This document shows positions 1 to 64,000 of a DNA stretch of 64,000 bases, in pieces. The translations under genes and the position numbers were made by a program. Position 1 is the stretch's first letter, and every line of letters starts with the position of its first letter. The notes beneath the pieces are model-generated. The model searched no databases, was not told the origin of the DNA, and saw only the letters and a list, made by a program, of their open reading frames with translations. The stretch covers positions 8,481,001-8,545,000 of the forward strand of contig NZ_WSRO01000002.1 of the NCBI RefSeq assembly GCF_009769735.1, in the 5' to 3' direction. The DNA is from Streptomyces sp. BA2 (GTDB taxonomy: Bacteria; Actinomycetota; Actinomycetes; Streptomycetales; Streptomycetaceae).

Positions 1-575
1 GTCACGTCGCCGAGCACCGGCATCAGGACGGAGAGGGCGTGCGGGCCGACGTCCCACAGGCCGCCTCGCCGCGCCCGCCAGGGCGAGGAGAACGGGCTGG
101 TGCCGTCCGCCGAGTAGAACGAGCTGTACCAGTCGGCGCGGCCCGCGAACCAGCCCTCCGTGGCCGCCTGCTCGCTCACCCATGCCGACGTCGGGCCTGC
201 GAAGCGCAGCGTGAAGAAGACGACGGACGCCACCCGGGCCGTCTCGGCCGCCACCGCGAGGTCGCGCGCCGCGGCCACCGTCGTCGCCACCGGCTTGTCC
301 AGGAGCAGATGGCAGCCCGCCGCCGCGGCCCGCGCGGCCAGCGGTGCCTGCACGTCCGGGGGTACCGCGAACGCCACCGCGTCGCTCGCGGCGAACAGTT
401 CGTCCACGTCCGCGTACGCCGTGGTCGCGTGCGCCGAGGCCAGCGCGGCCGCCGCGTCGGGCCGCCGTCCCCACACGCCGCGGAGCTCCACGTCCGGGTG
501 CGCGGCGAGCGCGGGAGCGTGCGCGGACGAGGCCCAGGGACCCGTGCCGACCAGTCCAATTCGCAGTCTCTTCAT
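1..575 (-). CDS. Gfo/Idh/MocA-family oxidoreductase (3' part outside window)
   Basis: This is the N-terminal 190 or so residues of an NAD(P)-dependent oxidoreductase; the stop codon lies beyond the left edge. The protein opens with MKRLRIGLVGTGPWAS, a GxGxxA nucleotide-binding turn on the first beta strand. About 100 residues in comes LLLDKPVATT, which matches the conserved (E/D)KP motif that closes the Rossmann domain in this family. The start at 575 was chosen because it places the GxGxxA loop at the usual distance; an in-frame ATG at 584 is possible. Members oxidise or reduce sugars, inositols and related alcohols, but the substrate cannot be told from this fragment. The gene is divergent from the TetR gene at 839. 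Confidence 0.85.
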   Translation of the reverse strand, partial: MKRLRIGLVGTGPWASSAHAPALAAHPDVELRGVWGRRPDAAAALASAHATTAYADVDELFAASDAVAFAVPPDVQAPLAARAAAAGCHLLLDKPVATTVAAARDLAVAAETARVASVVFFTLRFAGPTSAWVSEQAATEGWFAGRADWYSSFYSADGTSPFSSPWRARRGGLWDVGPHALSVLMPVLGDV

Positions 576-838
576 GGTCGGCATTATGGCTGACTCCGTA
601 CTGTCGGCGGTGGCGAAGCCCAGTGCCCGCAAGGCAGTTGGCCGCTCTTCGTTCTTGTTTCCAAGCCGCGAGTGGCTGGATCTCGTATCCGAAACCTGCC
701 GTGGTGAAAGCGCATTCACCCGCTATGGTGAATTGCCATTCACTTCGCTTCGCCTCCGTCCACTTCTGCGGACATTCGTGCCCGTGCTGGAGTGATCATG
801 AAGTTCGCCCCGATATCTTCCGCAGATAGCGCAGGCAT
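576..838. promoter_or_regulatory. Divergent promoter region with two tandem palindromes
   Basis: This 263-base gap between the oxidoreductase and the TetR gene carries two 16-bp inverted repeats of one pattern, GTGAA-N6-TTCAC: GTGAAAGCGCATTCAC at 704-719 and the perfect GTGAATTGCCATTCAC at 728-743. Their centres are 24 bp apart. They lie about 95-135 bases upstream of the TetR start. A natural reading is a double operator for the adjacent TetR repressor, but a third copy far away at 26135-26150 leaves the owner open. No -10/-35 pair is clear by eye. Confidence 0.6.
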
Positions 839-1450
839 ATGCACATGACCACATCCGCCTCCGGGGCGGCGACGGAACCCGAGGCCTCCCTCGCCGCGCC
901 CGCACGCCGCGACGCCGAAGCGACGAAGGCCGCCATCATCCGCGCCGCCCGCTACCTCCTGGCGCGGCACGCCCACGCCGACATCACGCTCAAGGCGGTG
1001 GCCGAACGGGCCGGTGTGAGCGCGCCGCTGATCCTGAAGTACTTCGGCAACAAGGACGCGCTCTTCGCCCGCGTCATGTCCTTCGAGGCCGACGTCGAGG
1101 GACTGCTCGACGCGCCCCTCGCCGCACTGGGCCACCACATGGTCCACCACCTGCTGACCGGCCAGGCCGAGCACGGCGCCGACCCCATCCTGCGGATCGT
1201 CTTCGCCCCGCTCCACCGCGAGCAGGGCGACACCCTGCGCACGAACTTCCGTACGCAGGTGGTGCACCGCCTCAGCGAACGCCTCGAAGGGCCGGACGCC
1301 GGCGTGCGCGCCGAGCTCGCGGTGGGCACACTGCTCGGTCTCGGCGTGATGTACGGAATAGCCCGCGGGCCGCACTTGCGCGGTACACCCGTCGCCGAGA
1401 TCACCGAGCTGTACGCGCCCACGGTGCAGGCCTTCCTCACGCCTCCGTGA
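839..1450 (+). CDS. TetR-family transcriptional regulator
   Basis: A 203-residue TetR repressor. Residues about 25-75 form the DNA-binding domain: KAAIIRAARYLLARH begins helix 1 and the helix-turn-helix reads ITLKAVAERAGVSAPLILKY followed by FGNKDALF, the usual end of the TetR motif. The rest is the helical ligand-binding domain, which does not identify the ligand. An in-frame TAG at 827-829 limits the start to ATG 839 or ATG 845; neither has a good Shine-Dalgarno sequence. Two palindromes at 704-743 are candidate operators. The cupin gene follows 52 bases downstream on the same strand and may be co-transcribed. Confidence 0.9.
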   Translation: MHMTTSASGAATEPEASLAAPARRDAEATKAAIIRAARYLLARHAHADITLKAVAERAGVSAPLILKYFGNKDALFARVMSFEADVEGLLDAPLAALGHHMVHHLLTGQAEHGADPILRIVFAPLHREQGDTLRTNFRTQVVHRLSERLEGPDAGVRAELAVGTLLGLGVMYGIARGPHLRGTPVAEITELYAPTVQAFLTPP

Positions 1451-1502
1451 GGGCGACGCCCGGCCCTCGGATCCCCCTCGACCTCCGGAACGGAGAGCAC
1501 GT

Positions 1503-1949
1503 ATGAACGACGCGAGCGAACGCCCTGCCCTGGCAAGCGAGTTGGGCATGGAGCCGCACCCGGAAGGCGGCTGGTTCGTCGAGACCTGGGTCTCGGACCA
1601 CTCCTTCACGCCCACCGGCTACCCCGGCGCGCGGACGGCGGCCACCGCCATCTACTTCCTGCTCTGCCCGGGGGAGGAGTCCCGCTGGCACGTGGTGCGC
1701 TCCGACGAGATCTGGCTGTGGCACCGCGGCGGCCCCCTGGATCTGCGCCTGGGAGGTGACGGCGCGCTCCCGAAGGAGGGCGCGGCACCCATGCGCCTCG
1801 GTCCGGGCGTCGAGCACGGTGAGCGCCCGCAGATCCTGGTGCCCGGCGGTGTATGGCAGGCGGCGCGCCCCACCGGCGACGAACCGGTCCTGGTGAGCTG
1901 CGTCGTCGCGCCCGGCTTCGACTACGCGGACTTCCGGCTGGCGGACTGA
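1503..1949 (+). CDS. Cupin-fold protein, DUF985 type
   Basis: A 148-residue soluble protein of the DUF985 cupin family. It begins with the family's typical LGMEPHPEGGWFVETW segment (residues about 14-30). The central strands YFLLCPGEESRWHVVRSDEIW and the conserved LWHRGGPLDL stretch form the single cupin barrel. Some relatives bind sugar-like ligands, but no enzyme activity can be inferred here. The ATG at 1503 follows GGAGAGCAC, an acceptable ribosome-binding site. Its last 28 bases overlap the 3' end of the convergent DMT transporter gene. Confidence 0.85.
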   Translation: MNDASERPALASELGMEPHPEGGWFVETWVSDHSFTPTGYPGARTAATAIYFLLCPGEESRWHVVRSDEIWLWHRGGPLDLRLGGDGALPKEGAAPMRLGPGVEHGERPQILVPGGVWQAARPTGDEPVLVSCVVAPGFDYADFRLAD

Positions 1950-2866
1950 CGCGGTGCGCTCGCCGGTTCCTCCCGCCGGGAGCACACCACCGATGCCTCC
2001 GGCTCCTTCCCCCGGTGCACGACCGCGACCGCCGCGAGCCCGACCGCGAGGCCCAACGCCGTCTGTACGCCGAAGGGTTCGCCGAACATCAGGGCACCCC
2101 ACAGGGCCGTCACCGGCGCCATCAGGAACATCAGCGTGTTGACCTGCGTGACCCCGGAGCGCCGCAGGATCAGCCAGTAGAGCCCGTACCCGCCGAAGGT
2201 GGAGAGCGTCACCAGCCAGCTGATCGCCACCCAGAAGGACGTCTCCGCCGGCGGTGTCGCGGCGCCCGCGCCCACCGCGAGCGCCGTGAAGATGACGGCG
2301 CTGGTCACGCAGTGGACCGTCATCGAGACCGCCGGGGCGACCGGGCGTGGGGAGCGGCGGTCCAGGAAGGTCGCCGCGACCAGGGAGAACATCCCGAGGA
2401 ACGGCACCAGGTAGGCCCACCAGGGGGCGTCGGTGCCGCCCGTGGCGTCCGCCGCCGTCACGATGACGACCCCGGTCACGCCGAGCCCGAGGCCCACCCA
2501 CTGCGTGCGCGAGACGTACTGGCCGAGCAGCGGTCCGGCGAGCGCGCCCGCCACCAGTGGCTGGGTGCCGTCGATCAGGGCGGTGGTGCCGCTGGAGACG
2601 CCGAGCTGGATCGCGTAGTACACGGTGAGCAGATAGCCGCTCTGCGACAGCGCCCCGACGACCGCCTGCCGTATCGCGTCACGTGCCGTGAAGCCGCGCC
2701 AGGACGCCCGCGCCACGGTGAGGGCGACGACCGCGAGCACGAGGGCCAGCGGCAGGAACCGCCACATGAGGACGGTCACGGCGGACGCGCTCCCGGCGCC
2801 CAGCTTGGCTCCGATGAAGCCCGAGCTCCAGGTCAGTACGAACGCGATCGAGAGCAGAAAGTTCAT
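1922..2866 (-). CDS. DMT-superfamily transporter (EamA)
   Basis: A 314-residue inner-membrane protein with about ten hydrophobic segments arranged as two EamA repeats. The first begins NFLLSIAFVLTWSSGFIGAK and the second begins near residue 150 (WWAYLVPFLGMFSLVAATF). Such proteins export amino acids, nucleosides or other metabolites. The hydrophilic C-terminal tail of about 35 residues is poorly conserved in this family. It is transcribed divergently from the TetR gene at 2951, with two palindromic sites between them, so it is the likely regulated efflux target of that repressor. It overlaps the convergent cupin gene by 28 bases. The substrate is unknown. Confidence 0.9.
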   Translation of the reverse strand: MNFLLSIAFVLTWSSGFIGAKLGAGSASAVTVLMWRFLPLALVLAVVALTVARASWRGFTARDAIRQAVVGALSQSGYLLTVYYAIQLGVSSGTTALIDGTQPLVAGALAGPLLGQYVSRTQWVGLGLGVTGVVIVTAADATGGTDAPWWAYLVPFLGMFSLVAATFLDRRSPRPVAPAVSMTVHCVTSAVIFTALAVGAGAATPPAETSFWVAISWLVTLSTFGGYGLYWLILRRSGVTQVNTLMFLMAPVTALWGALMFGEPFGVQTALGLAVGLAAVAVVHRGKEPEASVVCSRREEPASAPRQSASRKSA

Positions 2867-2896
2867 GGTGTGCCTCCGAGTGCCCCACCGAGTGAG

Positions 2897-2941
2897 GTAA
2901 ACCGATCTGTCTACTTCTGCCGAGTATACAGATCGGTTTAC
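2897..2941. promoter_or_regulatory. Paired TetR-type operators in the divergent promoter
   Basis: Two 16-bp imperfect palindromes of form TAnACnGATCnGTnTA lie at 2898-2913 and 2925-2940, centres 27 bp apart. Together they also form a perfect 14-bp inverted repeat (GTAAACCGATCTGT at 2897-2910 and its complement at 2928-2941). The right copy ends 10 bases before the TetR start codon, so occupancy should block both divergent promoters. The pattern fits TetR dimers bound side by side. Confidence 0.8.
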
Positions 2942-2950
2942 TATGGGGGC

Positions 2951-3607
2951 ATGGCCGAGCTACTGAGTGAGATCGTGAAGGACGCCGCCGGAGCCGAAGG
3001 CGGGCCGCGGAGGATCGTCATGACGCCGGGCGCGCGGCGCGCGCTCGACGCCGCGAGCGCGCTGTTCTACGACCGCGGCATCCACGCCGTCGGGGTGGAC
3101 CTCATCGCCGCCGAGGCCGGGGTCACCAAGAAGACGCTCTACGACCGCTTCGGCTCCAAGGAGCAGATCGTCGTCGAGTATCTGGCGGCCCGCGACGAGC
3201 GCTGGCAGGCCTTCCTCGCTCCGTACGTCGAGGCCGCGAACACCCCGCGGGCCAGGATCCTGGCCGTTTTCGACGCCTCGCGCGACTGGGCCGGCGCGAA
3301 CAGCGCCAAGGGCTGCAGCATGGTCAACGCGCATGCCGAGATCAGTGACCCCGCGCACCCCGCGTATCAGGTCATCACCGGCCAGAAGGCCTGGATGCTC
3401 GCCCTGTTCACCGGCCTCGCCCGCGACATCGCGCCCCGGCGGGCGGCGAAACTCGGCCGGACGCTCATGCTGCTGCACGAGGGCGGCCTGGTCGCGCACG
3501 GCCTGCGGATCTTCCCGGACGCGATCGACCACGCACGTGACGAGGCGGCGGCGCTGCTCCGTGACGCTCTCCGCGTCACCCCCGACGCTGATGAAAAGCG
3601 CAGGTGA
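2951..3607 (+). CDS. TetR-family regulator, probable repressor of the divergent exporter
   Basis: A 218-residue TetR protein. After a 25-residue N-terminal extension, the DNA-binding domain starts at RRALDAASALFYDRG. Its helix-turn-helix reads VDLIAAEAGVTKKTLYDRFG followed by SKEQIVVEYL. The C-terminal ligand domain contains KGCSMVNAHAEI, a motif common in regulators of small-molecule exporters. The ATG at 2951 is preferred because the reading frame upstream runs through the divergent gene and operators. It sits 10 bases downstream of the paired palindromes, so autoregulation and control of the DMT gene at 1922-2866 are expected. The inducer is unknown. Confidence 0.9.
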   Translation: MAELLSEIVKDAAGAEGGPRRIVMTPGARRALDAASALFYDRGIHAVGVDLIAAEAGVTKKTLYDRFGSKEQIVVEYLAARDERWQAFLAPYVEAANTPRARILAVFDASRDWAGANSAKGCSMVNAHAEISDPAHPAYQVITGQKAWMLALFTGLARDIAPRRAAKLGRTLMLLHEGGLVAHGLRIFPDAIDHARDEAAALLRDALRVTPDADEKRR

Positions 3608-3799
3608 GAACCCCTTTGCGAGCCCCTTTGGGGAAGTCTTTGCCGTTGGCCGGAATGTGTCGTTCCGTGTTACGGGCTCATTGACCGTACGCAGTCGCGG
3701 GGCGCACGCTGGCCATATAGATGCTGCCTACATCTAGTGCCGCCTGTACCTAGTTCCTCGGGTGGTGGCGCACGGGCAGCGTGAAGCAGGAGGTAGCGC
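3608..3799. promoter_or_regulatory. Leader region of asnB
   Basis: This 192-base gap should contain the asnB promoter. The only symmetric element I see is TAGATG-N7-CATCTA at 3718-3736, about 65 bases upstream of the start codon. A weak CCCC-TTT-GGGG stem near 3626 could aid termination of the TetR transcript but lacks a T-run. No riboswitch was recognised. Confidence 0.35.
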
Positions 3800-5641
3800 A
3801 TGTGTGGCATTACTGGCTGGGTCTCCTTCGACCGTGATCTGCGGTCCGCGTCCGGCACGTTGGACGCGATGACCGAGACGATGTCCTGCCGCGGCCCCGA
3901 CGACCGCGGAACCTGGACCGAAGGCCCCGCCGGGCTCGGGCACCGCAGGCTCGCCATCATCGACCTGCCCGGCGGGCGCCAGCCCATGACCGTGCGGACA
4001 CCGCGCGGCACCGTCGCCCTCGTCTACTCGGGGGAGACCTACAACTTCACCGAACTGCGCCGCGAACTGACCGGGCGCGGCCACGAGTTCACCACCGACT
4101 CCGACACCGAGGTCGTCCTGCGCGGCTATCTGGAGTGGGGCGAGGCGGTCGCAGAACGGCTCAACGGCATGTACGCGTTCGCGGTGTGGGACGGCAGGCA
4201 CGACAAGCTCGTCATGATCCGCGACCGGATGGGCATCAAGCCCTTCTACTATTACGAGACCCCGGACGGCGTCCTCTTCGGCTCCGAACCCAAGGCGATC
4301 CTCGCCAACCCGCTGGCCCGCGCCCGGGTGACCGCCGACGGACTGCGGGAGGTCTTCACCGTCGTCAAGACCCCTGGCCACGCCGTGTGGGACGGCATGA
4401 ACGAGGTCGAACCCGGCACCGTCGTGACCGTCGACCGCTCCGGTCTGCGCCGCCACGTCTACTGGCAGCTGGAGACCCGTCCGCACACCGACGGCCGCGA
4501 CGAGTCCGTCGCCAAGGTGCGTGAACTCCTCGACGACATCGTGCGCCGCCAGCTCGTCTCGGACGTGCCGCGCTGCACCCTGCTCTCCGGCGGCCTCGAC
4601 TCCTCGGCGATGACCGCGCTCGCCGCTCGTCAACTCGGCGAAGCGGGCGAGACCGTACGCAGCTTCGCCGTGGACTTCGTCGGCCAGAGCGAGAACTTCG
4701 TCGCCGACGCGCTGCGCTCCACCCCGGACACCCCCTACGTGCACGACGTGGCCAAGGCCGCCGGCACCGATCACCGCGACATCGTCCTGGACTCGCACGC
4801 CCTCGCCGACCCCGAGGTCCGGGCCAAGATGATCAGCGCCCGCGACCTGCCCATGGGCTTCGGCGACATGGACGCCTCCCTCTACCTCCTCTTCCGGGCC
4901 ATCCGCGAACACTCGACGGTCGCGCTCTCGGGGGAGTCCGCTGACGAGGTCTTCGGCGGCTACCTCCAGTTCTTCGACGAGGAGGCGCGCAACGCCGACA
5001 CCTTCCCCTGGCTGGTGAAGTTCGCCGAGCAGTTCGGCGACGACGCCGGCGTCCTGCGCCCCGACCTGACCGCCGCCCTCGACCTGCCCTCGTACATCCA
5101 GGGCAGTTACGACACGGCCGTCGGCGGCATCGAACGGCTCGACGGCGAGAGTGACTTCGAGTTCCGGATGCGCAAGATCTGCCACCTGCACCTGACCCGG
5201 TTCGTGCGCGTCCTGCTCGACCGCAAGGACCGCGCGAGCATGGCCGTCGGGCTCGAGGTGCGAGTGCCGTTCTGCGACCACCGCCTGGTCGAGTACGTCT
5301 ACAACGCCCCCTGGTCCCTGAAGTCCTTCGACGGCAGGGAGAAGAGCCTGCTGCGGGAGGCGACGGCGGACGTCCTGCCGCGCTCCGTGTACGACCGCGT
5401 GAAGAGCCCCTACCCCTCCACGCAGGACCCCAAGTACGCCGTCGCCCTCCAGGGACACGTCAAGGATCTGCTCGCCGAGCCCGCCCACCCGGTCTTCGAC
5501 CTCGTCGACCGGGACCGGGTGAAGCGGGCGGCGGGACGCGACGTGCCGCAGATCACCCAGGCGTCCCGGCGTGGCCTCGAACGCACGCTGGATCTGGCGC
5601 TCTGGCTTGAGCTGTACAAGCCGGAGATCTCCCTGGCCTGA
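3800..5641 (+). CDS. asnB: Asparagine synthetase (glutamine-hydrolysing), AsnB type
   Basis: A 613-residue two-domain enzyme converting aspartate, glutamine and ATP to asparagine, glutamate, AMP and PPi. The class II glutaminase domain begins with the nucleophile Cys2 (MCGITGWV), followed by RGPDDRG and LAIIDLPGGRQP. The synthetase domain has the PP-loop SGGLDSS at residues 263-269 and the later LSGESADEVFGGY motif. The usual oxyanion-hole NGE segment reads YSGETYNF here, with Ser for Asn; I believe this occurs in actinobacterial AsnB proteins, so it is probably not inactivating. The ATG at 3800 has GGAGGTAGC upstream. It appears monocistronic; housekeeping asparagine synthesis is more likely than a peptide-tailoring role. 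Confidence 0.93.
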   Translation: MCGITGWVSFDRDLRSASGTLDAMTETMSCRGPDDRGTWTEGPAGLGHRRLAIIDLPGGRQPMTVRTPRGTVALVYSGETYNFTELRRELTGRGHEFTTDSDTEVVLRGYLEWGEAVAERLNGMYAFAVWDGRHDKLVMIRDRMGIKPFYYYETPDGVLFGSEPKAILANPLARARVTADGLREVFTVVKTPGHAVWDGMNEVEPGTVVTVDRSGLRRHVYWQLETRPHTDGRDESVAKVRELLDDIVRRQLVSDVPRCTLLSGGLDSSAMTALAARQLGEAGETVRSFAVDFVGQSENFVADALRSTPDTPYVHDVAKAAGTDHRDIVLDSHALADPEVRAKMISARDLPMGFGDMDASLYLLFRAIREHSTVALSGESADEVFGGYLQFFDEEARNADTFPWLVKFAEQFGDDAGVLRPDLTAALDLPSYIQGSYDTAVGGIERLDGESDFEFRMRKICHLHLTRFVRVLLDRKDRASMAVGLEVRVPFCDHRLVEYVYNAPWSLKSFDGREKSLLREATADVLPRSVYDRVKSPYPSTQDPKYAVALQGHVKDLLAEPAHPVFDLVDRDRVKRAAGRDVPQITQASRRGLERTLDLALWLELYKPEISLA

Positions 5642-5659
5642 GCCGGCCCGCCCCGGAAC

Positions 5660-5995
5660 TCACTGTCCCGAGCAGCTGCGGACCGCCGGCTGCGGTGGTA
5701 CCCGTCCCTCGGGGGCGGGCTCCACCGCGACCGCTGTGGCCGCGAGGGTGTCGAGGAAGCGCTGGAGCGCGGGTGCGCCACCGGGACCCAGGCGCCGGCG
5801 GATCGGCGGCACGGCCGCCGGAGCGCCGGAGCCGCGCCGGGCCCCGGCGGTGGGAAAGGGGAGCTCCGTGGCGTCGACGGTCACGGCCCGGCGTATGAAC
5901 TCATCGACCGGGAGCCCGAGTTGGTCCGCGTTCCGCAGGACCGCTTCGTACTCGTCGGGCGTGAACAAGACCTGCACAGGCTTGGCACCGTCCAT
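5660..5995 (-). CDS. Small conserved hypothetical protein, possibly ribbon-helix-helix-like
   Basis: A 111-residue protein of unknown function. Its N-terminus, MDGAKPVQVLFTPDEYEAVL followed by RNADQLGLPVDEFIRRAV, has one short strand and two amphipathic helices, as in ribbon-helix-helix DNA-binding proteins. The remainder is proline- and alanine-rich. In-frame starts further upstream (to about 6082) exist, but the sequence before 5995 looks non-coding, and no start has a strong ribosome-binding site. It is convergent with asnB, 18 bases from its stop. The ribbon-helix-helix idea is a shape-based inference. Confidence 0.55.
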   Translation of the reverse strand: MDGAKPVQVLFTPDEYEAVLRNADQLGLPVDEFIRRAVTVDATELPFPTAGARRGSGAPAAVPPIRRRLGPGGAPALQRFLDTLAATAVAVEPAPEGRVPPQPAVRSCSGQ

Positions 5996-6100
5996 GAACG
6001 CATGATGCCGGTCCGAGGGTGCGCCGCGCGGTGCGGTTGGCATATTCGCGCTCGAAGGCGTGAAACGGACCGGAGTGGACATGAACGGTCGGAAATAGAG

Positions 6101-6160
6101 GTAGGCCCCGACCGGACGGGGGAATCGCGATCGGGACCTACGCACTGTTCAACGGTGAAC
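6101..6160 (-). terminator. Hairpins downstream of the FGE-like gene
   Basis: An 11-bp stem with one mismatch pairs GTAGGCCCCGA (6101-6111) with TCGGGACCTAC (6131-6141). A smaller hairpin, GTTCA-ACGG-TGAAC, lies at 6147-6160. Both are downstream of the minus-strand DGPF/sigma/FGE operon and may terminate it. There is no T-run, which is usual in Streptomyces. Confidence 0.45.
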
Positions 6161-6229
6161 CAACCATCGGTGTTCCCAGGTGAGGCGCCTGTTGTTGTGA
6201 GCTGTGTTACGTGTGCGCGGGTGGTCTCG

Positions 6230-6886
6230 TCACGTGCGCGCGGGTGCCAGGGAACGCGCGACGCGGAACCCCACGTCGTCGATCCGGAACGTCGGGTGGC
6301 TGCGGCGCCGCACCGAGGCCCGGCAGCTCCAGTGCTCGTCGAACCACCCACCGCCACGGAGCACCCGATAGGTGCCATAGACCTCGGGGTCGTAGAGATC
6401 CCAGCACCACTCCCACACGTTGCCGATCATGTCGTGCAAGCCCCACGCGTTGGGCCGCTTGCCGCCCACGTCGTGGATCCGTCCGGAGCCGTTGCCGCCG
6501 TGCCAGGCGATCTCGTCGAGCGGCCCGTACCGCGCACCGGCCGTGCCGGCCCGGCACGCGTGCTCCCACTCGGCCTCGGTCGGCAGTCGGTATCCGTCCG
6601 CGGACGCGTCCCACTCGGCGCCCTCATCGCTGCCGAGGAGGTAGGCGGGAGTCAGTCCCTCGCGCAGGGACAGGGCGTTGCAGAACCGGACCGCGTCCAG
6701 CCAGGAAACGCCCTCGACGGGCAGCCGGTCGCCGTGCGCGCTGCTCGGGCGCTCGCCGGTGACCTGCGCGTACTGCTCCTGGGTGACGGGGAAGGCGGCC
6801 AGTTCGTGGGCCGCGACCTCGACCGGCCAGCTGCGTCGCGTCCGCCGGTCCGACAGTGTCACCTGCCCCGCCGGGACGCTGATCAT
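6230..6886 (-). CDS. FGE/SUMF1-fold protein downstream of ECF42 sigma factor
   Basis: A 218-residue protein with the formylglycine-generating-enzyme fold. Typical marks are FPVTQEQYAQVTG (residues about 33-45), PVEGVSWLDAVRFCNALS, YRLPTEAEWEHACRAG, GLHDMIGNVWEWCWD and RVLRGGGWFDEHWSCRAS. Genuine copper-dependent FGEs use two cysteines in the last block; only one is visible here, so conversion of sulfatase cysteine is doubtful. Other members of the fold modify small molecules or are structural. It starts 14 bases after the sigma factor stop, so it is very likely the third gene of the DGPF/sigma operon. Its role there is unknown. Confidence 0.8.
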   Translation of the reverse strand: MISVPAGQVTLSDRRTRRSWPVEVAAHELAAFPVTQEQYAQVTGERPSSAHGDRLPVEGVSWLDAVRFCNALSLREGLTPAYLLGSDEGAEWDASADGYRLPTEAEWEHACRAGTAGARYGPLDEIAWHGGNGSGRIHDVGGKRPNAWGLHDMIGNVWEWCWDLYDPEVYGTYRVLRGGGWFDEHWSCRASVRRRSHPTFRIDDVGFRVARSLAPART

Positions 6887-6900
6887 CTCGTTCTCCGTAC

Positions 6901-8139
6901 TCAGGTCGACGACAGGCGGGCCGCACGCATCTGCAGGTAGCGCGTCTCGGGGATGCTCAGCGTACGCTTGGCCGCCAACTGGTAGGCGGCGCGGGCCGCG
7001 TCCGTCTCGCCCGCCCGCTCCAGGAGGTGGGCGCGCACGGCGTCGAGCCGGTGATGGCCCGCCAACCGGTCCTCAAGGGCCGCGACTTCGGCAAGACCGG
7101 CGCGCGGCCCGTGCACCATCGCGAAGGCCACGGCCCGGCTGAGTTCGGCCATGGGTTCGGGAGCACGGCGTACGAGGATGTCGTAGAGGGCGAGGATCTG
7201 CGGCCAGTCGGTGTCGTCGGCGCGCGCGGCCTCGTCGTGCAGCGCGGCGATCGCCGCCTGCAACTGGTAGGCGCCCGCGGGGCCTTGGGACAGGGCCTTC
7301 TCGACCAGCGCGGAGCCTTCCTCGATCGCGCGCCGGTCCCAGCGTGAGCGGTCCTGTTCGTCGAGCGGGATCAGCTCACCGTGCGGGCCGGTGCGGGCAG
7401 CGCTGCGGGCCTCGGTGAGCAGCATGAGCGCGAGCAGCCCGGTCACCGCGCCGTCCTCGGGCAGCAGCGTGCGCACGGAACGGGTGAGCCGGATCGCCTC
7501 CCGCGCGAGATCCGAGCGGTGCAGGGCGCTGCCGGACGTCGCGGTGTACCCCTCGTTGAAGATGAGGTAGAGCACCTGGAGCACCACAGCGAGCCGCTGA
7601 TCACGGTCCTTCGCGCACGGCTGCCGGAACGGCACCCCCTTGACCTTCGCCTTCGCCCTGCTGATGCGCTGCGCCATCGTCGACTCGGGCACGAGATGGG
7701 CGCGGGCGATCTCCGCCGTGGTCAGACCGCCGACCGCGCGCAGCGTGAGGGCGACCTGCGCGGCCGGGCTCAGCCCCGGATGGCAGCACAGGAAGAGCAG
7801 GGTCAGGGTGTCGTCGTCGGACGGCGCGCGGCCCTCGCCCGGCGCGGGCGCCGTGAAGGCGTCCCGCGGCGACATCTGGGCGGCCTCCTCCTCCCGTCTG
7901 CGCCGCGCCTCGTCACTGCGCAGCTGATCCATGAGCCGCCGCGACGCGACCCTGATCAGCCAGCCGCGCGGATTCTCGGGAACACCCTGATCGGGCCACT
8001 GCCGCGCGGCGGCGAGCAGAGCCTCCTGCACGGCGTCCTCGGCCTCGCCGAAGTGCCCGTACCGGCGCACGAGCGCACCGAGGACCTGCGGCGCGTGCAG
8101 GCGCAGCAGGTCCTCGACCGTGGCGGTGCCGTTCAGCAC
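6901..8139 (-). CDS. ECF42-group RNA polymerase sigma factor with C-terminal TPR-like domain
   Basis: A 412-residue extracytoplasmic-function sigma factor. Region sigma-2 is at the N-terminus (LLRLHAPQVLGALVRRYGHF, then AEDAVQEALLAAARQWP). Sigma-4 is around residues 125-170 (LTLRAVGGLTTAEIARAHLV, then STMAQRISRAKAKVKG). The long C-terminal half with YLIFNEGYTATSG and repeated helices is the signature extension of ECF42 proteins, which lack a classical anti-sigma factor. The GTG start at 8139 overlaps the DGPF stop by 7 bases, indicating translational coupling. ECF42 factors are known to drive their neighbouring DGPF genes, and a matching promoter lies at 8605-8633. Confidence 0.93.
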   Translation of the reverse strand: MLNGTATVEDLLRLHAPQVLGALVRRYGHFGEAEDAVQEALLAAARQWPDQGVPENPRGWLIRVASRRLMDQLRSDEARRRREEEAAQMSPRDAFTAPAPGEGRAPSDDDTLTLLFLCCHPGLSPAAQVALTLRAVGGLTTAEIARAHLVPESTMAQRISRAKAKVKGVPFRQPCAKDRDQRLAVVLQVLYLIFNEGYTATSGSALHRSDLAREAIRLTRSVRTLLPEDGAVTGLLALMLLTEARSAARTGPHGELIPLDEQDRSRWDRRAIEEGSALVEKALSQGPAGAYQLQAAIAALHDEAARADDTDWPQILALYDILVRRAPEPMAELSRAVAFAMVHGPRAGLAEVAALEDRLAGHHRLDAVRAHLLERAGETDAARAAYQLAAKRTLSIPETRYLQMRAARLSST

Positions 8140-8549
8140 GCTTCGTCGGGGCCGCCCATGATCTGGCGGATCACGACGGGGTAGTTCGGTGCGCCCTCGG
8201 GAATCGGGCACTGCTGGATGCGGTTGGCGATCTCCGTGACGCGGTCCAGGCTCGCGCAGTCGAGAACCCAGTACCCGGCGAGGACCTCCTTCGTCTCGCC
8301 GTAGGGACCGTCCGTGATGACCGGCCGGCCGTCCTTGTCCACGTCGACCAGACGGGTCTGCGCGGGCTCGGCAAGGCCCTGCCCGTCGACGATCTCGCCG
8401 GACTCCGCCAGATCGTCGTTGAGCGCGCCCATGAAGGCGAACATCGCCTGCAGGTCCTTCTCGCTCCACGCCGGGCTTGTCGCGTTGCCCTTGCCGCTCT
8501 GCGCCTCGTAGTCCGCCTGCGTGCCCTGAACCATCACCAGGTACTTCAT
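8133..8549 (-). CDS. DGPF (YCII-related) protein, ECF42 target
   Basis: A 138-residue YCII-related protein carrying the hallmark DGPYGETKEVLAGYWVLD at about residues 82-99, the DGPF motif that names the family. Function is unknown; DGPF proteins are consistently linked to and induced by ECF42 sigma factors. The ATG at 8549 was chosen over an upstream in-frame ATG at 8579 because GAGGAG sits 9-10 bases before it. It is the first gene of a three-gene operon with the sigma factor and the FGE-like protein, and it overlaps the sigma gene by 7 bases. Confidence 0.92.
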   Translation of the reverse strand: MKYLVMVQGTQADYEAQSGKGNATSPAWSEKDLQAMFAFMGALNDDLAESGEIVDGQGLAEPAQTRLVDVDKDGRPVITDGPYGETKEVLAGYWVLDCASLDRVTEIANRIQQCPIPEGAPNYPVVIRQIMGGPDEAC

Positions 8550-8604
8550 GATGTCGCTCCTCGGCTGTGCGGTGGTCACCCCTTGTGGGCAACTCTCACA
8601 GGGG

Positions 8605-8633
8605 ACGTCGGAGCGGACGACCCGTTCTCGACA
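8605..8633 (-). promoter_or_regulatory. ECF42-type promoter of the DGPF-sigma operon
   Basis: Read on the minus strand, TGTCGA (8633-8628) and CGACGT (8610-8605) are separated by exactly 17 bases. This matches the ECF42 promoter as I recall it from S. venezuelae work: TGTCGA at -35 and CGA/TC at -10. It lies about 55 bases upstream of the DGPF start codon, so autoregulation is expected. Confidence 0.8.
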
Positions 8634-8750
8634 TTACGCCGGAACAATTTCGACGCCCTGCCGAAGGGGCGTGTCCGCCCGCTGCCCCGGGCCCCGGCCC
8701 ACCGGGACATTTCGGTAGTCGCCGAACCGACGCGCGGCTACGGTCCGACC

Positions 8751-9557
8751 ATGACGTACGCACAGCGAGCCGACCAGTTCCGCGCCCTGCACCGCACCGG
8801 CGAACCCCTGCTGCTTCCCAACGCCTGGGACCACGCCTCAGCGGCCGCGCTCGCCCACGGCGGCTTCCCGGCGATCGGCACCACCAGCCTGGGCGTGGCG
8901 GCCGCCGCGGGCAAGGCGGACGCCACGGGCGACACACGGGAGGAGACCCTGCGCCTCGCCCATGGCCTGGCCCGGCTGCCCGCGCTGATCACCGTGGACA
9001 TCGAGGGCGGCTTCAGCGACCGGCCCGGGGAGGTGGCGGTGCTCGCGGCGGAACTCGTCGGGGCGGGGGTCGTGGGCGTGAACATCGAGGACGGCCGCCC
9101 GGACGGCACGCTGGCCGACACGGCTCTGCAGTGCGAGCTGATCCGCGCCGTCAAGGAGTCGGCCCCCGACCTGTTCGTCAACGCGCGCACCGACACGTAC
9201 TGGCTGCGCGCCGGGGGAGCGGGCGAGACCGAGCGCCGGGCCGCGGACTATCAACTGGCGGGCGCCGACGGCGTGTTCGTCCCCGGCCTTCAGGACGAGA
9301 AGGCCATCGAGGGGCTGGTCGAGGGGCTGGCCGACGTGCCGCTGAACATCCTCTTCGCGCCGGGCGCCCTGACGTACGGGCGCCTCGCGGAGCTCGGCGT
9401 GCGGCGGGTGAGCAGCGGCTCGTTGCTGTTCCGCGCCGCGCTGCACGGAGCCGTCGAGGCGGCGCGCTCGATCGCCCGGGGTGACACGGTGCCGCAGGAC
9501 CTGCCCTCGTACGCGGATGCCCAGGCGCTCTCGGCGGCTTACGGCGAGGGCGTGTAG
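8751..9557 (+). CDS. Isocitrate lyase/PEP mutase-family protein
   Basis: A 268-residue TIM-barrel enzyme of the PEP mutase/isocitrate lyase superfamily. Recognisable elements are LLLPNAWDHASAAALAHGGF at the N-terminus, ITVDIEGGFSDRPGEV (metal-binding acidic residues), GVVGVNIEDGRPDGTLAD, and FVNARTDTYWL. The cysteine of isocitrate lyases (KKCGH) is absent, so this belongs to the short bacterial branch that includes oxaloacetate decarboxylase and C-C lyase-type members; the substrate is unknown. The ATG at 8751 gives the canonical N-terminus; frame extension upstream overlaps the ECF promoter and is not credible. It overlaps the convergent MMPL gene by 19 bases. Confidence 0.88.
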   Translation: MTYAQRADQFRALHRTGEPLLLPNAWDHASAAALAHGGFPAIGTTSLGVAAAAGKADATGDTREETLRLAHGLARLPALITVDIEGGFSDRPGEVAVLAAELVGAGVVGVNIEDGRPDGTLADTALQCELIRAVKESAPDLFVNARTDTYWLRAGGAGETERRAADYQLAGADGVFVPGLQDEKAIEGLVEGLADVPLNILFAPGALTYGRLAELGVRRVSSGSLLFRAALHGAVEAARSIARGDTVPQDLPSYADAQALSAAYGEGV

Positions 9558-11683
9558 GGCGGCGTCGAGGGCGAGTCGTCCGCGTCGCGCTTCTCGTCCC
9601 CGTGCCCCGGCCACCACGCCGCGTGCCCGATGAGCGCCGTCAGCGCGGGCGTGAAGATCATCGCCATGACGAAGGCGGCGATGAGGATGCCGAAGGAGAG
9701 GGAGAAGCCCATCTGGGAGAGCGTCGAGTTGCCCGCGAGCATCAGCGTCGCGAACGTGCCCGCCAGGATCACGCCCGCCGAGCCGATCGTCGGGCCCGAG
9801 TGGCGCACCGCCGTGCCCGCCGCGTCGTGCGGGGTGCGGCCCTCGCGGGCCTCCTCGCGCAGCCGCGACACCATCAGGATGTTGTAGTCGGTGCCGAGGG
9901 CGACCACGAACAAGTACATGATCACGGGCAGCATGAACATCAACCCGGGCTGGCTGCCGATCTGTTGGAACAGCAGCGAGGTCGCGCCCAGGGTCGCGCC
10001 GAAGCCGAGCGCGACCGACAGCATCAGATACCAGGGAGCCACCAGGCTCCGCAGGAGCAGGCCGAGGATGACCATGATGGCGAGCGCGGCCACCGGGAAG
10101 ACCACCGAATAGTCGCGGTCCACGGCCTTGTTGATGTCGACGTACACCGCCGTCGTCCCGCCGACGAGCGCTTCGGTTCCGGTGGGCGCGTCCTCGTGCG
10201 CGATCGGGCGCAGGCGGTCCTTGACGGTCTCCAGGGCCTTGTCGGACGCGGGCGGATCCGCGAGCACCACGGAGTACGAGGCCGTCGTGCCGTCCGTGCT
10301 CAGCCGCGGCGCGGAGACCTCGCCCACGCCACGGACCTCGTCCAGCTGCTCTCGGAAGGCGGCCGTCCGCGCTTTCGGGAGCGGCCCGTCGTCCGTCGAG
10401 GTGAGGTAGACGAAGGTCGGGTCGGTGGTGCCCGCGGGGAAGCCCTTCTGGAGGTTCTTCAGGGCGACCATCGACTCCTTGTCCTTGGGAAGCGAGGAGC
10501 CCGCGAGGTCGAAGTTGGCCTTGTAGCCGAGGGCGCCGAGGGTGAGCGCCCCCATGAACAGCGCCGACACCAGGGCCCAGACGGCGGGCTTACGGGCGAT
10601 GGACGCGCCGAGCCGCGCGAACCCGGTGCCCTGCGGTTCCCGCTGCCACGACTTCGAGGGCCAGAACACCTTCGTGCCGAGCAGCGAGACGACGGCGGGG
10701 ACCAGCGTGAGCCCGGCGAGCAGCGTCACGAAGACCGCGATGGCCAGGGCGGGGCCCATGGAGCGCAGCATGCCGAGCGAGGAGAGCGTCAGGGCGGCGA
10801 ACGCGACGATGACGGCGCCGGCCGCCGAGGTGATCGCCTCGCCGACCCGCTCGACGGCATGCACCATGCCGCCCTTGGGATCCTCGCCCGCCCGCAGGGC
10901 CTCTCGGTAGCGGAAGAGCAGGAACAGGATGTAGTCCGTGCCGACGCCGAACAGGACGACGGTGAGGAGTTCCTGGATGGAGGAGTCGGCCTTCATGTCG
11001 AAGGCCTTGTTCGCGGAGGCGATCAGGCCGGTCGCCATCGGTGAGATGAGGCCGATCAGGACCACGGGGAGCAGCGCGATGATCGGGCTCCGGAAGATCA
11101 CCAGGAGCAGCACGATGATGATCACGATCGTGCCGACCCCGACGAGCAGTCCGGCCCGCTCCGAGGCATCGCTCTCGTCGAGCGCCTGGGCGGCGGAGCC
11201 CGTGATTCCGGCCGAGAGGTCCGTGCCCTTCAGCTCGGGCTCGAGGTCGGAGCGCAGTTCCTCGACCGCGTCCTGCTGTGCGGTGTCCTCGGGGTTGGTG
11301 ATCTTCGGCATCGCGACGACCGACGTCCGCACGAGCTTGTTGGGGGAGACGGCGCCCGGCACGACCGCCTGTACCTCGGGGATCTTCTTGGCCTGCAGAT
11401 CCTTGGAGATGCGGGTGATGTCCGCGGAGTCGGCCGCCGTCAGCTTTCCGCCGTCGGAGCGCTGGAAGACGATGATCGCGCCGACGTTCTGCTGTTGGGG
11501 GAACTCCGCTTCCTGTACGTCCGCCGCGCGGATGGACTCGTAATGATCCGGAAGGAAGCTCGCCTCGTCGCTGCTGGATGTGAGCTTTGGCGCCAGGGAG
11601 ATCACGGCACCGGCCACCACGACCCACGCCAGAATGATCCACCACGGGCGACGGACCACGAATCGGCCCAGGCCAGAGAACAT
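9539..11683 (-). CDS. MMPL/RND-family membrane transporter
   Basis: A 714-residue membrane protein of the actinobacterial MMPL (RND) family. It has one N-terminal transmembrane helix (WWIILAWVVVAGAVISL), an extracytoplasmic domain, a block of five or six helices, and then a duplicated second half. The RND-type motifs GVGTDYILFLLFRYREAL (first half) and ALGTDYNILMVSRLREEA (second half) carry the conserved GTDY residues linked to proton relay. Such proteins export lipids or hydrophobic metabolites. The ATG at 11683 follows GGGAGAGG; an upstream in-frame start at 11734 is less likely. The substrate is not predictable. It is unrelated in sequence order to its metabolic neighbours. Confidence 0.92.
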   Translation of the reverse strand: MFSGLGRFVVRRPWWIILAWVVVAGAVISLAPKLTSSSDEASFLPDHYESIRAADVQEAEFPQQQNVGAIIVFQRSDGGKLTAADSADITRISKDLQAKKIPEVQAVVPGAVSPNKLVRTSVVAMPKITNPEDTAQQDAVEELRSDLEPELKGTDLSAGITGSAAQALDESDASERAGLLVGVGTIVIIIVLLLVIFRSPIIALLPVVLIGLISPMATGLIASANKAFDMKADSSIQELLTVVLFGVGTDYILFLLFRYREALRAGEDPKGGMVHAVERVGEAITSAAGAVIVAFAALTLSSLGMLRSMGPALAIAVFVTLLAGLTLVPAVVSLLGTKVFWPSKSWQREPQGTGFARLGASIARKPAVWALVSALFMGALTLGALGYKANFDLAGSSLPKDKESMVALKNLQKGFPAGTTDPTFVYLTSTDDGPLPKARTAAFREQLDEVRGVGEVSAPRLSTDGTTASYSVVLADPPASDKALETVKDRLRPIAHEDAPTGTEALVGGTTAVYVDINKAVDRDYSVVFPVAALAIMVILGLLLRSLVAPWYLMLSVALGFGATLGATSLLFQQIGSQPGLMFMLPVIMYLFVVALGTDYNILMVSRLREEAREGRTPHDAAGTAVRHSGPTIGSAGVILAGTFATLMLAGNSTLSQMGFSLSFGILIAAFVMAMIFTPALTALIGHAAWWPGHGDEKRDADDSPSTPPYTPSP

Positions 11684-11789
11684 CGGCTGCTGCCTCTCCC
11701 TCGCCCCCGAGGCGTAACGGCGCGTTCTGACCAAGGATCTTCCGGACCGGGCGGCCCCGCCACTTGAGCCGTTCGGCGCAACGGAAGGG

Positions 11790-11812
11790 GCCCCCGGTCA
11801 TGCCCCGGGGGC
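11790..11812 (-). terminator. Hairpin terminator after lpdA
   Basis: GCCCCCGG (11790-11797) pairs perfectly with CCGGGGGC (11805-11812) across a 7-base loop, 24 bases beyond the lpdA stop. Confidence 0.65.
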
Positions 11813-11835
11813 GCCCTGGAAGTGCCCGTGCGCCG

Positions 11836-13239
11836 TCAGAAGTTGATCATGTGCCCGGCCAGGCCGTGCACCGCTTCCTTGACCGCCTCGCCGAGCGTCG
11901 GGTGCGCGTGCACGTTGCGCGCCACCTCGTGCACGGTCAGGTCCCACTGCTGGGCCAGGGTCAGCTCGGGAAGAAGCTCGGTGACGTCCGGGCCGATCAG
12001 GTGGGCGCCGATGATCTCGCCGTACTGCGCGTCACTGATGATCTTGACGAAGCCGACGGTGTCGCCGAGGCCGTGCGCCTTGCCGTTCGCCATGAACGGG
12101 AACTTGGCGACCTTGACGTCGAAGCCCTTCTCCTTGGCCTGCGCCTCCGTCCAGCCGAAGCTGGCGATCTGCGGCTGCGAATAGGTCGCGCGCGGGATCA
12201 TCGGGTAGTCGAGTTCCATCGTCTCGGCGCCCGAGATCGTCTCGGCGGCCACGACGCCCATCGACTCGGCGGTGTGCGCGAGCATCAGCTTCGCGGTGAC
12301 GTCACCGATGGCGTAGATGTGCGGCACGCTCGTCCGCCCGCGCCCGTCGATGTCGATGGCGCCGCGCTCGGTCAGCGCCACGCCCGTCGCCTCCAGGCCG
12401 AAGCCCGTGACGTTCGGCGCGAAGCCGATGGCCTGGAGGACCTTGTCCGCCTCCAGGATCTCCTGCTTGCCGTCCTTGCCCGTCACCGTGACCTTGACCT
12501 TGGCCCCGGACTCGTCGATCGACTCGACGCGGGTGGAGGTCTTCACGTCGATGCCGAGCTTGCGGTACTGCTTGGCAAGTTCCGTCGAGACGTCCGCGTC
12601 CTCAAGGGGCGCGATGCGGTCGAGGAACTCGACGATCGTCACCTTCACGCCGTAGTTGTGCAGGACGTAGGCGAACTCGATGCCGATGGCGCCCGCGCCC
12701 GCGATCACGATCGACTCAGGCACGGAGTCGGCGAGGATCTGCTCCTCGTACGTCACCACACGCTCGGAACGCTGAGTGCCGGGCAGCAGCTTCGGCGTCG
12801 CGCCCGTGGCGATGATGCAGTTCTGAAACGTGATCGTGTCCGTGGAGCCGTCCGACTTGGCGACCTGGAGCGTGTTCGCGTCGAGGAACGTGCCCCGGCC
12901 GTCGAACTCGGTGATCTTGTTCTTCTTCATCAGGAAGTGGACGCCCTTGACGCGGCCGTCCGCGACCGTGCGGCTGCGGTTGAACGCCTCGCCGTAGTCG
13001 AAGGACACGTTCCCGTCGACCTTGATGCCGTACGTCTTCTGCTCGTGCGTGAACAGATGGGCCAGCTCGGCGTTGCGCAGCAGCGCCTTGGTCGGGATAC
13101 AGCCGACGTTCAGGCACACACCTCCCCAGTACTTCTCCTCGACGACCGCTACCCGCTTGCCCAACTGGGCGGCGCGGATGGCGGCCACATAGCCGCCGGG
13201 TCCTGCTCCGAGCACGACGACGTCGAAGCGGTCTTCCAT
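11836..13239 (-). CDS. lpdA: Dihydrolipoamide dehydrogenase (E3)
   Basis: A 467-residue flavoprotein disulfide reductase that reoxidises dihydrolipoamide with NAD+ in pyruvate, 2-oxoglutarate and branched-chain dehydrogenase complexes or glycine cleavage. The FAD-binding GAGPGG is at residues 11-16 and the redox disulfide GVCLNVGC has Cys42 and Cys47. The NAD-binding GAGAIGIEF lies mid-protein, and the C-terminal HAHPTLGE provides the catalytic His446-Glu451 pair contributed to the partner subunit. The ATG at 13239 follows AGAGAGGACC. It stands alone here, as in other Streptomyces, away from the E1/E2 genes. Confidence 0.95.
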
Positions 13240-13510
13240 GGGGAGGTCCTCTCTGGTGGTACGTATCCGGTGGTACGTGACTCGCGCACGTCCGATCATG
13301 CGCCATCCGGACGCCTCGCGGGCGGCCGGGTGTCCGATGTCATGCCGCCCCTACTGCCCCCTGTCCTCAACCACCGCTGGGGGCACGCCCGTTGGCGATC
13401 CGGCCCGGGTTCACCCGGTCGTGAGTCACGGGATAGTGTCGCCGCGACGGAGCAGAAACCCATGTCCCTCTGGAAACACATGTCCCTCTGGGAGAGGTGG
13501 AGAACGCGCT

Positions 13511-14359
13511 GTGGCGGCAGACGACCAGGCCGAGATGATGTCCATTCCCTTCGACGTGCCGACATCGGCACGCGCCTACGGCTGGATGCTCGGCGGCAAG
13601 GACAACTACGCGGTCGACCGCGACTTCCTGCTGCGGACACTGCCCGACTTCCCCGAGTGCGTCGACATCGCCCGGCAGAACCGCGAGTTCCTGTTCCGCG
13701 TCGTGCGCCATCTGACCCGGGCGGGGATCCGCCAGTTCATCGACATGGGCTGCGGCCTGCCGACCGACGAGAACGTCCACCAGGTCGCCCGGCGCTTCGC
13801 ACCGGACACCCGCGTCGTCTACGTGGACCTCGATCCGATCGTCCTCGCGCACGGCAGGGCGCTGCTCGCCGACGACTCCACCACCACCGTCATCAACGGC
13901 GACATGCGCGACCAGGACGCGATCCTCGGCCACCCCGACGTCATCCGCCTCATCGACTTCGACGAGCCGGTCGCGGTGCTCTTCCTGTCGGTGGTGCACC
14001 ACCTCACCGACGCCGACGGTCCCCGCCGCGTGCTGCGCACGATCGTCGACCGGGCGGCGCCCGGCAGCTACCTCGGCCTCTCGCAGGTCGTCGCCGACGA
14101 CCCCGTCCGCGGCGCGGCGATGAGCGCGCACATCTCCGGCGGCGGCGTCCCCTGGCAGACCCGCACCCCGGCCGAGGTCGATGCCCTCCTGGACGGTCTT
14201 GAGCCGGTCGAGCCCGGCCTGGTGAACCTGGTCGACTGGCGCCCCGACGCGGACCAGCCCCCGCTCGCCCCGGTCCACGAGGACCTGGCCCCCTACCTGG
14301 GCGCCACCGAGCAGAGCAAGGGGATCTACGAGTACGGGGGTTTGCTCCGCAAGGCATAG
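13511..14359 (+). CDS. S-adenosylmethionine methyltransferase, DUF574/Methyltransf_19 type
   Basis: A 282-residue member of the family found almost only in actinomycetes, with many paralogues in Streptomyces. Diagnostic segments are SARAYGWMLGGKDNYAVDR near the N-terminus and QFIDMGCGLPTDENVHQVA (the SAM-binding glycine loop), then VVYVDLDPIVLAHGRALL and LSVVHHLTDAD. The substrate is unknown. The start was set at GTG 13511 because GGAG lies 8 bases upstream; an internal ATG pair at 13535 is also possible. A 13-base direct repeat (CATGTCCCTCTGG) occurs at 13461-13473 and 13479-13491 just upstream. Confidence 0.9.
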   Translation: MAADDQAEMMSIPFDVPTSARAYGWMLGGKDNYAVDRDFLLRTLPDFPECVDIARQNREFLFRVVRHLTRAGIRQFIDMGCGLPTDENVHQVARRFAPDTRVVYVDLDPIVLAHGRALLADDSTTTVINGDMRDQDAILGHPDVIRLIDFDEPVAVLFLSVVHHLTDADGPRRVLRTIVDRAAPGSYLGLSQVVADDPVRGAAMSAHISGGGVPWQTRTPAEVDALLDGLEPVEPGLVNLVDWRPDADQPPLAPVHEDLAPYLGATEQSKGIYEYGGLLRKA

Positions 14360-14536
14360 CCATACACAATGGCGTGCATGATCCAGCACCTGACCGCCGC
14401 CGTGAGGACCTTCGGGGTTCCGTGGCGGCGCGGGTGCGAGCGATCGGGTCGATAGCTGCCGCAAGGCATACGTCTCCAGCGGTCCGGAGTTCCCTCTCCG
14501 CACCGCCGCCCGTTCACTCACCACTGAAGGATCACC

Positions 14537-15493
14537 ATGGCTGTGGTTTCCCCTGCCGTCTCTCCCGCCGCCCCCGTCTCTCCCACGCTCCGTGACGCCC
14601 GCGTCCCCGCCGACGGCATGTACGAAGGGCGCCGCACCCTGCGCCGCGTCCCCGAGGGCTGGGAAGAGCGCCCGTACGAACTGATCGACGTCGTCCCCCA
14701 GGGGCGCCTCATCGGCGCCGAGATCCGCGGCGTCGACCTCGCCGAGCCGCTCACGCCCGCGCTGCGTGAAGAACTCAACCGCGCCCTCCTGGAGTGGAAG
14801 GTGCTCTTCTTCCGCGGCGCCGGGATCACCTCCGAGCAGCAGCGCGCCTTCGCCCTCAACTGGGGCGAGTTGGAGACCAATCCGCTGCTCGCGCGTGGCT
14901 CGGCCGACGACGTCGTCCGGTTCGACAAGGGCGGCAGCGCGACCCCCACGTACGAGAACGTCTGGCACGCCGACGTCACCTTCCGCGAGCGCCCCGCGCT
15001 CGGCGCCGTCCTGCAGTTGCGAGAGGTGCCGCCGGTGGGCGGCGACACGATGTGGGCGGACATGGCGGCCGCGTACGACAACCTCCCCGACGAGGTGAAG
15101 GAACGCATCGAGGGTGCCCGCGCGGTGCACGACTTCATTCCCGGCTTCGTCCGCTTCTACGGCCCCGAGAAGCTGATCCCGCTCCAGGAGCAGTTCCCGC
15201 CGGTCACGCACCCCGTGGTGCGCAGGCACCCGGAGACCGGGCGGCGGATGCTCTTCGTGAACACGTCCTTCACCACGCACATCGTGGGCATGGAACGGGC
15301 CGAGAGCGACCGGCTGCTGAGCTATCTGGTGCGGCAGGCGCAGGTCCCGGAGTACCAGGTGCGGTTCCACTGGCAGGCGGGTGACGTCGCCTTCTGGGAC
15401 AACCGCTCCACCCAGCACTACGCGGTCGACGACTACGCCCCGCACCGCCGCGTGGCCGAACGCGTCGCGATAGCGGGCGACCGCCCGCACTGA
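14537..15493 (+). CDS. TauD/TfdA-family 2-oxoglutarate/Fe(II) dioxygenase
   Basis: A 318-residue oxygenase. The iron ligands are visible: WHADVTF gives His144 and Asp146, and STQHYAV gives the distal His294, with the following arginine-rich HRRVAERV segment binding 2-oxoglutarate. The family hydroxylates taurine, alkylsulfates, phenoxyacetates and many secondary metabolites. The N-terminal 30 residues are a Val/Pro/Ser-rich extension. AAGGATCACC precedes ATG 14537. The epoxide hydrolase gene starts 31 bases downstream on the same strand, so the two may act in one catabolic route. The substrate is not predictable. Confidence 0.9.
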   Translation: MAVVSPAVSPAAPVSPTLRDARVPADGMYEGRRTLRRVPEGWEERPYELIDVVPQGRLIGAEIRGVDLAEPLTPALREELNRALLEWKVLFFRGAGITSEQQRAFALNWGELETNPLLARGSADDVVRFDKGGSATPTYENVWHADVTFRERPALGAVLQLREVPPVGGDTMWADMAAAYDNLPDEVKERIEGARAVHDFIPGFVRFYGPEKLIPLQEQFPPVTHPVVRRHPETGRRMLFVNTSFTTHIVGMERAESDRLLSYLVRQAQVPEYQVRFHWQAGDVAFWDNRSTQHYAVDDYAPHRRVAERVAIAGDRPH

Positions 15494-15523
15494 CCCACTT
15501 CTTCGGAAGGAATGTGATTCCTG

Positions 15524-16756
15524 ATGGCAGCCGCAGCGCGCCTCCCGATGACGCCCGAGCCCATCCACGTCCCCGACGCGGTGCTCGATGACCTCAAGGC
15601 GCGGCTGCGGCTGACCAGGTGGCCCGACGACATCGGCAACGACGACGGGTACTACGGCGTCCGTCGCGGCTACCTCCAGGAACTGGCCGACCACTGGTTG
15701 CATCACTACGACTGGCGCAAGGCCGAAGCGGCGATCAACTCCTATGAGCACTACCGGGTGAGCGTCGACGGCGTGCCCGTGCACTTCATGCGCAGGCCCG
15801 GCGTCGGCCCGGCCCCCACCCCGCTCATCCTCACGCACGGCTGGCCCTGGACCTTCTGGCACTGGTCCAAGGTGGTGGATCCGCTGGCCGACCCCGCCGC
15901 GTACGGCGGCGACCCGGCCGACGCGTTCGACGTCATCGTGCCCTCCCTGCCCGGCTTCGGCTTCTCCACGCCGCTGCCGGACCACCCCGACATGAACTTC
16001 TGGAAGGTCGCCGACCTCTGGCACACCTTGATGACCGAGACGCTCGGCCACGAGAAGTACGCCGCAGGCGGGTGTGACATCGGCGCCCTCGTCACCGGTC
16101 AGCTCGGCCACAAGTACGCCGACGAACTCCACGGCATCCACATCGGATCCGGCCTGAAGCTCACCTTCTTCAACGGCGACCGGGGCTGGGATCTCAGCGG
16201 CGGCCGGCCGATTCCTGAGGGACTGTCCGAGGCCGACCACCGTCAACTGCTCTCCCTGGAACGGCGCTTCGCCGCCCACCTGGCCGTGCACATGCTCGGT
16301 CCCAGCACGCTCTCCTACGGGCTCAGCGACTCACCGGTCGGGCTGCTCGCCTGGATCCTGGAGCGCTGGGACAAGTGGAGCGACAACCGCGGTGACGTGG
16401 AGAGCGTCTTCTCCAAGGACGATCTGCTCACCCACGCCATGATCTTCTGGGTGAACAACGCCATCGGGACGTCGATGCGCTACTACGCCAACGCCAACCG
16501 CTACCCCTGGACGCCCTCGCACGACCGTCAGCCGGTCATCGAAGCCCCCACCGGCATCACTTTCGTCGGCCACGAGAACCCGCCCGGGGTCACCACCACC
16601 GAGCAGCGGGTCCAGAACTGGCTCGGGGGCGACCGGGCCGACTGGTACCGGCACGTGAACCTCACCGCACACGAGAGCGGCGGTCACTTCATTCCGTGGG
16701 AGATTCCCGACGGCTGGGTGGACGACCTGCGCCGTACGTTCCGGGGGCGACGTTGA
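15524..16756 (+). CDS. Epoxide hydrolase, alpha/beta-fold with EHN domain
   Basis: A 410-residue protein resembling microsomal-type epoxide hydrolases. The N-terminal EHN segment (residues about 9-110) includes LKARLRLTRWPDDIGN and YLQELADHWLHHYDWRKAEA. The oxyanion-hole motif is LTHGWPWTFWHW. The nucleophile is Asp185 in GGCDIGALVTG and the general-base histidine is His388 in SGGHFIPWE. These enzymes open epoxides to vicinal diols by an ester intermediate. It probably shares a transcript with the TauD-like dioxygenase 31 bases upstream. The native substrate is unknown. Confidence 0.92.
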   Translation: MAAAARLPMTPEPIHVPDAVLDDLKARLRLTRWPDDIGNDDGYYGVRRGYLQELADHWLHHYDWRKAEAAINSYEHYRVSVDGVPVHFMRRPGVGPAPTPLILTHGWPWTFWHWSKVVDPLADPAAYGGDPADAFDVIVPSLPGFGFSTPLPDHPDMNFWKVADLWHTLMTETLGHEKYAAGGCDIGALVTGQLGHKYADELHGIHIGSGLKLTFFNGDRGWDLSGGRPIPEGLSEADHRQLLSLERRFAAHLAVHMLGPSTLSYGLSDSPVGLLAWILERWDKWSDNRGDVESVFSKDDLLTHAMIFWVNNAIGTSMRYYANANRYPWTPSHDRQPVIEAPTGITFVGHENPPGVTTTEQRVQNWLGGDRADWYRHVNLTAHESGGHFIPWEIPDGWVDDLRRTFRGRR

Positions 16757-16774
16757 GCGAGCAGCCGCCCTCGC

Positions 16775-17317
16775 TCAACGCTCCGGCGTCCGCCGCCACG
16801 TGACCTCGCCGTCCTGCCACGCGTCCGTGGGGGCCAGCCCCGCAGCAGCGGCGACGGCTGCTGATGCCCGGTGGTCCGGGTGGACATGGGCGATGACGTC
16901 ACCTACGGCCCGCTGCCCCGCAAGCCACTCGACGAGGCCCCGGGCCGCCTCCACCGCGATGCCCCGCCCCTGCCAGGGAGTCCCCACGACCCAGGCGATC
17001 TCCGCGACCAGCGCGCTGCTGCCGTCGGCGGGGCCCGGGGAAGCGGGCCCCAGCGTCGCCTGCACCGTCCCGACGAGGCACTCCTCGTCACGCGACCGCA
17101 GCACCCAGTTGCACCAGGAGACCGCCGGATCGGGGGACCCGGCGGTCATCCGCCGGTAGCGGGCTCGCAGGGCCGGCGGGTCGTCCGGAGAGCCGCCGAT
17201 GAAGGCGTGCAGGGCGGGATCGGAGAGCACCCGGGCCATCTCGTCGGCGTGCTGGACCCGCAGCGGTTCGAGGATCAGCCGGGCGGTGCTGATCTCCTCG
17301 GCGTGGACCCTGGTCAC
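16775..17317 (-). CDS. GNAT-family N-acetyltransferase
   Basis: A 180-residue acetyltransferase of the RimJ/RimL-like (Acetyltransf_3) branch. It starts with the typical ISTARLILEPLRVQHADEMA and carries the acetyl-CoA pyrophosphate-binding loop in VVGTPWQGRGIAVEAARGLV (Q-x-x-G-x-G/A type) plus the C-terminal IAHVHPDHRASAAVAAAAGL. The acceptor is unknown. The GTG at 17317 was chosen because GGAGGTGG lies 8-9 bases before it; the frame extends upstream to 17380. It is convergent with the epoxide hydrolase gene, 18 bases from its stop. Confidence 0.87.
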   Translation of the reverse strand: MTRVHAEEISTARLILEPLRVQHADEMARVLSDPALHAFIGGSPDDPPALRARYRRMTAGSPDPAVSWCNWVLRSRDEECLVGTVQATLGPASPGPADGSSALVAEIAWVVGTPWQGRGIAVEAARGLVEWLAGQRAVGDVIAHVHPDHRASAAVAAAAGLAPTDAWQDGEVTWRRTPER

Positions 17318-17381
17318 GGACGCCACCTCCCCAAGCTGAGACCCTATGTGCGCTGGGCAGCGTAGCCCCGGCGGCGACATG

Positions 17382-17463
17382 GGCCACGCCTTGGACGGCG
17401 CTCGGGGCGTCGTTCAAGGCGTGGCCGTGGAGGGGGCCTCATCCCCCCGTCAGGGACGAGGCC
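17382..17463 (-). terminator. Two hairpins after the subtilisin-inhibitor gene
   Basis: GGCCACGCCTTG (17382-17393) pairs perfectly with CAAGGCGTGGCC (17415-17426). A second stem pairs GGCCTC (17435-17440) with GAGGCC (17458-17463). They follow the minus-strand inhibitor gene (stop at 17494) and so are likely its terminator, upstream of the GNAT start. Confidence 0.6.
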
Positions 17464-17493
17464 GCTCACCTCCGGATGTGCGGCAGGTGGGGC

Positions 17494-17937
17494 TCAGAAC
17501 GAGAGGGCGGCGCTTTCCGAGAGGCTCCCTCGCATCTCGCAGCTGTTGCCGAAGGTCTTGGACCACGTGACGCGGCGGCCCTCCCACACCCCGTCGACGC
17601 TGACCACGACGGGCTTCCACTCCTTCGTACAGATCATGCCGGGTGACTCGCCGATCAGCCGGTCGAACTCGCCGGCGGTCGCGCGGAGTTCGGCGCAGGC
17701 GTTGGACGGCGAGGGGTGGGTACCCGATGCCTTCGGCGCACAGGTCAGGGTCACGGCGCGCTGCATGGTGGCGGTGTCTGCCTCTTCGCCCTGGCCGACG
17801 GCGAGGACCAGCGACGAGGGCGCGTAGAGACCGGCCGGGGCGGCCTTGGGCTGGGCCTGGGCCGTGCCAGAGGTCCCGGACATCACGCAGGCGGCCACGA
17901 CAGCGGTGGCGCCCACCGTCTTGAGGAAGAAACGCAC
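17494..17937 (-). CDS. Secreted subtilisin-inhibitor-like (SSI) protease inhibitor
   Basis: A 147-residue secreted protein. Residues 1-28 are a Sec signal peptide ending AQA. The mature part matches the Streptomyces subtilisin inhibitor family: LYAPSSLVLAVGQGEEADTA, then cysteines 66, 81, 103 and 133 for two disulfides, and VVVSVDGVWEGRRVTW. Alignment by eye of the reactive loop (MICTKEW here, MCPMVY in SSI) places Lys105 at P1, which favours trypsin-like rather than subtilisin-like targets. The protein probably controls endogenous secreted proteases during development. It has a long upstream region and a strong downstream hairpin, so it is likely monocistronic. Confidence 0.93.
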   Translation of the reverse strand: MRFFLKTVGATAVVAACVMSGTSGTAQAQPKAAPAGLYAPSSLVLAVGQGEEADTATMQRAVTLTCAPKASGTHPSPSNACAELRATAGEFDRLIGESPGMICTKEWKPVVVSVDGVWEGRRVTWSKTFGNSCEMRGSLSESAALSF

Positions 17938-18279
17938 GTCAACTCTCCTTTGATGCGGGTGTTTTCCTGGTTGCAGAAGGGAGTCTTGTCGGTGCGGAGA
18001 GTGAGCACCAAATGCATGGTCGATTTCCGGATGCTTGTGTCCGCTCAGCGGTCGCCGGACAGCTGTTCGGGCAGCTCAGAACGGGCGCGGGAGACCCGCT
18101 GGAACGCGCGCAGGGTGTCCAACATATGGACCGGAGTCGATGGTGCAAGCCGAAACAACTGCCTGACCTGCGACGACAGTTGATTTGGTTTTCTACCGGA
18201 ATTCAGGGTCGACCGGAAAGCATCGGTGATATGGGCGCAGGGGCAAGGGATTGGGGTGATCCGTCACCGCCCCCGCTCC
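17938..18279. other. 342-base intergenic region between inhibitor and lyase genes
   Basis: No gene is supported here. The right part, next to the PL8 stop, has GGTGA-TCCG-TCACC at 18255-18268, a small stem that may end the minus-strand lyase transcript. The left part should hold the inhibitor promoter. A 26-codon minus-strand ORF (start about 18125) has no ribosome-binding site or recognisable content. ACCGGA recurs three times between about 18130 and 18220, without obvious symmetry. Confidence 0.4.
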
Positions 18280-20721
18280 TCAGCCCAGCCTGACCGTGAT
18301 CCGCTGTGTGGCGCCCTTCGTGCCGCTGAGATCCCCGAAGGTCAGCTTCAGGGACGCACCCGTGACCGCCGACGTGACCGTGGCGGGCTTGTCCGTCACC
18401 GCGGACACGGCGCGGTTCCAGGTGAGGGCCAGGGAGGTCTGCGCGCGCATCGGATCGCTGACGCAGATGACCGCGGTGCCGTCGCTCTTCTCGCTGATCT
18501 GCACGGAGCAGGGCGCGCTCGCGGTCACCTTGCCCACCGTGCCGCCGAACCAGAAGTTGACCCCGGTGAAGCCGAGTGAGGGTACGAAAACGCCTTGCTG
18601 GTGGTCGGAGTTGGCCAGGATCTGGAGCCATCCGGTGTCCGCCGACCGGGCCGCGGTCTGCGCCGCGCTCGCGCCAGGCATCAGGGCGTAGGCGTACGTC
18701 CCGTTCGTCGGAGCGGTGCCGTGGTCGACGTACATCGTGAGGTACTTGCGGGCGATCGCGGTCGTGGCACCGCCCTTGTTGATGTCGCTCCACTTGCCGG
18801 AGCGCTCCTCGCGCAGCGCCTTCACCGTCGCGCCGCCGGGGAAGACATAGCCTCCGTGGCCGCCGATGTGCGCCCACTTGGCGCCCGTGAGCGTCGCCGA
18901 CCAAGGAGTGCCGGTCGGCTTGGCGGCGCCGTTCACCTGGAAGGAAGTGGTGCCCGTCGGGCCGAGGTTGCGGTTCTCGACGGTCGTCTCGACCGCCGCG
19001 CCGTCCGTGCAGACGATGCCCGCGCCCAGGCAGACGATCGAGTCGTCCAGGCAGAACCACGACTTCTTCGCACGCAGGGTGCTCTGCAGGCCCTTCAAGT
19101 ACTGCCCGATGGAGGCGCGTTGGCCGTCACTCGCCCCGCCCACCCACTTCACGTCCGGCATGGACGCGCCCCAGTCGCCGCCCGCCGCATCCGCGAGCGC
19201 CTTGCGGGAGGCCGTGATGCCGGGCAGTCGGTACGGGTCGACGGTGGGCCAGAAGGCGTCGCTGTACTGCCCGTTGGCGTAGCTGTCGCCCCACCAGTAG
19301 AGCATTCCGGAGCCGGTGTGCCAGCCGCGCAGGTTCTCGCCGTTGCCCGTCTCGTAGTACGTGATGCGGGGATCGGCCATGCTGATCGACGCGGCCCAGC
19401 CGGGGCGTCGGTGTGTGGCGCGGGCCATGCTGGGAAAGAGGCGGTGGCCGGTGGGCTCGGCGATCGCGGTCACCGACGCGTCGTCCTCAACACCTTTCAG
19501 GCGGGCCAGACTTGTCAGGCCGAGCGTGGAGTCGCTCAGTGGCGGGCTGTAGTAGTCGCGCCGCATCCAGCCCTTGACCATGCCGCGCCAGCGCGCGTTC
19601 TCGGCCGCGCTCGCCCCCTGTCCCAGGAGCACCATGGCCGACATGATGGGGTGGCCGCGCCGATGGTCGTCCGCCTGGATCTTCTTGGCGTCGGACGCGG
19701 CGAGGCCACGGCTGATGGCGCGTCCCGCGACACCGTCCATGACGAGGCCGTTGTAGATGAACGGGGCCCACGCCTTCTCCACGGCGTCGAAGATGATCTG
19801 CTTCTTGGCGTCCGTGACCTCCCAACTGGAGCCGCGCAGCAGGGAGAAGAGCATGCCGAGCCCGCCCAGCATCACCGATCCGTACGACCCCGTGTAGGGC
19901 ACGGTGGTGTGCTGGATGAACGACCCGTCGGTGTAGAGGCCGTCGCCGGTCGTCACGTACGGGAAGACGGGGGAGAGGGCGTCCCTGGCCAGGGCGATCT
20001 TCGCGGCACGGGCGCCGACGACCCCGCGCAGCGCGAGTACGCGGCACAGGTCGACGCGGTTCGCTCCGGTGCTCGTCCCGGTGTAGCTGCCCACCGCCGA
20101 GTCGGGCACGAAGTGGTCCACGGCCTTGCAGTAGTTGGCCACTTGCGTCGCGGACAGGTGGTCGTACATCAGCACGCAGAGGTCGAGCAGGTGCTGCGGG
20201 GCGCCTATCTGCCAGCTGTACCAGTTGCCGAACCGCGCCTGGTTCTCGTTGTAGATCTGCGTGTAGAGATGATCGAGGCCGGTGAGGATGTCGGCCTTGA
20301 GGCCCGCGTCGCCGGTCAGGCCCGTGTCCTCCTGCCGGTAGGCCTGGGCCATGGTGCTCAGCCTGCTGTAGCCGGTCACCATGTTCGCGGAGTAGCCGTA
20401 CGACTCCTGGTCGGTGTCAGGCTCGGGGTCGGCGTACGAGGCATCCGGCCACAGGGAGCCCGTGGCCGGGGTCATGGTGGCGCGCAACTCCCGTGCGGTG
20501 GCACCGAGTTCGGCGAGACGGCTCTTGAAGGGCTCGGCCGTGGGGGAGAAGCCCTCGCCGAGTATCAGGGTGCGCCACTTGGCGCGCAGTACCTCGTACG
20601 CGTCCGCCTCCACCGCCGCTGCTGCCGCCTCGTCGGAGGGCAGCAGCCCCGAGGTCGTCAGGGCGAGCGCGGAGCCGCCGGTGCTGAACAGGAAGGCGCG
20701 GCGGGACCAGGGAGAGTGCAT
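18280..20721 (-). CDS. Polysaccharide lyase family 8 (hyaluronate/chondroitin/xanthan lyase type), Tat-exported
   Basis: An 813-residue secreted lyase. The N-terminus WSRRAFLFSTGGSALALTTS is a twin-arginine signal peptide (SRRAFLF), cleaved near residue 37. The alpha/alpha-toroid follows, with catalytic elements NWYSWQIGAPQHL (Asn) and DGSFIQHTTVPYTGSYG (His and Tyr). The C-terminal half is the beta-sandwich domain (HTGSGMLYWWGDSYANGQYS, then NKGGATTAIARKYLTMYVDH). PL8 enzymes depolymerise uronic-acid polymers by beta-elimination; which polymer cannot be said. ATG 20721 has GGAG 7 bases before it. A LacI-type operator candidate lies at 20788-20799. The gene is monocistronic. Confidence 0.92.
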   Translation of the reverse strand: MHSPWSRRAFLFSTGGSALALTTSGLLPSDEAAAAAVEADAYEVLRAKWRTLILGEGFSPTAEPFKSRLAELGATARELRATMTPATGSLWPDASYADPEPDTDQESYGYSANMVTGYSRLSTMAQAYRQEDTGLTGDAGLKADILTGLDHLYTQIYNENQARFGNWYSWQIGAPQHLLDLCVLMYDHLSATQVANYCKAVDHFVPDSAVGSYTGTSTGANRVDLCRVLALRGVVGARAAKIALARDALSPVFPYVTTGDGLYTDGSFIQHTTVPYTGSYGSVMLGGLGMLFSLLRGSSWEVTDAKKQIIFDAVEKAWAPFIYNGLVMDGVAGRAISRGLAASDAKKIQADDHRRGHPIMSAMVLLGQGASAAENARWRGMVKGWMRRDYYSPPLSDSTLGLTSLARLKGVEDDASVTAIAEPTGHRLFPSMARATHRRPGWAASISMADPRITYYETGNGENLRGWHTGSGMLYWWGDSYANGQYSDAFWPTVDPYRLPGITASRKALADAAGGDWGASMPDVKWVGGASDGQRASIGQYLKGLQSTLRAKKSWFCLDDSIVCLGAGIVCTDGAAVETTVENRNLGPTGTTSFQVNGAAKPTGTPWSATLTGAKWAHIGGHGGYVFPGGATVKALREERSGKWSDINKGGATTAIARKYLTMYVDHGTAPTNGTYAYALMPGASAAQTAARSADTGWLQILANSDHQQGVFVPSLGFTGVNFWFGGTVGKVTASAPCSVQISEKSDGTAVICVSDPMRAQTSLALTWNRAVSAVTDKPATVTSAVTGASLKLTFGDLSGTKGATQRITVRLG

Positions 20722-20787
20722 GGGTTCTCCGATGGTGGCGAGGGGAGGGGAGGGGGAGGTGGATGCGGCGTGAGGGGTGCAGGAAGA

Positions 20788-20799
20788 GCAAGCGCTTTC
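20788..20799. promoter_or_regulatory. LacI-family operator candidate
   Basis: GAGCAAGCGCTTTCT contains the palindrome AAGCGCTT (20790-20797) with a central CG, typical of LacI-family sites. It lies about 70 bases upstream of the PL8 lyase start and 60 upstream of the divergent hydrolase start. Control of a polysaccharide-degrading gene by a LacI regulator fits. No LacI gene is in the window. Confidence 0.5.
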
Positions 20800-20857
20800 T
20801 AGCATGGGTCCAGGCCACTGCTCAATGGGTTGCGCACGGCGCTGTAGCGTCAGGGGC

Positions 20858-21538
20858 ATGAGCGATCACGCAGTGGTGGATGTGGGCGACGTACGCCTGG
20901 CCTATCGGACCTGGGGCGACTCGTACGGAGCGCCCGTCGTGCTGCTGCACGGGCTCGGCGATTCCTCGGCGACCTGGGAGCAGGTCGGGCAGGTGCTCGG
21001 GGAGGAATGGCGGGTGTACGCGCTGGATCTGCGCGGGCACGGCGAGAGCGACTGGCCGGACGAGTACTCGGTCGAGCTGATGAGGGACGACGTACTCGGC
21101 TTCCTCGACGAGCTCGACCTCGACCGCGTCGGCGTCGTGGGCCACTCCATGGGCGGGGTCGTGGCGTACCTCCTCGCCGAGGAGCACCCCGACCGCGTGG
21201 AGCGCCTCGTCCTGGAGGAGACGCCGCCGCCCTATCCGCGTGACTGGGTCGACGCCCAGCGGCCCGACGTCCTCGACTTCGACTGGCCCGTGTCCCCCGC
21301 GGTCCGCGCCCAGATCTTCGATCCCGATCCCGAGTGGGCCGAACGGCTCGGCGAGATCGTCGCACCGACCCTGATCGTGGCGGGCGGCCCGGACAGCAGC
21401 ATGCCGCAGGGGCGCATCCCCGACATGGCCACGGAGATCCCCGACTCCCGGCTGATCACGATCCCGGTCGGCCACTCGGTGCACGAGGCGAGCCCGCAGC
21501 AGTTCGCGGAGCAGGTCAGCGAGTTCTTCACCAGCTGA
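20858..21538 (+). CDS. Alpha/beta hydrolase
   Basis: A 226-residue cytoplasmic alpha/beta-hydrolase. Motifs are VVLLHGLGDSSATW (oxyanion hole), LRGHGESDWP, the nucleophile elbow VVGHSMGGVVAYL (Ser in GHSMG), the aspartate near LIVAGGPDSS, and the base histidine in IPVGHSVHE. The substrate is unknown; esterases, lactonases and haloperoxidase-like enzymes share this fold. The ATG at 20858 follows AGGGGC. It is divergent from the PL8 lyase and shares its intergenic region. A strong bidirectional hairpin at 21564-21600 ends it. Confidence 0.9.
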   Translation: MSDHAVVDVGDVRLAYRTWGDSYGAPVVLLHGLGDSSATWEQVGQVLGEEWRVYALDLRGHGESDWPDEYSVELMRDDVLGFLDELDLDRVGVVGHSMGGVVAYLLAEEHPDRVERLVLEETPPPYPRDWVDAQRPDVLDFDWPVSPAVRAQIFDPDPEWAERLGEIVAPTLIVAGGPDSSMPQGRIPDMATEIPDSRLITIPVGHSVHEASPQQFAEQVSEFFTS

Positions 21539-21563
21539 GCGGACGGGGTGGCTGATGGCCGCC

Positions 21564-21600
21564 GCGGTGCGGGGCGTGGTACGACCACGCCCCGCACCGC
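21564..21600. terminator. Bidirectional hairpin terminator
   Basis: A perfect 17-bp stem (21564-21580 with 21584-21600) with an ACG loop lies between two convergent genes, the hydrolase (stop 21538) and the methyltransferase-like gene (stop 21614). Confidence 0.85.
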
Positions 21601-21613
21601 CGTCCGTCGAGGA

Positions 21614-22441
21614 TTACGCCGGCCGGGGTCGTGACTGGTAGAGGCGGGTGTAGTAGCGGCCCTCCGCCTCCAGGCCCGTGGGATCGTCACCGGCCTTGAG
21701 CACGTGGTCCACAGCGTTGCTCTGCTCGGTGAGATCGGTGAAAAGCCGCTGCGGATAGGTCCGTTCGGGATCGGTCTCGGTGGCGAGGCCGTGGGCGTCC
21801 AGGGTCGCCAGGATCTCCTTGAAAGGCACCGTGCGCAGGACGAACGCGCTCACCCACACCGGGACGCGTGTCGCGTCGAGGAGTGCGTCGAAGGTGCGGT
21901 GGGTGATGTAGCCGATGCCTCCGGTGACCGTGATCAGGCCGACGCGCTCCACGGCGCGGCGCAGCCCGTCGCTGGGCGGGTGGCGCTCGAGGTTCTCCGC
22001 ATAGGCCTCGTCGAGCAACCCCACCTCCAGGGCGTAGCGCGTCGCGTTGTCGGCGGTGTCGAGGCCGATGACCGGGACCGCGTCCGCCCGCCGCCGCGAG
22101 GCGTAGAACTCCTTGTCGGCCTCGATGAGCTCGCCCCGGGTGAGGTCGCCGGTCTCGGCGCTGGTGTAGTGCGCGTACAGGTCCGCGAGCGTGAGGTCGT
22201 GGTTGAGCAGCGCCGCGTTGATCCCGTAGGAGCAGCAGAGGTCGAGGACCGTGACAGGGAGATGGGTGCCGCGCACCGCCGACCGCTGGGCGAGCGTGCG
22301 CCGGAAGACGTCCTGAGCCTGCTGCGGTATCTCGTACTGCAAGGGGGCCAGCGTGCGGAAGTACGCGCGGGGGTCAGGCTGGTTGTAGATGTCGTCGAAC
22401 CGGGTCTTGCCTGCCGCGGTCGTCGTTCGGGCACCGGTCAT
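21614..22441 (-). CDS. Class I SAM-dependent methyltransferase-like protein
   Basis: A 275-residue protein with a Rossmann-like start to its core, VTVLDLCCSYGINAALLNHD, which resembles the glycine-rich SAM-binding motif I in a degenerate form. Preceding it is FDDIYNQPDPRAYFRTLAPL, a recognisable N-terminal cap in related actinobacterial proteins. The later VGLITVTGGIGYITHRTFDA and VPVWVSAFVLRTVPFKEI are beta strands of the same fold. The acceptor is unknown and methyl transfer itself is inferred. ATG 22441 has GAGGAGG upstream. It is convergent with the alpha/beta hydrolase. Confidence 0.7.
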   Translation of the reverse strand: MTGARTTTAAGKTRFDDIYNQPDPRAYFRTLAPLQYEIPQQAQDVFRRTLAQRSAVRGTHLPVTVLDLCCSYGINAALLNHDLTLADLYAHYTSAETGDLTRGELIEADKEFYASRRRADAVPVIGLDTADNATRYALEVGLLDEAYAENLERHPPSDGLRRAVERVGLITVTGGIGYITHRTFDALLDATRVPVWVSAFVLRTVPFKEILATLDAHGLATETDPERTYPQRLFTDLTEQSNAVDHVLKAGDDPTGLEAEGRYYTRLYQSRPRPA

Positions 22442-22668
22442 GAGGCATGCCTCCTCGTGCTGAGTGGCGGGTCTACGGCCGCGATACGTCTACCTGACCG
22501 ATGGCTCAACCCGATAGACCTCATGGCGTTAACCAGCCACCACGGCGGTCAGGAGTCCCTGACGCCACCTCGGCCCGTTCCGTTCGCCCGCTGGTCGAAG
22601 CCCGGTTATCCGCTGCTGACCAAGAGCGCCTCCGAAGCTGGTTCAGGCCCGAACGGCTGGGATCATGC

Positions 22669-23499
22669 CTATGCCGCCGTCGGCCGTTTCGGTGTCGGCT
22701 CCGCCGCGGTGACCGGTGGTGCGGGCGACAGCGCCTGCGTCTGCTGGGCCTTCTCCAGGAAGCGCAGGAGCTCCACGGGGAAGGGCAGCACGAGGGTCGA
22801 GTTCTTCTCGGCGGCGACCGCCACCACGGTCTGGAGCAGCCGCAGTTGGAGCGCGGCAGGCTCGTCCGCCATCTGATGCGCGGCCTCGGCCAGCTTCTTG
22901 GAGGCCTGCAGCTCGGCGTCCGCGTTGATCACGCGGGCCCGCCGCTCGCGGTCCGCCTCGGCCTGCCGGGCCATCGATCGCTTCATCGTCTCGGGAAGGG
23001 ACACGTCCTTGATCTCGACGCGATCGATCTGCACGCCCCAGCCGAGGGCAGGGGAGTCGATCATCAACTCCAGGCCTTGGTTGAGCTTCTCGCGGTTGGA
23101 GAGGAGATCGTCCAGGTCGCTCTTGCCGATGATCGAGCGCAGGGACGTCTGCGCCATCTGCGAGACCGCGAACCGGTAGTCCTCGACCTTGATCACCGCG
23201 TCCGCCGCGTCGATCACTTTGAAGTAGATGACCGCGTCCACGCGCACCGTGACGTTGTCCCGGGTGATGCCGTCCTGCGCCGGGACCGGCATCGTCACGA
23301 TCTGCAGGTTCACCTTGTGCAGCCGGTCCACACCGGGGACGATCATGGTGAATCCCGGCTGTCGGATGTTTTCCCGCAGCCGGCCAAGGCGGAGGACCAC
23401 GCCCCGCTCGTACTGCTTGACCACGCGGGCCGCCGACACCACGTACACAAAACCGGCGGCCGCGACCGCGGCCCCTGCTGTGAGCAGCTCTTCGACCAT
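22669..23499 (-). CDS. Slipin (SPFH/band 7 membrane protein)
   Basis: A 276-residue SPFH-domain protein of the slipin (stomatin-like) type. An N-terminal membrane helix (residues about 5-25) is followed by VVKQYERGVVLRLGRLRENI, then PGFTMIVPGVDRLHKVNLQI and ITRDNVTVRVDAVIYFKV, the hallmark band-7 segments. The basic coiled-coil MARQAEADRERRARVINADA and KLAEAAHQM follow. Slipins form membrane microdomain scaffolds. Many are paired with an NfeD protein; no such partner is adjacent here. The ATG at 23499 follows GGGGGG-rich sequence. It is divergent from the methyltransferase gene starting at about 23604. Confidence 0.9.
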   Translation of the reverse strand: MVEELLTAGAAVAAAGFVYVVSAARVVKQYERGVVLRLGRLRENIRQPGFTMIVPGVDRLHKVNLQIVTMPVPAQDGITRDNVTVRVDAVIYFKVIDAADAVIKVEDYRFAVSQMAQTSLRSIIGKSDLDDLLSNREKLNQGLELMIDSPALGWGVQIDRVEIKDVSLPETMKRSMARQAEADRERRARVINADAELQASKKLAEAAHQMADEPAALQLRLLQTVVAVAAEKNSTLVLPFPVELLRFLEKAQQTQALSPAPPVTAAEPTPKRPTAA

Positions 23500-23603
23500 G
23501 ACGACCCCCCTTCTTCCGAGTCGCCCGTCTCATAACAAAGATATGCCCAGGTTTGTCCATGGTCGAGCCCCTGCCGATCCCGCCGCTGACTAGGGTGGGG
23601 GCG

Positions 23604-24350
23604 GTGTTCACCTCCCAGGGCCCCACACTCCGCGAACTGGCCGTGCAAGCTCTTTCCTCCATCGAGGACGGCTATGACCTGCTGGCCCCGAAGTTCGACC
23701 ACACCCCTTTCCGTACGCCGGACCGGATCCTGGACGCGGTCGCGGACACGCTCGGCGGCCTCGGGCCGTTCGACGCGGGTCTCGACGTCTGCTGCGGGAC
23801 CGGCGCGGGCGTCGAGACGCTCCTTCCGCTGTGCCGGGAGCGGGTCACCGGCGTCGACTTCAGCGCCGGGATGCTGGCCGAGGCGCGGTCCGCCGTTCCG
23901 CGCGAGGGCGGGCCCGCGATGGATGACGGCGGGCCCGCGGTGGACTGGGTGCGGGCCGACGCCCGCGCCCTGCCCTTCGCCGAGGTCTTCGACCTGGCGG
24001 TGAGCTTCGGGGCGTTCGGGCACTTTCTGCCCGCCGAGCGCCCGCGGTTGTTCGCGGAGGTCTGCGGGGCGTTGCGGCCAGGCGGGGTCTTCGCCTTCCC
24101 GGTCGGCGCGCCGCCGCCCCTGACGTCGCCGCTGCACTGGGCGCTGCTCGGCTTCGACGGGGTGATGCGGGTGCGGAATCTGCTGTGGCGTCCGCCGTTC
24201 GTCATGTACTACAGGACTTTCCCGCTGCGGGGTGTGCTGGAGGACCTGCTCCGGGCCGGGTTCACGATGCGCTTGCACCCGCTGGAGGAGTTCGGGCGCC
24301 GGGCCGACGGTAGTCCCCGCTGGTGCATGGTCGAGGCGCGGAAGGTCTGA
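23604..24350 (+). CDS. SAM-dependent class I methyltransferase
   Basis: A 248-residue methyltransferase with LDVCCGTGAGVETLLPLC (SAM motif I), ERVTGVDFSAGMLAEARSAV (motif II acidic loop), VDWVRADARALPFAEVFDLA, and LRPGGVFAFPVG (motif post-III). The acceptor is unknown. The start is uncertain: GTG 23604 preceded by TAGGGTGGGGGCG is preferred, but in-frame ATG 23559 and TTG 23553 exist. TAGGGT at 23591-23596 is also a plausible -10 element that would place transcription start at or next to the GTG, a leaderless arrangement; no -35 was found. Confidence 0.87.
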   Translation: MFTSQGPTLRELAVQALSSIEDGYDLLAPKFDHTPFRTPDRILDAVADTLGGLGPFDAGLDVCCGTGAGVETLLPLCRERVTGVDFSAGMLAEARSAVPREGGPAMDDGGPAVDWVRADARALPFAEVFDLAVSFGAFGHFLPAERPRLFAEVCGALRPGGVFAFPVGAPPPLTSPLHWALLGFDGVMRVRNLLWRPPFVMYYRTFPLRGVLEDLLRAGFTMRLHPLEEFGRRADGSPRWCMVEARKV

Positions 24351-24402
24351 GTGTCACCCGGGGTTGAGGGCCCGGGGGGGAGAGAGGGGCCGGGGCCCGT
24401 GG

Positions 24403-25341
24403 TCACTGGAACGCCCTGCGGTAAGCCTGTGGGCTGACTCCGGCGACGCGCTTGAAACGGTCGCGGAAGGCTGTGGGCGAGCCGAAGCCGACCTGGACGG
24501 CGATGCGCTCGACGGAGTGCCCGGTCGTTTCGAGCAGGTGCTGGGCCTGCCGGATCCGTGCGCGGTGCAGCCACTGCAACGGCGTGCTGCCCGTCTGGTC
24601 CCGGAAGCGGCGCAACAGGGTGCGGGTGCTCATGCCCGCCCGGCCCGCGATGTCCTCCAGGGTGAGCTCGCGCCCGGCGTTCTCCTCCAGCCAGCGCAGG
24701 AGCGGTTCGAGCTCCGAACCCTGCGGAGTGGGCGGAGCCTCGGCGACGATGAACTGGGCCTGGCCGCCCTCGCGTTCCAGGGGCATCACCGAGAGGCGGG
24801 CGGCGTCCGCCGCGACGGCGGAGCCGTAGTCCCGGCGGATCAGATGCAGACACAGGTCGAGTCCGGCGGCAGCGCCGGCGGACGTCAGGATCTGCCCGTT
24901 GTCGACGTAGAGCACGTCCGGGTCGACCTCGATGTCGGGATGGCGTTCGGCAAGACCGGCCGCGGCCATCCAGTGTGTGGTGGCGCGGAGCCCTGACAGG
25001 AGTCCTGCCGCGGCGAGCGTGAAGGTGCCCGCGCAGATCGAGGCGATCCGCGTACCGTTCGCCGCCGCGTCCCGCAGCGCGTCAAGGACCGCGTCGGGAA
25101 CCGGCCCGGACACGTCGGCGGTGCCGGGCACGATGATCGTGTCCGCGTCCGCGAGCCCCTCCAGGCCCCACGGCGCCTGGAGGGTGAACAGGCCGGCGTC
25201 GACCCGCGGCGCGGCGGCGCAGACGCGCACCCGGTAGCCGTCCCGCCCGCCCGGCAGCCGGGTGCGGCTGAAGACCTCGATGGGGGTGGACAGGTCGAAC
25301 GGGATGACGGTGTCCAGCGCCAGAACGGCCACGGTGTGCAT
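24403..25341 (-). CDS. GlxA-family transcriptional regulator (DJ-1/PfpI plus AraC HTH)
   Basis: A 312-residue regulator. The N-terminal DJ-1/PfpI domain (residues 1-165) contains DTIIVPGTADVSGPVPDAV and the nucleophile-elbow ASICAGTFTLAAAGLLSG. The C-terminal AraC domain has two helix-turn-helices: LTLEDIAGRAGMSTRTLLRR and VERIAVQVGFGSPTAFRDRF. This is the AdpA-like architecture common in Streptomyces, although AdpA itself is longer and the protein is not claimed to be AdpA. ATG 25341 (MHTVAVLALD) gives the standard domain start. It is divergent from the DUF2269-like gene at 25563, a possible target. Confidence 0.9.
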   Translation of the reverse strand: MHTVAVLALDTVIPFDLSTPIEVFSRTRLPGGRDGYRVRVCAAAPRVDAGLFTLQAPWGLEGLADADTIIVPGTADVSGPVPDAVLDALRDAAANGTRIASICAGTFTLAAAGLLSGLRATTHWMAAAGLAERHPDIEVDPDVLYVDNGQILTSAGAAAGLDLCLHLIRRDYGSAVAADAARLSVMPLEREGGQAQFIVAEAPPTPQGSELEPLLRWLEENAGRELTLEDIAGRAGMSTRTLLRRFRDQTGSTPLQWLHRARIRQAQHLLETTGHSVERIAVQVGFGSPTAFRDRFKRVAGVSPQAYRRAFQ

Positions 25342-25562
25342 GGCGGCAACGTACGGCAGAGTCGGGATCCCGCCAAGCGCGAGCACAGGCGGTGCGGCTT
25401 CCCCGTACCGCGTGAGCTGGCCTGGGATTCGATGGCGGTATCTCTGCGAAGCCTGTCACTAATGCCACTGTTCCGCCGCAGGGAGCGCTGGCTAATCTCG
25501 GCGACCGGGTCCCGATCGGGAGCCGCCTGACCTCCGCCGTTCTCCGAATCCCAGGGGCCCTT

Positions 25563-26072
25563 GTGACCAAGTTCTTCCTGACGCTGCATGTACTGGCCGC
25601 CATCCTCGCCGTCGGCCCGGTCACCGTCGCCGCCAGCATGTTCCCCGCGGCCCTGCGCCGCGCCCAGGCCGACCCGCGGGACCCGGCGGCCGTCGCCTCG
25701 CTGCGCCTGCTGCAGCGCATCTGCTCGGTGTACGCGTTCGTCGGCGTCGCCGTCCCCGTCACCGGATTCGCGACCGCGAGCAGCCTGAACGTGCTCGGCA
25801 GCGCCTGGCTGATCGCCTCGATCATCCTCACGACCGCGGCGGCCGCGGTGCTCATCGTCCTCGTCCTGCCGCGTCAGGAGGCGGCGCTCGAAGCGGTGAC
25901 AGGGGAAGGCGGCGACGGCGCGCGCGGCCAACTGGCCCAGGGGACAGGCGTGGTGGCCGTGGGTGAGCGCACCAGTTCCCAACTCGCCATGTACACGGGC
26001 GTGTTCAACCTCCTCTGGGCCACCGTCACCGTCCTCATGATCATCAGGCCCGGTTCCACTACCGGAGCCTGA
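25563..26072 (+). CDS. DUF2269-like integral membrane protein
   Basis: A 169-residue protein with four hydrophobic helices (residues about 5-25, 50-70, 78-100 and 143-162) and FFLTLHVLAAILAVGPVTVA at the start, as in DUF2269 proteins. The loop between helices 3 and 4 is Gly-rich and charged. The start is GTG 25563. Function is unknown. It is divergent from the GlxA regulator and followed by a clear hairpin at 26071-26098. Confidence 0.75.
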   Translation: MTKFFLTLHVLAAILAVGPVTVAASMFPAALRRAQADPRDPAAVASLRLLQRICSVYAFVGVAVPVTGFATASSLNVLGSAWLIASIILTTAAAAVLIVLVLPRQEAALEAVTGEGGDGARGQLAQGTGVVAVGERTSSQLAMYTGVFNLLWATVTVLMIIRPGSTTGA

Positions 26073-26098
26073 TCTCGCGTAGGGCGTTGCCCTAGATC
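26071..26098 (+). terminator. Hairpin terminator after the DUF2269-like gene
   Basis: TAGGGC (26080-26085) pairs with GCCCTA (26089-26094) over a GTT loop, with outer GATCT/AGATC arms, starting at the stop codon. Confidence 0.6.
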
Positions 26099-26133
26099 GC
26101 TGTTGACCCCTGTGGAGCGAAGGCCCTAAGTTC

Positions 26134-26151
26134 GGTGAACGTGCGTTCACC
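26134..26151. promoter_or_regulatory. 18-bp perfect palindrome upstream of the 2-hydroxyacid dehydrogenase
   Basis: GGTGAACGTGCGTTCACC is self-complementary except for its central TG and ends 30 bases before the start codon. Its core GTGAA-N6-TTCAC (26135-26150) is the same pattern as the two sites at 704-719 and 728-743, which suggests a shared regulator. Confidence 0.6.
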
Positions 26152-26181
26152 AGCGCTTTCCTTACCACGGGGGTATCAGGA

Positions 26182-27180
26182 ATGGTCCGTGCACCACATG
26201 CTCCACAGGCCGCTGACCCGGCCGCCCTGCCACCGTCCGCCGCCCTGTACGTCGAGCTGGCGCTCGACGACGCCGAACAGGAGCGGCTGCGCGCCGTCGC
26301 GCCGGGGCCGGTCTGGTTCGCCGAACCGGACTCCGGATCCGCCGACGACGCACGCGTCCTCGCCGACTCCCACATCGCCCTCGGCAACCCGAGGGCGGAC
26401 CGACTTGAGCAGGCGCCGAACCTTCGCTGGCTGCAGCTCGCGTCCGTCGGCATCGACCGCTATGCGGGCCTGGACTGGCCGGTCCTGGGGCAGCGGCTGA
26501 CCGTCACCAACCTCGGCGGGCTCTTCGCCGACCCGGTCGCGGAGACCTGCCTCGCGGGCATCCTCGCGCTCTACCGCGGTGTCGACGTCCTGGCCGTACT
26601 CCGCGCGGGGGAGTCCTGGTCCAAGCTCGACGTACGCCCCGGCCTGCGGCTCCTGGGCGGGGCGAACGTCCTCATCCTCGGCAGGGGATCCATCGCCCTG
26701 CGCCTCGCCGCACTCCTCGCGCCCTTCGGCTGCTCCGTCACGCACTTCGCCCGGGGCAACGGCGACATCCGCACCCGGCGCGAACTCGACGCCAGGCTGC
26801 CCGAGTTCGACGTCGTCGTGGGACTGCTGCCGGGCACGGACGAGACCGCGGACCTCTTCGACCGGCGGCGCGTAGACCTGCTGCGCCCCGGCGCGGTCTT
26901 CGTGAACGCCGGACGCGGCACCCTGGCGGACGAGGACGCCCTGGTCGCCGCCCTCGCCTCCGGCCGGCTCGGCGGCGCGGTCCTCGACGTGACCCGCGAG
27001 GAACCGCTCCCCGCCGGGCACCCGCTCTGGAGCTGCCCGAACGTGATCCTCACCCAGCACACCGCGGGCGGTTCACGCGACGAGACGAAGCGCATCGTCG
27101 ACATGTTCGTGGACAACTGGCAGCGGCTCGCCGACGGGAAGCCGCTGCGCAACGTCGTGCGCTGGTCCCAGGGTTACTAG
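26182..27180 (+). CDS. D-isomer-specific 2-hydroxyacid dehydrogenase
   Basis: A 332-residue NAD(P)-dependent 2-hydroxyacid dehydrogenase. The cofactor domain has VLILGRGSIALRLAALLAPF (GxGxxxxxxA loop). The catalytic residues are the Arg in FVNAGRGTLADEDALV, the Glu in DVTREEPLPAGHPLW and the His in VILTQHTAGG. It interconverts a 2-oxoacid and a D-2-hydroxyacid; the substrate is unknown. ATG 26182 is preceded by a weak TCAGGA. It is convergent with the siderophore operon, 18 bases from the decarboxylase stop, and has its own palindromic operator at 26134-26151, so it need not be part of the iron regulon. Confidence 0.9.
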   Translation: MVRAPHAPQAADPAALPPSAALYVELALDDAEQERLRAVAPGPVWFAEPDSGSADDARVLADSHIALGNPRADRLEQAPNLRWLQLASVGIDRYAGLDWPVLGQRLTVTNLGGLFADPVAETCLAGILALYRGVDVLAVLRAGESWSKLDVRPGLRLLGGANVLILGRGSIALRLAALLAPFGCSVTHFARGNGDIRTRRELDARLPEFDVVVGLLPGTDETADLFDRRRVDLLRPGAVFVNAGRGTLADEDALVAALASGRLGGAVLDVTREEPLPAGHPLWSCPNVILTQHTAGGSRDETKRIVDMFVDNWQRLADGKPLRNVVRWSQGY

Positions 27181-27198
27181 TACCAGGACCACGCGCCG

Positions 27199-28401
27199 TC
27201 ACAGGAAGTGGAAGCCCGGCCTCGGGTGCATGAGGAAGTCGTGGTGCGAGATGTTCCACGCGTACGCGCCCGCCATCGCGAACACCACCCGGTCCCCGGC
27301 CCGCAGCCCCGTCACCGGAACCTGCCGGGCCAGGACGTCCTTCGGGGTGCACAACTGCCCCGCGAACGTCACCCGGTCCTGCAGCGCCTCGGACCGGGGC
27401 CAGGGGTGCGGCCACGGCTCGCGCGCCGGGAGCACGGTGCAGGGCTGGTCGTGGCCCTTGGCCGCGGGGGTGCGCAGATGGTGGGTGCCGCCGCGCACCA
27501 CCGCGAACTCCTCGCCGTGGCTCTGCTTCACGTCCAGGACCTCGGTGGCGTACCAGCCGCAGTACGTGGTGAGCGCCCGCCCCGGCTCGATACGCAGCGT
27601 CAGTTCCGGGTGCGCCGCACAGAGTTGGGCGAGGCCTTCTCCGTACGCGGCCCAGTCGAAGCGCGCGCCGGGGTCGGCGTAGTCCACGCTCATCCCGCCA
27701 CCGACGTTCACCTCCGCGAGGCGGATGCCGTGCCGCCGGGCCAGCGCCTGCGACCAGGTCACGACGGACTCGGCGATCGCGAGCTGCCGCGGTGCGTCGA
27801 GTCCGCTGGCCAAATGGGCGTGCACGCCCAGCAGGTGGAGTCCGCGGAGGCTGCCGTCGGTGAACGGCGAGACCACGGAATCCGCCTCGGCCGGGTCGAT
27901 GCCGAAGGGAGTGGGACGTCCGCCCATCGCGAGGGAACTGCCGGCCAGGGACTCGGCGTTGAGGTCGAGATTGAAGCGGAGCAGCACACCGACGCGGGTG
28001 TGCGGCACGACGCGGGCGGCGATCGAGGCCAGCATCCGCAGCTCGTAGGCGCTCTCGACATGGAAGCGCTCCACGCCGAGCTCAAGGGCTGCCGTGATCT
28101 CGTCCGGCGTCTTGCCGGGGCCGCCGAAGGCCAGCGGTCGTCCCGCGACCGCCTTGGCCACGTGGGCGAGTTCGCCGCCGGAGGAGACCTCGTAGCCGTC
28201 GACGTGCGGGCCGAGCGCGGTCAGGATCTCCGGCTCCGGATTGGCCTTGGCGGCGTAGTAGAGCTCGACCTGCCGGGGGAGCGCGGCGCGCACCGCGGCG
28301 GCATGGGCGTCGAGCGCCGACAGGTCGTACAGATAGGCGGGCAGTTCCTCCGCGGCGAGGCCGAGGGCACGGTCACGTACGGCGGGGGTGGGGAGGGTCA
28401 T
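27199..28401 (-). CDS. PLP-dependent decarboxylase, PvsE-like (siderophore precursor supply)
   Basis: A 400-residue fold-type III PLP enzyme of the Orn/DAP/Arg decarboxylase class. The PLP lysine is in VELYYAAKANPEPEIL. The histidine and glycine loops are LLGVHAHLASGLD, AEVNVGGGMSVDYADPGA and LRIEPGRALTTYCGW, and the cross-subunit cysteine motif is FAGQLCTPKDVLA. It is fifth in a run whose order matches pvsABCDE; Vibrio PvsE is also a decarboxylase of about 400 residues, thought to make the amine (ethanolamine from serine) of vibrioferrin. Here the substrate is inferred only. The ATG at 28401 overlaps the preceding synthetase stop by four bases (ATGA), so the two are translationally coupled. 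Confidence 0.9.
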   Translation of the reverse strand: MTLPTPAVRDRALGLAAEELPAYLYDLSALDAHAAAVRAALPRQVELYYAAKANPEPEILTALGPHVDGYEVSSGGELAHVAKAVAGRPLAFGGPGKTPDEITAALELGVERFHVESAYELRMLASIAARVVPHTRVGVLLRFNLDLNAESLAGSSLAMGGRPTPFGIDPAEADSVVSPFTDGSLRGLHLLGVHAHLASGLDAPRQLAIAESVVTWSQALARRHGIRLAEVNVGGGMSVDYADPGARFDWAAYGEGLAQLCAAHPELTLRIEPGRALTTYCGWYATEVLDVKQSHGEEFAVVRGGTHHLRTPAAKGHDQPCTVLPAREPWPHPWPRSEALQDRVTFAGQLCTPKDVLARQVPVTGLRAGDRVVFAMAGAYAWNISHHDFLMHPRPGFHFL

Positions 28402-30227
28402 TCGGCGGTGCTCCAAGGTGCGTCGGTGCGGGCGCCCAGGTCCCGTACGTGCTCGGCGAGCGGAAAGGGGGAGGTGAGACGGACATAGCCCGCGTCCCGG
28501 TCGGCCTTGCGCTCCCAGCGGGTGAGCAGATTGGCCTTGGCGGGCAGCGGCACTCCGGCGAGCAGGGCGCTGAGCCGGGGCGGGCAGCCGTGCGTGTCGG
28601 CGAACTCCTGCACGATGGCACGGACTTGTGACCAGAGCGCGGCCTCGGTGTGCGGATGGAGGTCGGCGAGGGCGGCGAGCAGCTCGGCGACGTGGTTCAC
28701 CAGGAGGCAGTAGACGACGCGGTCCCAGCCGCGCTGCGCGTCGTACGTCATCGGGCCCGCGACCTCGGGCGGGAGCGCCGCCAGGGTCTCCGCGTGACGC
28801 TCCGGGACCAGCTTGGTGCCCTCCAGGTCGCGGAAGAGCACCTGCGCGGGCATGCCGTCGTCGTCGACGCAGATCAGTACGTTCTGCAGATGCGGTTCGA
28901 GCACCAGGCCGTGGTCGAAGTACGCGGCGAGCACCGGCGGCAGCAGAAGCCGGAGATACCTCTGCCACCAGTCGAGCGCCCGCTGCGGGCCCGCGCCGTC
29001 GAGGAGGCGGGAGATGTGGCCGGGCCCCGTCGGGTACTCGTCCGCGACGGCCGCGGCGAGCAGCGGTGTCGTGCCGGGAAGGAGCCGTCCGGCCAGGCCT
29101 TCGCGGACGATGACGCCGAAGCCCTCCAGGAGGGCGAGGTCGGGGCGCCCGTCGGGGCCCGGGAGCGCAAGGCCGCGGTAGGCGGGCTCACGGAGCACGG
29201 CGTTGCCCGGGAAGCGGGCGGCCAGGTCGTCCAGCGTGCCTTCGAGTACGCGGGTGAGTGCGACCGCACCCGCCAGCTCGTAACTGGCGTTCTTGCGCAG
29301 GCAGTTGGTGATGCGGACGTTCAGGCTGAACTTCAGGAAGGTGTCACCGTCGTACAGCGTGCGCACGGAGGCGGTGGCCGCGAAGGGGGAGCCACCGGGC
29401 CCCAGGTCGATGACGTCGGCGCGGTCCAAGGCGGCACGCAGCCCCGGGTGCTCCCGCAGCAGGTCGTACTGCCAGGGGTGCACCGGAAGGAGCCGGTAGC
29501 CGTCCGGCACGGTGCCGAGGCGGTCGAGCGGGGCCGTGGCGCCCGGCCGCGCCGACTCCTCGGCGATGAGGTGGTCCCGTACGGCGAGGTGGCGCAGCGG
29601 GAAGGCGGCCGCGGTCTCGGGGGCGTACGCCGCCCAGTCGGCGAGGTCGCCGCCGCGGGCCTTGGGAGTGGGGTGGAAGCGGTGGCCGAACAGCAGGGAC
29701 TGCTCGGAGGCCAGGTAGTCCGCGAGCCACTTCGGGGCCGGGGCGGGGGTCGTCTCCGTGGAGGGAGCCGGACGGTCGGCGGCGATCGCGGCGCTGACGC
29801 CTTCGTGGCTGGAGGCGATCTGCTCCAGGAACTCCTCGTTGCTCACGCCCGTACGCAGCGAGAGCTCGGCATGGGTGTACTCGGCGAGGCGCGGCCAGTC
29901 GACCTCCACCCAGGCGCCGTCCCGCTGCTCGGTCACCGGGCCGGTGAAGCGGTGGGCGCCGAGGAGGGACGCGCGGCGCAGCGCGACGCGCAGGAGGACC
30001 CCGCGGCGCGGCAGCCGGAGCAGGAGGTCGCCGTCGACGACGGCGGTCTGGTGCTCGGGGCCCGAGACCTCGCGCAGCAGGCAGTTGAGGAGGGTGTGCG
30101 TCACCGCATGGTCGGCGCTGGGCAGACGGGTGGGCGCGGCCCCGGCGACGGGGGCGCCCGCGACGAGGGCGGCGGACTGGGCGGGCGCCCAGGATGGGGC
30201 GGCGAACGTGCCGGTCGGCAAGGACAT
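28398..30227 (-). CDS. NIS siderophore synthetase, IucA/IucC family (PvsD-like position)
   Basis: A 609-residue NRPS-independent siderophore synthetase. The IucA/IucC catalytic segments are YRLLPVHPWQYDLLREHPG, then ATASVRTLYDGDTFLKFSLN, VRITNCLRKNASYE, and the C-terminal LVLEPHLQNVLICVDDDG and VLFRDLEGTKLV. These enzymes adenylate a carboxylate (citrate, 2-oxoglutarate or a half-made siderophore) and condense it with an amine or alcohol. The start at 30227 shares its first base with the last base of the exporter stop (TGATG). The position between exporter and decarboxylase matches pvsD. Which carboxyl it activates cannot be read from sequence. Confidence 0.93.
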   Translation of the reverse strand: MSLPTGTFAAPSWAPAQSAALVAGAPVAGAAPTRLPSADHAVTHTLLNCLLREVSGPEHQTAVVDGDLLLRLPRRGVLLRVALRRASLLGAHRFTGPVTEQRDGAWVEVDWPRLAEYTHAELSLRTGVSNEEFLEQIASSHEGVSAAIAADRPAPSTETTPAPAPKWLADYLASEQSLLFGHRFHPTPKARGGDLADWAAYAPETAAAFPLRHLAVRDHLIAEESARPGATAPLDRLGTVPDGYRLLPVHPWQYDLLREHPGLRAALDRADVIDLGPGGSPFAATASVRTLYDGDTFLKFSLNVRITNCLRKNASYELAGAVALTRVLEGTLDDLAARFPGNAVLREPAYRGLALPGPDGRPDLALLEGFGVIVREGLAGRLLPGTTPLLAAAVADEYPTGPGHISRLLDGAGPQRALDWWQRYLRLLLPPVLAAYFDHGLVLEPHLQNVLICVDDDGMPAQVLFRDLEGTKLVPERHAETLAALPPEVAGPMTYDAQRGWDRVVYCLLVNHVAELLAALADLHPHTEAALWSQVRAIVQEFADTHGCPPRLSALLAGVPLPAKANLLTRWERKADRDAGYVRLTSPFPLAEHVRDLGARTDAPWSTAE

Positions 30228-31456
30228 CAACGGCTCCAGCGGATGCGGGGCGAGCGGCGGAACAAAGCGGGGAGAGTGGCGGCGGCCAGGGCTACCAGGG
30301 CGATCGCGGTGCCGGTCAGGAGGGGCGCGGGCAGGCCGATGAGGCTGTGGCCGGCCGCTGCCGCGAGACCGGCGGCGACCGCGCCGCCTTTGGAGACGAG
30401 CTCCAGCGTGCCGAACATCCCGCCGGGGGGCCTGCCGTGGGCGCACTCGGCGGCCAGCACGGACAGACTGACGAGGCCGAGGGTGAGGCCCGCGCCGAGC
30501 AGCAGTCGCACACCGGTGAAGGCGGCGAGCGAATCGGCGGCGCCGTGCCCGGCGAGACCGAGCGCGACCAGACCGAACCCGGCGGCGATCCCCTGCATGG
30601 GGCGGCGCTCGACGGCCCGGTGCACCCGCAGCGCGAACAGCAGGTAGCACAGGTGCGGCAGGGCGAACAGCGCGCCGGACACGACCGGCGAGACGCCGGG
30701 TATTCGCTCCTCGACCAGCGCGATCAGGTAGGGGAAGGAGATGACGGTGGAGAAGACGAAGGCGAACTCGAAGGCGTAGAGCGCCCTGAGAGGGGCGAGC
30801 GGTACGGCGGCCTCCGGCGCGTCGGCCACTTCGGTGCCCGGCGGTTTCGCCGTGGGCTCCGGCAGGGCGGCGAGCATCGCGGCCGCGGCCAGCGGCAGGA
30901 CGGCGAGCAGTGCGTACTGGCGGTGCGGCGAGATCCAGGGGGTCAGCGAGCCGACGACGATCGGCGCGAGGACCAGCGCTGCCCGCGCGGCACCCTGCAT
31001 CAAGGTGAGCGCCTTGGAGAGGCCCGAGCCGGTGAGCGCGGCGGCGAGGTAGCCGTTGGACGCGGCGAACGTGCCGCCCAGGACGCCTTGCAGCACCAGG
31101 GCCGTGACGAACGCGCCGAGGGACTCGGCCCACCCGGCGAGCAAGAAGGAGAGAGCGAGGCCGAGTTGAGCCCGCAGAAGCAGCCGTTTTCGGCCGAAGC
31201 GGTCGGCGGCCCGGCCCCACAGGGGCGCGCCGAGCGCGCCGAAGACCGTCGGGACGACGTACAGGAGCCCGGCCCAGCGGGCGCTCGCGTCTCCCAACTC
31301 GGGGAGGATCGCGGTGAGATACGGGGGTAGCCCGAGGGCGGCGAAGGACGCGACGAAGTAGCAGGCGGCGACGGCGTGCACCTGGCGCCGGCCGAATCCT
31401 GTGCCCACGGTCGAACCCTCCGTAAGCGCGTGCGCCGATGATGCGGTGGCCATCAT
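30227..31456 (-). CDS. MFS transporter, probable siderophore exporter (PvsC-like)
   Basis: A 409-residue major-facilitator protein with about 12 membrane helices. The loop 2-3 signature reads GAPLWGRAADRFGRKRLLLR. The second half begins LYAFEFAFVFSTVISFPYL. It lies between the two NIS synthetase genes, exactly where pvsC lies in the vibrioferrin operon; MFS pumps in NIS operons export the finished siderophore. It has start-stop overlaps on both sides: ATGA at 31453-31456 with the upstream synthetase and TGATG at 30225-30229 with the downstream one. Start is MMATAS at 31456, or 31453. Confidence 0.92.
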   Translation of the reverse strand: MMATASSAHALTEGSTVGTGFGRRQVHAVAACYFVASFAALGLPPYLTAILPELGDASARWAGLLYVVPTVFGALGAPLWGRAADRFGRKRLLLRAQLGLALSFLLAGWAESLGAFVTALVLQGVLGGTFAASNGYLAAALTGSGLSKALTLMQGAARAALVLAPIVVGSLTPWISPHRQYALLAVLPLAAAAMLAALPEPTAKPPGTEVADAPEAAVPLAPLRALYAFEFAFVFSTVISFPYLIALVEERIPGVSPVVSGALFALPHLCYLLFALRVHRAVERRPMQGIAAGFGLVALGLAGHGAADSLAAFTGVRLLLGAGLTLGLVSLSVLAAECAHGRPPGGMFGTLELVSKGGAVAAGLAAAAGHSLIGLPAPLLTGTAIALVALAAATLPALFRRSPRIRWSR

Positions 31457-33621
31457 GAAGTCCCCGTCTGCCGCAGGTAGTTGGGTCCTGTCGTGTAGTG
31501 CTTGTTGATGTCGGCGGCCCCTGAGCGCTCCTTGGAGAGCAGGGTGCCCGCGGTGACCATCGCCTTGACGGGCAGCTCCGGCGCGTCAAGGACGTGCGCC
31601 CGCAGGAGCGCGCCCGGCTCGCCGGGACCCGGGCCGAGCCGCTCGACGGCCTCGGCGAGCCGCTCGCGCACGAGCCGGAGCAGCCGCTCCAGCGGGGCGT
31701 GGCCGTGCCGGGCGAGCCCGAACGCGTAGGACCCGGCGCAGAGGTGGAGGGTGATGGTGGTGAACACGTCGAGCACGGGCCGATCTCCGTCGACGAAGAT
31801 CCTGGGATCGTCGAACTCGCCCGCCTCCGGGGCCGGTTGCCCCATGACGTCGTGCAGCCGGGCGAGGTTGACGCGAGGCCCGTCGTTGTCCTTGAACAGC
31901 AGCCGCAGCCGGGTGGGGCCGGCCGCGTCACTTCCCGCGGGGTGGTCCATCACCAGCGAGATGTTCTGCTGATGCGACTCCAGGGCGATCCCGTAGGCGA
32001 AGAGGGTCGTCTGCCAGTCGAAGAGGAGGGCGAGCGTGGCGTCCAGGAGGGCGAGGGGGTCGCCGCCGTAGAAGCGGTCGGCGAGGTGGTCGATCAGCAG
32101 CCGGTCGCCGCCGGGTGCCGGGCACAGGAGCGCCGCCATCGGCACGACCGCGGCGCCGTCGAGGCCGGCGGGGTAACGGCGCAGGAGCACGGCGAGGAGT
32201 TCATGTCCGGCGTGGGCGAAGCGGGTCTCGTCCGCGTGCAGGACGACACCTTTGAACCGGGGTTCGCGGTCGATGACGGCTTCGACGAGCCGCTGGCCCG
32301 CGGCGCCGTCGGCGAGGGTGCCCGGCTTGATGGTGCGCCGGTTGCGCAGGCCCAGTGTGGCGGTGGCGAGCGGCAGTTTGAGGTGCTGCGTGGCGTCGGA
32401 GGTGAGGGCGACGGTACGCATCGAGAGGGTCGGTACGACGTCGGGTCCGGGACGGTCGACGAGCTGGGCCCGCCCGTCGAGCCCGGCTGCCCGCAGCGCG
32501 TCCCGCAGGGGTCCTTCCGCGGTCAAGGGGTGTACGGGGAGGAGGAGATGGGTCCCTTCGAGCTCGGGCATGCCGGCTGCGCCGGGTGACAGCCAGGAGG
32601 TGGTGCCACCGCCGATGGTGAGGGCCTCGCGGGGGAGGGCGAGCTGTCGCAGCGCGAAGGCTGGATGGAACTCGGGTGCGTACGCACGCAGTTGGGCGAC
32701 GGAGAGCCCTGAGCGGCCGCGGGAGGTGGGATACACGGGGTGATCGGCCCGGGCGGCGAGCGTGTCGTAACCGAGCCCGCCCGCGAGTCCGGTCCAGTTG
32801 GCGGGATCCGCGCCGTACCGCTCGACGAGCAGGCTCTCCACCTCACCCTTCGTCTCGTCATGCAGCCGCAGGGCATCGAGCGCCTGCTCACACTCCACGG
32901 CGAACGCCTCGAACCCGCCACGGTCGACGGGCTCGGCGAGATCACGCAGGGCGCCCAGAATGCTGCCCGCGTCAGCGAGTTCGGCCCCATCGGACTCGCG
33001 CCGGAGCAAGGGGAGCCGGGCGGCGTACGTGGCTTGATAGCCGTCCGGGTGGACGGCCATCAGCAGAGCGTCGGTGCGAGGCGCGCACCCGGCGGGGCAC
33101 GAACTCGGCGTGCTTCCGGCGCGGCTGTCGCTGTCTCCGGGTGGGCCAGCGACGACGACCTCGGCTGGGTCAGCGACGACGACCCCGGCTTCCACGGAGC
33201 CACGGGGTTCCGCGCCGGGCGGGACGGTGGCCTGGACGTCGCGGCCGACCGCCCCCGAGTCATGCCGACCGCTCACGCCGACGCCGGGTCGGCGGGCGGA
33301 ACCACTGGAGGCCGCAGCTTCTTCTACGGAGGCATGGGGCACATCGTCCGGCGGGATCGCCCCCGGCAGGCCGCATCCACGGCCCCCGTCGGCACCGACC
33401 CGCGGCGCGGGCACCCTAGTGGTGGCTTCGTCCTCCGCGGAGTGTTCCCGCACCGCCGCCACCGGCAGCCTCAGCCACAAGCCGTCCGGTTGCCGCATCG
33501 CCGTGCTTCGGGTGCGCCACCCCGCCACGTCCTCGCGCAGGAGTGCGCTGAGTACGCGTAACAGGAACTCGGCCTCGACGTCGGCCCCGGTCGAAGGTGC
33601 CCCGCCAGGCGGACGCGTCAC
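31453..33621 (-). CDS. NIS siderophore synthetase, IucA/IucC family, with internal low-complexity insertion (PvsB-like position)
   Basis: A 722-residue NIS synthetase, about 110-120 residues longer than usual. Family motifs are LLLPVHPLTAEGPLRDALRA, then VPTLSMRTVALTSDATQHLK, LATATLGLRNRRTIKPGTL, IALESHQQNISLVMDHP and LLFKDNDGPRVNLARL. Residues about 58-182 (33076-33450) are a Gly/Pro/Ala/Val-rich stretch without family similarity and contain two 8-residue tandem units (AGVVVADP/AEVVVAGP). The rest of the fold appears complete, so the enzyme may still be active. GTG 33621 overlaps the ATP-grasp stop by four bases (GTGA). Its place second in the run matches pvsB. Confidence 0.9.
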   Translation of the reverse strand: MTRPPGGAPSTGADVEAEFLLRVLSALLREDVAGWRTRSTAMRQPDGLWLRLPVAAVREHSAEDEATTRVPAPRVGADGGRGCGLPGAIPPDDVPHASVEEAAASSGSARRPGVGVSGRHDSGAVGRDVQATVPPGAEPRGSVEAGVVVADPAEVVVAGPPGDSDSRAGSTPSSCPAGCAPRTDALLMAVHPDGYQATYAARLPLLRRESDGAELADAGSILGALRDLAEPVDRGGFEAFAVECEQALDALRLHDETKGEVESLLVERYGADPANWTGLAGGLGYDTLAARADHPVYPTSRGRSGLSVAQLRAYAPEFHPAFALRQLALPREALTIGGGTTSWLSPGAAGMPELEGTHLLLPVHPLTAEGPLRDALRAAGLDGRAQLVDRPGPDVVPTLSMRTVALTSDATQHLKLPLATATLGLRNRRTIKPGTLADGAAGQRLVEAVIDREPRFKGVVLHADETRFAHAGHELLAVLLRRYPAGLDGAAVVPMAALLCPAPGGDRLLIDHLADRFYGGDPLALLDATLALLFDWQTTLFAYGIALESHQQNISLVMDHPAGSDAAGPTRLRLLFKDNDGPRVNLARLHDVMGQPAPEAGEFDDPRIFVDGDRPVLDVFTTITLHLCAGSYAFGLARHGHAPLERLLRLVRERLAEAVERLGPGPGEPGALLRAHVLDAPELPVKAMVTAGTLLSKERSGAADINKHYTTGPNYLRQTGTS

Positions 33622-34859
33622 GGCGTGATCTCCCAGTGATGCTCGGCGAGGAACTCCGCCACGGCTCGGTCCACCTCTGACTGTTCGGTGCCGGTGGCGC
33701 GGACCACCCCGAGGAAGTCCCGGTTCGTGCCGTGGAGTTCGCGGCGTTCGCCGACTTCGCGTAGTGGGCGGTATGTGAGATGTACCCCGCCCATCCTCAC
33801 TTCGGTCGCGCCCGGCGCAGCCGTCAGCGTTCCGGCGCTCTGCGCGCACGGATAGTCGAGCAGTGCCCGGCCGTCCGTCCGCGCGCCCAGGTCCGAAGGG
33901 AGCGGCTCGCCCAGATGCGTACGGAGAATGAGCTCGAAGAGCGGTATGTCCAGGAGTTGAGCGAGGAGCAGATCGCACTGGTCGCCGATGGCGCGGTAGT
34001 TGACCTCGATGAGCCGTGCCCGCCCCTCCGACACCACGAATTCCGTGTGGCACGCCCCGAATCCCACCCCCAGCACGTCCAGTTGGGTCAGGACCTGAGC
34101 CACCACCGCCTCCGGATGCGCCGGGACGAACGTCAGCCGCTCCTCTATGAAGTACGGCGGCGGCGACACCTCCGTACGGAAGCCGCCCAGTACGTGCCTG
34201 ACGTGGCCGTCGCCGAGCGTCTCCAGGGTGCACAACTCCCCGGCCAGGTACTCCTCGACGACCAGTGCCGCCCCCGGACGCCGCGCCTGTATCTCCGCGC
34301 ACCGCCGCACCAGCTGCTCCGGCCCCTCGACCAGCACCACGTCCTCGCTCGCCACCCCCTCCCGCGGCTTGACCACGCAAGGGAACGGCACGTCGAGAGC
34401 CGTGAGTTCGGCCGGATCCCGGTCGGTGGGCAGCTCCGCCGACCACACCGCGTCAACGCCCGCAGCAGCGAGATGGCGCCGCATCTGCGCCTTGTCCTTG
34501 GTGCGCAGCGCCGCCCGCCAGTCCTTGCCGGGCAGCCCGAAGTACTCGGCGGCCAGCGCGGCCTGGGTCTGCAGATGGTCACTGTTGGTGAAGATCGCGC
34601 CGGGGGAGTGGTGGGCGGAGATCCGGCTGATGACGGCACGGAAATCGAGTACGTCGCACTCCAGGATCTCCAGAGACTCCAGAGGCTCCAGAGGCTCCAG
34701 AGACCCCAGGGATTCGAGGCTCTCCTGGACCAGGCCGTCCCGGTGGGCGTCCGGCTGATCGGTGAGGAGGGTGACGTCGAGGCCGAGCCTGTGCGCGGCG
34801 GGCAGAAAGCCTTCGGTGACCGAGTCGGTGGGGTTGCGGGCAAGGACGTACAGCCGCAT
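33618..34859 (-). CDS. ATP-grasp ligase, PvsA-like
   Basis: A 413-residue ATP-grasp protein. It begins MRLYVLARNPTDSVTEGFLP. The ATP-binding lysine motif is VPFPCVVKPREGVASEDVVL, followed by LVVEEYLAGELCTLETLGDG, and the metal-binding RLIEVNYRAIGDQCDLLLAQ (Glu and Asn). Such enzymes make amide bonds through acyl phosphates; PvsA, the first gene of the vibrioferrin operon, is also ATP-grasp. Residues 47-67 are an unusual Leu-Glu-rich repeat (ESLESLGSLEPLEPL and on), coded by near-identical 9-base units. ATG 34859 was chosen because the frame upstream enters the hairpin region. The substrate is inferred only by analogy. Confidence 0.88.
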   Translation of the reverse strand: MRLYVLARNPTDSVTEGFLPAAHRLGLDVTLLTDQPDAHRDGLVQESLESLGSLEPLEPLESLEILECDVLDFRAVISRISAHHSPGAIFTNSDHLQTQAALAAEYFGLPGKDWRAALRTKDKAQMRRHLAAAGVDAVWSAELPTDRDPAELTALDVPFPCVVKPREGVASEDVVLVEGPEQLVRRCAEIQARRPGAALVVEEYLAGELCTLETLGDGHVRHVLGGFRTEVSPPPYFIEERLTFVPAHPEAVVAQVLTQLDVLGVGFGACHTEFVVSEGRARLIEVNYRAIGDQCDLLLAQLLDIPLFELILRTHLGEPLPSDLGARTDGRALLDYPCAQSAGTLTAAPGATEVRMGGVHLTYRPLREVGERRELHGTNRDFLGVVRATGTEQSEVDRAVAEFLAEHHWEITP

Positions 34860-34925
34860 GGCGAGTCCACTTCCGGGTGCGAGCGGAGGTGCATGTGGGG
34901 GGGAGTGAGCGGGGCGGGGTGGGGC

Positions 34926-34953
34926 GGGGCGGGCCGGTCGAAGGGCCCGCCCC
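34926..34953 (-). terminator. Hairpin between transport and biosynthesis halves of the iron operon
   Basis: GGGGCGGGCC (34926-34935) pairs perfectly with GGCCCGCCCC (34944-34953) across an 8-base loop. It lies 11 bases past the binding-protein stop and about 65 bases before the ATP-grasp start. It could terminate or attenuate transcription, or protect the upstream mRNA 3' end. Confidence 0.6.
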
Positions 34954-34963
34954 CAACTAGCGT

Positions 34964-35968
34964 CTACTTGGCCGGGAGTTCGACGTCCGTCGCCTTGGCC
35001 ACGTCTTCGAGGACGTGCTCCGCGGCCTGGACGCCGATGCCGGACATCCACGTCTCGTCAGGGACCGTGAAGACCTTCTTCTTCTTGACGGCCGTCAGGT
35101 CCTTCCAGACCGGGTTGGACGTGACGTCCTTCTGCTGGGTCTTGTCGGGAGCGTCGGCGACCGTCACGAAGATCAGGTCGGCGTCGGCCTTGTCGATCTG
35201 CTCGGGGCTGACGTCCAGCATCGTCTTCTCGGGGTCGGACGAGTTCTGCGAGGCCGGGCGCGTGAGGCCGATGTCGTCGAGGACGATGCCGCTGTAGGCG
35301 GACTTCTGGTAGAGCCGGGTCGGGCCCGCGACGAAGCGGACGACCGAGGCCGACGGCATCTTCCCGTCGTACTTCGCCTTGATGGATTCACCCAGGGCCT
35401 TGGCGCGCGTCTCGTAGCTCTTGAGCGCCGTGTCGGCCTGGCTCTCCATGCCGAGCGCCTTGGCGTGGACCTTCAGGTTCTCCTTCCAGGGAGAACCCGT
35501 GGTCTCGGTGAAGACGGTCGGCGCGATGCCCTTGAGCTTGTCGTAGACCTTCTCGTGCCGGACCTTGGAGGACAGGATCAGATCGGGCTTGAGGGAGGCG
35601 ATCAGCTCCAGGTTCGGCTCCTCCATCGGGCCGACGTCCTTCACACCGCCGATCTTGTCCTTGAGGTACGAGGGGAAGCCGCCCGCGGTCTTGAAGTGCG
35701 GGGAGACCGCGCCGACCGGCTTGACGCCGAGCAGCGTGACGTCGTCGAGCTCTCCGGTGTCGAGGACGACGACCTTCTGCGGCCGTGCGGGGATCTCGGT
35801 GCTGCCCATGGCGTGCTTGATGGTGCGCGGGAAACCGGTGTCGGCGGCGGAGTCGCCCTTGCCCTTGTCGTCCCCGTCGGAGTCACCGCACGCGGCGAGC
35901 GCTCCGGTTCCGAGGACGACGGTGAGCAGGACGGCACTGAGCCTGCGTGGAAGGGTGCTGGTGGTCAT
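34964..35968 (-). CDS. Iron-siderophore ABC transporter substrate-binding lipoprotein
   Basis: A 334-residue FepB/FhuD-type binding protein. The lipoprotein signal peptide ends in the lipobox LAAC, with Cys27 as the lipidated residue, followed by an Asp/Gly/Lys-rich linker. The periplasmic-binding fold (residues about 45-330) contains PQKVVVLDTGELDDVTLLGV, LKPDLILSSKVRHEKVYDKL and the C-terminal VFTVPDETWMSGIGVQAAEH. It should capture the ferric siderophore at the membrane surface for the two FecCD permeases and ATPase upstream. A gap of 81 bases separates it from the ATPase gene, with no iron box, so it is likely on the same transcript. Confidence 0.93.
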   Translation of the reverse strand: MTTSTLPRRLSAVLLTVVLGTGALAACGDSDGDDKGKGDSAADTGFPRTIKHAMGSTEIPARPQKVVVLDTGELDDVTLLGVKPVGAVSPHFKTAGGFPSYLKDKIGGVKDVGPMEEPNLELIASLKPDLILSSKVRHEKVYDKLKGIAPTVFTETTGSPWKENLKVHAKALGMESQADTALKSYETRAKALGESIKAKYDGKMPSASVVRFVAGPTRLYQKSAYSGIVLDDIGLTRPASQNSSDPEKTMLDVSPEQIDKADADLIFVTVADAPDKTQQKDVTSNPVWKDLTAVKKKKVFTVPDETWMSGIGVQAAEHVLEDVAKATDVELPAK

Positions 35969-36049
35969 GAGGGTTGGATTCCCTTGCTGTGAGCGGATGG
36001 TGGGGCGGTGGGACGGGACGTGACAGACGGGACGTGACGCCGGGGACGA

Positions 36050-36904
36050 TCAGGCGGGGACGGCCGGATCGTCCGAGGTGCGGCGGGCGGTTCTGCCCTT
36101 GGGTACGACCAGTGGGGTGCCGGTCTCCGGGTCGGGGATGACCCGGCAGTTGACGTCGAACACGTCCTTGACGAGTTCCGCGTCGAGTACGTCGGCGGGC
36201 GCCCCGGCCGCGGCGAGCTGCCCGTCCTTGAGGACGACCAGGTGGTCCGCGTACCGGGCGGCCTGCCCGAGGTCGTGCAGCACCATCACCACGGTGCGGT
36301 CCGCCTCGGTGTGCAGATCGGCGACCAGGTCGAGTACGTCGAGCTGGTGCCGCAGGTCCAGGAAGGTGGTCGGCTCGTCGAGGAGCAGCAGTTCGGTGTC
36401 CTGGGCGAGCGCGAGGGCGATCCAGGCGCGCTGGCGCTGGCCGCCGGAGAGCCGGTCCACGCTCCGCTCGCGCAGCTCCGTGGTGCCGGTACGCTCCAAC
36501 GCCTCGTCCACCGCGGCCTGGTCGGCCTTGGACCAGGGGCTGAGGAAGGTCTGGTGGGGGTAGCGGCCCAGGCGTACGAGGGCTTCGACCGTGATGGCCT
36601 CGGGTGTCACCGGCTGCTGCGGCAGGAGGCCCATCCGCCGGGCGAGCGCACGCGCGGACATCCGGTGGATGTCGGCACCGTCCAGGGCGACACTGCCGCC
36701 GGCGGGCGCGAGCAGCCGCGTGAGGCCGCGCAGGAGGGTGGACTTGCCGCAGGCGTTCGGGCCGACGATGGCGGTGACGGCGCCGCCGGGCAGCGTCATG
36801 TCGAGGCCGCCGACCACGACCTTGTCGCCGTACCGCAAGTCAAGCCCGTGCGTGGAGAGTTGGTTGGCGGGGGACGCCGGCGCGGACGTCTGTGTGGGGC
36901 TCAT
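36050..36904 (-). CDS. Ferric-siderophore ABC transporter ATPase (FecE/FhuC type)
   Basis: A 284-residue ATPase. Walker A is GPNACGKSTLLRGL, the Q-loop region is MGLLPQQPVTPEAITVEALV with GRYPHQTFLSPWS, the signature is DRLSGGQRQRAWIALALAQD, Walker B is LLLLDEPTTFLDLRHQLDVL, and the switch histidine is VMVLHDLGQAARYA. These are standard for iron-siderophore importers. ATG 36904 overlaps the second permease stop (ATGA at 36901-36904), so the genes are coupled. It powers uptake by the two FecCD subunits. The C-terminal GTPLVVPKGRTARR tail is hydrophilic. Confidence 0.94.
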   Translation of the reverse strand: MSPTQTSAPASPANQLSTHGLDLRYGDKVVVGGLDMTLPGGAVTAIVGPNACGKSTLLRGLTRLLAPAGGSVALDGADIHRMSARALARRMGLLPQQPVTPEAITVEALVRLGRYPHQTFLSPWSKADQAAVDEALERTGTTELRERSVDRLSGGQRQRAWIALALAQDTELLLLDEPTTFLDLRHQLDVLDLVADLHTEADRTVVMVLHDLGQAARYADHLVVLKDGQLAAAGAPADVLDAELVKDVFDVNCRVIPDPETGTPLVVPKGRTARRTSDDPAVPA

Positions 36905-37956
36905 GCGGCACTCCGGTTGACGGGCCTGCTCTGTCGGATCATCAGCACAAGGAGCCAGGGAGCACCGAGCGTCGCGGTGACCACCCCGACGGGGAGCCCG
37001 GACACCGGCAGCAGATGCTGCACCACCAGGTCGGACGCGAGGAGCAGTACCGCGCCAGCGAGGCCGGTGAGCGCCAGCGTCCCCGGGGTCGGCGGGCCCG
37101 CGACGAACCGCACCAGATGCGGTACGGCGAGCGCCACGAACGCGACGGGCCCGGTGAGCGCGGCGGCGAGCGAGGCCAACACGATGGCGGTGAGGAGGAG
37201 TTGGAGCCGGGCGGCAGACGGGTTCAGGCCGAGCCCGCCCGCCGACTCGTCGCCCAGGTCCAGTACGGCGAGCCGCCGCTGGAGCGCGAACGCGGCCACC
37301 AGCGCGAGCATCACCGCACCTCCGGCGGCCCACACCTCGGTCCACGTCCGCCCGTAGAGCGATCCGGTGGTCCACTGCAGCGCGGAGCTCGCGAGTTCGG
37401 CGGGGAAGCGTACGACCATGAGGTTCACGGCGGCGGCGAGGCCCGCCTGGACGGCGAGCCCGACGAGCACGAGCCGGGTGACGGTGAGCCCCGAGCGCCA
37501 GCCGAACACTCCGAGCAGCAGCGCCGCCAGGAGACCGCCGCCCAGCGCTGCCAGGGGGATCAGTGTCTGGGACGCCCCCGTGGCGAGCAGTACGACGGCT
37601 CCGAAGGAGGCGCCGCCCGTCACGCCCATCACGTCCGGCGAGGCCAGTGGATTGCGGAACACCCGCTGCAACATCGATCCCGCGACCCCGAGCCCGACCC
37701 CGGCGATGACCGCGGCGACCACCCGGGGTGCCCGGAAGTCCTGCACCACGAGCACGTCCGCCGGGTCACCGAGCCCGACGAGGCCGCGCAGCGCGACGGA
37801 CGCCGACATCGGCATCTGGCCCTTCGTCAGGGCGAGTGTGAAGAGGGTGAAGAGGATGGCGAGGCCGCAGCAGGCGAGCAGCGCGAGGCGACGAGCGTGC
37901 CGGGCGCGCGTCCCGGTGGGGGCGGCCTTGGTCTCCCGTACGGCGAAGACGGTCAT
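36901..37956 (-). CDS. FecCD-family iron-siderophore permease (second subunit)
   Basis: A 351-residue inner-membrane permease of the BtuC/FecCD family with about ten helices. Typical segments are QDFRAPRVVAAVIAGVGLGV and AGSMLQRVFRNPLASPDVMG near the N-terminus, then GPVAFVALAVPHLVRFV and LPVGVVTATLGAPWLLVLM near the C-terminus, which form the family core and ATPase contact. It should pair with the permease at 37953-38972. ATGA overlaps join it to both neighbours (37953-37956 and 36901-36904). The N-terminal 25 residues are basic and cytoplasmic. Confidence 0.93.
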   Translation of the reverse strand: MTVFAVRETKAAPTGTRARHARRLALLACCGLAILFTLFTLALTKGQMPMSASVALRGLVGLGDPADVLVVQDFRAPRVVAAVIAGVGLGVAGSMLQRVFRNPLASPDVMGVTGGASFGAVVLLATGASQTLIPLAALGGGLLAALLLGVFGWRSGLTVTRLVLVGLAVQAGLAAAVNLMVVRFPAELASSALQWTTGSLYGRTWTEVWAAGGAVMLALVAAFALQRRLAVLDLGDESAGGLGLNPSAARLQLLLTAIVLASLAAALTGPVAFVALAVPHLVRFVAGPPTPGTLALTGLAGAVLLLASDLVVQHLLPVSGLPVGVVTATLGAPWLLVLMIRQSRPVNRSAA

Positions 37957-38972
37957 CGCGCCACCTTCCGGGCCAGGACCGCCAGCAGCGGTGCGCCGAG
38001 GAAGGCGCTGACGATGCCGACCTCCAGCTCGGAGGGGCGCACGACGACGCGGCCGAGGACGTCGGCGGCCAGGAGCAGCAGCGGCCCGGCGATCAGACAG
38101 CCCGGCACGAGCAGCCGGTGGTCGGAGCCGACCGCGAGCCGTACGAGATGCGGGGCCGCGAGCCCGATGAACGCGACGGGCCCGGCGACCGCCACCGCCG
38201 AGCCCGCAAGGAGGACGACCGCGATGCCCCCGGCCACGCGGATCCTGGTCACCGGCACACCGAGCGCCTGCGCCGAATCGTCGCCAAGGGCGAGGGCGTT
38301 GAGCGCGGGCGAGATCGCGAGGGCGAGGACAAGGCCGATGACGAGCGTGGGAAGGACCGGCCAGAGCACGTCGAGCGTGCGCCCGGACAGCGAGCCTGCC
38401 AGCCAGAAGCGGGCCTCGTCCAGCGTCCGTTCGCTGGCCAGCATCACGGCCTGGGTCCAGGAAAGGAGCACCATCTGGAGCACGACGCCGCCGAGCGCGA
38501 GCCGCACCGGGTCGAGGTCACCCGCGTGCCGGGCCAGCATCTGGGCGAGCATTCCGGCCGCCGCGGCACCGAAGAAGGCGAACCACAAGTACTCGACGGG
38601 CCGCGTGAGATGCAGGGCGTAGATGGCGACGACGACCGCGAATCCGGCGCCCGCGTTGATGCCGAGCGTGGTCGGCGATGCGAGCGGGTTGCGTGTGATG
38701 CCCTGGGCGACGGCACCGGCCACGCCGAGGGCGGCGCCCACGGCGAGCGCGACGACGGTGCGCGGAAGCCGCAGTCCGGTGACCACGATGGCGTCCCGCC
38801 CGTGGGCGTCGCCGAAGAGCGCCTCGGCCACTGTGGAGAGCGGCACCGGGCGCGACCCCAGGGCCAGGCTCAGCATGGCGCACAGCACCAACGCGGCGAA
38901 TCCGGCGAAGAGTAGAGGGATCCGCCGTGCGGAGAGGCTGCCTGGTGGGGCGGCCCGATCGATCTTGGACAC
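37953..38972 (-). CDS. FecCD-family iron-siderophore permease (first gene of iron operon)
   Basis: A 339-residue FecCD permease with about ten membrane helices. It contains VTGLRLPRTVVALAVGAALG, then AVAQGITRNPLASPTTLGIN, GPVAFIGLAAPHLVRLAVGS and the terminal ELEVGIVSAFLGAPLLAVLA. It should form the transmembrane channel with its neighbour. GTG 38972 is preferred: the frame extends to a TTG at 39011, but that would put the iron box inside the gene. With GTG 38972 the box (38984-39002) ends 11 bases upstream, so the mRNA leader would be very short; no Shine-Dalgarno is visible. This is the promoter-proximal gene of the nine-gene iron operon. Confidence 0.9.
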   Translation of the reverse strand: MSKIDRAAPPGSLSARRIPLLFAGFAALVLCAMLSLALGSRPVPLSTVAEALFGDAHGRDAIVVTGLRLPRTVVALAVGAALGVAGAVAQGITRNPLASPTTLGINAGAGFAVVVAIYALHLTRPVEYLWFAFFGAAAAGMLAQMLARHAGDLDPVRLALGGVVLQMVLLSWTQAVMLASERTLDEARFWLAGSLSGRTLDVLWPVLPTLVIGLVLALAISPALNALALGDDSAQALGVPVTRIRVAGGIAVVLLAGSAVAVAGPVAFIGLAAPHLVRLAVGSDHRLLVPGCLIAGPLLLLAADVLGRVVVRPSELEVGIVSAFLGAPLLAVLARKVAR

Positions 38973-38983
38973 AGGGTGAGAGT

Positions 38984-39002
38984 TTAGGTTAGGTATACCT
39001 AA
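38984..39002. promoter_or_regulatory. Iron box (DtxR/DmdR operator) of the transport-siderophore operon
   Basis: TTAGGTTAGGTATACCTAA matches the actinobacterial iron-box consensus TTAGGTTAGGCTAACCTAA at 17 of 19 positions. It lies 11 bases upstream of the first permease start. DmdR1/IdeR bound to Fe(II) should repress the operon when iron is plentiful. Confidence 0.93.
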
Positions 39003-39088
39003 GGCTGTCAACTGCCTGTGAGGGGCGGATTACTCGCGATAGTCGGGCCAGGTGGCGCGCCGCGTCGATGCGGCAAGTTGAAGAAAAA

Positions 39089-39107
39089 TAAGGTAAGCCT
39101 TACTTAG
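39089..39107. promoter_or_regulatory. Second iron box, upstream of the FhuF-like gene
   Basis: TAAGGTAAGCCTTACTTAG matches the iron-box consensus at 13 of 19 positions, with a clear GTAAG-C-CTTAC core. It lies 66 bases before the GTG start of the divergent 2Fe-2S protein gene, so both arms of the locus carry iron control. Confidence 0.8.
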
Positions 39108-39172
39108 CTCGCCGGTTGACGACTCCGCCGGTGAGCGCCCGATGGACCTGCCCTGCCTTCCAAGGAGTACGA

Positions 39173-40129
39173 GTGCCGCTGACCGTGGCCCCGGACCTGG
39201 CGCCGAACGCCACCGCCGTGAGCCCCGCCGCTCTGCTCGCCGCGACCTGCCGACGGCTCGCCGCGCACTGCGAGACACTCGCCGTCACGGTCGCGCAACC
39301 CGGCTCGACCGCGGGTCAGGGGTGGGTCACCGGCGCCGAACTGACGTCGGATCAGGGTGCTCTGGAAGCCTTCGTCGCGGCGGAAGCGGCACGCATCCGC
39401 GCCGGTCACGACCACACCCCGCGCCCGGACGTAGCCGCGTCCCGCGCCCTGCACGGCTACCTCTGGTCGGTCTCTCTGCTGATGAGCGGCGCCTGGTACC
39501 TGGAGCGGCGCGTGCCCCGGATCCACCCGGAGGACGTGCGCGTCCACCTGGAGACCGGCGCCTTCGAGGTCGTCCCCGGCTCGTTCGCCTGCCTCCCGGA
39601 CGATCCGGCGGCGGGGCTCCCCGGAGTGCAGGTCCTCGCCGACGAGGAGTCGCTCCGCATCGAACTCCGTGCCGCGGTCGTCGCGCACATGCGGCCGCTG
39701 CTCACGGCGATCGGGCCCCGACTGCGGCGCGGACAGCGGGCGTTGTGGGGCATGGCCGGGGACGATCTCATCTCCGGGATCTGGTACCTGGGACGCATGC
39801 TCGGCCAGGAGGACGAGGCGCTGCGAGCGGTGGACGCGCTGCTCCCGGGCCCTGTCGAGCCCTTCCCCGGCGGCGCGGCCTTCCGCCATCTGACGACCCG
39901 TGACGGCGAACGGCACCCGACCCGCACCCGTCTCGGCTGCTGCCTCTACTACACGATCCGCGCCCCCGAGGCGTGCGGCACCTGCCCGCGCGTCTGCGAC
40001 GCGGAACGACTGCGGAGGCTGGAGGCGGACATCACCTCGGCCGACGTGCCGTCGGAAGCCGTGCGGCGAACTGACGCACCGTCGGAAACCGTGCCGCGTA
40101 CAGACGTGCCGTCGGAAGCCGTGCGGTGA
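39173..40129 (+). CDS. FhuF-like (2Fe-2S) protein, probable ferric-siderophore reductase
   Basis: A 318-residue protein of the FhuF/ferric iron reductase type. The C-terminal 2Fe-2S motif LGCCLYYTIRAPEACGTCPR supplies Cys256, 257, 268 and 271, with an extra Cys275. The preceding FRHLTTRDGERHPTRTR is basic. In FhuF-type proteins the cluster donates an electron to release Fe(II) from imported siderophores. GTG 39173 is preceded by AAGGAG at good spacing, which decides the start. The last 28 residues are three copies of a 10-residue unit like TDVPSEAVRR, coded by 30-base tandem repeats; this tail is not part of the known fold. It is divergent from the uptake operon and has its own iron box. Confidence 0.87.
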   Translation: MPLTVAPDLAPNATAVSPAALLAATCRRLAAHCETLAVTVAQPGSTAGQGWVTGAELTSDQGALEAFVAAEAARIRAGHDHTPRPDVAASRALHGYLWSVSLLMSGAWYLERRVPRIHPEDVRVHLETGAFEVVPGSFACLPDDPAAGLPGVQVLADEESLRIELRAAVVAHMRPLLTAIGPRLRRGQRALWGMAGDDLISGIWYLGRMLGQEDEALRAVDALLPGPVEPFPGGAAFRHLTTRDGERHPTRTRLGCCLYYTIRAPEACGTCPRVCDAERLRRLEADITSADVPSEAVRRTDAPSETVPRTDVPSEAVR

Positions 40130-40132
40130 AAA
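40043..40132 (+). repeat. Three 30-bp tandem repeats at the 3' end of the FhuF-like gene
   Basis: Units start at 40043, 40073 and 40103 with core GACGTGCCGTCGGAAGCCGT, and differ at a few positions. They add about 28 residues to the protein C-terminus; the stop codon is inside the third copy. Confidence 0.85.
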
Positions 40133-40179
40133 CGTGGTAGGGAATCTCGCGTAGCCCTCGCTCACGCCAGGAGACGCCC

Positions 40180-41289
40180 ATGCCCTTCCAGGTTCCCGTC
40201 ATCGACATCACGCCGTACGTCGACGACGACGGCCCGGCGGCCGAACGCGCCCGCGTGGCACGGGAGATGGATGAAGCCTGCGCCCGCGTCGGCTTCATCC
40301 AGATCCTCGGCCACGGCATTCCCGACGAGACGGTGGACGGCCTGACCGCCGCCGTGGACGGCTTCTTCGGCCTTCCCCTGGAGACGAGGAAGAGCTACCG
40401 CGTCACCGGCGCGAACCGCGGCTACAGCCCGCCCAAGAGCGAATCCCTCAGCCTGAGCCTCGGCGTGGAGTCCGCCGGGCGCATGAACGACTTCTTCGAG
40501 GCGTTCAACATCGGCACCGAAGCCCGCTCGTTCCCCGGACTCGACCTGTCCGAGGACGATTACGGGCTCAACATCTGGCCCACGCAGGTCGACGGCTTCG
40601 AACCGGACGTGCTGAGCTACTTCGCCGAGGCCGGCCGCGTGGCACGCACCCTGACCCGTATCTTCGCGGACGCCCTCGGGGAGCGGTCCGACTTCTTCGA
40701 GTCGCTGACCGACCACTCCATCGACGTACTGCGCATGAACAACTACGCGCTCCCGGAAGGCACCGTCACCCTCGACGGCGACCTGACGGGGATGGGCGAG
40801 CACACCGACTTCGGCCTCGTCACCGTGTTGTGGGCGGACCAGGTCGCCGGTCTTCAGGTGCTCGGCACCGACGGGGCCTGGCACGACGTCACGCCCGTCG
40901 ACGGCGCACTCCTGGTCAACCTCGGCGATCTCACCGCCCGGCTCACCAACGACCGCTGGATGTCCACCCTGCACCGCGTCAAGCCGCCGATCGTGGACGG
41001 CGGCATCGTCCGGCGCCGGTCCGCCGCCTACTTCCACGACGGCAACGTCGACGCGGTGATCTCCACACTGCCGAGCCACCTCGACGCCTCCGACGAACTC
41101 GCCTACGAACCGATCCTCGTGCGCGACCACATCAAGGCGAAGCTCGCGGGCTCCCGGCAGGGCAAGTCGAACGCGGCGGCCGTCCGGGAGGCGGCGCGGG
41201 TGCGAGCGGCCGCGGGGCGGGAGGCCGCGGGGCGGGGGGCCGGGAAGGGCGGCCCCGCGGCCGAATCCGGCTCGGTCACGCCTGGTTGA
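40180..41289 (+). CDS. Isopenicillin-N-synthase-like 2-oxoglutarate/Fe(II) oxygenase
   Basis: A 369-residue non-heme iron oxygenase. The N-terminal DIOX_N region is FQVPVIDITPYVDDDG and CARVGFIQILGHGIPDETVD. The iron ligands are His and Asp in MGEHTDFGLVTVLWADQVAG and the distal His in MSTLHRVKPP, with the RRRSAAYFHDG arginine-serine pair for 2-oxoglutarate. The last 45 residues are an Ala/Gly/Arg-rich tail. It starts 50 bases after the FhuF-like gene, so it may be co-transcribed and iron-responsive. It could hydroxylate a siderophore or precursor, but substrates in this family are very diverse, so this is only context-based. Its end overlaps the convergent Clp_N gene by 14 bases. Confidence 0.87.
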   Translation: MPFQVPVIDITPYVDDDGPAAERARVAREMDEACARVGFIQILGHGIPDETVDGLTAAVDGFFGLPLETRKSYRVTGANRGYSPPKSESLSLSLGVESAGRMNDFFEAFNIGTEARSFPGLDLSEDDYGLNIWPTQVDGFEPDVLSYFAEAGRVARTLTRIFADALGERSDFFESLTDHSIDVLRMNNYALPEGTVTLDGDLTGMGEHTDFGLVTVLWADQVAGLQVLGTDGAWHDVTPVDGALLVNLGDLTARLTNDRWMSTLHRVKPPIVDGGIVRRRSAAYFHDGNVDAVISTLPSHLDASDELAYEPILVRDHIKAKLAGSRQGKSNAAAVREAARVRAAAGREAAGRGAGKGGPAAESGSVTPG

Positions 41290-42010
41290 GGGAGGCGCGG
41301 ATCGCCTCGAGGGCCTCGGTGATGTGTGCTTCGGCTGCCGCCTTGTCGATGCCGAGCCCGGCGAGGGTGCCCGTGCCGCCCTCCGCCTCCAGGAGCGAGA
41401 GCAGGATGTGCTCGGTCCCGATGTAGTTGTGACCGAGCCGCAGCGCCTCGCGGTAGGTGAGTTCGAGGACCTTCTTCGCCCCGGCGTCGTACGGGATGAG
41501 GTCGGGCACCTCGCCGACCGCGGGAGGCAGCGCTTCGGTGACGCTCTCGCGGATCGCGTCGAGCGAACTGCCCTGCGCCACAAGGGCCTTCCCGGCGAGG
41601 GCGTCCGGGTCGGTCAGGAGTGCGAGCGTCAGATGGCCGGGGCCGATCTCGTCGTTCCCCGCGGCGCGTGCCTCCTCCTGCGAGGCCATGACCACGTGCT
41701 TCGCCCGTGGGGTGAACCTGCTGAAGCCCTGACGGGGATCGAGGTCCGACATCTCGCCGGGGTCCTTGGCCACGAACCGCTTCTGGGCCGCCTGCCGAGT
41801 GACCCCCATGCTCTTGCCGATCTCCGTCCACGAGGCGCCCGAGCGGCGCGCCTGGTCCACGAAGTGGCCGATCAGATGGTCGGCGACGTCGCCGAGGTGA
41901 TCGGCGGCGATCACGGCGTCGGAGAGCTGGTCGAGCGCCGCTTCGGGGTGGGCCTTCTTGATGGCCTGGATCAGGTCGTCCAGACGGATGGGGTGAGTGG
42001 GTTGCGTCAT
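41276..42010 (-). CDS. Clp N-domain protein with N-terminal helix-turn-helix
   Basis: A 244-residue protein joining an HTH-like N-terminus to two Clp_N repeats without any AAA+ ATPase domain. Residues about 45-80 (HFVDQARRSGASWTEIGKSM, then GVTRQAAQKRF) look like a helix-turn-helix. Residues about 95-165 (FTPRAKHVVMASQEEARAAG, then EIGPGHLTLALL) and 170-240 (YDAGAKKVLELTYREALRLG, then YIGTEHILLSLL) are the Clp_N repeats that normally bind substrates or adaptors of ClpA/ClpC. It is probably a regulator sensing or controlling proteolysis. Two perfect palindromes immediately upstream (42012-42059) suggest autoregulation. Confidence 0.85.
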   Translation of the reverse strand: MTQPTHPIRLDDLIQAIKKAHPEAALDQLSDAVIAADHLGDVADHLIGHFVDQARRSGASWTEIGKSMGVTRQAAQKRFVAKDPGEMSDLDPRQGFSRFTPRAKHVVMASQEEARAAGNDEIGPGHLTLALLTDPDALAGKALVAQGSSLDAIRESVTEALPPAVGEVPDLIPYDAGAKKVLELTYREALRLGHNYIGTEHILLSLLEAEGGTGTLAGLGIDKAAAEAHITEALEAIRASLNQA

Positions 42011-42011
42011 G

Positions 42012-42064
42012 TGTCAACGGTAGGTTGACAGTGAAGCAGGTGTCAACCCTCGGTTGACACCTGC
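42012..42064. promoter_or_regulatory. Two 19-bp palindromes, operator candidates of the Clp_N regulator
   Basis: TGTCAAC-N5-GTTGACA occurs at 42012-42030 and again at 42041-42059, 29 bp apart. The second copy extends to perfect 12-bp arms (42036-42047 and 42053-42064), so it may also terminate the HD-domain transcript. The first copy begins one base outside the Clp_N start codon, typical of an autorepressor. Confidence 0.8.
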
Positions 42065-42086
42065 CTTCCGTCGACAGGTACTCCAC

Positions 42087-42749
42087 CTACTCCTTCCAGG
42101 CGGAGTTCTGGATGACCTCGACGAAGTCGCCGCGCGTGTAGCCGGGGACGAAGTGTTCGAGGACGTCGGCCTTCACGTTTCCGAAGGTGGTCTCCGGCTT
42201 GGGGGCGATGCCCTCGGTGAACGCCTCCAGGATCCGCCGCTTGAAGTCGGGGCGTGGATGCAGCGCGGTGATCTCGGCGCGATCGCCGGCGGTCAGGTCG
42301 TCGTAGCCGATGCCCAGTACGTCGTACTCCACCCCGGCGGTGACCAGGGCGACCTCCGGTTCCATGAACTCGGGGATGCCCGGGGTCGTGTGCAGGGCGA
42401 TGGCGGTCCACACCCGGCGCACGCTGTCCTCCGGGACGCCGTGACCGTGCAGGAAGCGGCGCGCCTCCTCCGCGCTGTCCACCTCGAAGCGGCGCCCGCT
42501 GTCCCGGAACCGCTCGCCCAGGCCCAGGTCGTGGAACATCGCGCCGATGTAGAGCAGCTCGGGGTCGAAGCTCAGCCCCCGTCGGGCGCCTTGCAGGCTG
42601 CCGAACCAGAAGACGCGGCGGGAGTGGTGGTAGATCAGGTCGCTCGCCGTGTCCCGCACCAGTTCGGTGGCAGCGGCGGCCAGCTTGGTGTCCGGCACGG
42701 ACACTCCGGCGGCGGAGGAGGGTTGGGCGGAAGGTGCGTGGGCGGTCAT
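42087..42749 (-). CDS. HD-domain metal-dependent phosphohydrolase-like protein
   Basis: A 220-residue HD-domain protein. The metal site includes YHHSRRVFWFGSLQG (His), LLYIGAMFHDLGLGERF (HD pair) and AIALHTTPGIPEFM (later His). Related cyanamide-hydratase-like or small-molecule phosphohydrolase members share the layout, and the YHHSRRVFWFG segment is typical of the former branch. The reaction is not certain. ATG 42749 follows GGAGG at good spacing. It is divergent from the GlxA regulator at 42928, and its transcript runs into the palindromes before the Clp_N gene. Confidence 0.83.
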   Translation of the reverse strand: MTAHAPSAQPSSAAGVSVPDTKLAAAATELVRDTASDLIYHHSRRVFWFGSLQGARRGLSFDPELLYIGAMFHDLGLGERFRDSGRRFEVDSAEEARRFLHGHGVPEDSVRRVWTAIALHTTPGIPEFMEPEVALVTAGVEYDVLGIGYDDLTAGDRAEITALHPRPDFKRRILEAFTEGIAPKPETTFGNVKADVLEHFVPGYTRGDFVEVIQNSAWKE

Positions 42750-42877
42750 GGGGTGCCTCCTGTTGTCATCGAGAGAAGGGGGGCGGGGCGCCGGGCGCAG
42801 GGTGTGGCCCCCTGCCGGAACCTGTCGGCCCCTGATGCCAGCCTGCTCTCCGTAGACGTTCCACGGCCATGTCCCTG

Positions 42878-42907
42878 TGGACACGTACCCCACACATCTG
42901 GACACGT
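42878..42907. promoter_or_regulatory. Direct repeat TGGACACGT in the HD/GlxA divergent promoter
   Basis: TGGACACGT occurs at 42878-42886 and 42899-42907, 21 bp apart or two helical turns, just upstream of the GlxA-type gene. Spacing on one DNA face fits a dimeric AraC-type regulator. Confidence 0.45.
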
Positions 42908-42927
42908 CCTGCCGCTACCGTGGTCCC

Positions 42928-43959
42928 GTGCGCGAACAACCGGACCGACCCCGCCCCCACCACGTCTACGTCCTCGCCTTCGACGGCGTGCGCCTTCTCG
43001 ACGTCGCGGCGCCCTTGGAAGTCTTCGCCACCGCGAGCCGATACACCGGCGGCCGCTACACCGTGCGGGTCTGCACCCCCGGCGGGCAGGACGTCAGGAC
43101 CTCCACCGGGCTGCGGATCGCGGCGGACCTTCCGGCGGCGGAGGTGGCCGAGGTGGCTGGGGCAGGCGGCGCGGACACTCTCGTCGTCCCCGGTCACGCG
43201 GAGCTCGTCACGTTCGCCGAACGGCCCGACCTCGTCGAGCTCGTGGCCCAACTGGCAAGCGGGGCAGGCCGGGTGGCCGCCGTGTGCACCGGCGCCTTCG
43301 CGCTCGCCGCGGCGGGACTCCTGCGTGGCCGCAGGGCGACGACGCACTGGGAGCACGCGGCGAAGCTGGCCCGGCTGCACCCCGACACCACCGTCACGGC
43401 GGACGCCATCTACGTCCAGGACGGGCCCGTCCTCACCTCGGCCGGGGTCACCGCCGGCATCGACGTCTGCCTGGCTCTCGTGGAGCAGGACCACGGCCCC
43501 GACACAGCGCGGCGGGTCGCCCGTGACCTCGTGGTCTTCCTCCAGCGACCCGGCGGTCAGTCCCAGTTCTCCGCGGCCTCGCGCGCCCCGGCGACCAGTC
43601 ACCCGGTGCTGCGCCCGCTGCTCGACGCCATCGCCGCCGACCCGGCGGCCGACCACCGCCTTGCGACCCTGGCCGGGCGGGCCGCCGTGAGCCCCCGGCA
43701 TCTGACCCGCCTCTTCACGCGGCAGCTCGGCACCACCCCGGCCGCGTACGTGGAATCCCTCAGGCTGGAGGCCGCACGCATGCTCCTCGAACGCGGCGCG
43801 AGCGTCACCGACGCGGCCGAGCGCAGCGGCCTCGGCAGTGACGAGACGCTGCGCAGGGCCTTCGCCCGCCACCTGGGGACGACCCCGTCCGCGTACGCAG
43901 CGCGTTTCCGCACGACACGGATCGAGGTGCGTGCGCACGGAGTTACCTCAGGGGCATGA
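42928..43959 (+). CDS. GlxA-family transcriptional regulator (DJ-1/PfpI plus AraC HTH)
   Basis: A 343-residue regulator. The DJ-1/PfpI domain begins VYVLAFDGVRLLDVAAPLEV and has TLVVPGHAELV and the cysteine elbow AAVCTGAFALAAAGLLRG. The AraC domain has VSPRHLTRLFTRQLGTTPAA and VTDAAERSGLGSDETLRRAF. GTG 42928 is preceded by TACCGT (42916-42921) and 6 further bases but no Shine-Dalgarno, so a leaderless mRNA is possible. It is divergent from the HD-domain gene, its likely target, and overlaps the convergent monooxygenase gene by 17 bases. Confidence 0.9.
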   Translation: MREQPDRPRPHHVYVLAFDGVRLLDVAAPLEVFATASRYTGGRYTVRVCTPGGQDVRTSTGLRIAADLPAAEVAEVAGAGGADTLVVPGHAELVTFAERPDLVELVAQLASGAGRVAAVCTGAFALAAAGLLRGRRATTHWEHAAKLARLHPDTTVTADAIYVQDGPVLTSAGVTAGIDVCLALVEQDHGPDTARRVARDLVVFLQRPGGQSQFSAASRAPATSHPVLRPLLDAIAADPAADHRLATLAGRAAVSPRHLTRLFTRQLGTTPAAYVESLRLEAARMLLERGASVTDAAERSGLGSDETLRRAFARHLGTTPSAYAARFRTTRIEVRAHGVTSGA

Positions 43960-45220
43960 ACTCGGGCAGGGTGAGGGCCGAGTGGGCGGGGCGTTCCTCC
44001 CCGGAAGGCGAGGTGCTGAGATTGCGCAGCCTGTCGTTGCGCTGCTCCAGGGCCCGAGCGGTGGTGGGGAAGAGGGCGGCGTCGCCCACGCCGATCCGCC
44101 CCTGATTCAGGGTCACGAACTCACGGGTGTCGTGTTCGTAGGCGGCGAAACCCGCGGCGGCGTCCCGGCCGGCCAGGGATCCGGCGAGCATGTACGCCCC
44201 GACGAGCGCGAGGCTGGAGCCTTGTCCGGTGAGGAACGAGGGTGCGTACGCGGCGTCGCCCACCAGTGCGACCCTGCCGCTTGACCATCGGGGCATGCGG
44301 ATCTGGCTGACCACGTCGATGAACAGGTCATCCGCGTCGTGCATGGCGGCGATCATGCCAGGGACTTCCCATCCGGCGTCGGCGTAGATCCTGGCGACCA
44401 GGTCCCGTTGGGCTTCCGGGTCACGGAACGCGTCGACGTCGAAGGGCGGTTCCGGGTGGGCGAAGTTCAGGAAGGCGTGTACTTCGTCGTTGTCGCCCAC
44501 GGCGTAGAGAGCCGCGGCTCTGCCCGGGGTGTTCCACATCATGACCTCGTGGGAGAGGCCGAAGGTGTTGCGCATGGTGAACACGGCGAAGCGGTACCCG
44601 AGGTAGCGGTGGAACTGCTCTTCGGGGCCGAAAGCGCACTCCCGGGTACGTGAGTGCAGACCGTCCGCGCCGAACACCATGTCGAACGTACGGCTGTTGC
44701 CGCTGCGGAAGGTGACGCCGACCCCGTGGCCGGGCTGGCGGGGCTGGTCGGGTTGGTTGGACTGGTCGGGCTGGTTGGCCTGGTCGAGGGTGTCGATGGA
44801 GTTGTTGAACAAGAACTCCACGTCGTCACGCACGGCTGCGTAAAGAGCGTCGGTCAGATCCCCGCGTCGCACTTCGAGGTCCCGTCCCGCGACACTGCCG
44901 GCGACGGAATGCGGATTGACCGAGGCCACCTTGCCGCCGTCCGCGTCGAGGAAGGTGATCCGGCGTGCGCCGATGTGCGCGTCCCGCAGTCGGGGCAGGA
45001 TCCCCATCCTCCGGACGACCTCAAGTGCGGTGCCACGTACGTCGATGGGGTAACCGCCGCTACGTGGCGCGCCCGCCTTCTCCACCACCGTGACCGCGTA
45101 CCCGTAGCGGTTCAGCCAGAACGCGAGGGCTGTGCCCGCGATGCTGGCCCCCGATATCAGGACCTCGCGCCTCGGCGTGGAACGGCTGTGACCATCCGTC
45201 AACTGTTCGGTGGGGCTCAT
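43943..45220 (-). CDS. FAD-dependent monooxygenase (Tet(X)/PHBH type)
   Basis: A 425-residue group A flavoprotein monooxygenase. The FAD-binding turn is VLISGASIAGTALAFWLNRY, the second motif DMVFGADGLHSRTR and the third VALVGDAAYAPSFLTGQGSS. These match Tet(X)-like and other aromatic hydroxylases that use NAD(P)H and oxygen. Residues about 147-165 are an odd Asn-Gln-Pro-Asp repeat in a surface region. The start at 45220 overlaps the MFS gene stop (ATGA), so oxidation and efflux are co-translated, with a TetR regulator divergent from the pair. This suggests inducible inactivation and export of a toxic compound, substrate unknown. Confidence 0.9.
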   Translation of the reverse strand: MSPTEQLTDGHSRSTPRREVLISGASIAGTALAFWLNRYGYAVTVVEKAGAPRSGGYPIDVRGTALEVVRRMGILPRLRDAHIGARRITFLDADGGKVASVNPHSVAGSVAGRDLEVRRGDLTDALYAAVRDDVEFLFNNSIDTLDQANQPDQSNQPDQPRQPGHGVGVTFRSGNSRTFDMVFGADGLHSRTRECAFGPEEQFHRYLGYRFAVFTMRNTFGLSHEVMMWNTPGRAAALYAVGDNDEVHAFLNFAHPEPPFDVDAFRDPEAQRDLVARIYADAGWEVPGMIAAMHDADDLFIDVVSQIRMPRWSSGRVALVGDAAYAPSFLTGQGSSLALVGAYMLAGSLAGRDAAAGFAAYEHDTREFVTLNQGRIGVGDAALFPTTARALEQRNDRLRNLSTSPSGEERPAHSALTLPEFMPLR

Positions 45221-46620
45221 GCTTTGACTCCTTTGCGCATGGTGCGGACGACAAGCAGCGACAGCGCCGTGACGACGCCGGCGATGACGAAGCCGGTGAC
45301 GAAGGCCGATTCGGCCGGGTCGTCCGTCCCGGGGCGGGTCCCGGCGGTGAGGAAGGCCCCGCTGACCTGTGCGCCCGCGGCGAAGCCGATCACGCGCGTC
45401 ACCAGGACCAGACTGGTGGCGGTGCCGGTGTCGCCGTGGTCGACGGAGGTGGCGGTCTTGACGACCATCGCCGTGATGCAGACACCACTGGCCAGAGCGA
45501 TCAGCGCCTTGCCGACGACGAGGTGCCAGACCTCGGTGTGCACGAACGCCATGGCGGCCAACGTGGCCGTCATGACACCGATCCCAGCGGTGACCACGGC
45601 AGTCGAGCCGAACCGCCGCGCCGCGAGCCCGCCGAGCGGCCCGCTGATCGCCCCCGCGACGGCGCCGGGCAGCAGGTAGCGTCCGATGTCGGTGGAGCCG
45701 GCGTCGAAGCCGTACCCGTCGGCGGACACCGCGAACAGCTGCGGAACGAGATACATCGAGACCGAGGTGCCTACGCAGACGGCGAAGGTGATCACATAGG
45801 AGCTCCATACGGAGGGCTTCGCCACCACGCGCAGATCGACCATCGGCGAGGGTGACCGGCGTTCGACGGACATCCATGCCGTCACGAGGACGGCCAGGAG
45901 CACGACGATCGCGCCGAGCGCGAGTGGCCGGCTGCCGAGCTCGGGCGCCATCGAGAGCCCGAGCATGAGCGTCAGCAGAACGCCGCTCAGGAGAACGAGG
46001 CCGGGCCAGTCGATCCTGGCGTCCGAGCGACCCGGCGGATCGTCCGGCATCAGCTTGTGGACCAACAGGGTCGCCGCGACGATCGCGATTGTCGGTATCG
46101 CGAACATCCAGTGCCGGGAAAGGCCCTCCGCGATGGGTCCGGCCATCAGCGTGCCCAGCATGCCGCCGCCCACGAACAGCCCGCTGACCATCCCGATGGC
46201 CACCTGGGACTCGCCCGACGGGAGGTGCTTGCGCACCAGGATGAACGAGAGCGGCATCGCGCCCACCATCGCGCCCTCCAGTACCTGACCGAGCAGCAGC
46301 ACCGGCAGGTTCGGTGCCAGCGAGGACACCAGGCCACCGGCCGAGACCACCGCCATCAGCCGGAGCATGACCCGTTTCCCGCCGTAGCGGTCACCCAGGC
46401 TGCCCGCGACGGGCGTGACGAGAGCGCCGGTGATGAGCATCGTGATGCTGAGAAGTGCCCCTTGGGCAGGGCTCATTGATAATTCGCGTTGTAAGAGCGG
46501 GAGTGTCGGTGTCACCACCGACTCCAGGGCTCCGGTGGCGGCCGCCAGCATGCCGAGAGCCCAGACAGCGGCCTTCCCGATGCGGGCCGGGGGAGCCAGG
46601 GCTGTGGTCATCGTGGTCAT
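45217..46620 (-). CDS. MFS drug-efflux transporter (EmrB/QacA-like)
   Basis: A 467-residue MFS protein with about 12-14 helices. ESVVTPTLPLLQRELSMSPA and TGALVTPVAGSLGDRYGGKR (motif A after helix 2) are characteristic of drug:H+ antiporters. ATG 46620 has AAAGGACG 5 bases before it; an in-frame start at 46686 would run into the operator. It is first in a two-gene operon with the FAD monooxygenase and divergent from the TetR gene at 46730. Efflux of an aromatic or antibiotic substrate is inferred from this context. Confidence 0.9.
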   Translation of the reverse strand: MTTMTTALAPPARIGKAAVWALGMLAAATGALESVVTPTLPLLQRELSMSPAQGALLSITMLITGALVTPVAGSLGDRYGGKRVMLRLMAVVSAGGLVSSLAPNLPVLLLGQVLEGAMVGAMPLSFILVRKHLPSGESQVAIGMVSGLFVGGGMLGTLMAGPIAEGLSRHWMFAIPTIAIVAATLLVHKLMPDDPPGRSDARIDWPGLVLLSGVLLTLMLGLSMAPELGSRPLALGAIVVLLAVLVTAWMSVERRSPSPMVDLRVVAKPSVWSSYVITFAVCVGTSVSMYLVPQLFAVSADGYGFDAGSTDIGRYLLPGAVAGAISGPLGGLAARRFGSTAVVTAGIGVMTATLAAMAFVHTEVWHLVVGKALIALASGVCITAMVVKTATSVDHGDTGTATSLVLVTRVIGFAAGAQVSGAFLTAGTRPGTDDPAESAFVTGFVIAGVVTALSLLVVRTMRKGVKA

Positions 46621-46692
46621 CAACGTCCTTTCCCTCGTTGCCGGTTGAGCAAGCGGTCGGCAGCGCGTGGGTGCCGACGTCACCAAAATTAC

Positions 46693-46707
46693 ACTACACC
46701 GTGTAGT
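46693..46707. promoter_or_regulatory. 15-bp TetR-type operator
   Basis: ACTACACCGTGTAGT is a perfect odd-length palindrome between the divergent MFS and TetR genes, ending 22 bases before the TetR start. It should mediate repression of both. Confidence 0.75.
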
Positions 46708-46729
46708 AAAGTCAGGCTAAGATACGGCC

Positions 46730-47362
46730 ATGCCAACCACGAAGACACTGCGCGAGGGGTCCACGCGAAAGCGGGCCGCCATCCTCTCCGCGGCCCGGGA
46801 ACTGTTCCTCGCCGACGGCTTCGACCGGACGAGCGTCGACGCGATCGCCGGCCGAGCCGAGGTGTCCAAGCGGACGGTCTACGACTACTTCGGCGACAAG
46901 CAGACGCTGCTGCAGGCAGCCGTCGATACCGTCGGCCAGTCACTGATCACCACGATCCGGCGCATCCTCGACGACACCCTCACCGACCCCACCGAAGCCG
47001 CCGACCTCGAAGACGTCCTGGTCACGTTCTCGATGCGCATCGCGACCGACATGCTCGGCTCGGCGGAGTACGCGACGCTGCAACGCCTGGTCCGGGCGCG
47101 ATCCGGGCACCTGCCGGGCGGGGGCGAGAACGCCATGGCCGACACCCCCGACGAGGCGCTCGCCGAGCGGTTCGCCGCCTTCGCCGAAGCCGGGCTGCTC
47201 GACGTCCCCGACGCCCGGCTCGCGGCCGACCAGTTCATCGCGCTGACCTTCAACGTCGCGCTCAACAGGTTCGGTTCCGCCAACGCCGCCGAGGACGCCC
47301 GTGTCCGGCCACTCCTCGTCGAGGGAGTGCGGACCTTCCTCCGGGCGTACCGGGCCGCGTAG
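46730..47362 (+). CDS. TetR-family regulator of the monooxygenase/MFS pair
   Basis: A 210-residue TetR repressor. Helix 1 is KRAAILSAARELFLADGFDR and the HTH is SVDAIAGRAEVSKRTVYDYF followed by GDKQTLLQAAVD. The C-terminal part resembles TetR_C domains of AefR-like or drug-responsive regulators (LRGH-type region ATLQRLVRARSGHLPGGGEN). ATG 46730 lies 22 bases after the 15-bp palindrome. It likely controls itself and the divergent MFS/monooxygenase operon. The inducer is unknown. Confidence 0.9.
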   Translation: MPTTKTLREGSTRKRAAILSAARELFLADGFDRTSVDAIAGRAEVSKRTVYDYFGDKQTLLQAAVDTVGQSLITTIRRILDDTLTDPTEAADLEDVLVTFSMRIATDMLGSAEYATLQRLVRARSGHLPGGGENAMADTPDEALAERFAAFAEAGLLDVPDARLAADQFIALTFNVALNRFGSANAAEDARVRPLLVEGVRTFLRAYRAA

Positions 47363-47401
47363 CGCCCTTCGGGGCGGCGCGAGTTGTTCTTCCGGCGGTG
47401 G

Positions 47402-48157
47402 TCAGCTGTGCGCCCGCCGAGCGCCGGGCGTGTGGCCGAAGGCGCGGCGGAAGACGTCGATGAAGGCGCTGCTCGACGCCCAGCCGCAGCGGTGCGCGAC
47501 CACGGTGACCGGGGTGTCGTCGGCCAGCAGGCACAGCGCGTGGTGCAGGCGCAGCTGGGTGCGCCACTGCGGGAAGCTCATGCCGAGTTCGGCCCGGCAG
47601 AGCCTGGTCAGGGTGCGGTCGCTGACGCCGGTCGCGGCGCCGAGCTGGGCCAGGGTCCGGGGGTCGGCCGGGTCGCCGCGGAGGACGGCGCACACCGCGA
47701 CCAGACGGGGATCGCGGGCCGCCGGTACGTGGACGGGCTGCTGGGTCGAGTGGCGTAGCTGGTCGAGCAGGACGGACCGCAGGCGGCGGCGCTCGGCGGT
47801 ACGGCCGACGGGCGGCTCGGGCTGCCGGGTGTAGGCGATGATCAACTCGCGTAGCAGCGGGGCGACTTCGAGGACGGCGGGCCGGTCGAGGCGCAGCGGA
47901 TTGTCCGCCACCGGCAGGCCCACCAGGTGCAGATCCGTGTCGCCGTACGCGCGATGCTCGTGGACGGTTCCCGCCGGGATCCAGAGCGCCCGCGTCGCGG
48001 GCGCGACCCAGCTGCCCGCGTCGGTGGTGACCGACAGGACGCCGCGGCCCGCGTACACGATCTGGTGCTCGTCATGCCGATGCGCGTCGACCTCCGCGCC
48101 CGCACGAAGGGGGAGGAGGCCGGTGGTCGCGTGGGGAGCGTGGCGGATTTTCGACAC
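47402..48157 (-). CDS. AraC-family regulator with N-terminal cupin
   Basis: A 251-residue AraC-type regulator. The cupin half has GAEVDAHRHDEHQIVYAGRG and WIPAGTVHEHRAYGDT. The DNA-binding half has LAQLGAATGVSDRTLTRLCR and VTVVAHRCGWASSSAFIDVF followed by RRAFGHTPG. GTG 48157 is preferred; TAAAGT (48171-48166 on the minus strand) lies 8 bases upstream and there is no Shine-Dalgarno, so the message may be leaderless. A second GTG 15 bases upstream is possible. Target genes are unknown. It is convergent with the TetR gene. Confidence 0.87.
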   Translation of the reverse strand: MSKIRHAPHATTGLLPLRAGAEVDAHRHDEHQIVYAGRGVLSVTTDAGSWVAPATRALWIPAGTVHEHRAYGDTDLHLVGLPVADNPLRLDRPAVLEVAPLLRELIIAYTRQPEPPVGRTAERRRLRSVLLDQLRHSTQQPVHVPAARDPRLVAVCAVLRGDPADPRTLAQLGAATGVSDRTLTRLCRAELGMSFPQWRTQLRLHHALCLLADDTPVTVVAHRCGWASSSAFIDVFRRAFGHTPGARRAHS

Positions 48158-48286
48158 AAGCGGGCACTTTACCGGAGGCGGGAAGGCCGGGGCCTGGCTG
48201 AGCGCCGAGCTCGGACGCCACGGGGGGCGCCCCGCGACCACGCTGATGCGGTCGGCAACTAGGGCCGGAGCGCCAGGAATTCGAGC

Positions 48287-48301
48287 CAGTTCTACGAACT
48301 G
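48287..48301. promoter_or_regulatory. Palindrome CAGTTC-TAC-GAACTG
   Basis: A perfect 6-bp-arm palindrome in the 228-base gap between the kinase stop (48386) and the AraC gene start. It is either an operator or a weak terminator. Nothing else is evident in this gap. Confidence 0.35.
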
Positions 48302-48385
48302 CTCTCGCGGTGGGTACGTGAGGTCGGCCAGTACCCCGGAACGTCGGGCGGCAGCGGGGCGAGGCGCGGGCGCGTGGTCGAGGTG

Positions 48386-49282
48386 TCAGATGTCTGCCAT
48401 GACGCGATCCAGCGTTGCCCGGCCCGCGGTTCCCCAGGTGCGTTTCCCGCCGGGGAGTCCCCGCTCCCCGGCCCGGCCGATGTGGATGAGGCCGATGGCG
48501 CGCAGCACGGCCCAGCCACGGGCCCGCCGTACGGTCGCCTCGTCCGCGCGGGCGTAGGCGTCGAAGAACCGTGCCGCCGCGCCCGCGGGGAGGAGCAGCC
48601 ACGCGGCCGATAGGTCGGTCGCGGGGTCGCCGGCGCAGAGTTCACCGAAGTCGAGCACGCCGGACAGGGTCCCGCCGGAGACGACGACGTTCGCGGGATG
48701 CAGGTCACCGTGCAGCCAGACCGGCGGTCCCGCCGGACCGGGAGCCGAGAGGGCGTCCTCCCAGATGTCCCGTACGGCGGCGGGAACGTGGCTGAAGGAG
48801 GCCATGACCTCGAAACCTTCGGTGAATCCCTGCGCGTAATTGCTGAGGGGAAGGCCACGCGTCGGATTGACCGGGGCGTCGGACGGCGCCTCCACATGGA
48901 GCGCCCCCAGGAACTCCGCCAGAGCGTCGGCCGCGTGGTCGCCGCGGCTGATGGCGGCGCGGTCGGCCGGTTCTCCGGGGACCCAGGCCGCGATGGTCCA
49001 GGGCTTCGGGAAGCGTACGGACGGTTCGCTGATCCGCAGGGGAGTCGGCACCGGGAGAGGCAGGCGTGGGGCCAGGGCGGGGAGCCAGTGATGCTCTTTG
49101 CGGAGCAGGTCCGGGGCGCGTTCCGTGCACGGCAGCCGTACCGCCAACTCATCGCCCAGACGCCACAGTTGGTTGTCCCAGCCGCTGACCGCCCCGTGGA
49201 GTTCGAGATCGGAGAGGTCCGGATGCTGCTCATGGAGCAGCGAACGGACCAGTGCCTCATCGATCTCCACGACGTCGCCCAT
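48386..49282 (-). CDS. Aminoglycoside phosphotransferase-family kinase
   Basis: A 298-residue APH/choline-kinase-fold protein. The catalytic loop is VWLHGDLHPANVVVSGGTLS and the metal-binding motif is VLDFGELCAGDPATDLSAAW, both complete, so it should be an active small-molecule kinase. GAVSGWDNQLWRLGDELAVR resembles the nucleotide-binding strand pair. APH-fold enzymes phosphorylate aminoglycosides, macrolides, sugars or choline; resistance is not implied. ATG 49282 is used; ATG 49297 in frame is an alternative. Either way it overlaps the end of the MFS gene, so it is coupled to it. Confidence 0.87.
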   Translation of the reverse strand: MGDVVEIDEALVRSLLHEQHPDLSDLELHGAVSGWDNQLWRLGDELAVRLPCTERAPDLLRKEHHWLPALAPRLPLPVPTPLRISEPSVRFPKPWTIAAWVPGEPADRAAISRGDHAADALAEFLGALHVEAPSDAPVNPTRGLPLSNYAQGFTEGFEVMASFSHVPAAVRDIWEDALSAPGPAGPPVWLHGDLHPANVVVSGGTLSGVLDFGELCAGDPATDLSAAWLLLPAGAAARFFDAYARADEATVRRARGWAVLRAIGLIHIGRAGERGLPGGKRTWGTAGRATLDRVMADI

Positions 49283-50534
49283 GTACGGAGAGCCCATCCC
49301 TCGGGGTGCTGGTGGTCGGCCGATGAATATACGCCTGAGCCCCCTGCGCCCACCGCACCGCCGGGCCCATCGCGAGGCTCGCCCCGAGAAGGATCCCGCC
49401 GAGGAGGAGCCAGCCCGGTATGCCCCACACCACGAGGAGCGAGGTGAGCAGGAGCGGGCCGAGGGTACGGGCGGCGGGGACTCCGGTGCCGAAGAAGCCC
49501 TGGTACTGGCCCACTTGGTGCGCGGGTGCCAGGTCGAAACTGATCTGCCAGGAGCCGGCGGACTGCTGCATCTCCGCGATGACCTGGAGCACCGCTCCCG
49601 CCACCAGGACTGCCACCGTCGCCCACACGGGAAGCCCCGTGGCGGAGAAGGCGAAGACCGCGCACGAAGCGAGCATGACGAGACCGGAATGCCGCACCGC
49701 ACGCGTGGCCGAGCGCGGTCCCCGGACGTCACGGGCCACGCGGACCTGGAAGGCCATCACCACAAGGGTGTTGAGGACGAAGAGCGCCGACACGAGCCAG
49801 CTCGGCGCGTCCGTCCGGTCCACCACCCACAGCGGAATCGCGAGGCTCAGGAGCGGCATCCGCAGCAGCAGGACCGCGTTGAGGGCGGTGATGACGGCGT
49901 ACGGCCGGTCGCGGAGCACGGACAGGCGGGGCTCACCCTTCCCGCGCGCCACGGACCGCGGTACCTCGGGCAGCCGCAGCAGCACCAGCGCGCAGAACAG
50001 GAAGCTGACCGCGTCCAGCCCGAAGACCGCGAGGTACGCCCCGCGCGTGCCGTGGTGCAGGGCGAGGCCGCCGAGGGCCGCACCGACGGCGAGACCGGCG
50101 TTGAGCGTCGACTGGAGGCGGGCCAGGAGGCCCGTACGTGCCGCTGCCGTCACGAGACCCGCGAGCAGCGCCTGACGCGCGGCGGCGAGACCGCACTGGG
50201 CGACGGCGTACAGGCAGGCCGCGATGAGGAACGGAACGAAGGAGCGGATGAAGAGGAAGGAGGCGACCGACGCGGCGGTGGCCAGGGCGAGCAGCACCGC
50301 TGTGCCGCGCGGCCCCCTCCGGTCGGCGAGCGCGCCCAGCGGAACACCCGTCACGGAACCGATGGCCCACGCGACCGTGAGCGCGAGGCCGATCTGCGTG
50401 GGGGAGAGGCCGACGACGCGGGTGAAGTACAGGGCCGAGGTCACGTAGTAGGCGCCGTCGCCGAGCGAGTTGCTCAGCTGGGCGGCGGCGAGCACGCGCG
50501 GGGCTCCGGCGGGTGGCAGGACCTGAATCGGCAC
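49257..50534 (-). CDS. MFS transporter
   Basis: A 425-residue MFS protein with about 12 helices. The loop 2-3 signature is GVPLGALADRRGPRGTAVLL. The layout resembles small actinobacterial efflux pumps. It overlaps the APH-like kinase gene by 26 bases, forming a two-gene unit that may export and modify the same compound. Its upstream region contains seven 13-bp tandem repeats (50571-50661). The start at 50534 (MPIQVLPPAGAPRVL) is the first ATG of a plausible coding run and its ribosome-binding site is GGGAGCG. Confidence 0.88.
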   Translation of the reverse strand: MPIQVLPPAGAPRVLAAAQLSNSLGDGAYYVTSALYFTRVVGLSPTQIGLALTVAWAIGSVTGVPLGALADRRGPRGTAVLLALATAASVASFLFIRSFVPFLIAACLYAVAQCGLAAARQALLAGLVTAAARTGLLARLQSTLNAGLAVGAALGGLALHHGTRGAYLAVFGLDAVSFLFCALVLLRLPEVPRSVARGKGEPRLSVLRDRPYAVITALNAVLLLRMPLLSLAIPLWVVDRTDAPSWLVSALFVLNTLVVMAFQVRVARDVRGPRSATRAVRHSGLVMLASCAVFAFSATGLPVWATVAVLVAGAVLQVIAEMQQSAGSWQISFDLAPAHQVGQYQGFFGTGVPAARTLGPLLLTSLLVVWGIPGWLLLGGILLGASLAMGPAVRWAQGAQAYIHRPTTSTPRDGLSVHGRRRGDR

Positions 50535-50843
50535 AACGCTCCCTTGGTAGGCGGCCGTTGGGCCGTTCGTTCGCTGGTGTTAGCAGCTGGTGTGAACAGC
50601 TGGTGAGAGCAGCTGGTGAGAGCAGCTGGTGAGAACCACTGGTGAGAACCGCTGATGGGAAGAGGCTAGCCAGCCAAGTGGTCCGGACCATGGACCATTT
50701 ATGCATCATGAGCGTGGGCCAATTCCGCGCCCGGCGTCATGGTGCACTCCGCCTGTAGGGCGACGCCCACCCTTACTCGGCCTCGGGGTCACGTGCCCCT
50801 CACGCACGATGCCCCGGGCAGTCCGACCGTGTGTCCTGGAGCC
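50535..50843. promoter_or_regulatory. 309-base divergent promoter region with tandem repeats
   Basis: This gap between the MFS gene and the clan GH-A-like hydrolase gene holds the seven 13-bp repeats (50571-50661), then GGTCCGGACCATGGACC near 50680, a partly symmetric sequence built on GGTCC. The frame of the plus-strand gene continues to 50739, but that stretch lacks coding character. No clear -10/-35 pair was found. Confidence 0.45.
50571..50661. repeat. Seven tandem 13-bp repeats
   Basis: Units of 13 bases start at 50571, 50584, 50597, 50610, 50623, 50636 and 50649. The consensus is CAGCTGGTGAGAA (minus strand TTCTCACCAGCTG). Units 3 and 4 are identical; the outer units have diverged. The array starts 37 bases upstream of the MFS gene start codon. 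Confidence 0.92.
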
Positions 50844-53288
50844 ATGGGCATGCAAGCGATCACCGTGCGGGGCGAGGACGCCACGCACACGAACATTCCG
50901 GTCGTTGCCGACCGCCGAGCCTCCGAGGGGAAGTACTTGGGCCTGTTCGCCGCGCACCAGCCACCGGAGGGCGCCTGGTTCGCGACGTACACCGTGGACG
51001 CGCCGAGCGCCGGGGTCCACGAGCTGACCGCGGTGGCCACCGCGCCGGTCGAGGTGCCGCACACCGAGGCGGTCGCCTCGTACATCCAACTGGCCGTGAA
51101 TGATGGGCCGGTGACGGAGATCGCTCGCTCGCAGCCCTACTGGTACGAGTCGAAGCCCGCCTGGGGCGGCCTCTCCACCCTGCGCCTCGGCGACGTGGAG
51201 CTGCGGCATGGCGAGAACTCGCTGACGTTCTCCGTGGCCGAACCGACCGTGGTGGACGACGCCACGGTCTATGTCCTCCGCCTGGACCACTTCACGCTGA
51301 CCCCGGCCGAACACCCCACCCTGCGCGACGCGTTCGTCGGCGATCCGCGGACCGGTCTCGGCACGTACCGCCCTGGTGAAGACGCCTGCCTGACCTTGCG
51401 GCTGAGCGGCCACGCGACCCGGCCGCAGCGTGTGCGCTATACCGTCACGGACTACTTCGGGAAACGAGCCGCCTTCGGTGCCGCGACCATCGCGGAGGGA
51501 GAGTCGCAGACGACCGTCGGCCTGCCCCGACTGCCGCCCGGCAACTACCGTGTCGAAGCGGCCCTGACCGCCTCGAACGCCTCGCCCGCCTCGAACGCCA
51601 CGCGCCCGCCCCTCACCCGCCACTTCGCATGCCTTCCGGAGGAGCGCCCCGCAGCCCACGGGCCGGCCAACCGCTTCGGCGTCAACGCGTTCGTCTCCTC
51701 CCTGGTCCCGCCCTCGCGTCTCGACGCCTTCGCCGCCGCGATGAAGGACATGGGCGTGGGCTGCGTACGGGACGGCAACTCCTGGCCCGCCGCCGAACCC
51801 GCACCCGGCGCCTACGACACCGCGCACTACGACCGCGTCACCAAGGCCCTGCGCCGCCAAGGCCTTTCGGCCGTCGAGGTCATCTCACCCGCCCCCGAGT
51901 GGGCCATGTCCGACGCCTCGCTGCCCCTCCCGGCCGACCTGCGCGTCGCCTACCACTACGCCCGCCACCTCGCCGCCGGACGCGACACCGCCGCCACCCC
52001 GCACGCGCTCCAGCTGTCGAACGAACCGGACGTCGACGTCACCCGCGGCACGGGCGACGCACACGCCGCGTACGTGAAGGCCGCCGCGCTCGGCATCGCG
52101 GGCGCGGACCGGCCGCCGCTCATCGTGCTGCCGGGCGTCGCCGAAGCGGGGCACTTCCAGAGGCTGATGCTGGAGAACGACGTCGTGCGGTACGCCGACG
52201 TGTGGGCGTTCCACGGCTATCCGGACCCCGCCGACCAGGACGAGCCCGAGTTCCCCGGCGCGGCGGACGAGCAGCACGAGCTCAGCCGCCGGTACGGGGC
52301 GGACATCCCCCTGTGGATGACCGAATGCGGAGTGTTCCTCGACGCGGCTCCGCAGACCGATCTCGACCCGGCCCAACAGGCCGTTCAGGCACGGTACTTG
52401 GTGCGTTCCATGGTGGAGGGGCTCGCCGCGGGGAACGATCGCCAGTTCTGGTTCGGCGGACCGCCCGTGCACGACGACGGCGTCTACTTCGGGCTGCTCA
52501 GCCGTGACTTCCAGCCCTGGCCCGCCTACAGCGCCTTCGCCGCGCTGACCTCGCTCCTCGGTGAGGCACACTTCGCGGGACCCGTGGTGGGGCTGCCCTC
52601 CCCGGTCGTCGGCCACGCCTTCGACACCGGGCGCGACCAGGAGACGGCCACGGTCCTGTGGGCGCCGCTTCGCTCACGTATCGAGCTGCCGCTGTCCGGC
52701 GGCCGGGCCGCGGTGTTCGACATCATGGGCAAGCGCGTCGCGACGGTCACCCCGTCAGCCGCGGGCACGGTCGGCGTGGACGTCTCACGCGATCCCGTGT
52801 ACGTCGTGACCACCGGCGGTGGCACACCTCGTGAACGTCCCGCGCCGCGCCCGCGGGGCCGTGCCCGCTTGTCCCCGGCCGAGCACATCGTCCTCAGCCA
52901 GCGCTATCACGTGCGCAACGCGGCGCCGGGCAAGGACAACGGCGACGCCGAGCCGCCCCTGGGCTACCGGCTCGGCGCACGAACCCGCATGAGTCTCGAC
53001 GTCCACAACTTCAACGACACACCCCGGACGGTCACCGTCACGGCGCACCCGGCAGAGGGGTGGTCGGCGAGGAGCACGGGTTCGCGCACCGTCGACGTAC
53101 CGCCCATGGGCCGCGAGAGCGTGGAGTTCACGATCACCGCGGGCCGGGCGGTGGAACGCCGCGTCGACCATCGCCTCGCCTTCACCGCACGGCTGGCGAC
53201 CGGCGCCGGTGGCACAGGCACCACCGCCGCCGTCCCGCCGTCGGTGTCATGGGTCCAGCTCAAGTCCCGCTACCCGCACCGCTTTTGA
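50844..53288 (+). CDS. Large clan GH-A-like glycoside hydrolase, apparently cytoplasmic
   Basis: An 814-residue multidomain protein. Residues 1-260 are beta-sandwich-like. Residues about 275-590 look like a TIM barrel of clan GH-A: NRFGVNAFVSSLVPPSRLDA, MKDMGVGCVRDGNSWPAAEP, the acid/base Glu394 in LQLSNEPDVDV and the candidate nucleophile Glu494 in LWMTECGVFLD. The C-terminal 225 residues contain a further beta domain (YHVRNAAPGKDNGDAEP, then RMSLDVHNFNDTPRTVTV). Family assignment between GH39, GH5-like and others is not possible by eye. ATG 50844 has GGAG close upstream. No signal peptide is visible, which is odd for this size and domain type. It overlaps the convergent GNAT gene by 29 bases. 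Confidence 0.75.
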   Translation: MGMQAITVRGEDATHTNIPVVADRRASEGKYLGLFAAHQPPEGAWFATYTVDAPSAGVHELTAVATAPVEVPHTEAVASYIQLAVNDGPVTEIARSQPYWYESKPAWGGLSTLRLGDVELRHGENSLTFSVAEPTVVDDATVYVLRLDHFTLTPAEHPTLRDAFVGDPRTGLGTYRPGEDACLTLRLSGHATRPQRVRYTVTDYFGKRAAFGAATIAEGESQTTVGLPRLPPGNYRVEAALTASNASPASNATRPPLTRHFACLPEERPAAHGPANRFGVNAFVSSLVPPSRLDAFAAAMKDMGVGCVRDGNSWPAAEPAPGAYDTAHYDRVTKALRRQGLSAVEVISPAPEWAMSDASLPLPADLRVAYHYARHLAAGRDTAATPHALQLSNEPDVDVTRGTGDAHAAYVKAAALGIAGADRPPLIVLPGVAEAGHFQRLMLENDVVRYADVWAFHGYPDPADQDEPEFPGAADEQHELSRRYGADIPLWMTECGVFLDAAPQTDLDPAQQAVQARYLVRSMVEGLAAGNDRQFWFGGPPVHDDGVYFGLLSRDFQPWPAYSAFAALTSLLGEAHFAGPVVGLPSPVVGHAFDTGRDQETATVLWAPLRSRIELPLSGGRAAVFDIMGKRVATVTPSAAGTVGVDVSRDPVYVVTTGGGTPRERPAPRPRGRARLSPAEHIVLSQRYHVRNAAPGKDNGDAEPPLGYRLGARTRMSLDVHNFNDTPRTVTVTAHPAEGWSARSTGSRTVDVPPMGRESVEFTITAGRAVERRVDHRLAFTARLATGAGGTGTTAAVPPSVSWVQLKSRYPHRF

Positions 53289-53772
53289 GCCGCCCCGGCC
53301 GCCGCACCATGTAGACGTCGATCGGGTCTTCCTCCTCGACGCCGAAACCGTGGCGCTCGTAGAGCCGCTGGGCCGCACTGCCCCGCAGGACGTTCAGGCG
53401 GACGAGATCGCCGTCGGCGTCGGCCCGGTCGAGCAGCCCGCGGAGTACGGCCGATCCCAGGCCCCGGCCCTGGAGTGCGGGGTCCAGGTAGAAGTGTTCG
53501 AGCCACTGGCCGTCCTCAGCGGGTCGCAGGGTCACGCAGCCCGCGAACACGCCGTCGGCGACGATGACCGAGGTGTGCAGTGGAGAGAAGGAGTCCCGCA
53601 GTCTCTGGCGCACCCGATGCTCGTCGAACCGGCCGAGCCGCTCCAGATCCGGGCGCATCACCCTCGCGCGCAGCTCGGCGATGGCCTCGACGTCGGTGGG
53701 CTCCGCGGCCCGCAGCGCCCACCCCGGGGCAGGCGCCGCGGCCTCCCGCGACTGTTCGGCATGCGTAGTCAT
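53260..53772 (-). CDS. GNAT-family N-acetyltransferase
   Basis: A 170-residue acetyltransferase. It starts its fold at WALRAAEPTDVEAIAELRAR and has EHFYLDPALQGRGLGSAVLR, the Q-x-x-G-x-G acetyl-CoA loop, followed by LNVLRGSAAQRLYERHGFGV. The acceptor is unknown. It is convergent with the GH-A-like gene (29-base overlap) and starts 14 bases after the metallopeptidase stop on the same strand, so it may be co-transcribed with it. ATG 53772 is the first credible start. Confidence 0.87.
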   Translation of the reverse strand: MTTHAEQSREAAAPAPGWALRAAEPTDVEAIAELRARVMRPDLERLGRFDEHRVRQRLRDSFSPLHTSVIVADGVFAGCVTLRPAEDGQWLEHFYLDPALQGRGLGSAVLRGLLDRADADGDLVRLNVLRGSAAQRLYERHGFGVEEEDPIDVYMVRRPGRLKSGAGSGT

Positions 53773-53786
53773 GGCCGAAGTATCCG

Positions 53787-55160
53787 TCAGCGGATGACCC
53801 GCCAGCTGAGCGAGCCGGTCATCAGCTTGCGCAGTTCAGGGGCGCGGACCGCCTTGGTCGGGTCGGTGGCGCGTGCCGTGACGGTGTGCGCGCGTCCGTC
53901 GGCGGGCACCCCGAGCGCCTTGGCGGTCACGCTGTCCGCGCCCCGGGCCTTCCGCGCCTCGCGGCCGTCGACGTACCAGCGCAGTCGGGCGTGGGAAGAC
54001 GCCTCGACGCGGATCCGCCCGGTGCCGCGCACCTTCCGGTCGGTGGGGGTGGTGGAGGAGAGGACGGGTGCGTGCTGGTGGAAGCCCGCGATCATCGCCT
54101 CGCGTCCGGGCAGGTTGAACTCGCGGCCCAGGGTGCGCATGATCGAGTCCTCGGTGGGGCGGTTGAGACCGTGCCCGTGGTAGCCGCCGCCCTCGTACGC
54201 GCCGACGGTGCCGCCGTCGGGTGATGCCTGGCCGAGCCAGCGATGCCACTTCACCTTCTGCGCGGCCATCTCGGCGGCGCTGAGTTTGGAGAGGTTGGAC
54301 TCGCCCGGCTCGGGGCCGGTGTAGGTGCTCTCGTCGTACCAGTACTCGTCGGCGAGCTTGCCGAAGGAGTGGCCGGTCTCGTGGACGGCGACCTGGTCCG
54401 AGTCGGGGTGGTCGGAGGAGGCGGTGCCTATGCCGTCGTACCCCGAGGGCGAGGTGATGGCGTTGTAGCCGGCGCCGCCGTACTTGGTGGAGTTGCTGAG
54501 CACGATGACGAGATCGGGGTCGGCGGCCTTGCTCGCGTACGCCTCGACCTTGTTGGTGTCGACGCACAGCAGCCGCTCGATGCCGTCGCAGAAGAACGCC
54601 GAGTCCAGGGCGGTGTTCTTGCGGACGTCGCTCGTCGGGTCGCCCGAGACGCCGGAGTCCCGCGAGTGCGCGTCGACGGCCCAGACGTTGAACAGGTCCT
54701 CGTACTCGGCGTACGGCTCGACGGCGGCCATCTGCTTCCACTTGCTCCGCACGTCGGCGTGGAAGTCCGCCTGCTGGGCCGCGGTGTAGCCGTCGCCGAT
54801 GAAGACGACGTCGACCTTGGTGTCGCTCGCTCCGGCCTCCACGATCGGCAGGACGTCGCCGTCGTCCTGGATCGTGGCCCGTTCCTTCCTGGTGAGCGGG
54901 GTGGAGCTCGGGATGTCGGTGTGGCGGGGGCGGCTGTCGGGACGGGTGAAGTACTCGACCTCGACGCGGTCGCCATTGGTGTTGGTGCCGGTGCCGGTGC
55001 CGGTGTCGGTGCCGTGGGCGGCTGCCCGCGCGCTGCCGTCCTGGCCCTGGTCCGCGGCGACCGGCGCGGAGGCGGCGAGCGCCGCTGCCAGGGCGACTCC
55101 GGTGGCGATGGCGAGCCGCTTGCGGGATATGCGGGATATACGGGAAGCGTGTCTACGCAT
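53787..55160 (-). CDS. Secreted M64-family zinc metallopeptidase (IgA peptidase-like)
   Basis: A 457-residue secreted protease. A Sec signal (RKRLAIATGVALAAALAASA) ends near residue 37, followed by a Gly/Thr-rich linker with TGTGTGTNTN. The M64 domain contains KVDVVFIGDGYTAAQQADFH, DLFNVWAVDAHSRDSGVSG and the zinc site VAVHETGHSFGKLADEYW (HExxH-like with a following acidic residue). The C-terminal 90 residues are a beta-rich domain. M64 enzymes cleave extracellular proteins; the IgA name is historical. ATG 55160 has GGGAGATCC upstream; the in-frame start at 55208 is not needed. Confidence 0.9.
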   Translation of the reverse strand: MRRHASRISRISRKRLAIATGVALAAALAASAPVAADQGQDGSARAAAHGTDTGTGTGTNTNGDRVEVEYFTRPDSRPRHTDIPSSTPLTRKERATIQDDGDVLPIVEAGASDTKVDVVFIGDGYTAAQQADFHADVRSKWKQMAAVEPYAEYEDLFNVWAVDAHSRDSGVSGDPTSDVRKNTALDSAFFCDGIERLLCVDTNKVEAYASKAADPDLVIVLSNSTKYGGAGYNAITSPSGYDGIGTASSDHPDSDQVAVHETGHSFGKLADEYWYDESTYTGPEPGESNLSKLSAAEMAAQKVKWHRWLGQASPDGGTVGAYEGGGYHGHGLNRPTEDSIMRTLGREFNLPGREAMIAGFHQHAPVLSSTTPTDRKVRGTGRIRVEASSHARLRWYVDGREARKARGADSVTAKALGVPADGRAHTVTARATDPTKAVRAPELRKLMTGSLSWRVIR

Positions 55161-55389
55161 GGAGGATCTCCCGATGAGTCGGCGCGGACCCGGACGCGGG
55201 GTCGGCAAGTCCGCGATATAAGTGGGGGGTTAAGGGAGCTTAAGGCGCGGTTCAATGTAGGGGCTGCGGGGAATCCAGGCAATGCCCGAGGCGCAAGGTG
55301 ACGGTGGGAATCGTGAGTTCGCGCCCCACATGCCCAAGTGCGCGTGGCCCAGGCCTTGATGGACGTAGCTCAGACCCGGAGAGGGAGAG
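55161..55389. promoter_or_regulatory. Divergent promoter region of the M64 and XRE-TPR genes
   Basis: A 229-base gap. It contains AGATGAC-proximal GGAGAGGGAGAG, the ribosome-binding site of the XRE gene. I see no convincing palindrome or promoter pair. Confidence 0.3.
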
Positions 55390-56781
55390 ATGACGGAGAG
55401 CGGAACTGCGGGCGGCCGACTGGACGAGCCCGTGGCGATCGGGCGTCGCGTCCTGCGACTGCGCACGGAACTAGGCCTCACCCAGCGGCAGTTGGCCGAA
55501 CCCGCGTACACGCCCGCCTACGTCTCCACACTGGAGTCGGGCAAGGTGAGGCCCTCCGAGGCCGCCCTTCGGCACCTGGCCCAGCGTCTCGGCGTCACTC
55601 CCGAGGAACTCGCGACGGGGCGCCCGGCCCGCCTCGCCGCCGAGCTGCGCCTGCGCCTCACCGACGCGCGGCGCGCCCTGGCCGCCGGGTCTCCCGAGGA
55701 CGCCGCCTCCCTCTTCCGCGCGTTGTGCGCCGAAGCCGTCGAGCACGGCCTGCCGGGGGAGCGGGCCACCGCACTCCTCGGTCTGGGCGACTGCCTCCTC
55801 GAATCCGGTGACCTCGACGGCGCGCACGAGTGCTTCGCCTCGGTGGAGCGGCTGCTCGCCGACGAGCCGCTGCCGCGCCGCGTCCCCGCCATCCGAGGCC
55901 GAGCCAACGCCCACCGCCTCACGGGCGAACTCCGCTACGCCTGCCATCTGCTGGAGACCGCTCTCGACCAGCTCAACGCTTCGGGCCTGCACGACCCCGA
56001 CGCCCTGCTCCTCCTCTACTCGGCGTCCATCGCCCCGTACATGGACATGGGCGCACACGAGCGCGCCGCGCACGCCGCCGAACTGGCCCTCGCGCTCGCG
56101 CCGCGCGTGGACGACCCCGCCCTGCTCGCCGGGATGCACCGCGGGGTGGCCCGTACGCTCATCGCCCAGGGCCGCATCGCCGAAGCCGACGCGTCGCTGG
56201 CCAGAGCCCAGGACCTCTACCAGCAGCTGCACATCCGCACCGAACTCGCCCACTGCCACTGGATGCGCGGCTACGTCCACGCCCAGGACGGCGTCCTGGA
56301 ACGCGCCGAGACCGAACTGCGCACCGCGCACGACATGCTCACCACCAAGCGGGCCGCGCTCTACGCCCAGCAGGTCGAAGTGGAGCTCGCGGACGTGCTG
56401 CGCCGGCGCGGCAGGATCCGGGAGGCCGAGGCGCTGCTGAGGCCGCTGCTTGCCGCAGGCCCGGAGACGACGGAGACCCCGGCCCTGCGAGCGGGACGCG
56501 GCGCGGTGCACAGGGGCGCCGCACACCGGCTGCTCGGCCTCATCGCGGAGGAGTGCGGTGACACGGAGGGCGCCGAGGAGCACTACCGCGCCGCCCTGCC
56601 GCTGCTCGAACGCGCGGGCGCGGCCGGGGACATGGCCGGCCTGTGCTGCCTCCTCGGCGATCTGCTCCGGCGCACGGGACGGACGGAGGCGGCCCTGGAC
56701 GCCTACCGCACCGGCCTCGCCCACCGGACCACGCCGGGCACGACGACGCTGGGACCGGCGCCCGCGCCACCGCCGATGTGA
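55390..56781 (+). CDS. XRE-family regulator with C-terminal TPR array
   Basis: A 463-residue protein. Residues about 15-75 form an XRE helix-turn-helix: RVLRLRTELGLTQRQLAEPA, then YTPAYVSTLESGKVRPSEAA and LRHLAQRLGVTPEEL. From about residue 85 to 445 are TPR-like helical pairs (LLGLGDCLLESGDLDGAHEC, LIAQGRIAEADASLARAQDL, LLGLIAEECGDTEGAEEHYR, LLGDLLRRTGRTEAALDAYR). This layout occurs in peptide-sensing or developmental regulators. The Ala-Pro-rich end is unstructured. ATG 55390 has GGAGAGGGAGAG upstream. The target may be its own gene or the small secreted protein 198 bases downstream. Confidence 0.9.
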   Translation: MTESGTAGGRLDEPVAIGRRVLRLRTELGLTQRQLAEPAYTPAYVSTLESGKVRPSEAALRHLAQRLGVTPEELATGRPARLAAELRLRLTDARRALAAGSPEDAASLFRALCAEAVEHGLPGERATALLGLGDCLLESGDLDGAHECFASVERLLADEPLPRRVPAIRGRANAHRLTGELRYACHLLETALDQLNASGLHDPDALLLLYSASIAPYMDMGAHERAAHAAELALALAPRVDDPALLAGMHRGVARTLIAQGRIAEADASLARAQDLYQQLHIRTELAHCHWMRGYVHAQDGVLERAETELRTAHDMLTTKRAALYAQQVEVELADVLRRRGRIREAEALLRPLLAAGPETTETPALRAGRGAVHRGAAHRLLGLIAEECGDTEGAEEHYRAALPLLERAGAAGDMAGLCCLLGDLLRRTGRTEAALDAYRTGLAHRTTPGTTTLGPAPAPPPM

Positions 56782-56979
56782 GGGGCCGTGGGCAGATCGC
56801 CGAGCGAATGTCCGGCTTTCGTCACGGTGCTGTGCGCGTGGACAACCTGACGTCCACTTATGTCCGTATGCCTGCTAAAAATACGGGCGGCACAGGGACG
56901 CAGACCGTCTTGTGCGCATCCATCGCATCATTTTGACAGTTGGGCCCGCGAGGGCCGCAGGGGGAAAGGCACCAGCCTG

Positions 56980-57480
56980 ATGAACCACGCACGCACGACC
57001 GCCGCAGTCCTGGCCACGGCAGGGGCACTCACGGCCGCTCAGCTCGGCTTCGCCGGATCCGCGTCCGCGGCGGACGCACCGAAGACGCCGAAGGCGTCGG
57101 CCGCCGCGGCGCAGAGCGCCGGCTGCCCGATCGACATCGTCTACACGTCCCGGTTCTACATCGGCCCGGGCGGATGGGTAAAGGGCGACGGCCTGTACTT
57201 CGGCCTCAAGAACAAGAGCACCAAGACGTTCAAGAAGGTCACCTTCACGGTCAGCAACGTCAAGAACGTCCGCTTCGGCACGGCGAAGGCGAAGGGCGGC
57301 AAGGTCACGCACAAGACCTCGAAGACCGTCTCCGTCTACGACAAGAGCCTGAAGGGCAAGGCCAGCCTCGGCGTCAGGGTCAAGACGCGCCTGCTGAACA
57401 CCAGGTCGTACAAGGTGAAGTTCAAGGTGCACGGCAACGGCTGGAACTGCGCCGTCAACCAGGGCACGTGGGGCGCCTGA
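56980..57480 (+). CDS. Small secreted lysine-rich protein of unknown function
   Basis: A 166-residue secreted protein. Residues 1-31 are a Sec signal peptide ending SASAA. The mature part is basic, beta-rich and repetitive in Lys-Val-Thr pairs (KNKSTKTFKKVTFTVSNVKN), with two cysteines (AGCPIDIVY and GWNCAVNQG) placed to form one disulfide. It may be a cell-surface or wall-associated protein. I do not recognise a family. AAAGG lies 11 bases before ATG 56980. A strong hairpin at 57497-57532 ends it. Confidence 0.8.
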   Translation: MNHARTTAAVLATAGALTAAQLGFAGSASAADAPKTPKASAAAAQSAGCPIDIVYTSRFYIGPGGWVKGDGLYFGLKNKSTKTFKKVTFTVSNVKNVRFGTAKAKGGKVTHKTSKTVSVYDKSLKGKASLGVRVKTRLLNTRSYKVKFKVHGNGWNCAVNQGTWGA

Positions 57481-57496
57481 TCATCGGACAGCCCAT

Positions 57497-57532
57497 GCCT
57501 GCGGGGTCCGGATCCGTTCGGGCCCCGCAGGC
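57497..57532 (+). terminator. Hairpin terminator after the small secreted protein gene
   Basis: GCCTGCGGGG (57497-57506) pairs perfectly with CCCCGCAGGC (57523-57532); an inner CCG/CGG pair shortens the loop. It starts 16 bases past the stop. Confidence 0.75.
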
Positions 57533-57632
57533 CTGCCCGCGACTCACCCGCACCGAGCGAACGTGATCGCGAGTAGCATCCGAACCCTCGGCGGTGTGCG
57601 TGCGAAATGACAAGAGGGTCTGGAGCGGTCAA

Positions 57633-58019
57633 GTGGACGACGTAGCGCGGGCGGGGCTCGGTGGCGGGAAGTACCTGCTGGTCACCAGTTACCGCAAGAA
57701 CGGCACCCCGGTGCCGAGCCCCGTCTGGGTCGTCGAGGACGGCGACGCGCTCGGTATCTGGACGGTCGCGGACTCCTGGAAGGTCAAGCGGATCCGCAAC
57801 CGAGCCGACGTCCTGATCGGCCCCTGCGACCTGCGGGGCAACCCCACGGGTGAGTCGATTCCCGCCACCGCCGAGATCTGCGACCCGGAGACCACCGCGC
57901 GCTACCGCACCCTCCTCAGGCGCAAGTACGGCCTGATCGGCCGTCTCACCCTGCTCGGCAGCAAGCTCCGGCGCGGCACGAGCGGGACGGTAGGCATCCG
58001 CATCACACCGACGGAGTGA
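57633..58019 (+). CDS. PPOX-class F420-dependent oxidoreductase-like protein
   Basis: A 128-residue split-barrel flavin/F420-binding protein. Key parts are GKYLLVTSYRKNGTPVPSPV and WVVEDGDALGIWTVADSWKV, then KRIRNRADVLIGPCDLRGNP and the C-terminal PTE. This is the small actinobacterial PPOX-F420 family, which reduces or binds F420 and may act on quinones or nitro compounds. GTG 57633 follows GGAG at 7 bases; GTG 57594 and 57600 in frame are alternatives. It is convergent with the TPR gene, 18 bases from its stop. Confidence 0.85.
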   Translation: MDDVARAGLGGGKYLLVTSYRKNGTPVPSPVWVVEDGDALGIWTVADSWKVKRIRNRADVLIGPCDLRGNPTGESIPATAEICDPETTARYRTLLRRKYGLIGRLTLLGSKLRRGTSGTVGIRITPTE

Positions 58020-58037
58020 CACCCCGCAGCCCCCGCG

Positions 58038-59066
58038 TCACGTCCTGCTCAGCTCCCCGGCCATCTCGTTACGGAAGCCGATCGCAGCCTCCCGCGCCTG
58101 CCGCAGCCCCATGCGTGCGAAGTCGGCTTCGAGCTCGGCGAGTTCGGCCAGCGTCTCGCTCCGGTCGCGGCCGAGCCAGGCGCGCGACTTGGCAAGGCCG
58201 AGGCGGGACAGGGCCGCGCCGCGCGGCTCCCGCATGGCGTCGAACTCCTCCAGGGCGATGGCATACATCTCGCGGGCCGCGGCGTAACTCCCGTCCCGGT
58301 ACAGGACATTGCCGCGCATCTTGTGGTTGTACGCGAGCGCGCTCGCCAGATCCATGGCCCGGCAGATGACCTCCGCCTCCGAGAGCAGCGCGAGCGCCTT
58401 CTCCGCATCGCCCCGCAGCGAGAGGACGTCGGCGACCCCGCGCAGCGACCAGGCGCGCCCCCGCGCGTCCTGCGCCTCGGCCGAGATCCTGACGCACTCC
58501 TCGAACAGCTCCAGCGCCTCGGCGTAGTCGCCGGTGTTCCGCCGCATCTGGGCTATGCCGGACATCGCCCACACCATGTGCCGCGCCTCCCCGTGCGCCC
58601 GGCCCTGTTCCAGGAGCTGCTCGTGGAGGGCGGCCACCGCCGCGTAGTCCCCCTGGATGCGTCCCGTCTCGGCGAGTCCGGCGAGTGCGTAGCCGTGCGC
58701 GAGCCGCTCGCCGCTGTCGGCAGCCAGCTCGACTCCCCAGGCCAACAGGCGCCGGGCGAGCCGCAGTTGGCCGCACTGGCGGGCCAGCGTGCCGCCGCTC
58801 CACAGCGCCCAGGCCATGGCGCCGCCGTCCCCCGCGACGCGTGCGCTGCGGTAGCTCTGGCGCCAGGCGGAACCCGCGTCGTCCACCTGGCCGAGCCGCC
58901 GGTTGGCCTCGGCAAGCGCGAGTGCGGCGCGCGCCCTCTCCAGTGCGGTGTCCGCCCGGGAGAGGGCGCGGTCCGCCTCCGCCAGCACCTCCTCGTAGGA
59001 GGAGTTCACCCCGAGTGCCGCGCCCAACTCGCCCTGGTATTCGGGCGCGAATGCCTTGCCGTGCAT
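58038..59066 (-). CDS. Tetratricopeptide-repeat protein
   Basis: A 342-residue all-helical protein with about seven TPR-like pairs, for example ALALAEANRRLGQVDDAGSA, GIAQMRRNTGDYAEALELFE, GVADVLSLRGDAEKALALLS and GNVLYRDGSYAAAREMYAIA. It has no HTH, enzyme domain, signal peptide or membrane helix, so it is probably a cytoplasmic protein-binding scaffold. It resembles the C-terminal part of the XRE-TPR regulator nearby. ATG 59066 is the chosen start. Its partner is unknown. Confidence 0.8.
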   Translation of the reverse strand: MHGKAFAPEYQGELGAALGVNSSYEEVLAEADRALSRADTALERARAALALAEANRRLGQVDDAGSAWRQSYRSARVAGDGGAMAWALWSGGTLARQCGQLRLARRLLAWGVELAADSGERLAHGYALAGLAETGRIQGDYAAVAALHEQLLEQGRAHGEARHMVWAMSGIAQMRRNTGDYAEALELFEECVRISAEAQDARGRAWSLRGVADVLSLRGDAEKALALLSEAEVICRAMDLASALAYNHKMRGNVLYRDGSYAAAREMYAIALEEFDAMREPRGAALSRLGLAKSRAWLGRDRSETLAELAELEADFARMGLRQAREAAIGFRNEMAGELSRT

Positions 59067-59277
59067 AGATCCATGACCTCTCGATCAACTCCGTACGCCG
59101 GTCTCCGTACGTTGATCAAGAAGCTACGAGCGGGGCGGGGTGCGGCGAATCCCTCCGCGTATGGGTCATTCCGTACGACTCCAGGGCTACGCGCGGGGCC
59201 ATGGTCATCATCGGGATGTACGGGGAGGGAGGGGCCGCCGCAAGGAACTGCGGCGTCAGGTGCCGGTCAGATGCCGG

Positions 59278-60327
59278 TCAGCTGCCGTCCGCCGCGGGAG
59301 CGGTCGCGGTCGCCGCCTGGAGCGCCGTGATGCACGCGGCGATCGACTGCTGCAGCTCTTCGAGGCGCCGCAGCATGTCGTCCTCGTAGATGTCCTCGGC
59401 CTCGGCATCGTCGAAGGTCAGCTCCTCGAAGACCTTCGTCGCCTTCTGCAGGCTGCTGTAGAACTTCGCGCGGCGCTCCTGCACCCGCAGCTGCGGGTCG
59501 CTCTGGACGGTCTGGGCGACCAGGTCCTTCACGGTGTCGTACGCCTCGCGGGCCCACTCGCCGGAGTCCTCGCCCTCGTCGAGCTCGTCGATGAGGGACA
59601 GATGCCGCTCGGCCTCCTCCTTCAGCTCGGCGGGCGCGTCGATCAGCTGCCCCGCCGGCGTCTTGACCTGCCCCTTGTCGACGATCTGGCGTACGTAGTC
59701 GACGCGGTCGCCCGCCTTCGCCTCGGCCGCGACAGCCTTCTTGAGGTCGTCGGCCCGCACGATGTCGCGCACAAGCTCGGTGCGCAGCGCCGGGTCATCG
59801 TCGAGCCGGTCCATCAGCGCGCGCCGCGCCGCCTCGGCGGTCCCGGGGTCGGCGAGGATCGCGGCCCGCAGCGCTGTGGGGTTCTCGGCCACCTCCAGGG
59901 CCTTGGTGGGGCGGATGCCCTCGGCCTCCGCGGCCTCCGTGATCGCGGTGCCGCGCGACGAGAGGGCGCTGGACCGGGAGGTGTAGTACGTCAACCAGAC
60001 GTCGGAGTCGGGAAGTTCGATGTCCTCGCCGGGCGTGAGCGCCTCGAAGTGGGGTACGAGGCCATCGTCAGCGGCCTTGTCCCACGCTTTGTAGTAGCGC
60101 ATGACGCGCTCGGCCGAGCAGCCGGCAAGATCGCTGAACTCCTTCGCGGAGACCTTCGGCGTCTCGTCGGAGCCCTGTCCGCCGGGGCGCACACTGCGCG
60201 CCACCTTGAGGGCGAAGGCCCAGCCGCCGGTCCGTGCGTAGGCACCGAACTCGCGGGCGTCCCGGGCCACCGGCTCGGGCACCTCCGGCGACGGGGCGGC
60301 TTCAGACGGCGCGATGGCAAGAGTCAC
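59278..60327 (-). CDS. Conserved hypothetical protein with HTH-like N-terminus
   Basis: A 349-residue acidic, helix-rich protein with no recognised family. Residues about 45-90 (ETPKVSAKEFSDLAGCSAER, then VMRYYKAWDKAADDGLVPHF) look like a helix-turn-helix. After this come alpha-helical stretches (LRAAILADPGTAEAARRALM, then MDRLDDDPALRTELVRDIVR) and a highly charged C-terminal part with EELTFDDAEAEDIYEDDMLR. A DNA-binding or chromosome-associated role is possible but unproven. GTG 60327 is chosen because AGGAG lies 8 bases upstream; the frame extends to a TTG at 60354. It has a long upstream region. Confidence 0.65.
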   Translation of the reverse strand: MTLAIAPSEAAPSPEVPEPVARDAREFGAYARTGGWAFALKVARSVRPGGQGSDETPKVSAKEFSDLAGCSAERVMRYYKAWDKAADDGLVPHFEALTPGEDIELPDSDVWLTYYTSRSSALSSRGTAITEAAEAEGIRPTKALEVAENPTALRAAILADPGTAEAARRALMDRLDDDPALRTELVRDIVRADDLKKAVAAEAKAGDRVDYVRQIVDKGQVKTPAGQLIDAPAELKEEAERHLSLIDELDEGEDSGEWAREAYDTVKDLVAQTVQSDPQLRVQERRAKFYSSLQKATKVFEELTFDDAEAEDIYEDDMLRRLEELQQSIAACITALQAATATAPAADGS

Positions 60328-60695
60328 GAAGGTTCTCCTGGATGGTGATGACAAGTATCTGAGAGCTGACTCGACACCTTATCTCTCCTATTGAGGTGTT
60401 ATGAGGGCGAGTTGTTCTGGGGTGAACAGGTCTCCCCAGGCGCGGAGGCGAAGCCTCCGGTGATCGGGCGCGCGGTGTGGGTCCTACACATCTTGATCAC
60501 CTCTCCTCCCCGAGGATGACCCGGCGTGCACGGCACTACAGCGCCCGTGGGCGCAGAGTCCGACTCTGAGTCTGACTTCCGGGCCGGAGCGTGCCTGGAC
60601 TATTGAAGGGAACCTGCTGACCGCCCTGACGTGCGCTGATCGTGCCGCGGGAGGTCTCACTCCGCCTGCCGACACCGACGGGAGCCCCCTTCGCC
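60328..60695. other. 368-base intergenic region with hairpin and tandem AGTCnGACT sites
   Basis: The region has a 7-bp stem, CGGAGGC-GAA-GCCTCCG, at 60443-60459. Two 9-bp palindromes lie further right: AGTCCGACT at 60557-60565 and AGTCTGACT at 60569-60577, 12 bp apart, about 120 bases before the MMPL start. The first extends to GAGTCCGACTC. These are candidate operators for the MMPL gene. A 63-codon minus-strand ORF here has no supporting evidence. Confidence 0.5.
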
Positions 60696-62924
60696 GTGGC
60701 TACGTTCCTCTACAAACTGGGCCGCCTCGCCTTCCGGCGACGCCGCTATGTGGCACTGATGTGGGTGGTGCTGCTCGCCGGCGTCGGCTTCTCCGCGTCC
60801 GCGGCACCCGCACCGCCCGAAGACTCCTTCTCCATGCCGGGCACGGAGTCCCAGAAGGCCTTCGACCTCCTCGACGAGAAGTTCCCGGCGGCCAGCGCCG
60901 AGGGCGCCACGGCCCGCGTCGTCATCCGCGCCCCCGAGGGCGAGAAGCTGACCGAGTCCGGTCCCAAGGGCGACGTCGAGAAGCTGGTCAAGACCCTGGG
61001 CGAAGGCCCGCAGGTCGCCGAGGTCGCCGACCCCTTCAAGGCCAACGCCGTCAGCAAGGACGGCACCACCGCGTACGCGTCCGTCACGTACAAGGTCAAC
61101 GCCCAGGAGCTCACCGACAAGGCGCGTGACGCGCTGACCAAGGCCACCGACGACAGCCGCAAGACAGGCTTCACCGTCGAGACCGGCGGCGACGCCGTGA
61201 TGGCCGAGCAGGAGATGGGCGGCACCGCCGAACTCATCGGCATCGCGGTCTCCGCGGTCGTCCTGATCATCACCTTCGGCTCGATGATCGCCGCGGGCAT
61301 GCCGCTCCTCACCGCCATCATCGGCGTGGGCATCGGCGTCTCGGGCATCGCGGCCCTCGGTAGCCTCCTCGACCTCTCCGCCACGACCTCGACGCTCGCG
61401 ATGATGATCGGCCTCGCCGTCGGCATCGACTACGCACTCTTCATCGTCTCCCGCTACCGGGCTGAGATCGCCGACGGCCGTGAACCGGAGGAGGCCGCGG
61501 GCCGCGCCACCGGCACCGCCGGTTCCGCCGTGGTGTTCGCCGGACTCACCGTCATCGTCGCGCTGTCCGGCCTGGCGATCGTCAACATCCCGATCCTCAC
61601 GAAGATGGGCCTGGCCGCGGCCGGCACGGTCGCGATAGCCGTCCTCATCGCGCTCACCATGATCCCCGCGCTGCTCGGCTTCGCGGGCAAGAAGGTGCTG
61701 CGCCGCAAGGACCGCAAGAAGGCGCCGTCCGAGCTGCAGGACCCGAACGCCAAGCCGAAGCTGGGCACCCGCTGGGCGCGCTTCGTGCTGCGCCGCCCGC
61801 TTCCGGTGCTGCTGCTCGCCGTGGTCGGCCTCGGTACCGCCGCCGTCCCGATGGCCAGCCTGGAGCTCGGCCTGCCCGACGAGGGCACGTCGGCGCCGGA
61901 CACCACGCAGCGCAAGGCGTACGACATGCTGTCCGAGTCCTTCGGCGCCGGCTTCAACGGCCCGCTGATGGTCACCGTCGACACCGACAAGGACAAGGGT
62001 GCGGCCGCCGCGGCCGGCACCGTCGGCAAGGAGATCGCCAAGATCGACGGCGTCGCCGCCGTCACGCCGGCGAACGGCAACAAGTCCGACGACACCGCGA
62101 TCTTCAACGTCGTACCGACGACCGGCCCGAGTGACCACAAGACCGAGGGCGTCGTCAAGGAGATCCGCTCGACGGTCGACGGTCTCGGGGACAAGACGGG
62201 CTCCGAGGTCCTGGTCACCGGCGCCACCGCCATGACCATCGACTTCTCGCAGACCCTGGACGACGCGCTCCTGCCCTACCTGGGACTCGTCGTCGGCCTG
62301 GCCTTCCTGCTCCTGATGCTGGTCTTCCGCTCGGTCCTCGTACCGCTCAAGGCGGCACTCGGCTTCCTCCTGTCGGTGGCCGCCGCGCTCGGCGCCGTCG
62401 TCGCGGTCTTCCAGTGGGGCTGGTTCGCCGACATCGTCGGCGTGGACCAACCTGGCCCGATCATGAGCATGATGCCGATCTTCATGATCGGCGTGGTCTT
62501 CGGCCTGGCGATGGACTACGAGGTCTTCCTCGTGACGCGCATGCGTGAGGCGTACGTCCACGGGGCGCGCGCCGGCGAGGCCGTCGTCACCGGCTTCACG
62601 CACGGCGGACGGGTCGTCGCGGCCGCGGCGGTCATCATGATCAGCGTCTTCTCCGGCTTCATCATGGAGAACGACGACATGATCAAGATGATGGGCTTCG
62701 GTCTGGCCATCGCCGTCCTCTTCGACGCCTTCGTCGTCCGCATGGCGATCGTCCCGGCCGTGCTCGCCCTCCTGGGCGACAAGGCCTGGTGGCTGCCGAA
62801 GTGGCTCGACCGCGCGCTGCCGAACGTCGACGTGGAGGGCGAGAAGCTGCACAAGCAGCTCGGCGACTACCCCGCGGCACGCGAGGACGACCAGGACCGG
62901 GAGCTGGAGTCCGTACGCGGCTGA
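60696..62924 (+). CDS. MMPL/RND-family membrane transporter
   Basis: A 742-residue MMPL protein. It begins ATFLYKLGRLAFRRRRYVAL, followed by a first membrane helix and an extracytoplasmic domain. The RND core motifs are GLAVGIDYALFIVSRYRAEI in the first half and VFGLAMDYEVFLVTRMREAY in the second, with GxDYxLF/MDYEVF proton-relay residues. It probably exports a lipid or hydrophobic compound. The GTG at 60696 starts the conserved N-terminus, with GGGAG 11 bases upstream; GTG 60642 in frame is possible. It is a paralogue of the MMPL gene at 9539-11683 and ends at a strong bidirectional terminator. Confidence 0.9.
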   Translation: MATFLYKLGRLAFRRRRYVALMWVVLLAGVGFSASAAPAPPEDSFSMPGTESQKAFDLLDEKFPAASAEGATARVVIRAPEGEKLTESGPKGDVEKLVKTLGEGPQVAEVADPFKANAVSKDGTTAYASVTYKVNAQELTDKARDALTKATDDSRKTGFTVETGGDAVMAEQEMGGTAELIGIAVSAVVLIITFGSMIAAGMPLLTAIIGVGIGVSGIAALGSLLDLSATTSTLAMMIGLAVGIDYALFIVSRYRAEIADGREPEEAAGRATGTAGSAVVFAGLTVIVALSGLAIVNIPILTKMGLAAAGTVAIAVLIALTMIPALLGFAGKKVLRRKDRKKAPSELQDPNAKPKLGTRWARFVLRRPLPVLLLAVVGLGTAAVPMASLELGLPDEGTSAPDTTQRKAYDMLSESFGAGFNGPLMVTVDTDKDKGAAAAAGTVGKEIAKIDGVAAVTPANGNKSDDTAIFNVVPTTGPSDHKTEGVVKEIRSTVDGLGDKTGSEVLVTGATAMTIDFSQTLDDALLPYLGLVVGLAFLLLMLVFRSVLVPLKAALGFLLSVAAALGAVVAVFQWGWFADIVGVDQPGPIMSMMPIFMIGVVFGLAMDYEVFLVTRMREAYVHGARAGEAVVTGFTHGGRVVAAAAVIMISVFSGFIMENDDMIKMMGFGLAIAVLFDAFVVRMAIVPAVLALLGDKAWWLPKWLDRALPNVDVEGEKLHKQLGDYPAAREDDQDRELESVRG

Positions 62925-62952
62925 GCACCTGACGCTCCGTGAGGAGTACGCC

Positions 62953-62990
62953 CGTCAGCCCGGTGACCGATCACGGTCACCGGGCTGACG
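62953..62990. terminator. Bidirectional hairpin terminator
   Basis: A perfect 17-bp stem (62953-62969 with 62974-62990) with an ATCA loop lies between the convergent MMPL and DUF3048 genes. Confidence 0.88.
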
Positions 62991-63017
62991 CCTGTCCTGG
63001 GCGACCGGCCGCCAGGG

Positions 63018-64000
63018 TCAGCGGTCCGCGAAGACCATCCAGACCTGACCGCGGGCGAAGGGCATCCGCTGTCCGTTGGAGAGGGTGAAGGTCGTGCCGC
63101 CCTCGGGGCTCGACCGCTTCCAGCGGGTCTCGTACGCCTTGCCGTCCCGCAGGACGGTCGCCCTGCCGCTGCCGACCGTCTTGATGTACGGAGTCGCCGC
63201 GCCGTTGACGTCCTTGTAGCGCGACGGGGGCATGTCCACGTGCTGGATCACGATCGTCCTCGCCCCGAGCCGCGCCCCTGAGGTGCTGCGGGCCGGGGCC
63301 CCGTCGAAGGACGCGAGCCAGCGGCGCTCCCCGGGCGACCAGCTGAAGGTGTGGCTGGCCGAGGAGTAGCGGACGGTCCGCGCCGTGGCGGGGCTGCCGC
63401 CGGCCGGGGCCGGGCCGAAGCGGAAGCCGATGTCGGCGGCCTGGTCGGCCTTCGGGGCCGAGCGCAGCACGGACTGGGGGCGGACGAAGAGATTGTGCGG
63501 GGCGGGGCGGCTGCCGTCGCGGAAGTAGGCGCCCGGGAGGCGGCCGGGCGAGCGGACGTACAGCGGGGACCGGTTGAGCATCTTGTTGAGCGAGCTGCGC
63601 ACCCCCGAGTAGGCCAGGGCCGGGCGGCCGAACTGCCGCAGCAGCTCGACGTCGGACTCCCGCGCGCTGCGCACCGGGCCGACAGCCTCCGGCAGACGGC
63701 TCGAATACACACCCATCAGCCGGCTCATGCCGCCCTCGACCTTCTCCACGTAGACGATGTCCGCCTGCGCGAGACCGGTGTGCGGCCGGGCCATGCGGGC
63801 GTTGTCGAGCTTCACCGCGAGGACCGGCCCCTGATCCGCCTTCTTCCCGGTGAAGGGCGACCGTTCCAGGGGCGGGGCCCCGGTGTCCGCCGGTGCGCTC
63901 TCGTGGGCGGCACCCATGGTGAGCGCGCCCACGGCGACGGTGGCGAGAAGGCGTGTGCCGACGCGGGTACGGCGGCGGGCCCGGCTCCCTGATCCGGCCT
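63018..64000 (-). CDS. DUF3048 protein, exported (5' end outside window)
   Basis: At least 327 residues of a DUF3048 (YerB-like) protein. Marks are LAVKLDNARMARPHTGLAQA and DIVYVEKVEGGMSRLMGVYS at the N-terminal domain, GPVRSARESDVELLRQFGRP, and the C-terminal beta domain ending FARGQVWMVFADR. The frame stays open to the window edge with an arginine-rich then hydrophobic run (RTRVGTRLLATVAVGALTMG), a signal peptide, so the true start lies beyond 64000; an internal GTG at 63932 is not the start. Function is unknown; YerB-like proteins are extracytoplasmic. It is convergent with the MMPL gene. Confidence 0.85.
   Translation of the reverse strand, partial: AGSGSRARRRTRVGTRLLATVAVGALTMGAAHESAPADTGAPPLERSPFTGKKADQGPVLAVKLDNARMARPHTGLAQADIVYVEKVEGGMSRLMGVYSSRLPEAVGPVRSARESDVELLRQFGRPALAYSGVRSSLNKMLNRSPLYVRSPGRLPGAYFRDGSRPAPHNLFVRPQSVLRSAPKADQAADIGFRFGPAPAGGSPATARTVRYSSASHTFSWSPGERRWLASFDGAPARSTSGARLGARTIVIQHVDMPPSRYKDVNGAATPYIKTVGSGRATVLRDGKAYETRWKRSSPEGGTTFTLSNGQRMPFARGQVWMVFADR

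Follow-up and report, generated by a model that had tools for sequence, protein, structure and literature searches.

Five genes lie on the minus strand of the window, the 64,000-nucleotide stretch of DNA from Streptomyces sp. BA2 that was analysed here, between positions 27199 and 34859. Read downstream, they encode homologues of PvsA, an ATP-grasp ligase of 413 amino acids (33618-34859); of PvsB, an NIS synthetase of 722 amino acids (31453-33621); of PvsC, an MFS exporter (30227-31456); of PvsD, a second NIS synthetase (28398-30227, with the frame taken from the ATG at 30227); and of PvsE, a fold-type III PLP decarboxylase (27199-28401). The five proteins are called A to E in the following. 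All frames are open at these places, and each of the four junctions is a stop-start overlap: GTGA at 33621-33618 (A/B), ATGA at 31456-31453 (B/C), TGATG at 30229-30225 (C/D) and ATGA at 28401-28398 (D/E). Pfam and NCBIfam agree on an ATP-grasp protein for A, IucA/IucC proteins with a FhuF-like C-terminal domain for B and D, an MFS protein for C and a decarboxylase of the Orn/DAP/Arg type for E. The preliminary description of this DNA had already given the gene order, the overlaps and the protein families, and all of these could be read from the sequence again. The extent that it had set, 27199 to 34859, proved too narrow, since fecCDE-type genes and a binding-protein gene stand directly upstream on the same strand.

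We compared the five proteins with those of five colinear operons from named plasmid records, namely Vibrio fortis, Vibrio sp. THAF190c, Pantoea soli (its first gene is annotated as PvsA), Cupriavidus necator H16 and Rhodococcus oxybenzonivorans. The gene order of the window matches all five. In BLASTP searches, the best match of every window protein was its positional counterpart in each operon, so that the one-to-one pairing with Vibrio PvsA-E suggested earlier was found for both Vibrio operons. Identities were 34-50% for A, whose relation to PvsA had been left to be checked, 35-43% for B, 37-48% for C, 31-50% for D and 43-58% for E. How sharply the Pvs proteins stand apart from other siderophore proteins differed between the five. 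The drop is steep for B (211 bits for the weakest PvsB versus 107 bits for the best non-Pvs match, an SbnC), and for C the MFS proteins in the PvsC position scored 154-271 bits versus at most 57 for the four other matching MFS proteins of siderophore clusters. It is modest for E (311 bits for the weakest PvsE versus 278 for the best SbnH-type protein), and for D there is none at the low end, where the weakest PvsD (Pantoea) and the AcsD of Sodalis both reach 248 bits. The plasmid-borne Vibrio operons share the five-gene set and the gene order of the window, and in both cases a FecE/FecCD/binding-protein importer is close by. They differ in that their proteins are only 31-43% identical to those of the window, that two TonB-dependent receptor genes adjoin each operon, and that the importer is divergent in Vibrio but co-directional and upstream in the window; no TonB receptor was found among the window frames scanned for domains. 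A chance likeness is excluded by the gene-by-gene orthology together with the conservation of gene order among actinomycete loci (see below). The five-gene run is therefore real and was correctly read as pvs-type.

The two synthetases were placed in an NIS tree of 44 rows, from which columns filled in less than 30% of the rows had been removed; several actinomycete rows in it (e.g., Nono_D and Embl_B) are longest open frames with extra N-terminal residues. B falls within the PvsB clade (100/100, 9 rows), which is sister to AcsA/SbnC (100/99), a class of synthetases that uses 2-oxoglutarate. D falls within a joint PvsD and AcsD clade (98/98, 11 rows), where AcsD is placed with less support (92/80, 93/89) among the proteobacterial PvsD proteins and PvsD is not separate from AcsD. 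By clade, B would thus be of the 2-oxoglutarate type and D, by clade and by the residues described below, of the type that forms an ester of citrate and L-serine. Two other synthetases of the same genome, at 3.645 and 6.81 Mb, group with IucA/IucC/DesD-like enzymes. The preliminary description had named a grouping of B and D with aerobactin- or desferrioxamine-type enzymes as the result that would speak against it; neither B nor D groups with IucA/IucC or DesD-like enzymes, and an aerobactin or desferrioxamine identity was rejected. In a decarboxylase tree of 17 rows, PvsE, AcsE and SbnH were not resolved from each other; the best BLAST matches of E are the proteins in the PvsE position.

AcsD is a proven citrate/L-serine ester synthetase, in which E442 serves as base and in recognition and R501 and K563 face the serine carboxylate (PMC3323832). 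The AcsD columns E442, H444, R501 and K563 correspond to E444, H446, R503 and K564 in D, and among the D proteins of the window and 81 relatives all 82 rows have the E, H and R, and 81 have the K, with a gap in the remaining one. A TNC.R..(A/S).YEL-like stretch is common to D, PvsD and AcsD rows and missing from SbnE and IucA rows, and an LG.(R/K)N.R stretch is two residues longer in B and PvsB rows, but not in AcsA or SbnC rows. The AlphaFold model of A has a mean pLDDT of 92.8, and its top PDB matches are L-amino acid ligases, 3vot and then BacD/YwfE (3vmm). Since the residues of D are like those of AcsD and A has this fold, residues and model support D as the putative ester-forming citrate enzyme and A as a putative amino-acid ligase. 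This speaks against one published assignment of steps, in which the ester was ascribed to PvsA and the amides to PvsB or PvsD, functions that this account itself calls untested (PMC5577590). These residues are not enough to set the acceptor of D, because AcsD itself reacts about twice as well with L-2,3-diaminopropionate as it does with L-serine (PMC3323832). A search of the BA2 genome for an SbnG-type citrate synthase, done without a positive control, gave no match.

Directly upstream of pvsA, on the minus strand, follow the genes of a putative importer. The ferric-siderophore binding protein (SBP; 34964-35968) matches Peripla_BP_2 and is 45% identical to the binding protein that adjoins the Rhodococcus pvs operon; its nearest NCBIfam model is the one for Fe(3+) dicitrate, with a score under the model cut-off. 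Further upstream are a FecE-type ABC ATPase (36050-36904) and two FecCD-family permeases, at 36901-37956 (PF01032, E 2.9e-75) and 37953-38972 (fecC; PF01032, E 6e-90 for the longer frame 37953-39011). We placed the start of fecC at the GTG at 38972, because the start of the longer frame overlaps an iron-box-like site, and the same-strand unit probably begins there, at about 38972. This site, TTAGGTATACCTAACCTAA (38984-39002, minus strand), stands just upstream of fecC and is the sole match in the 64 kb at up to three mismatches to the iron-box consensus; 100 shuffled sequences gave no match. A second iron-box-like site (39089-39107, plus strand), with two mismatches to the degenerate consensus, lies upstream of a divergent gene (39116-40129, plus strand) for a FhuF-type siderophore-iron reductase, so that both sites stand between fecC and this gene. 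The FhuF assignment comes from a weak match (FhuF_C, E 6.2e-05, over the Pfam cut-off; TIGR03951, E 1.6e-04, below its cut-off), and FhuF-type homologues adjoin the operon in many relatives. Of the 74 loci for which 350 or more upstream bases were available, 68 have an iron-box site at up to three mismatches upstream of the operon start, while none of the 74 control stretches of the same length from inside pvsA has one; this control is lenient, as such stretches are GC-rich coding sequence. The unit is thus probably iron-regulated and repressed by iron, presumably through a regulator of the DtxR family (DmdR/IdeR). Two further candidates were rejected: a 2-oxoglutarate-iron oxygenase (40180-41289) as part of the system, with a match in only one (L053) of 87 loci searched, and a hairpin between the SBP gene and pvsA (z -0.84), as 42 of 200 shuffled sequences fold equally well.

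Taken together, we are fairly confident that the locus holds a complete actinobacterial pvs-type system, namely a probably iron-repressed and presumably cotranscribed unit fecC-fecD-fecE-SBP-pvsA-B-C-D-E with a divergent fhuF-like gene, and a pathway to vibrioferrin or a close analogue. Vibrioferrin is composed of citrate, ethanolamine, alanine and 2-oxoglutarate (PMC5577590). In the proposed order of steps, D would activate citrate as an adenylate and esterify it with L-serine, E would decarboxylate the seryl part to ethanolamine, and A would couple L-alanine to the ethanolamine amine. B would then add 2-oxoglutarate to the alanine nitrogen, and ring closure would lead to vibrioferrin or a close analogue, which judging from the genes is the likely product. 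Export of the siderophore would be the task of C, re-import of the ferric form that of SBP and FecCDE, and the FhuF-type protein would free the iron. Such a system for making, exporting and importing a vibrioferrin-type siderophore would be placed in Gram-positive soil bacteria.

Vibrioferrin-type siderophores are best known from marine vibrios and other Gram-negative bacteria, and the preliminary description had implied that they are rare elsewhere. This did not hold: in an even sample of 199 Streptomyces genomes from a larger group, 47, BA2 among them, gave a pvsA match at E 1e-30, and S. avermitilis has a cluster already named as vibrioferrin-like (PMC9394381). When named genomes were searched with an alignment whose first row was the Rhodococcus PvsA, at least 555 relatives came up, of which we analysed the best 80; these are no census. 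Among these 80 loci, 41 have the order A-B-C-D-E and 33 the order A-B-D-E, five are truncated where the contig ends (L039, L075, L094, L095 and L104), and in one (L101) A stands without another pvs gene in about 9 kb downstream. Their genera include Amycolatopsis, Arthrobacter, Sinomonas, Lentzea, Pseudonocardia, Micromonospora, Kitasatospora, Kribbella and Actinomadura. By these counts, pvs-type operons are frequent in Actinomycetota, and the operon of the window is a further member of a common type and not unique. The cluster named in S. avermitilis, avsABCD (SAVERM7320-7323), is described as a decarboxylase gene plus three 'siderophore synthetase components', a set that would agree with A-B-D-E; it differs from the window in having four genes and no listed exporter (PMC9394381). 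Going by this description, it would be the same operon type. A siderophore region of S. tunisialbus is listed with vibrioferrin at 18% (PMC7385001), and the announcement of Streptomyces sp. GQFP, which is among the best 80 loci (L054), cites the vibrioferrin operon paper (PMC9022529). No report of vibrioferrin isolated from an actinomycete was found in the passages covered of the literature, among them passages of PMC9394381, PMC7385001, PMC9022529, PMC11219617, PMC12093950 and PMC5812596. A large group of actinomycetes with this operon type are candidate producers of vibrioferrin-like compounds with no product reported in the literature covered.

The same operon type could also make a new mixed carboxylate in actinobacteria, with another amino acid coupled by A or another acceptor used by D, a possibility that we take seriously but consider rather unlikely. 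It would fit the identity of only 31-49% between the window and the proteobacterial proteins, the separate clades formed by the actinobacterial B and D rows in the NIS tree, and the AcsD-H444 column of B, which is H in actinobacterial rows and N in proteobacterial PvsB rows; the amino-acid choice of A, on which the alanine step depends, is not readable from sequence. On the other hand, the recognition residues of D are unchanged, and the unit has no recognisable gene for diaminopropionate; the best match of SbnB type in the BA2 genome lies far off at 6.94 Mb (33% identical), and the search for diaminopropionate genes also gave a 25% match at 7.42 Mb. We regard it as extremely improbable that the locus is an achromobactin- or staphyloferrin-B-type cluster that merely resembles pvs. 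The same enzyme families do occur in those clusters: the AcsD proteins of the acs clusters of Sodalis and Thalassospira, whose genes are named here from their order, share clade and residues with D, and the SbnH-type decarboxylases of sbn clusters are 39-45% identical to E. However, in the stretches covered, the reference clusters of both types have three NIS synthetases and lack an ATP-grasp gene, and the sbn clusters also have SbnA/SbnB, whereas the window has an ATP-grasp gene and two synthetases, both placed with Pvs proteins. An achromobactin identity was rejected on the number of synthetases, on the position of B outside the AcsA/SbnC clade and on the lack of any grouping with AcsC; staphyloferrin B was rejected on the tree placement and the lack of a linked SbnB. 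B and D score 27-45 bits against the NCBIfam SbnC and SbnF models, which have cut-offs of 700-900.

The reading as a complete actinobacterial pvs-type system also has to be weighed against different accounts of its origin and state. That a Gram-negative pvs operon was recently transferred into BA2, as might be thought from where the operon type is best known, is very improbable: a tree of A, D and E (built by a quick method with LG+G4 and SH-aLRT only, with long-branch warnings) splits 79 actinomycete rows, including the window, from the only three proteobacterial rows in it with an SH-aLRT of 100, and the GC content of the region (0.70-0.74) resembles that of the rest of the window (0.69-0.73). 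The operon could be cryptic or decayed in BA2, where the low-complexity linker of B has 129 residues versus 26 in the nearest relative of the window (L042). We hold this to be improbable as well, given that all frames are open and that the catalytic residues of D and the iron-box-like sites are kept.

Compared to the prior literature, the newer point is not the operon type itself but the pattern of exporter and importer in its relatives. Of the 72 loci that were taken to include enough sequence upstream, plasmid references among them, 33 have both pvsC and Fec/SBP-like genes in the stretch covered and 32 have neither; six have only pvsC (L008, L009, L027, L047, L065 and L097) and one only the importer (L034). 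The 51 Streptomycetaceae loci divide into 27 with both, 22 with neither, two with pvsC only and none with the importer only. Exporter and importer thus change together repeatedly although they are not adjacent, and one simple deletion cannot remove both, as pvsA and pvsB separate the two blocks. On the A, D and E tree the exporter label requires 19 changes, at least 14 of them forced by starred branches (mean for shuffled labels, 27). Ten independent pairs of Streptomycetaceae differ in pvsC, and the importer differs in the same way in 8-9 of them and never in the opposite way (sign test, p 0.004-0.008); with all 73 rows there are 14 such pairs, with the importer going the same way in 8-13 (mean 11.8) and the opposite way in none. 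When A, B, D and E are each given a tree of their own (61 rows), 12-14 changes are required, which argues against a simple spread of a single stripped allele. Loss is favoured over repeated gain, since the identity of pvsC tracks that of pvsD (Spearman 0.87, 35 rows).

Loci with neither transporter will be called stripped and those with both full. No match to PvsC (E 1e-20) was found in 15 stripped draft genomes of unstated completeness or in two stripped plasmids, for which the record only was searched, while three of three full genomes matched; this hand-chosen set covers 17 of the 36 stripped rows of the A, D and E tree. The PvsC match in the L053 genome holds one TAG. The cognate binding protein was likewise absent from 15 of 15 stripped genomes, eight of which gave a match of 37-48% identity and seven none at E 1e-40, and present at 71-90% identity in three of three full genomes. 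For L042, Pfam named no transporter in ten flanking frames, six of which were without any match. The best tblastn stretches of A, B, D or E contain a stop in none of 26 stripped rows and in three of 34 full rows (in D), and in pairs hand-picked from the tree dN/dS ranges over 0.16-0.45 (six stripped pairs) and 0.17-0.41 (six full pairs). By these measures, stripped operons keep open synthesis genes on which purifying selection acts. We tentatively suggest that two working forms may exist, the full one of the window and a stripped one with the synthesis genes and often the FhuF-type gene, both transporters having possibly been shed jointly many times; we consider this possible, though not yet probable. 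If so, stripped forms would use unrelated carriers, or their product would serve otherwise than by secretion and re-uptake, and the repeated joint absence makes siderophore transport without own transporters a testable question. One locus counted as full, that of Streptomyces sp. GQFP, retains fragments of FecC and FecD only and gave no FecE match, which looks like an importer loss under way.

Among the relatives compared (L026-L105), the MFS exporter gene pvsC and the importer genes (fecCDE with the gene for the binding protein) are repeatedly missing in Streptomycetaceae, and they are missing jointly. Where they are missing in these relatives, the reading frames of pvsA, pvsB, pvsD and pvsE are open and under purifying selection. 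The operon of the window has the full form, with exporter and importer, and that of its nearest relative (L042) has the stripped form, consisting of pvsA-B-D-E.

At a locus of Streptomyces sp. GQFP (L054), pvsC and the binding protein gene are still present beside a reduced importer (7136-7840), which comprises short FecC-like and FecD-like pieces and no match to FecE. Micromonospora tarensis (L101) carries a pvsA homologue, but pvsB, pvsD and pvsE were not found in the ∼9 kb searched downstream. On a Streptomyces uncialis plasmid (L021, 8854-10023), a decarboxylase with 54% identity to PvsE adjoins a GntR regulator gene; no siderophore genes are among its annotated neighbours.

In the window operon, a low-complexity linker of 129 residues lies in PvsB between LWLRLPV and DALLM (33073-33459, minus strand), compared to 26 residues in L042 and about 12-15 in L053. 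PvsA of the same operon carries the short repeat LESLGSLEPLEPLESLEILE (34662-34721, minus strand), in a stretch that the structural model predicts with low confidence; this repeat is absent from the eight other rows of the PvsA comparison.

Elsewhere in the window, a 2-oxoglutarate-Fe(II) oxygenase gene (40180-41289, plus strand) adjoins the FhuF-type gene and, among 87 loci, is present in L053 only. A polysaccharide lyase family 8 enzyme (Pfam domains 3/3) is encoded at 18280-20859 on the minus strand. The same genome harbors a second NIS cluster (G000:C2:6807000-6825000, corresponding to L014 5255-11594), encoding a diaminobutyrate-type transaminase and two NIS synthetases. One of these synthetases falls close to the PCC 7002/IucA group in the tree; the neighbors of the other are IucC and the enzyme encoded at 3.645 Mb.
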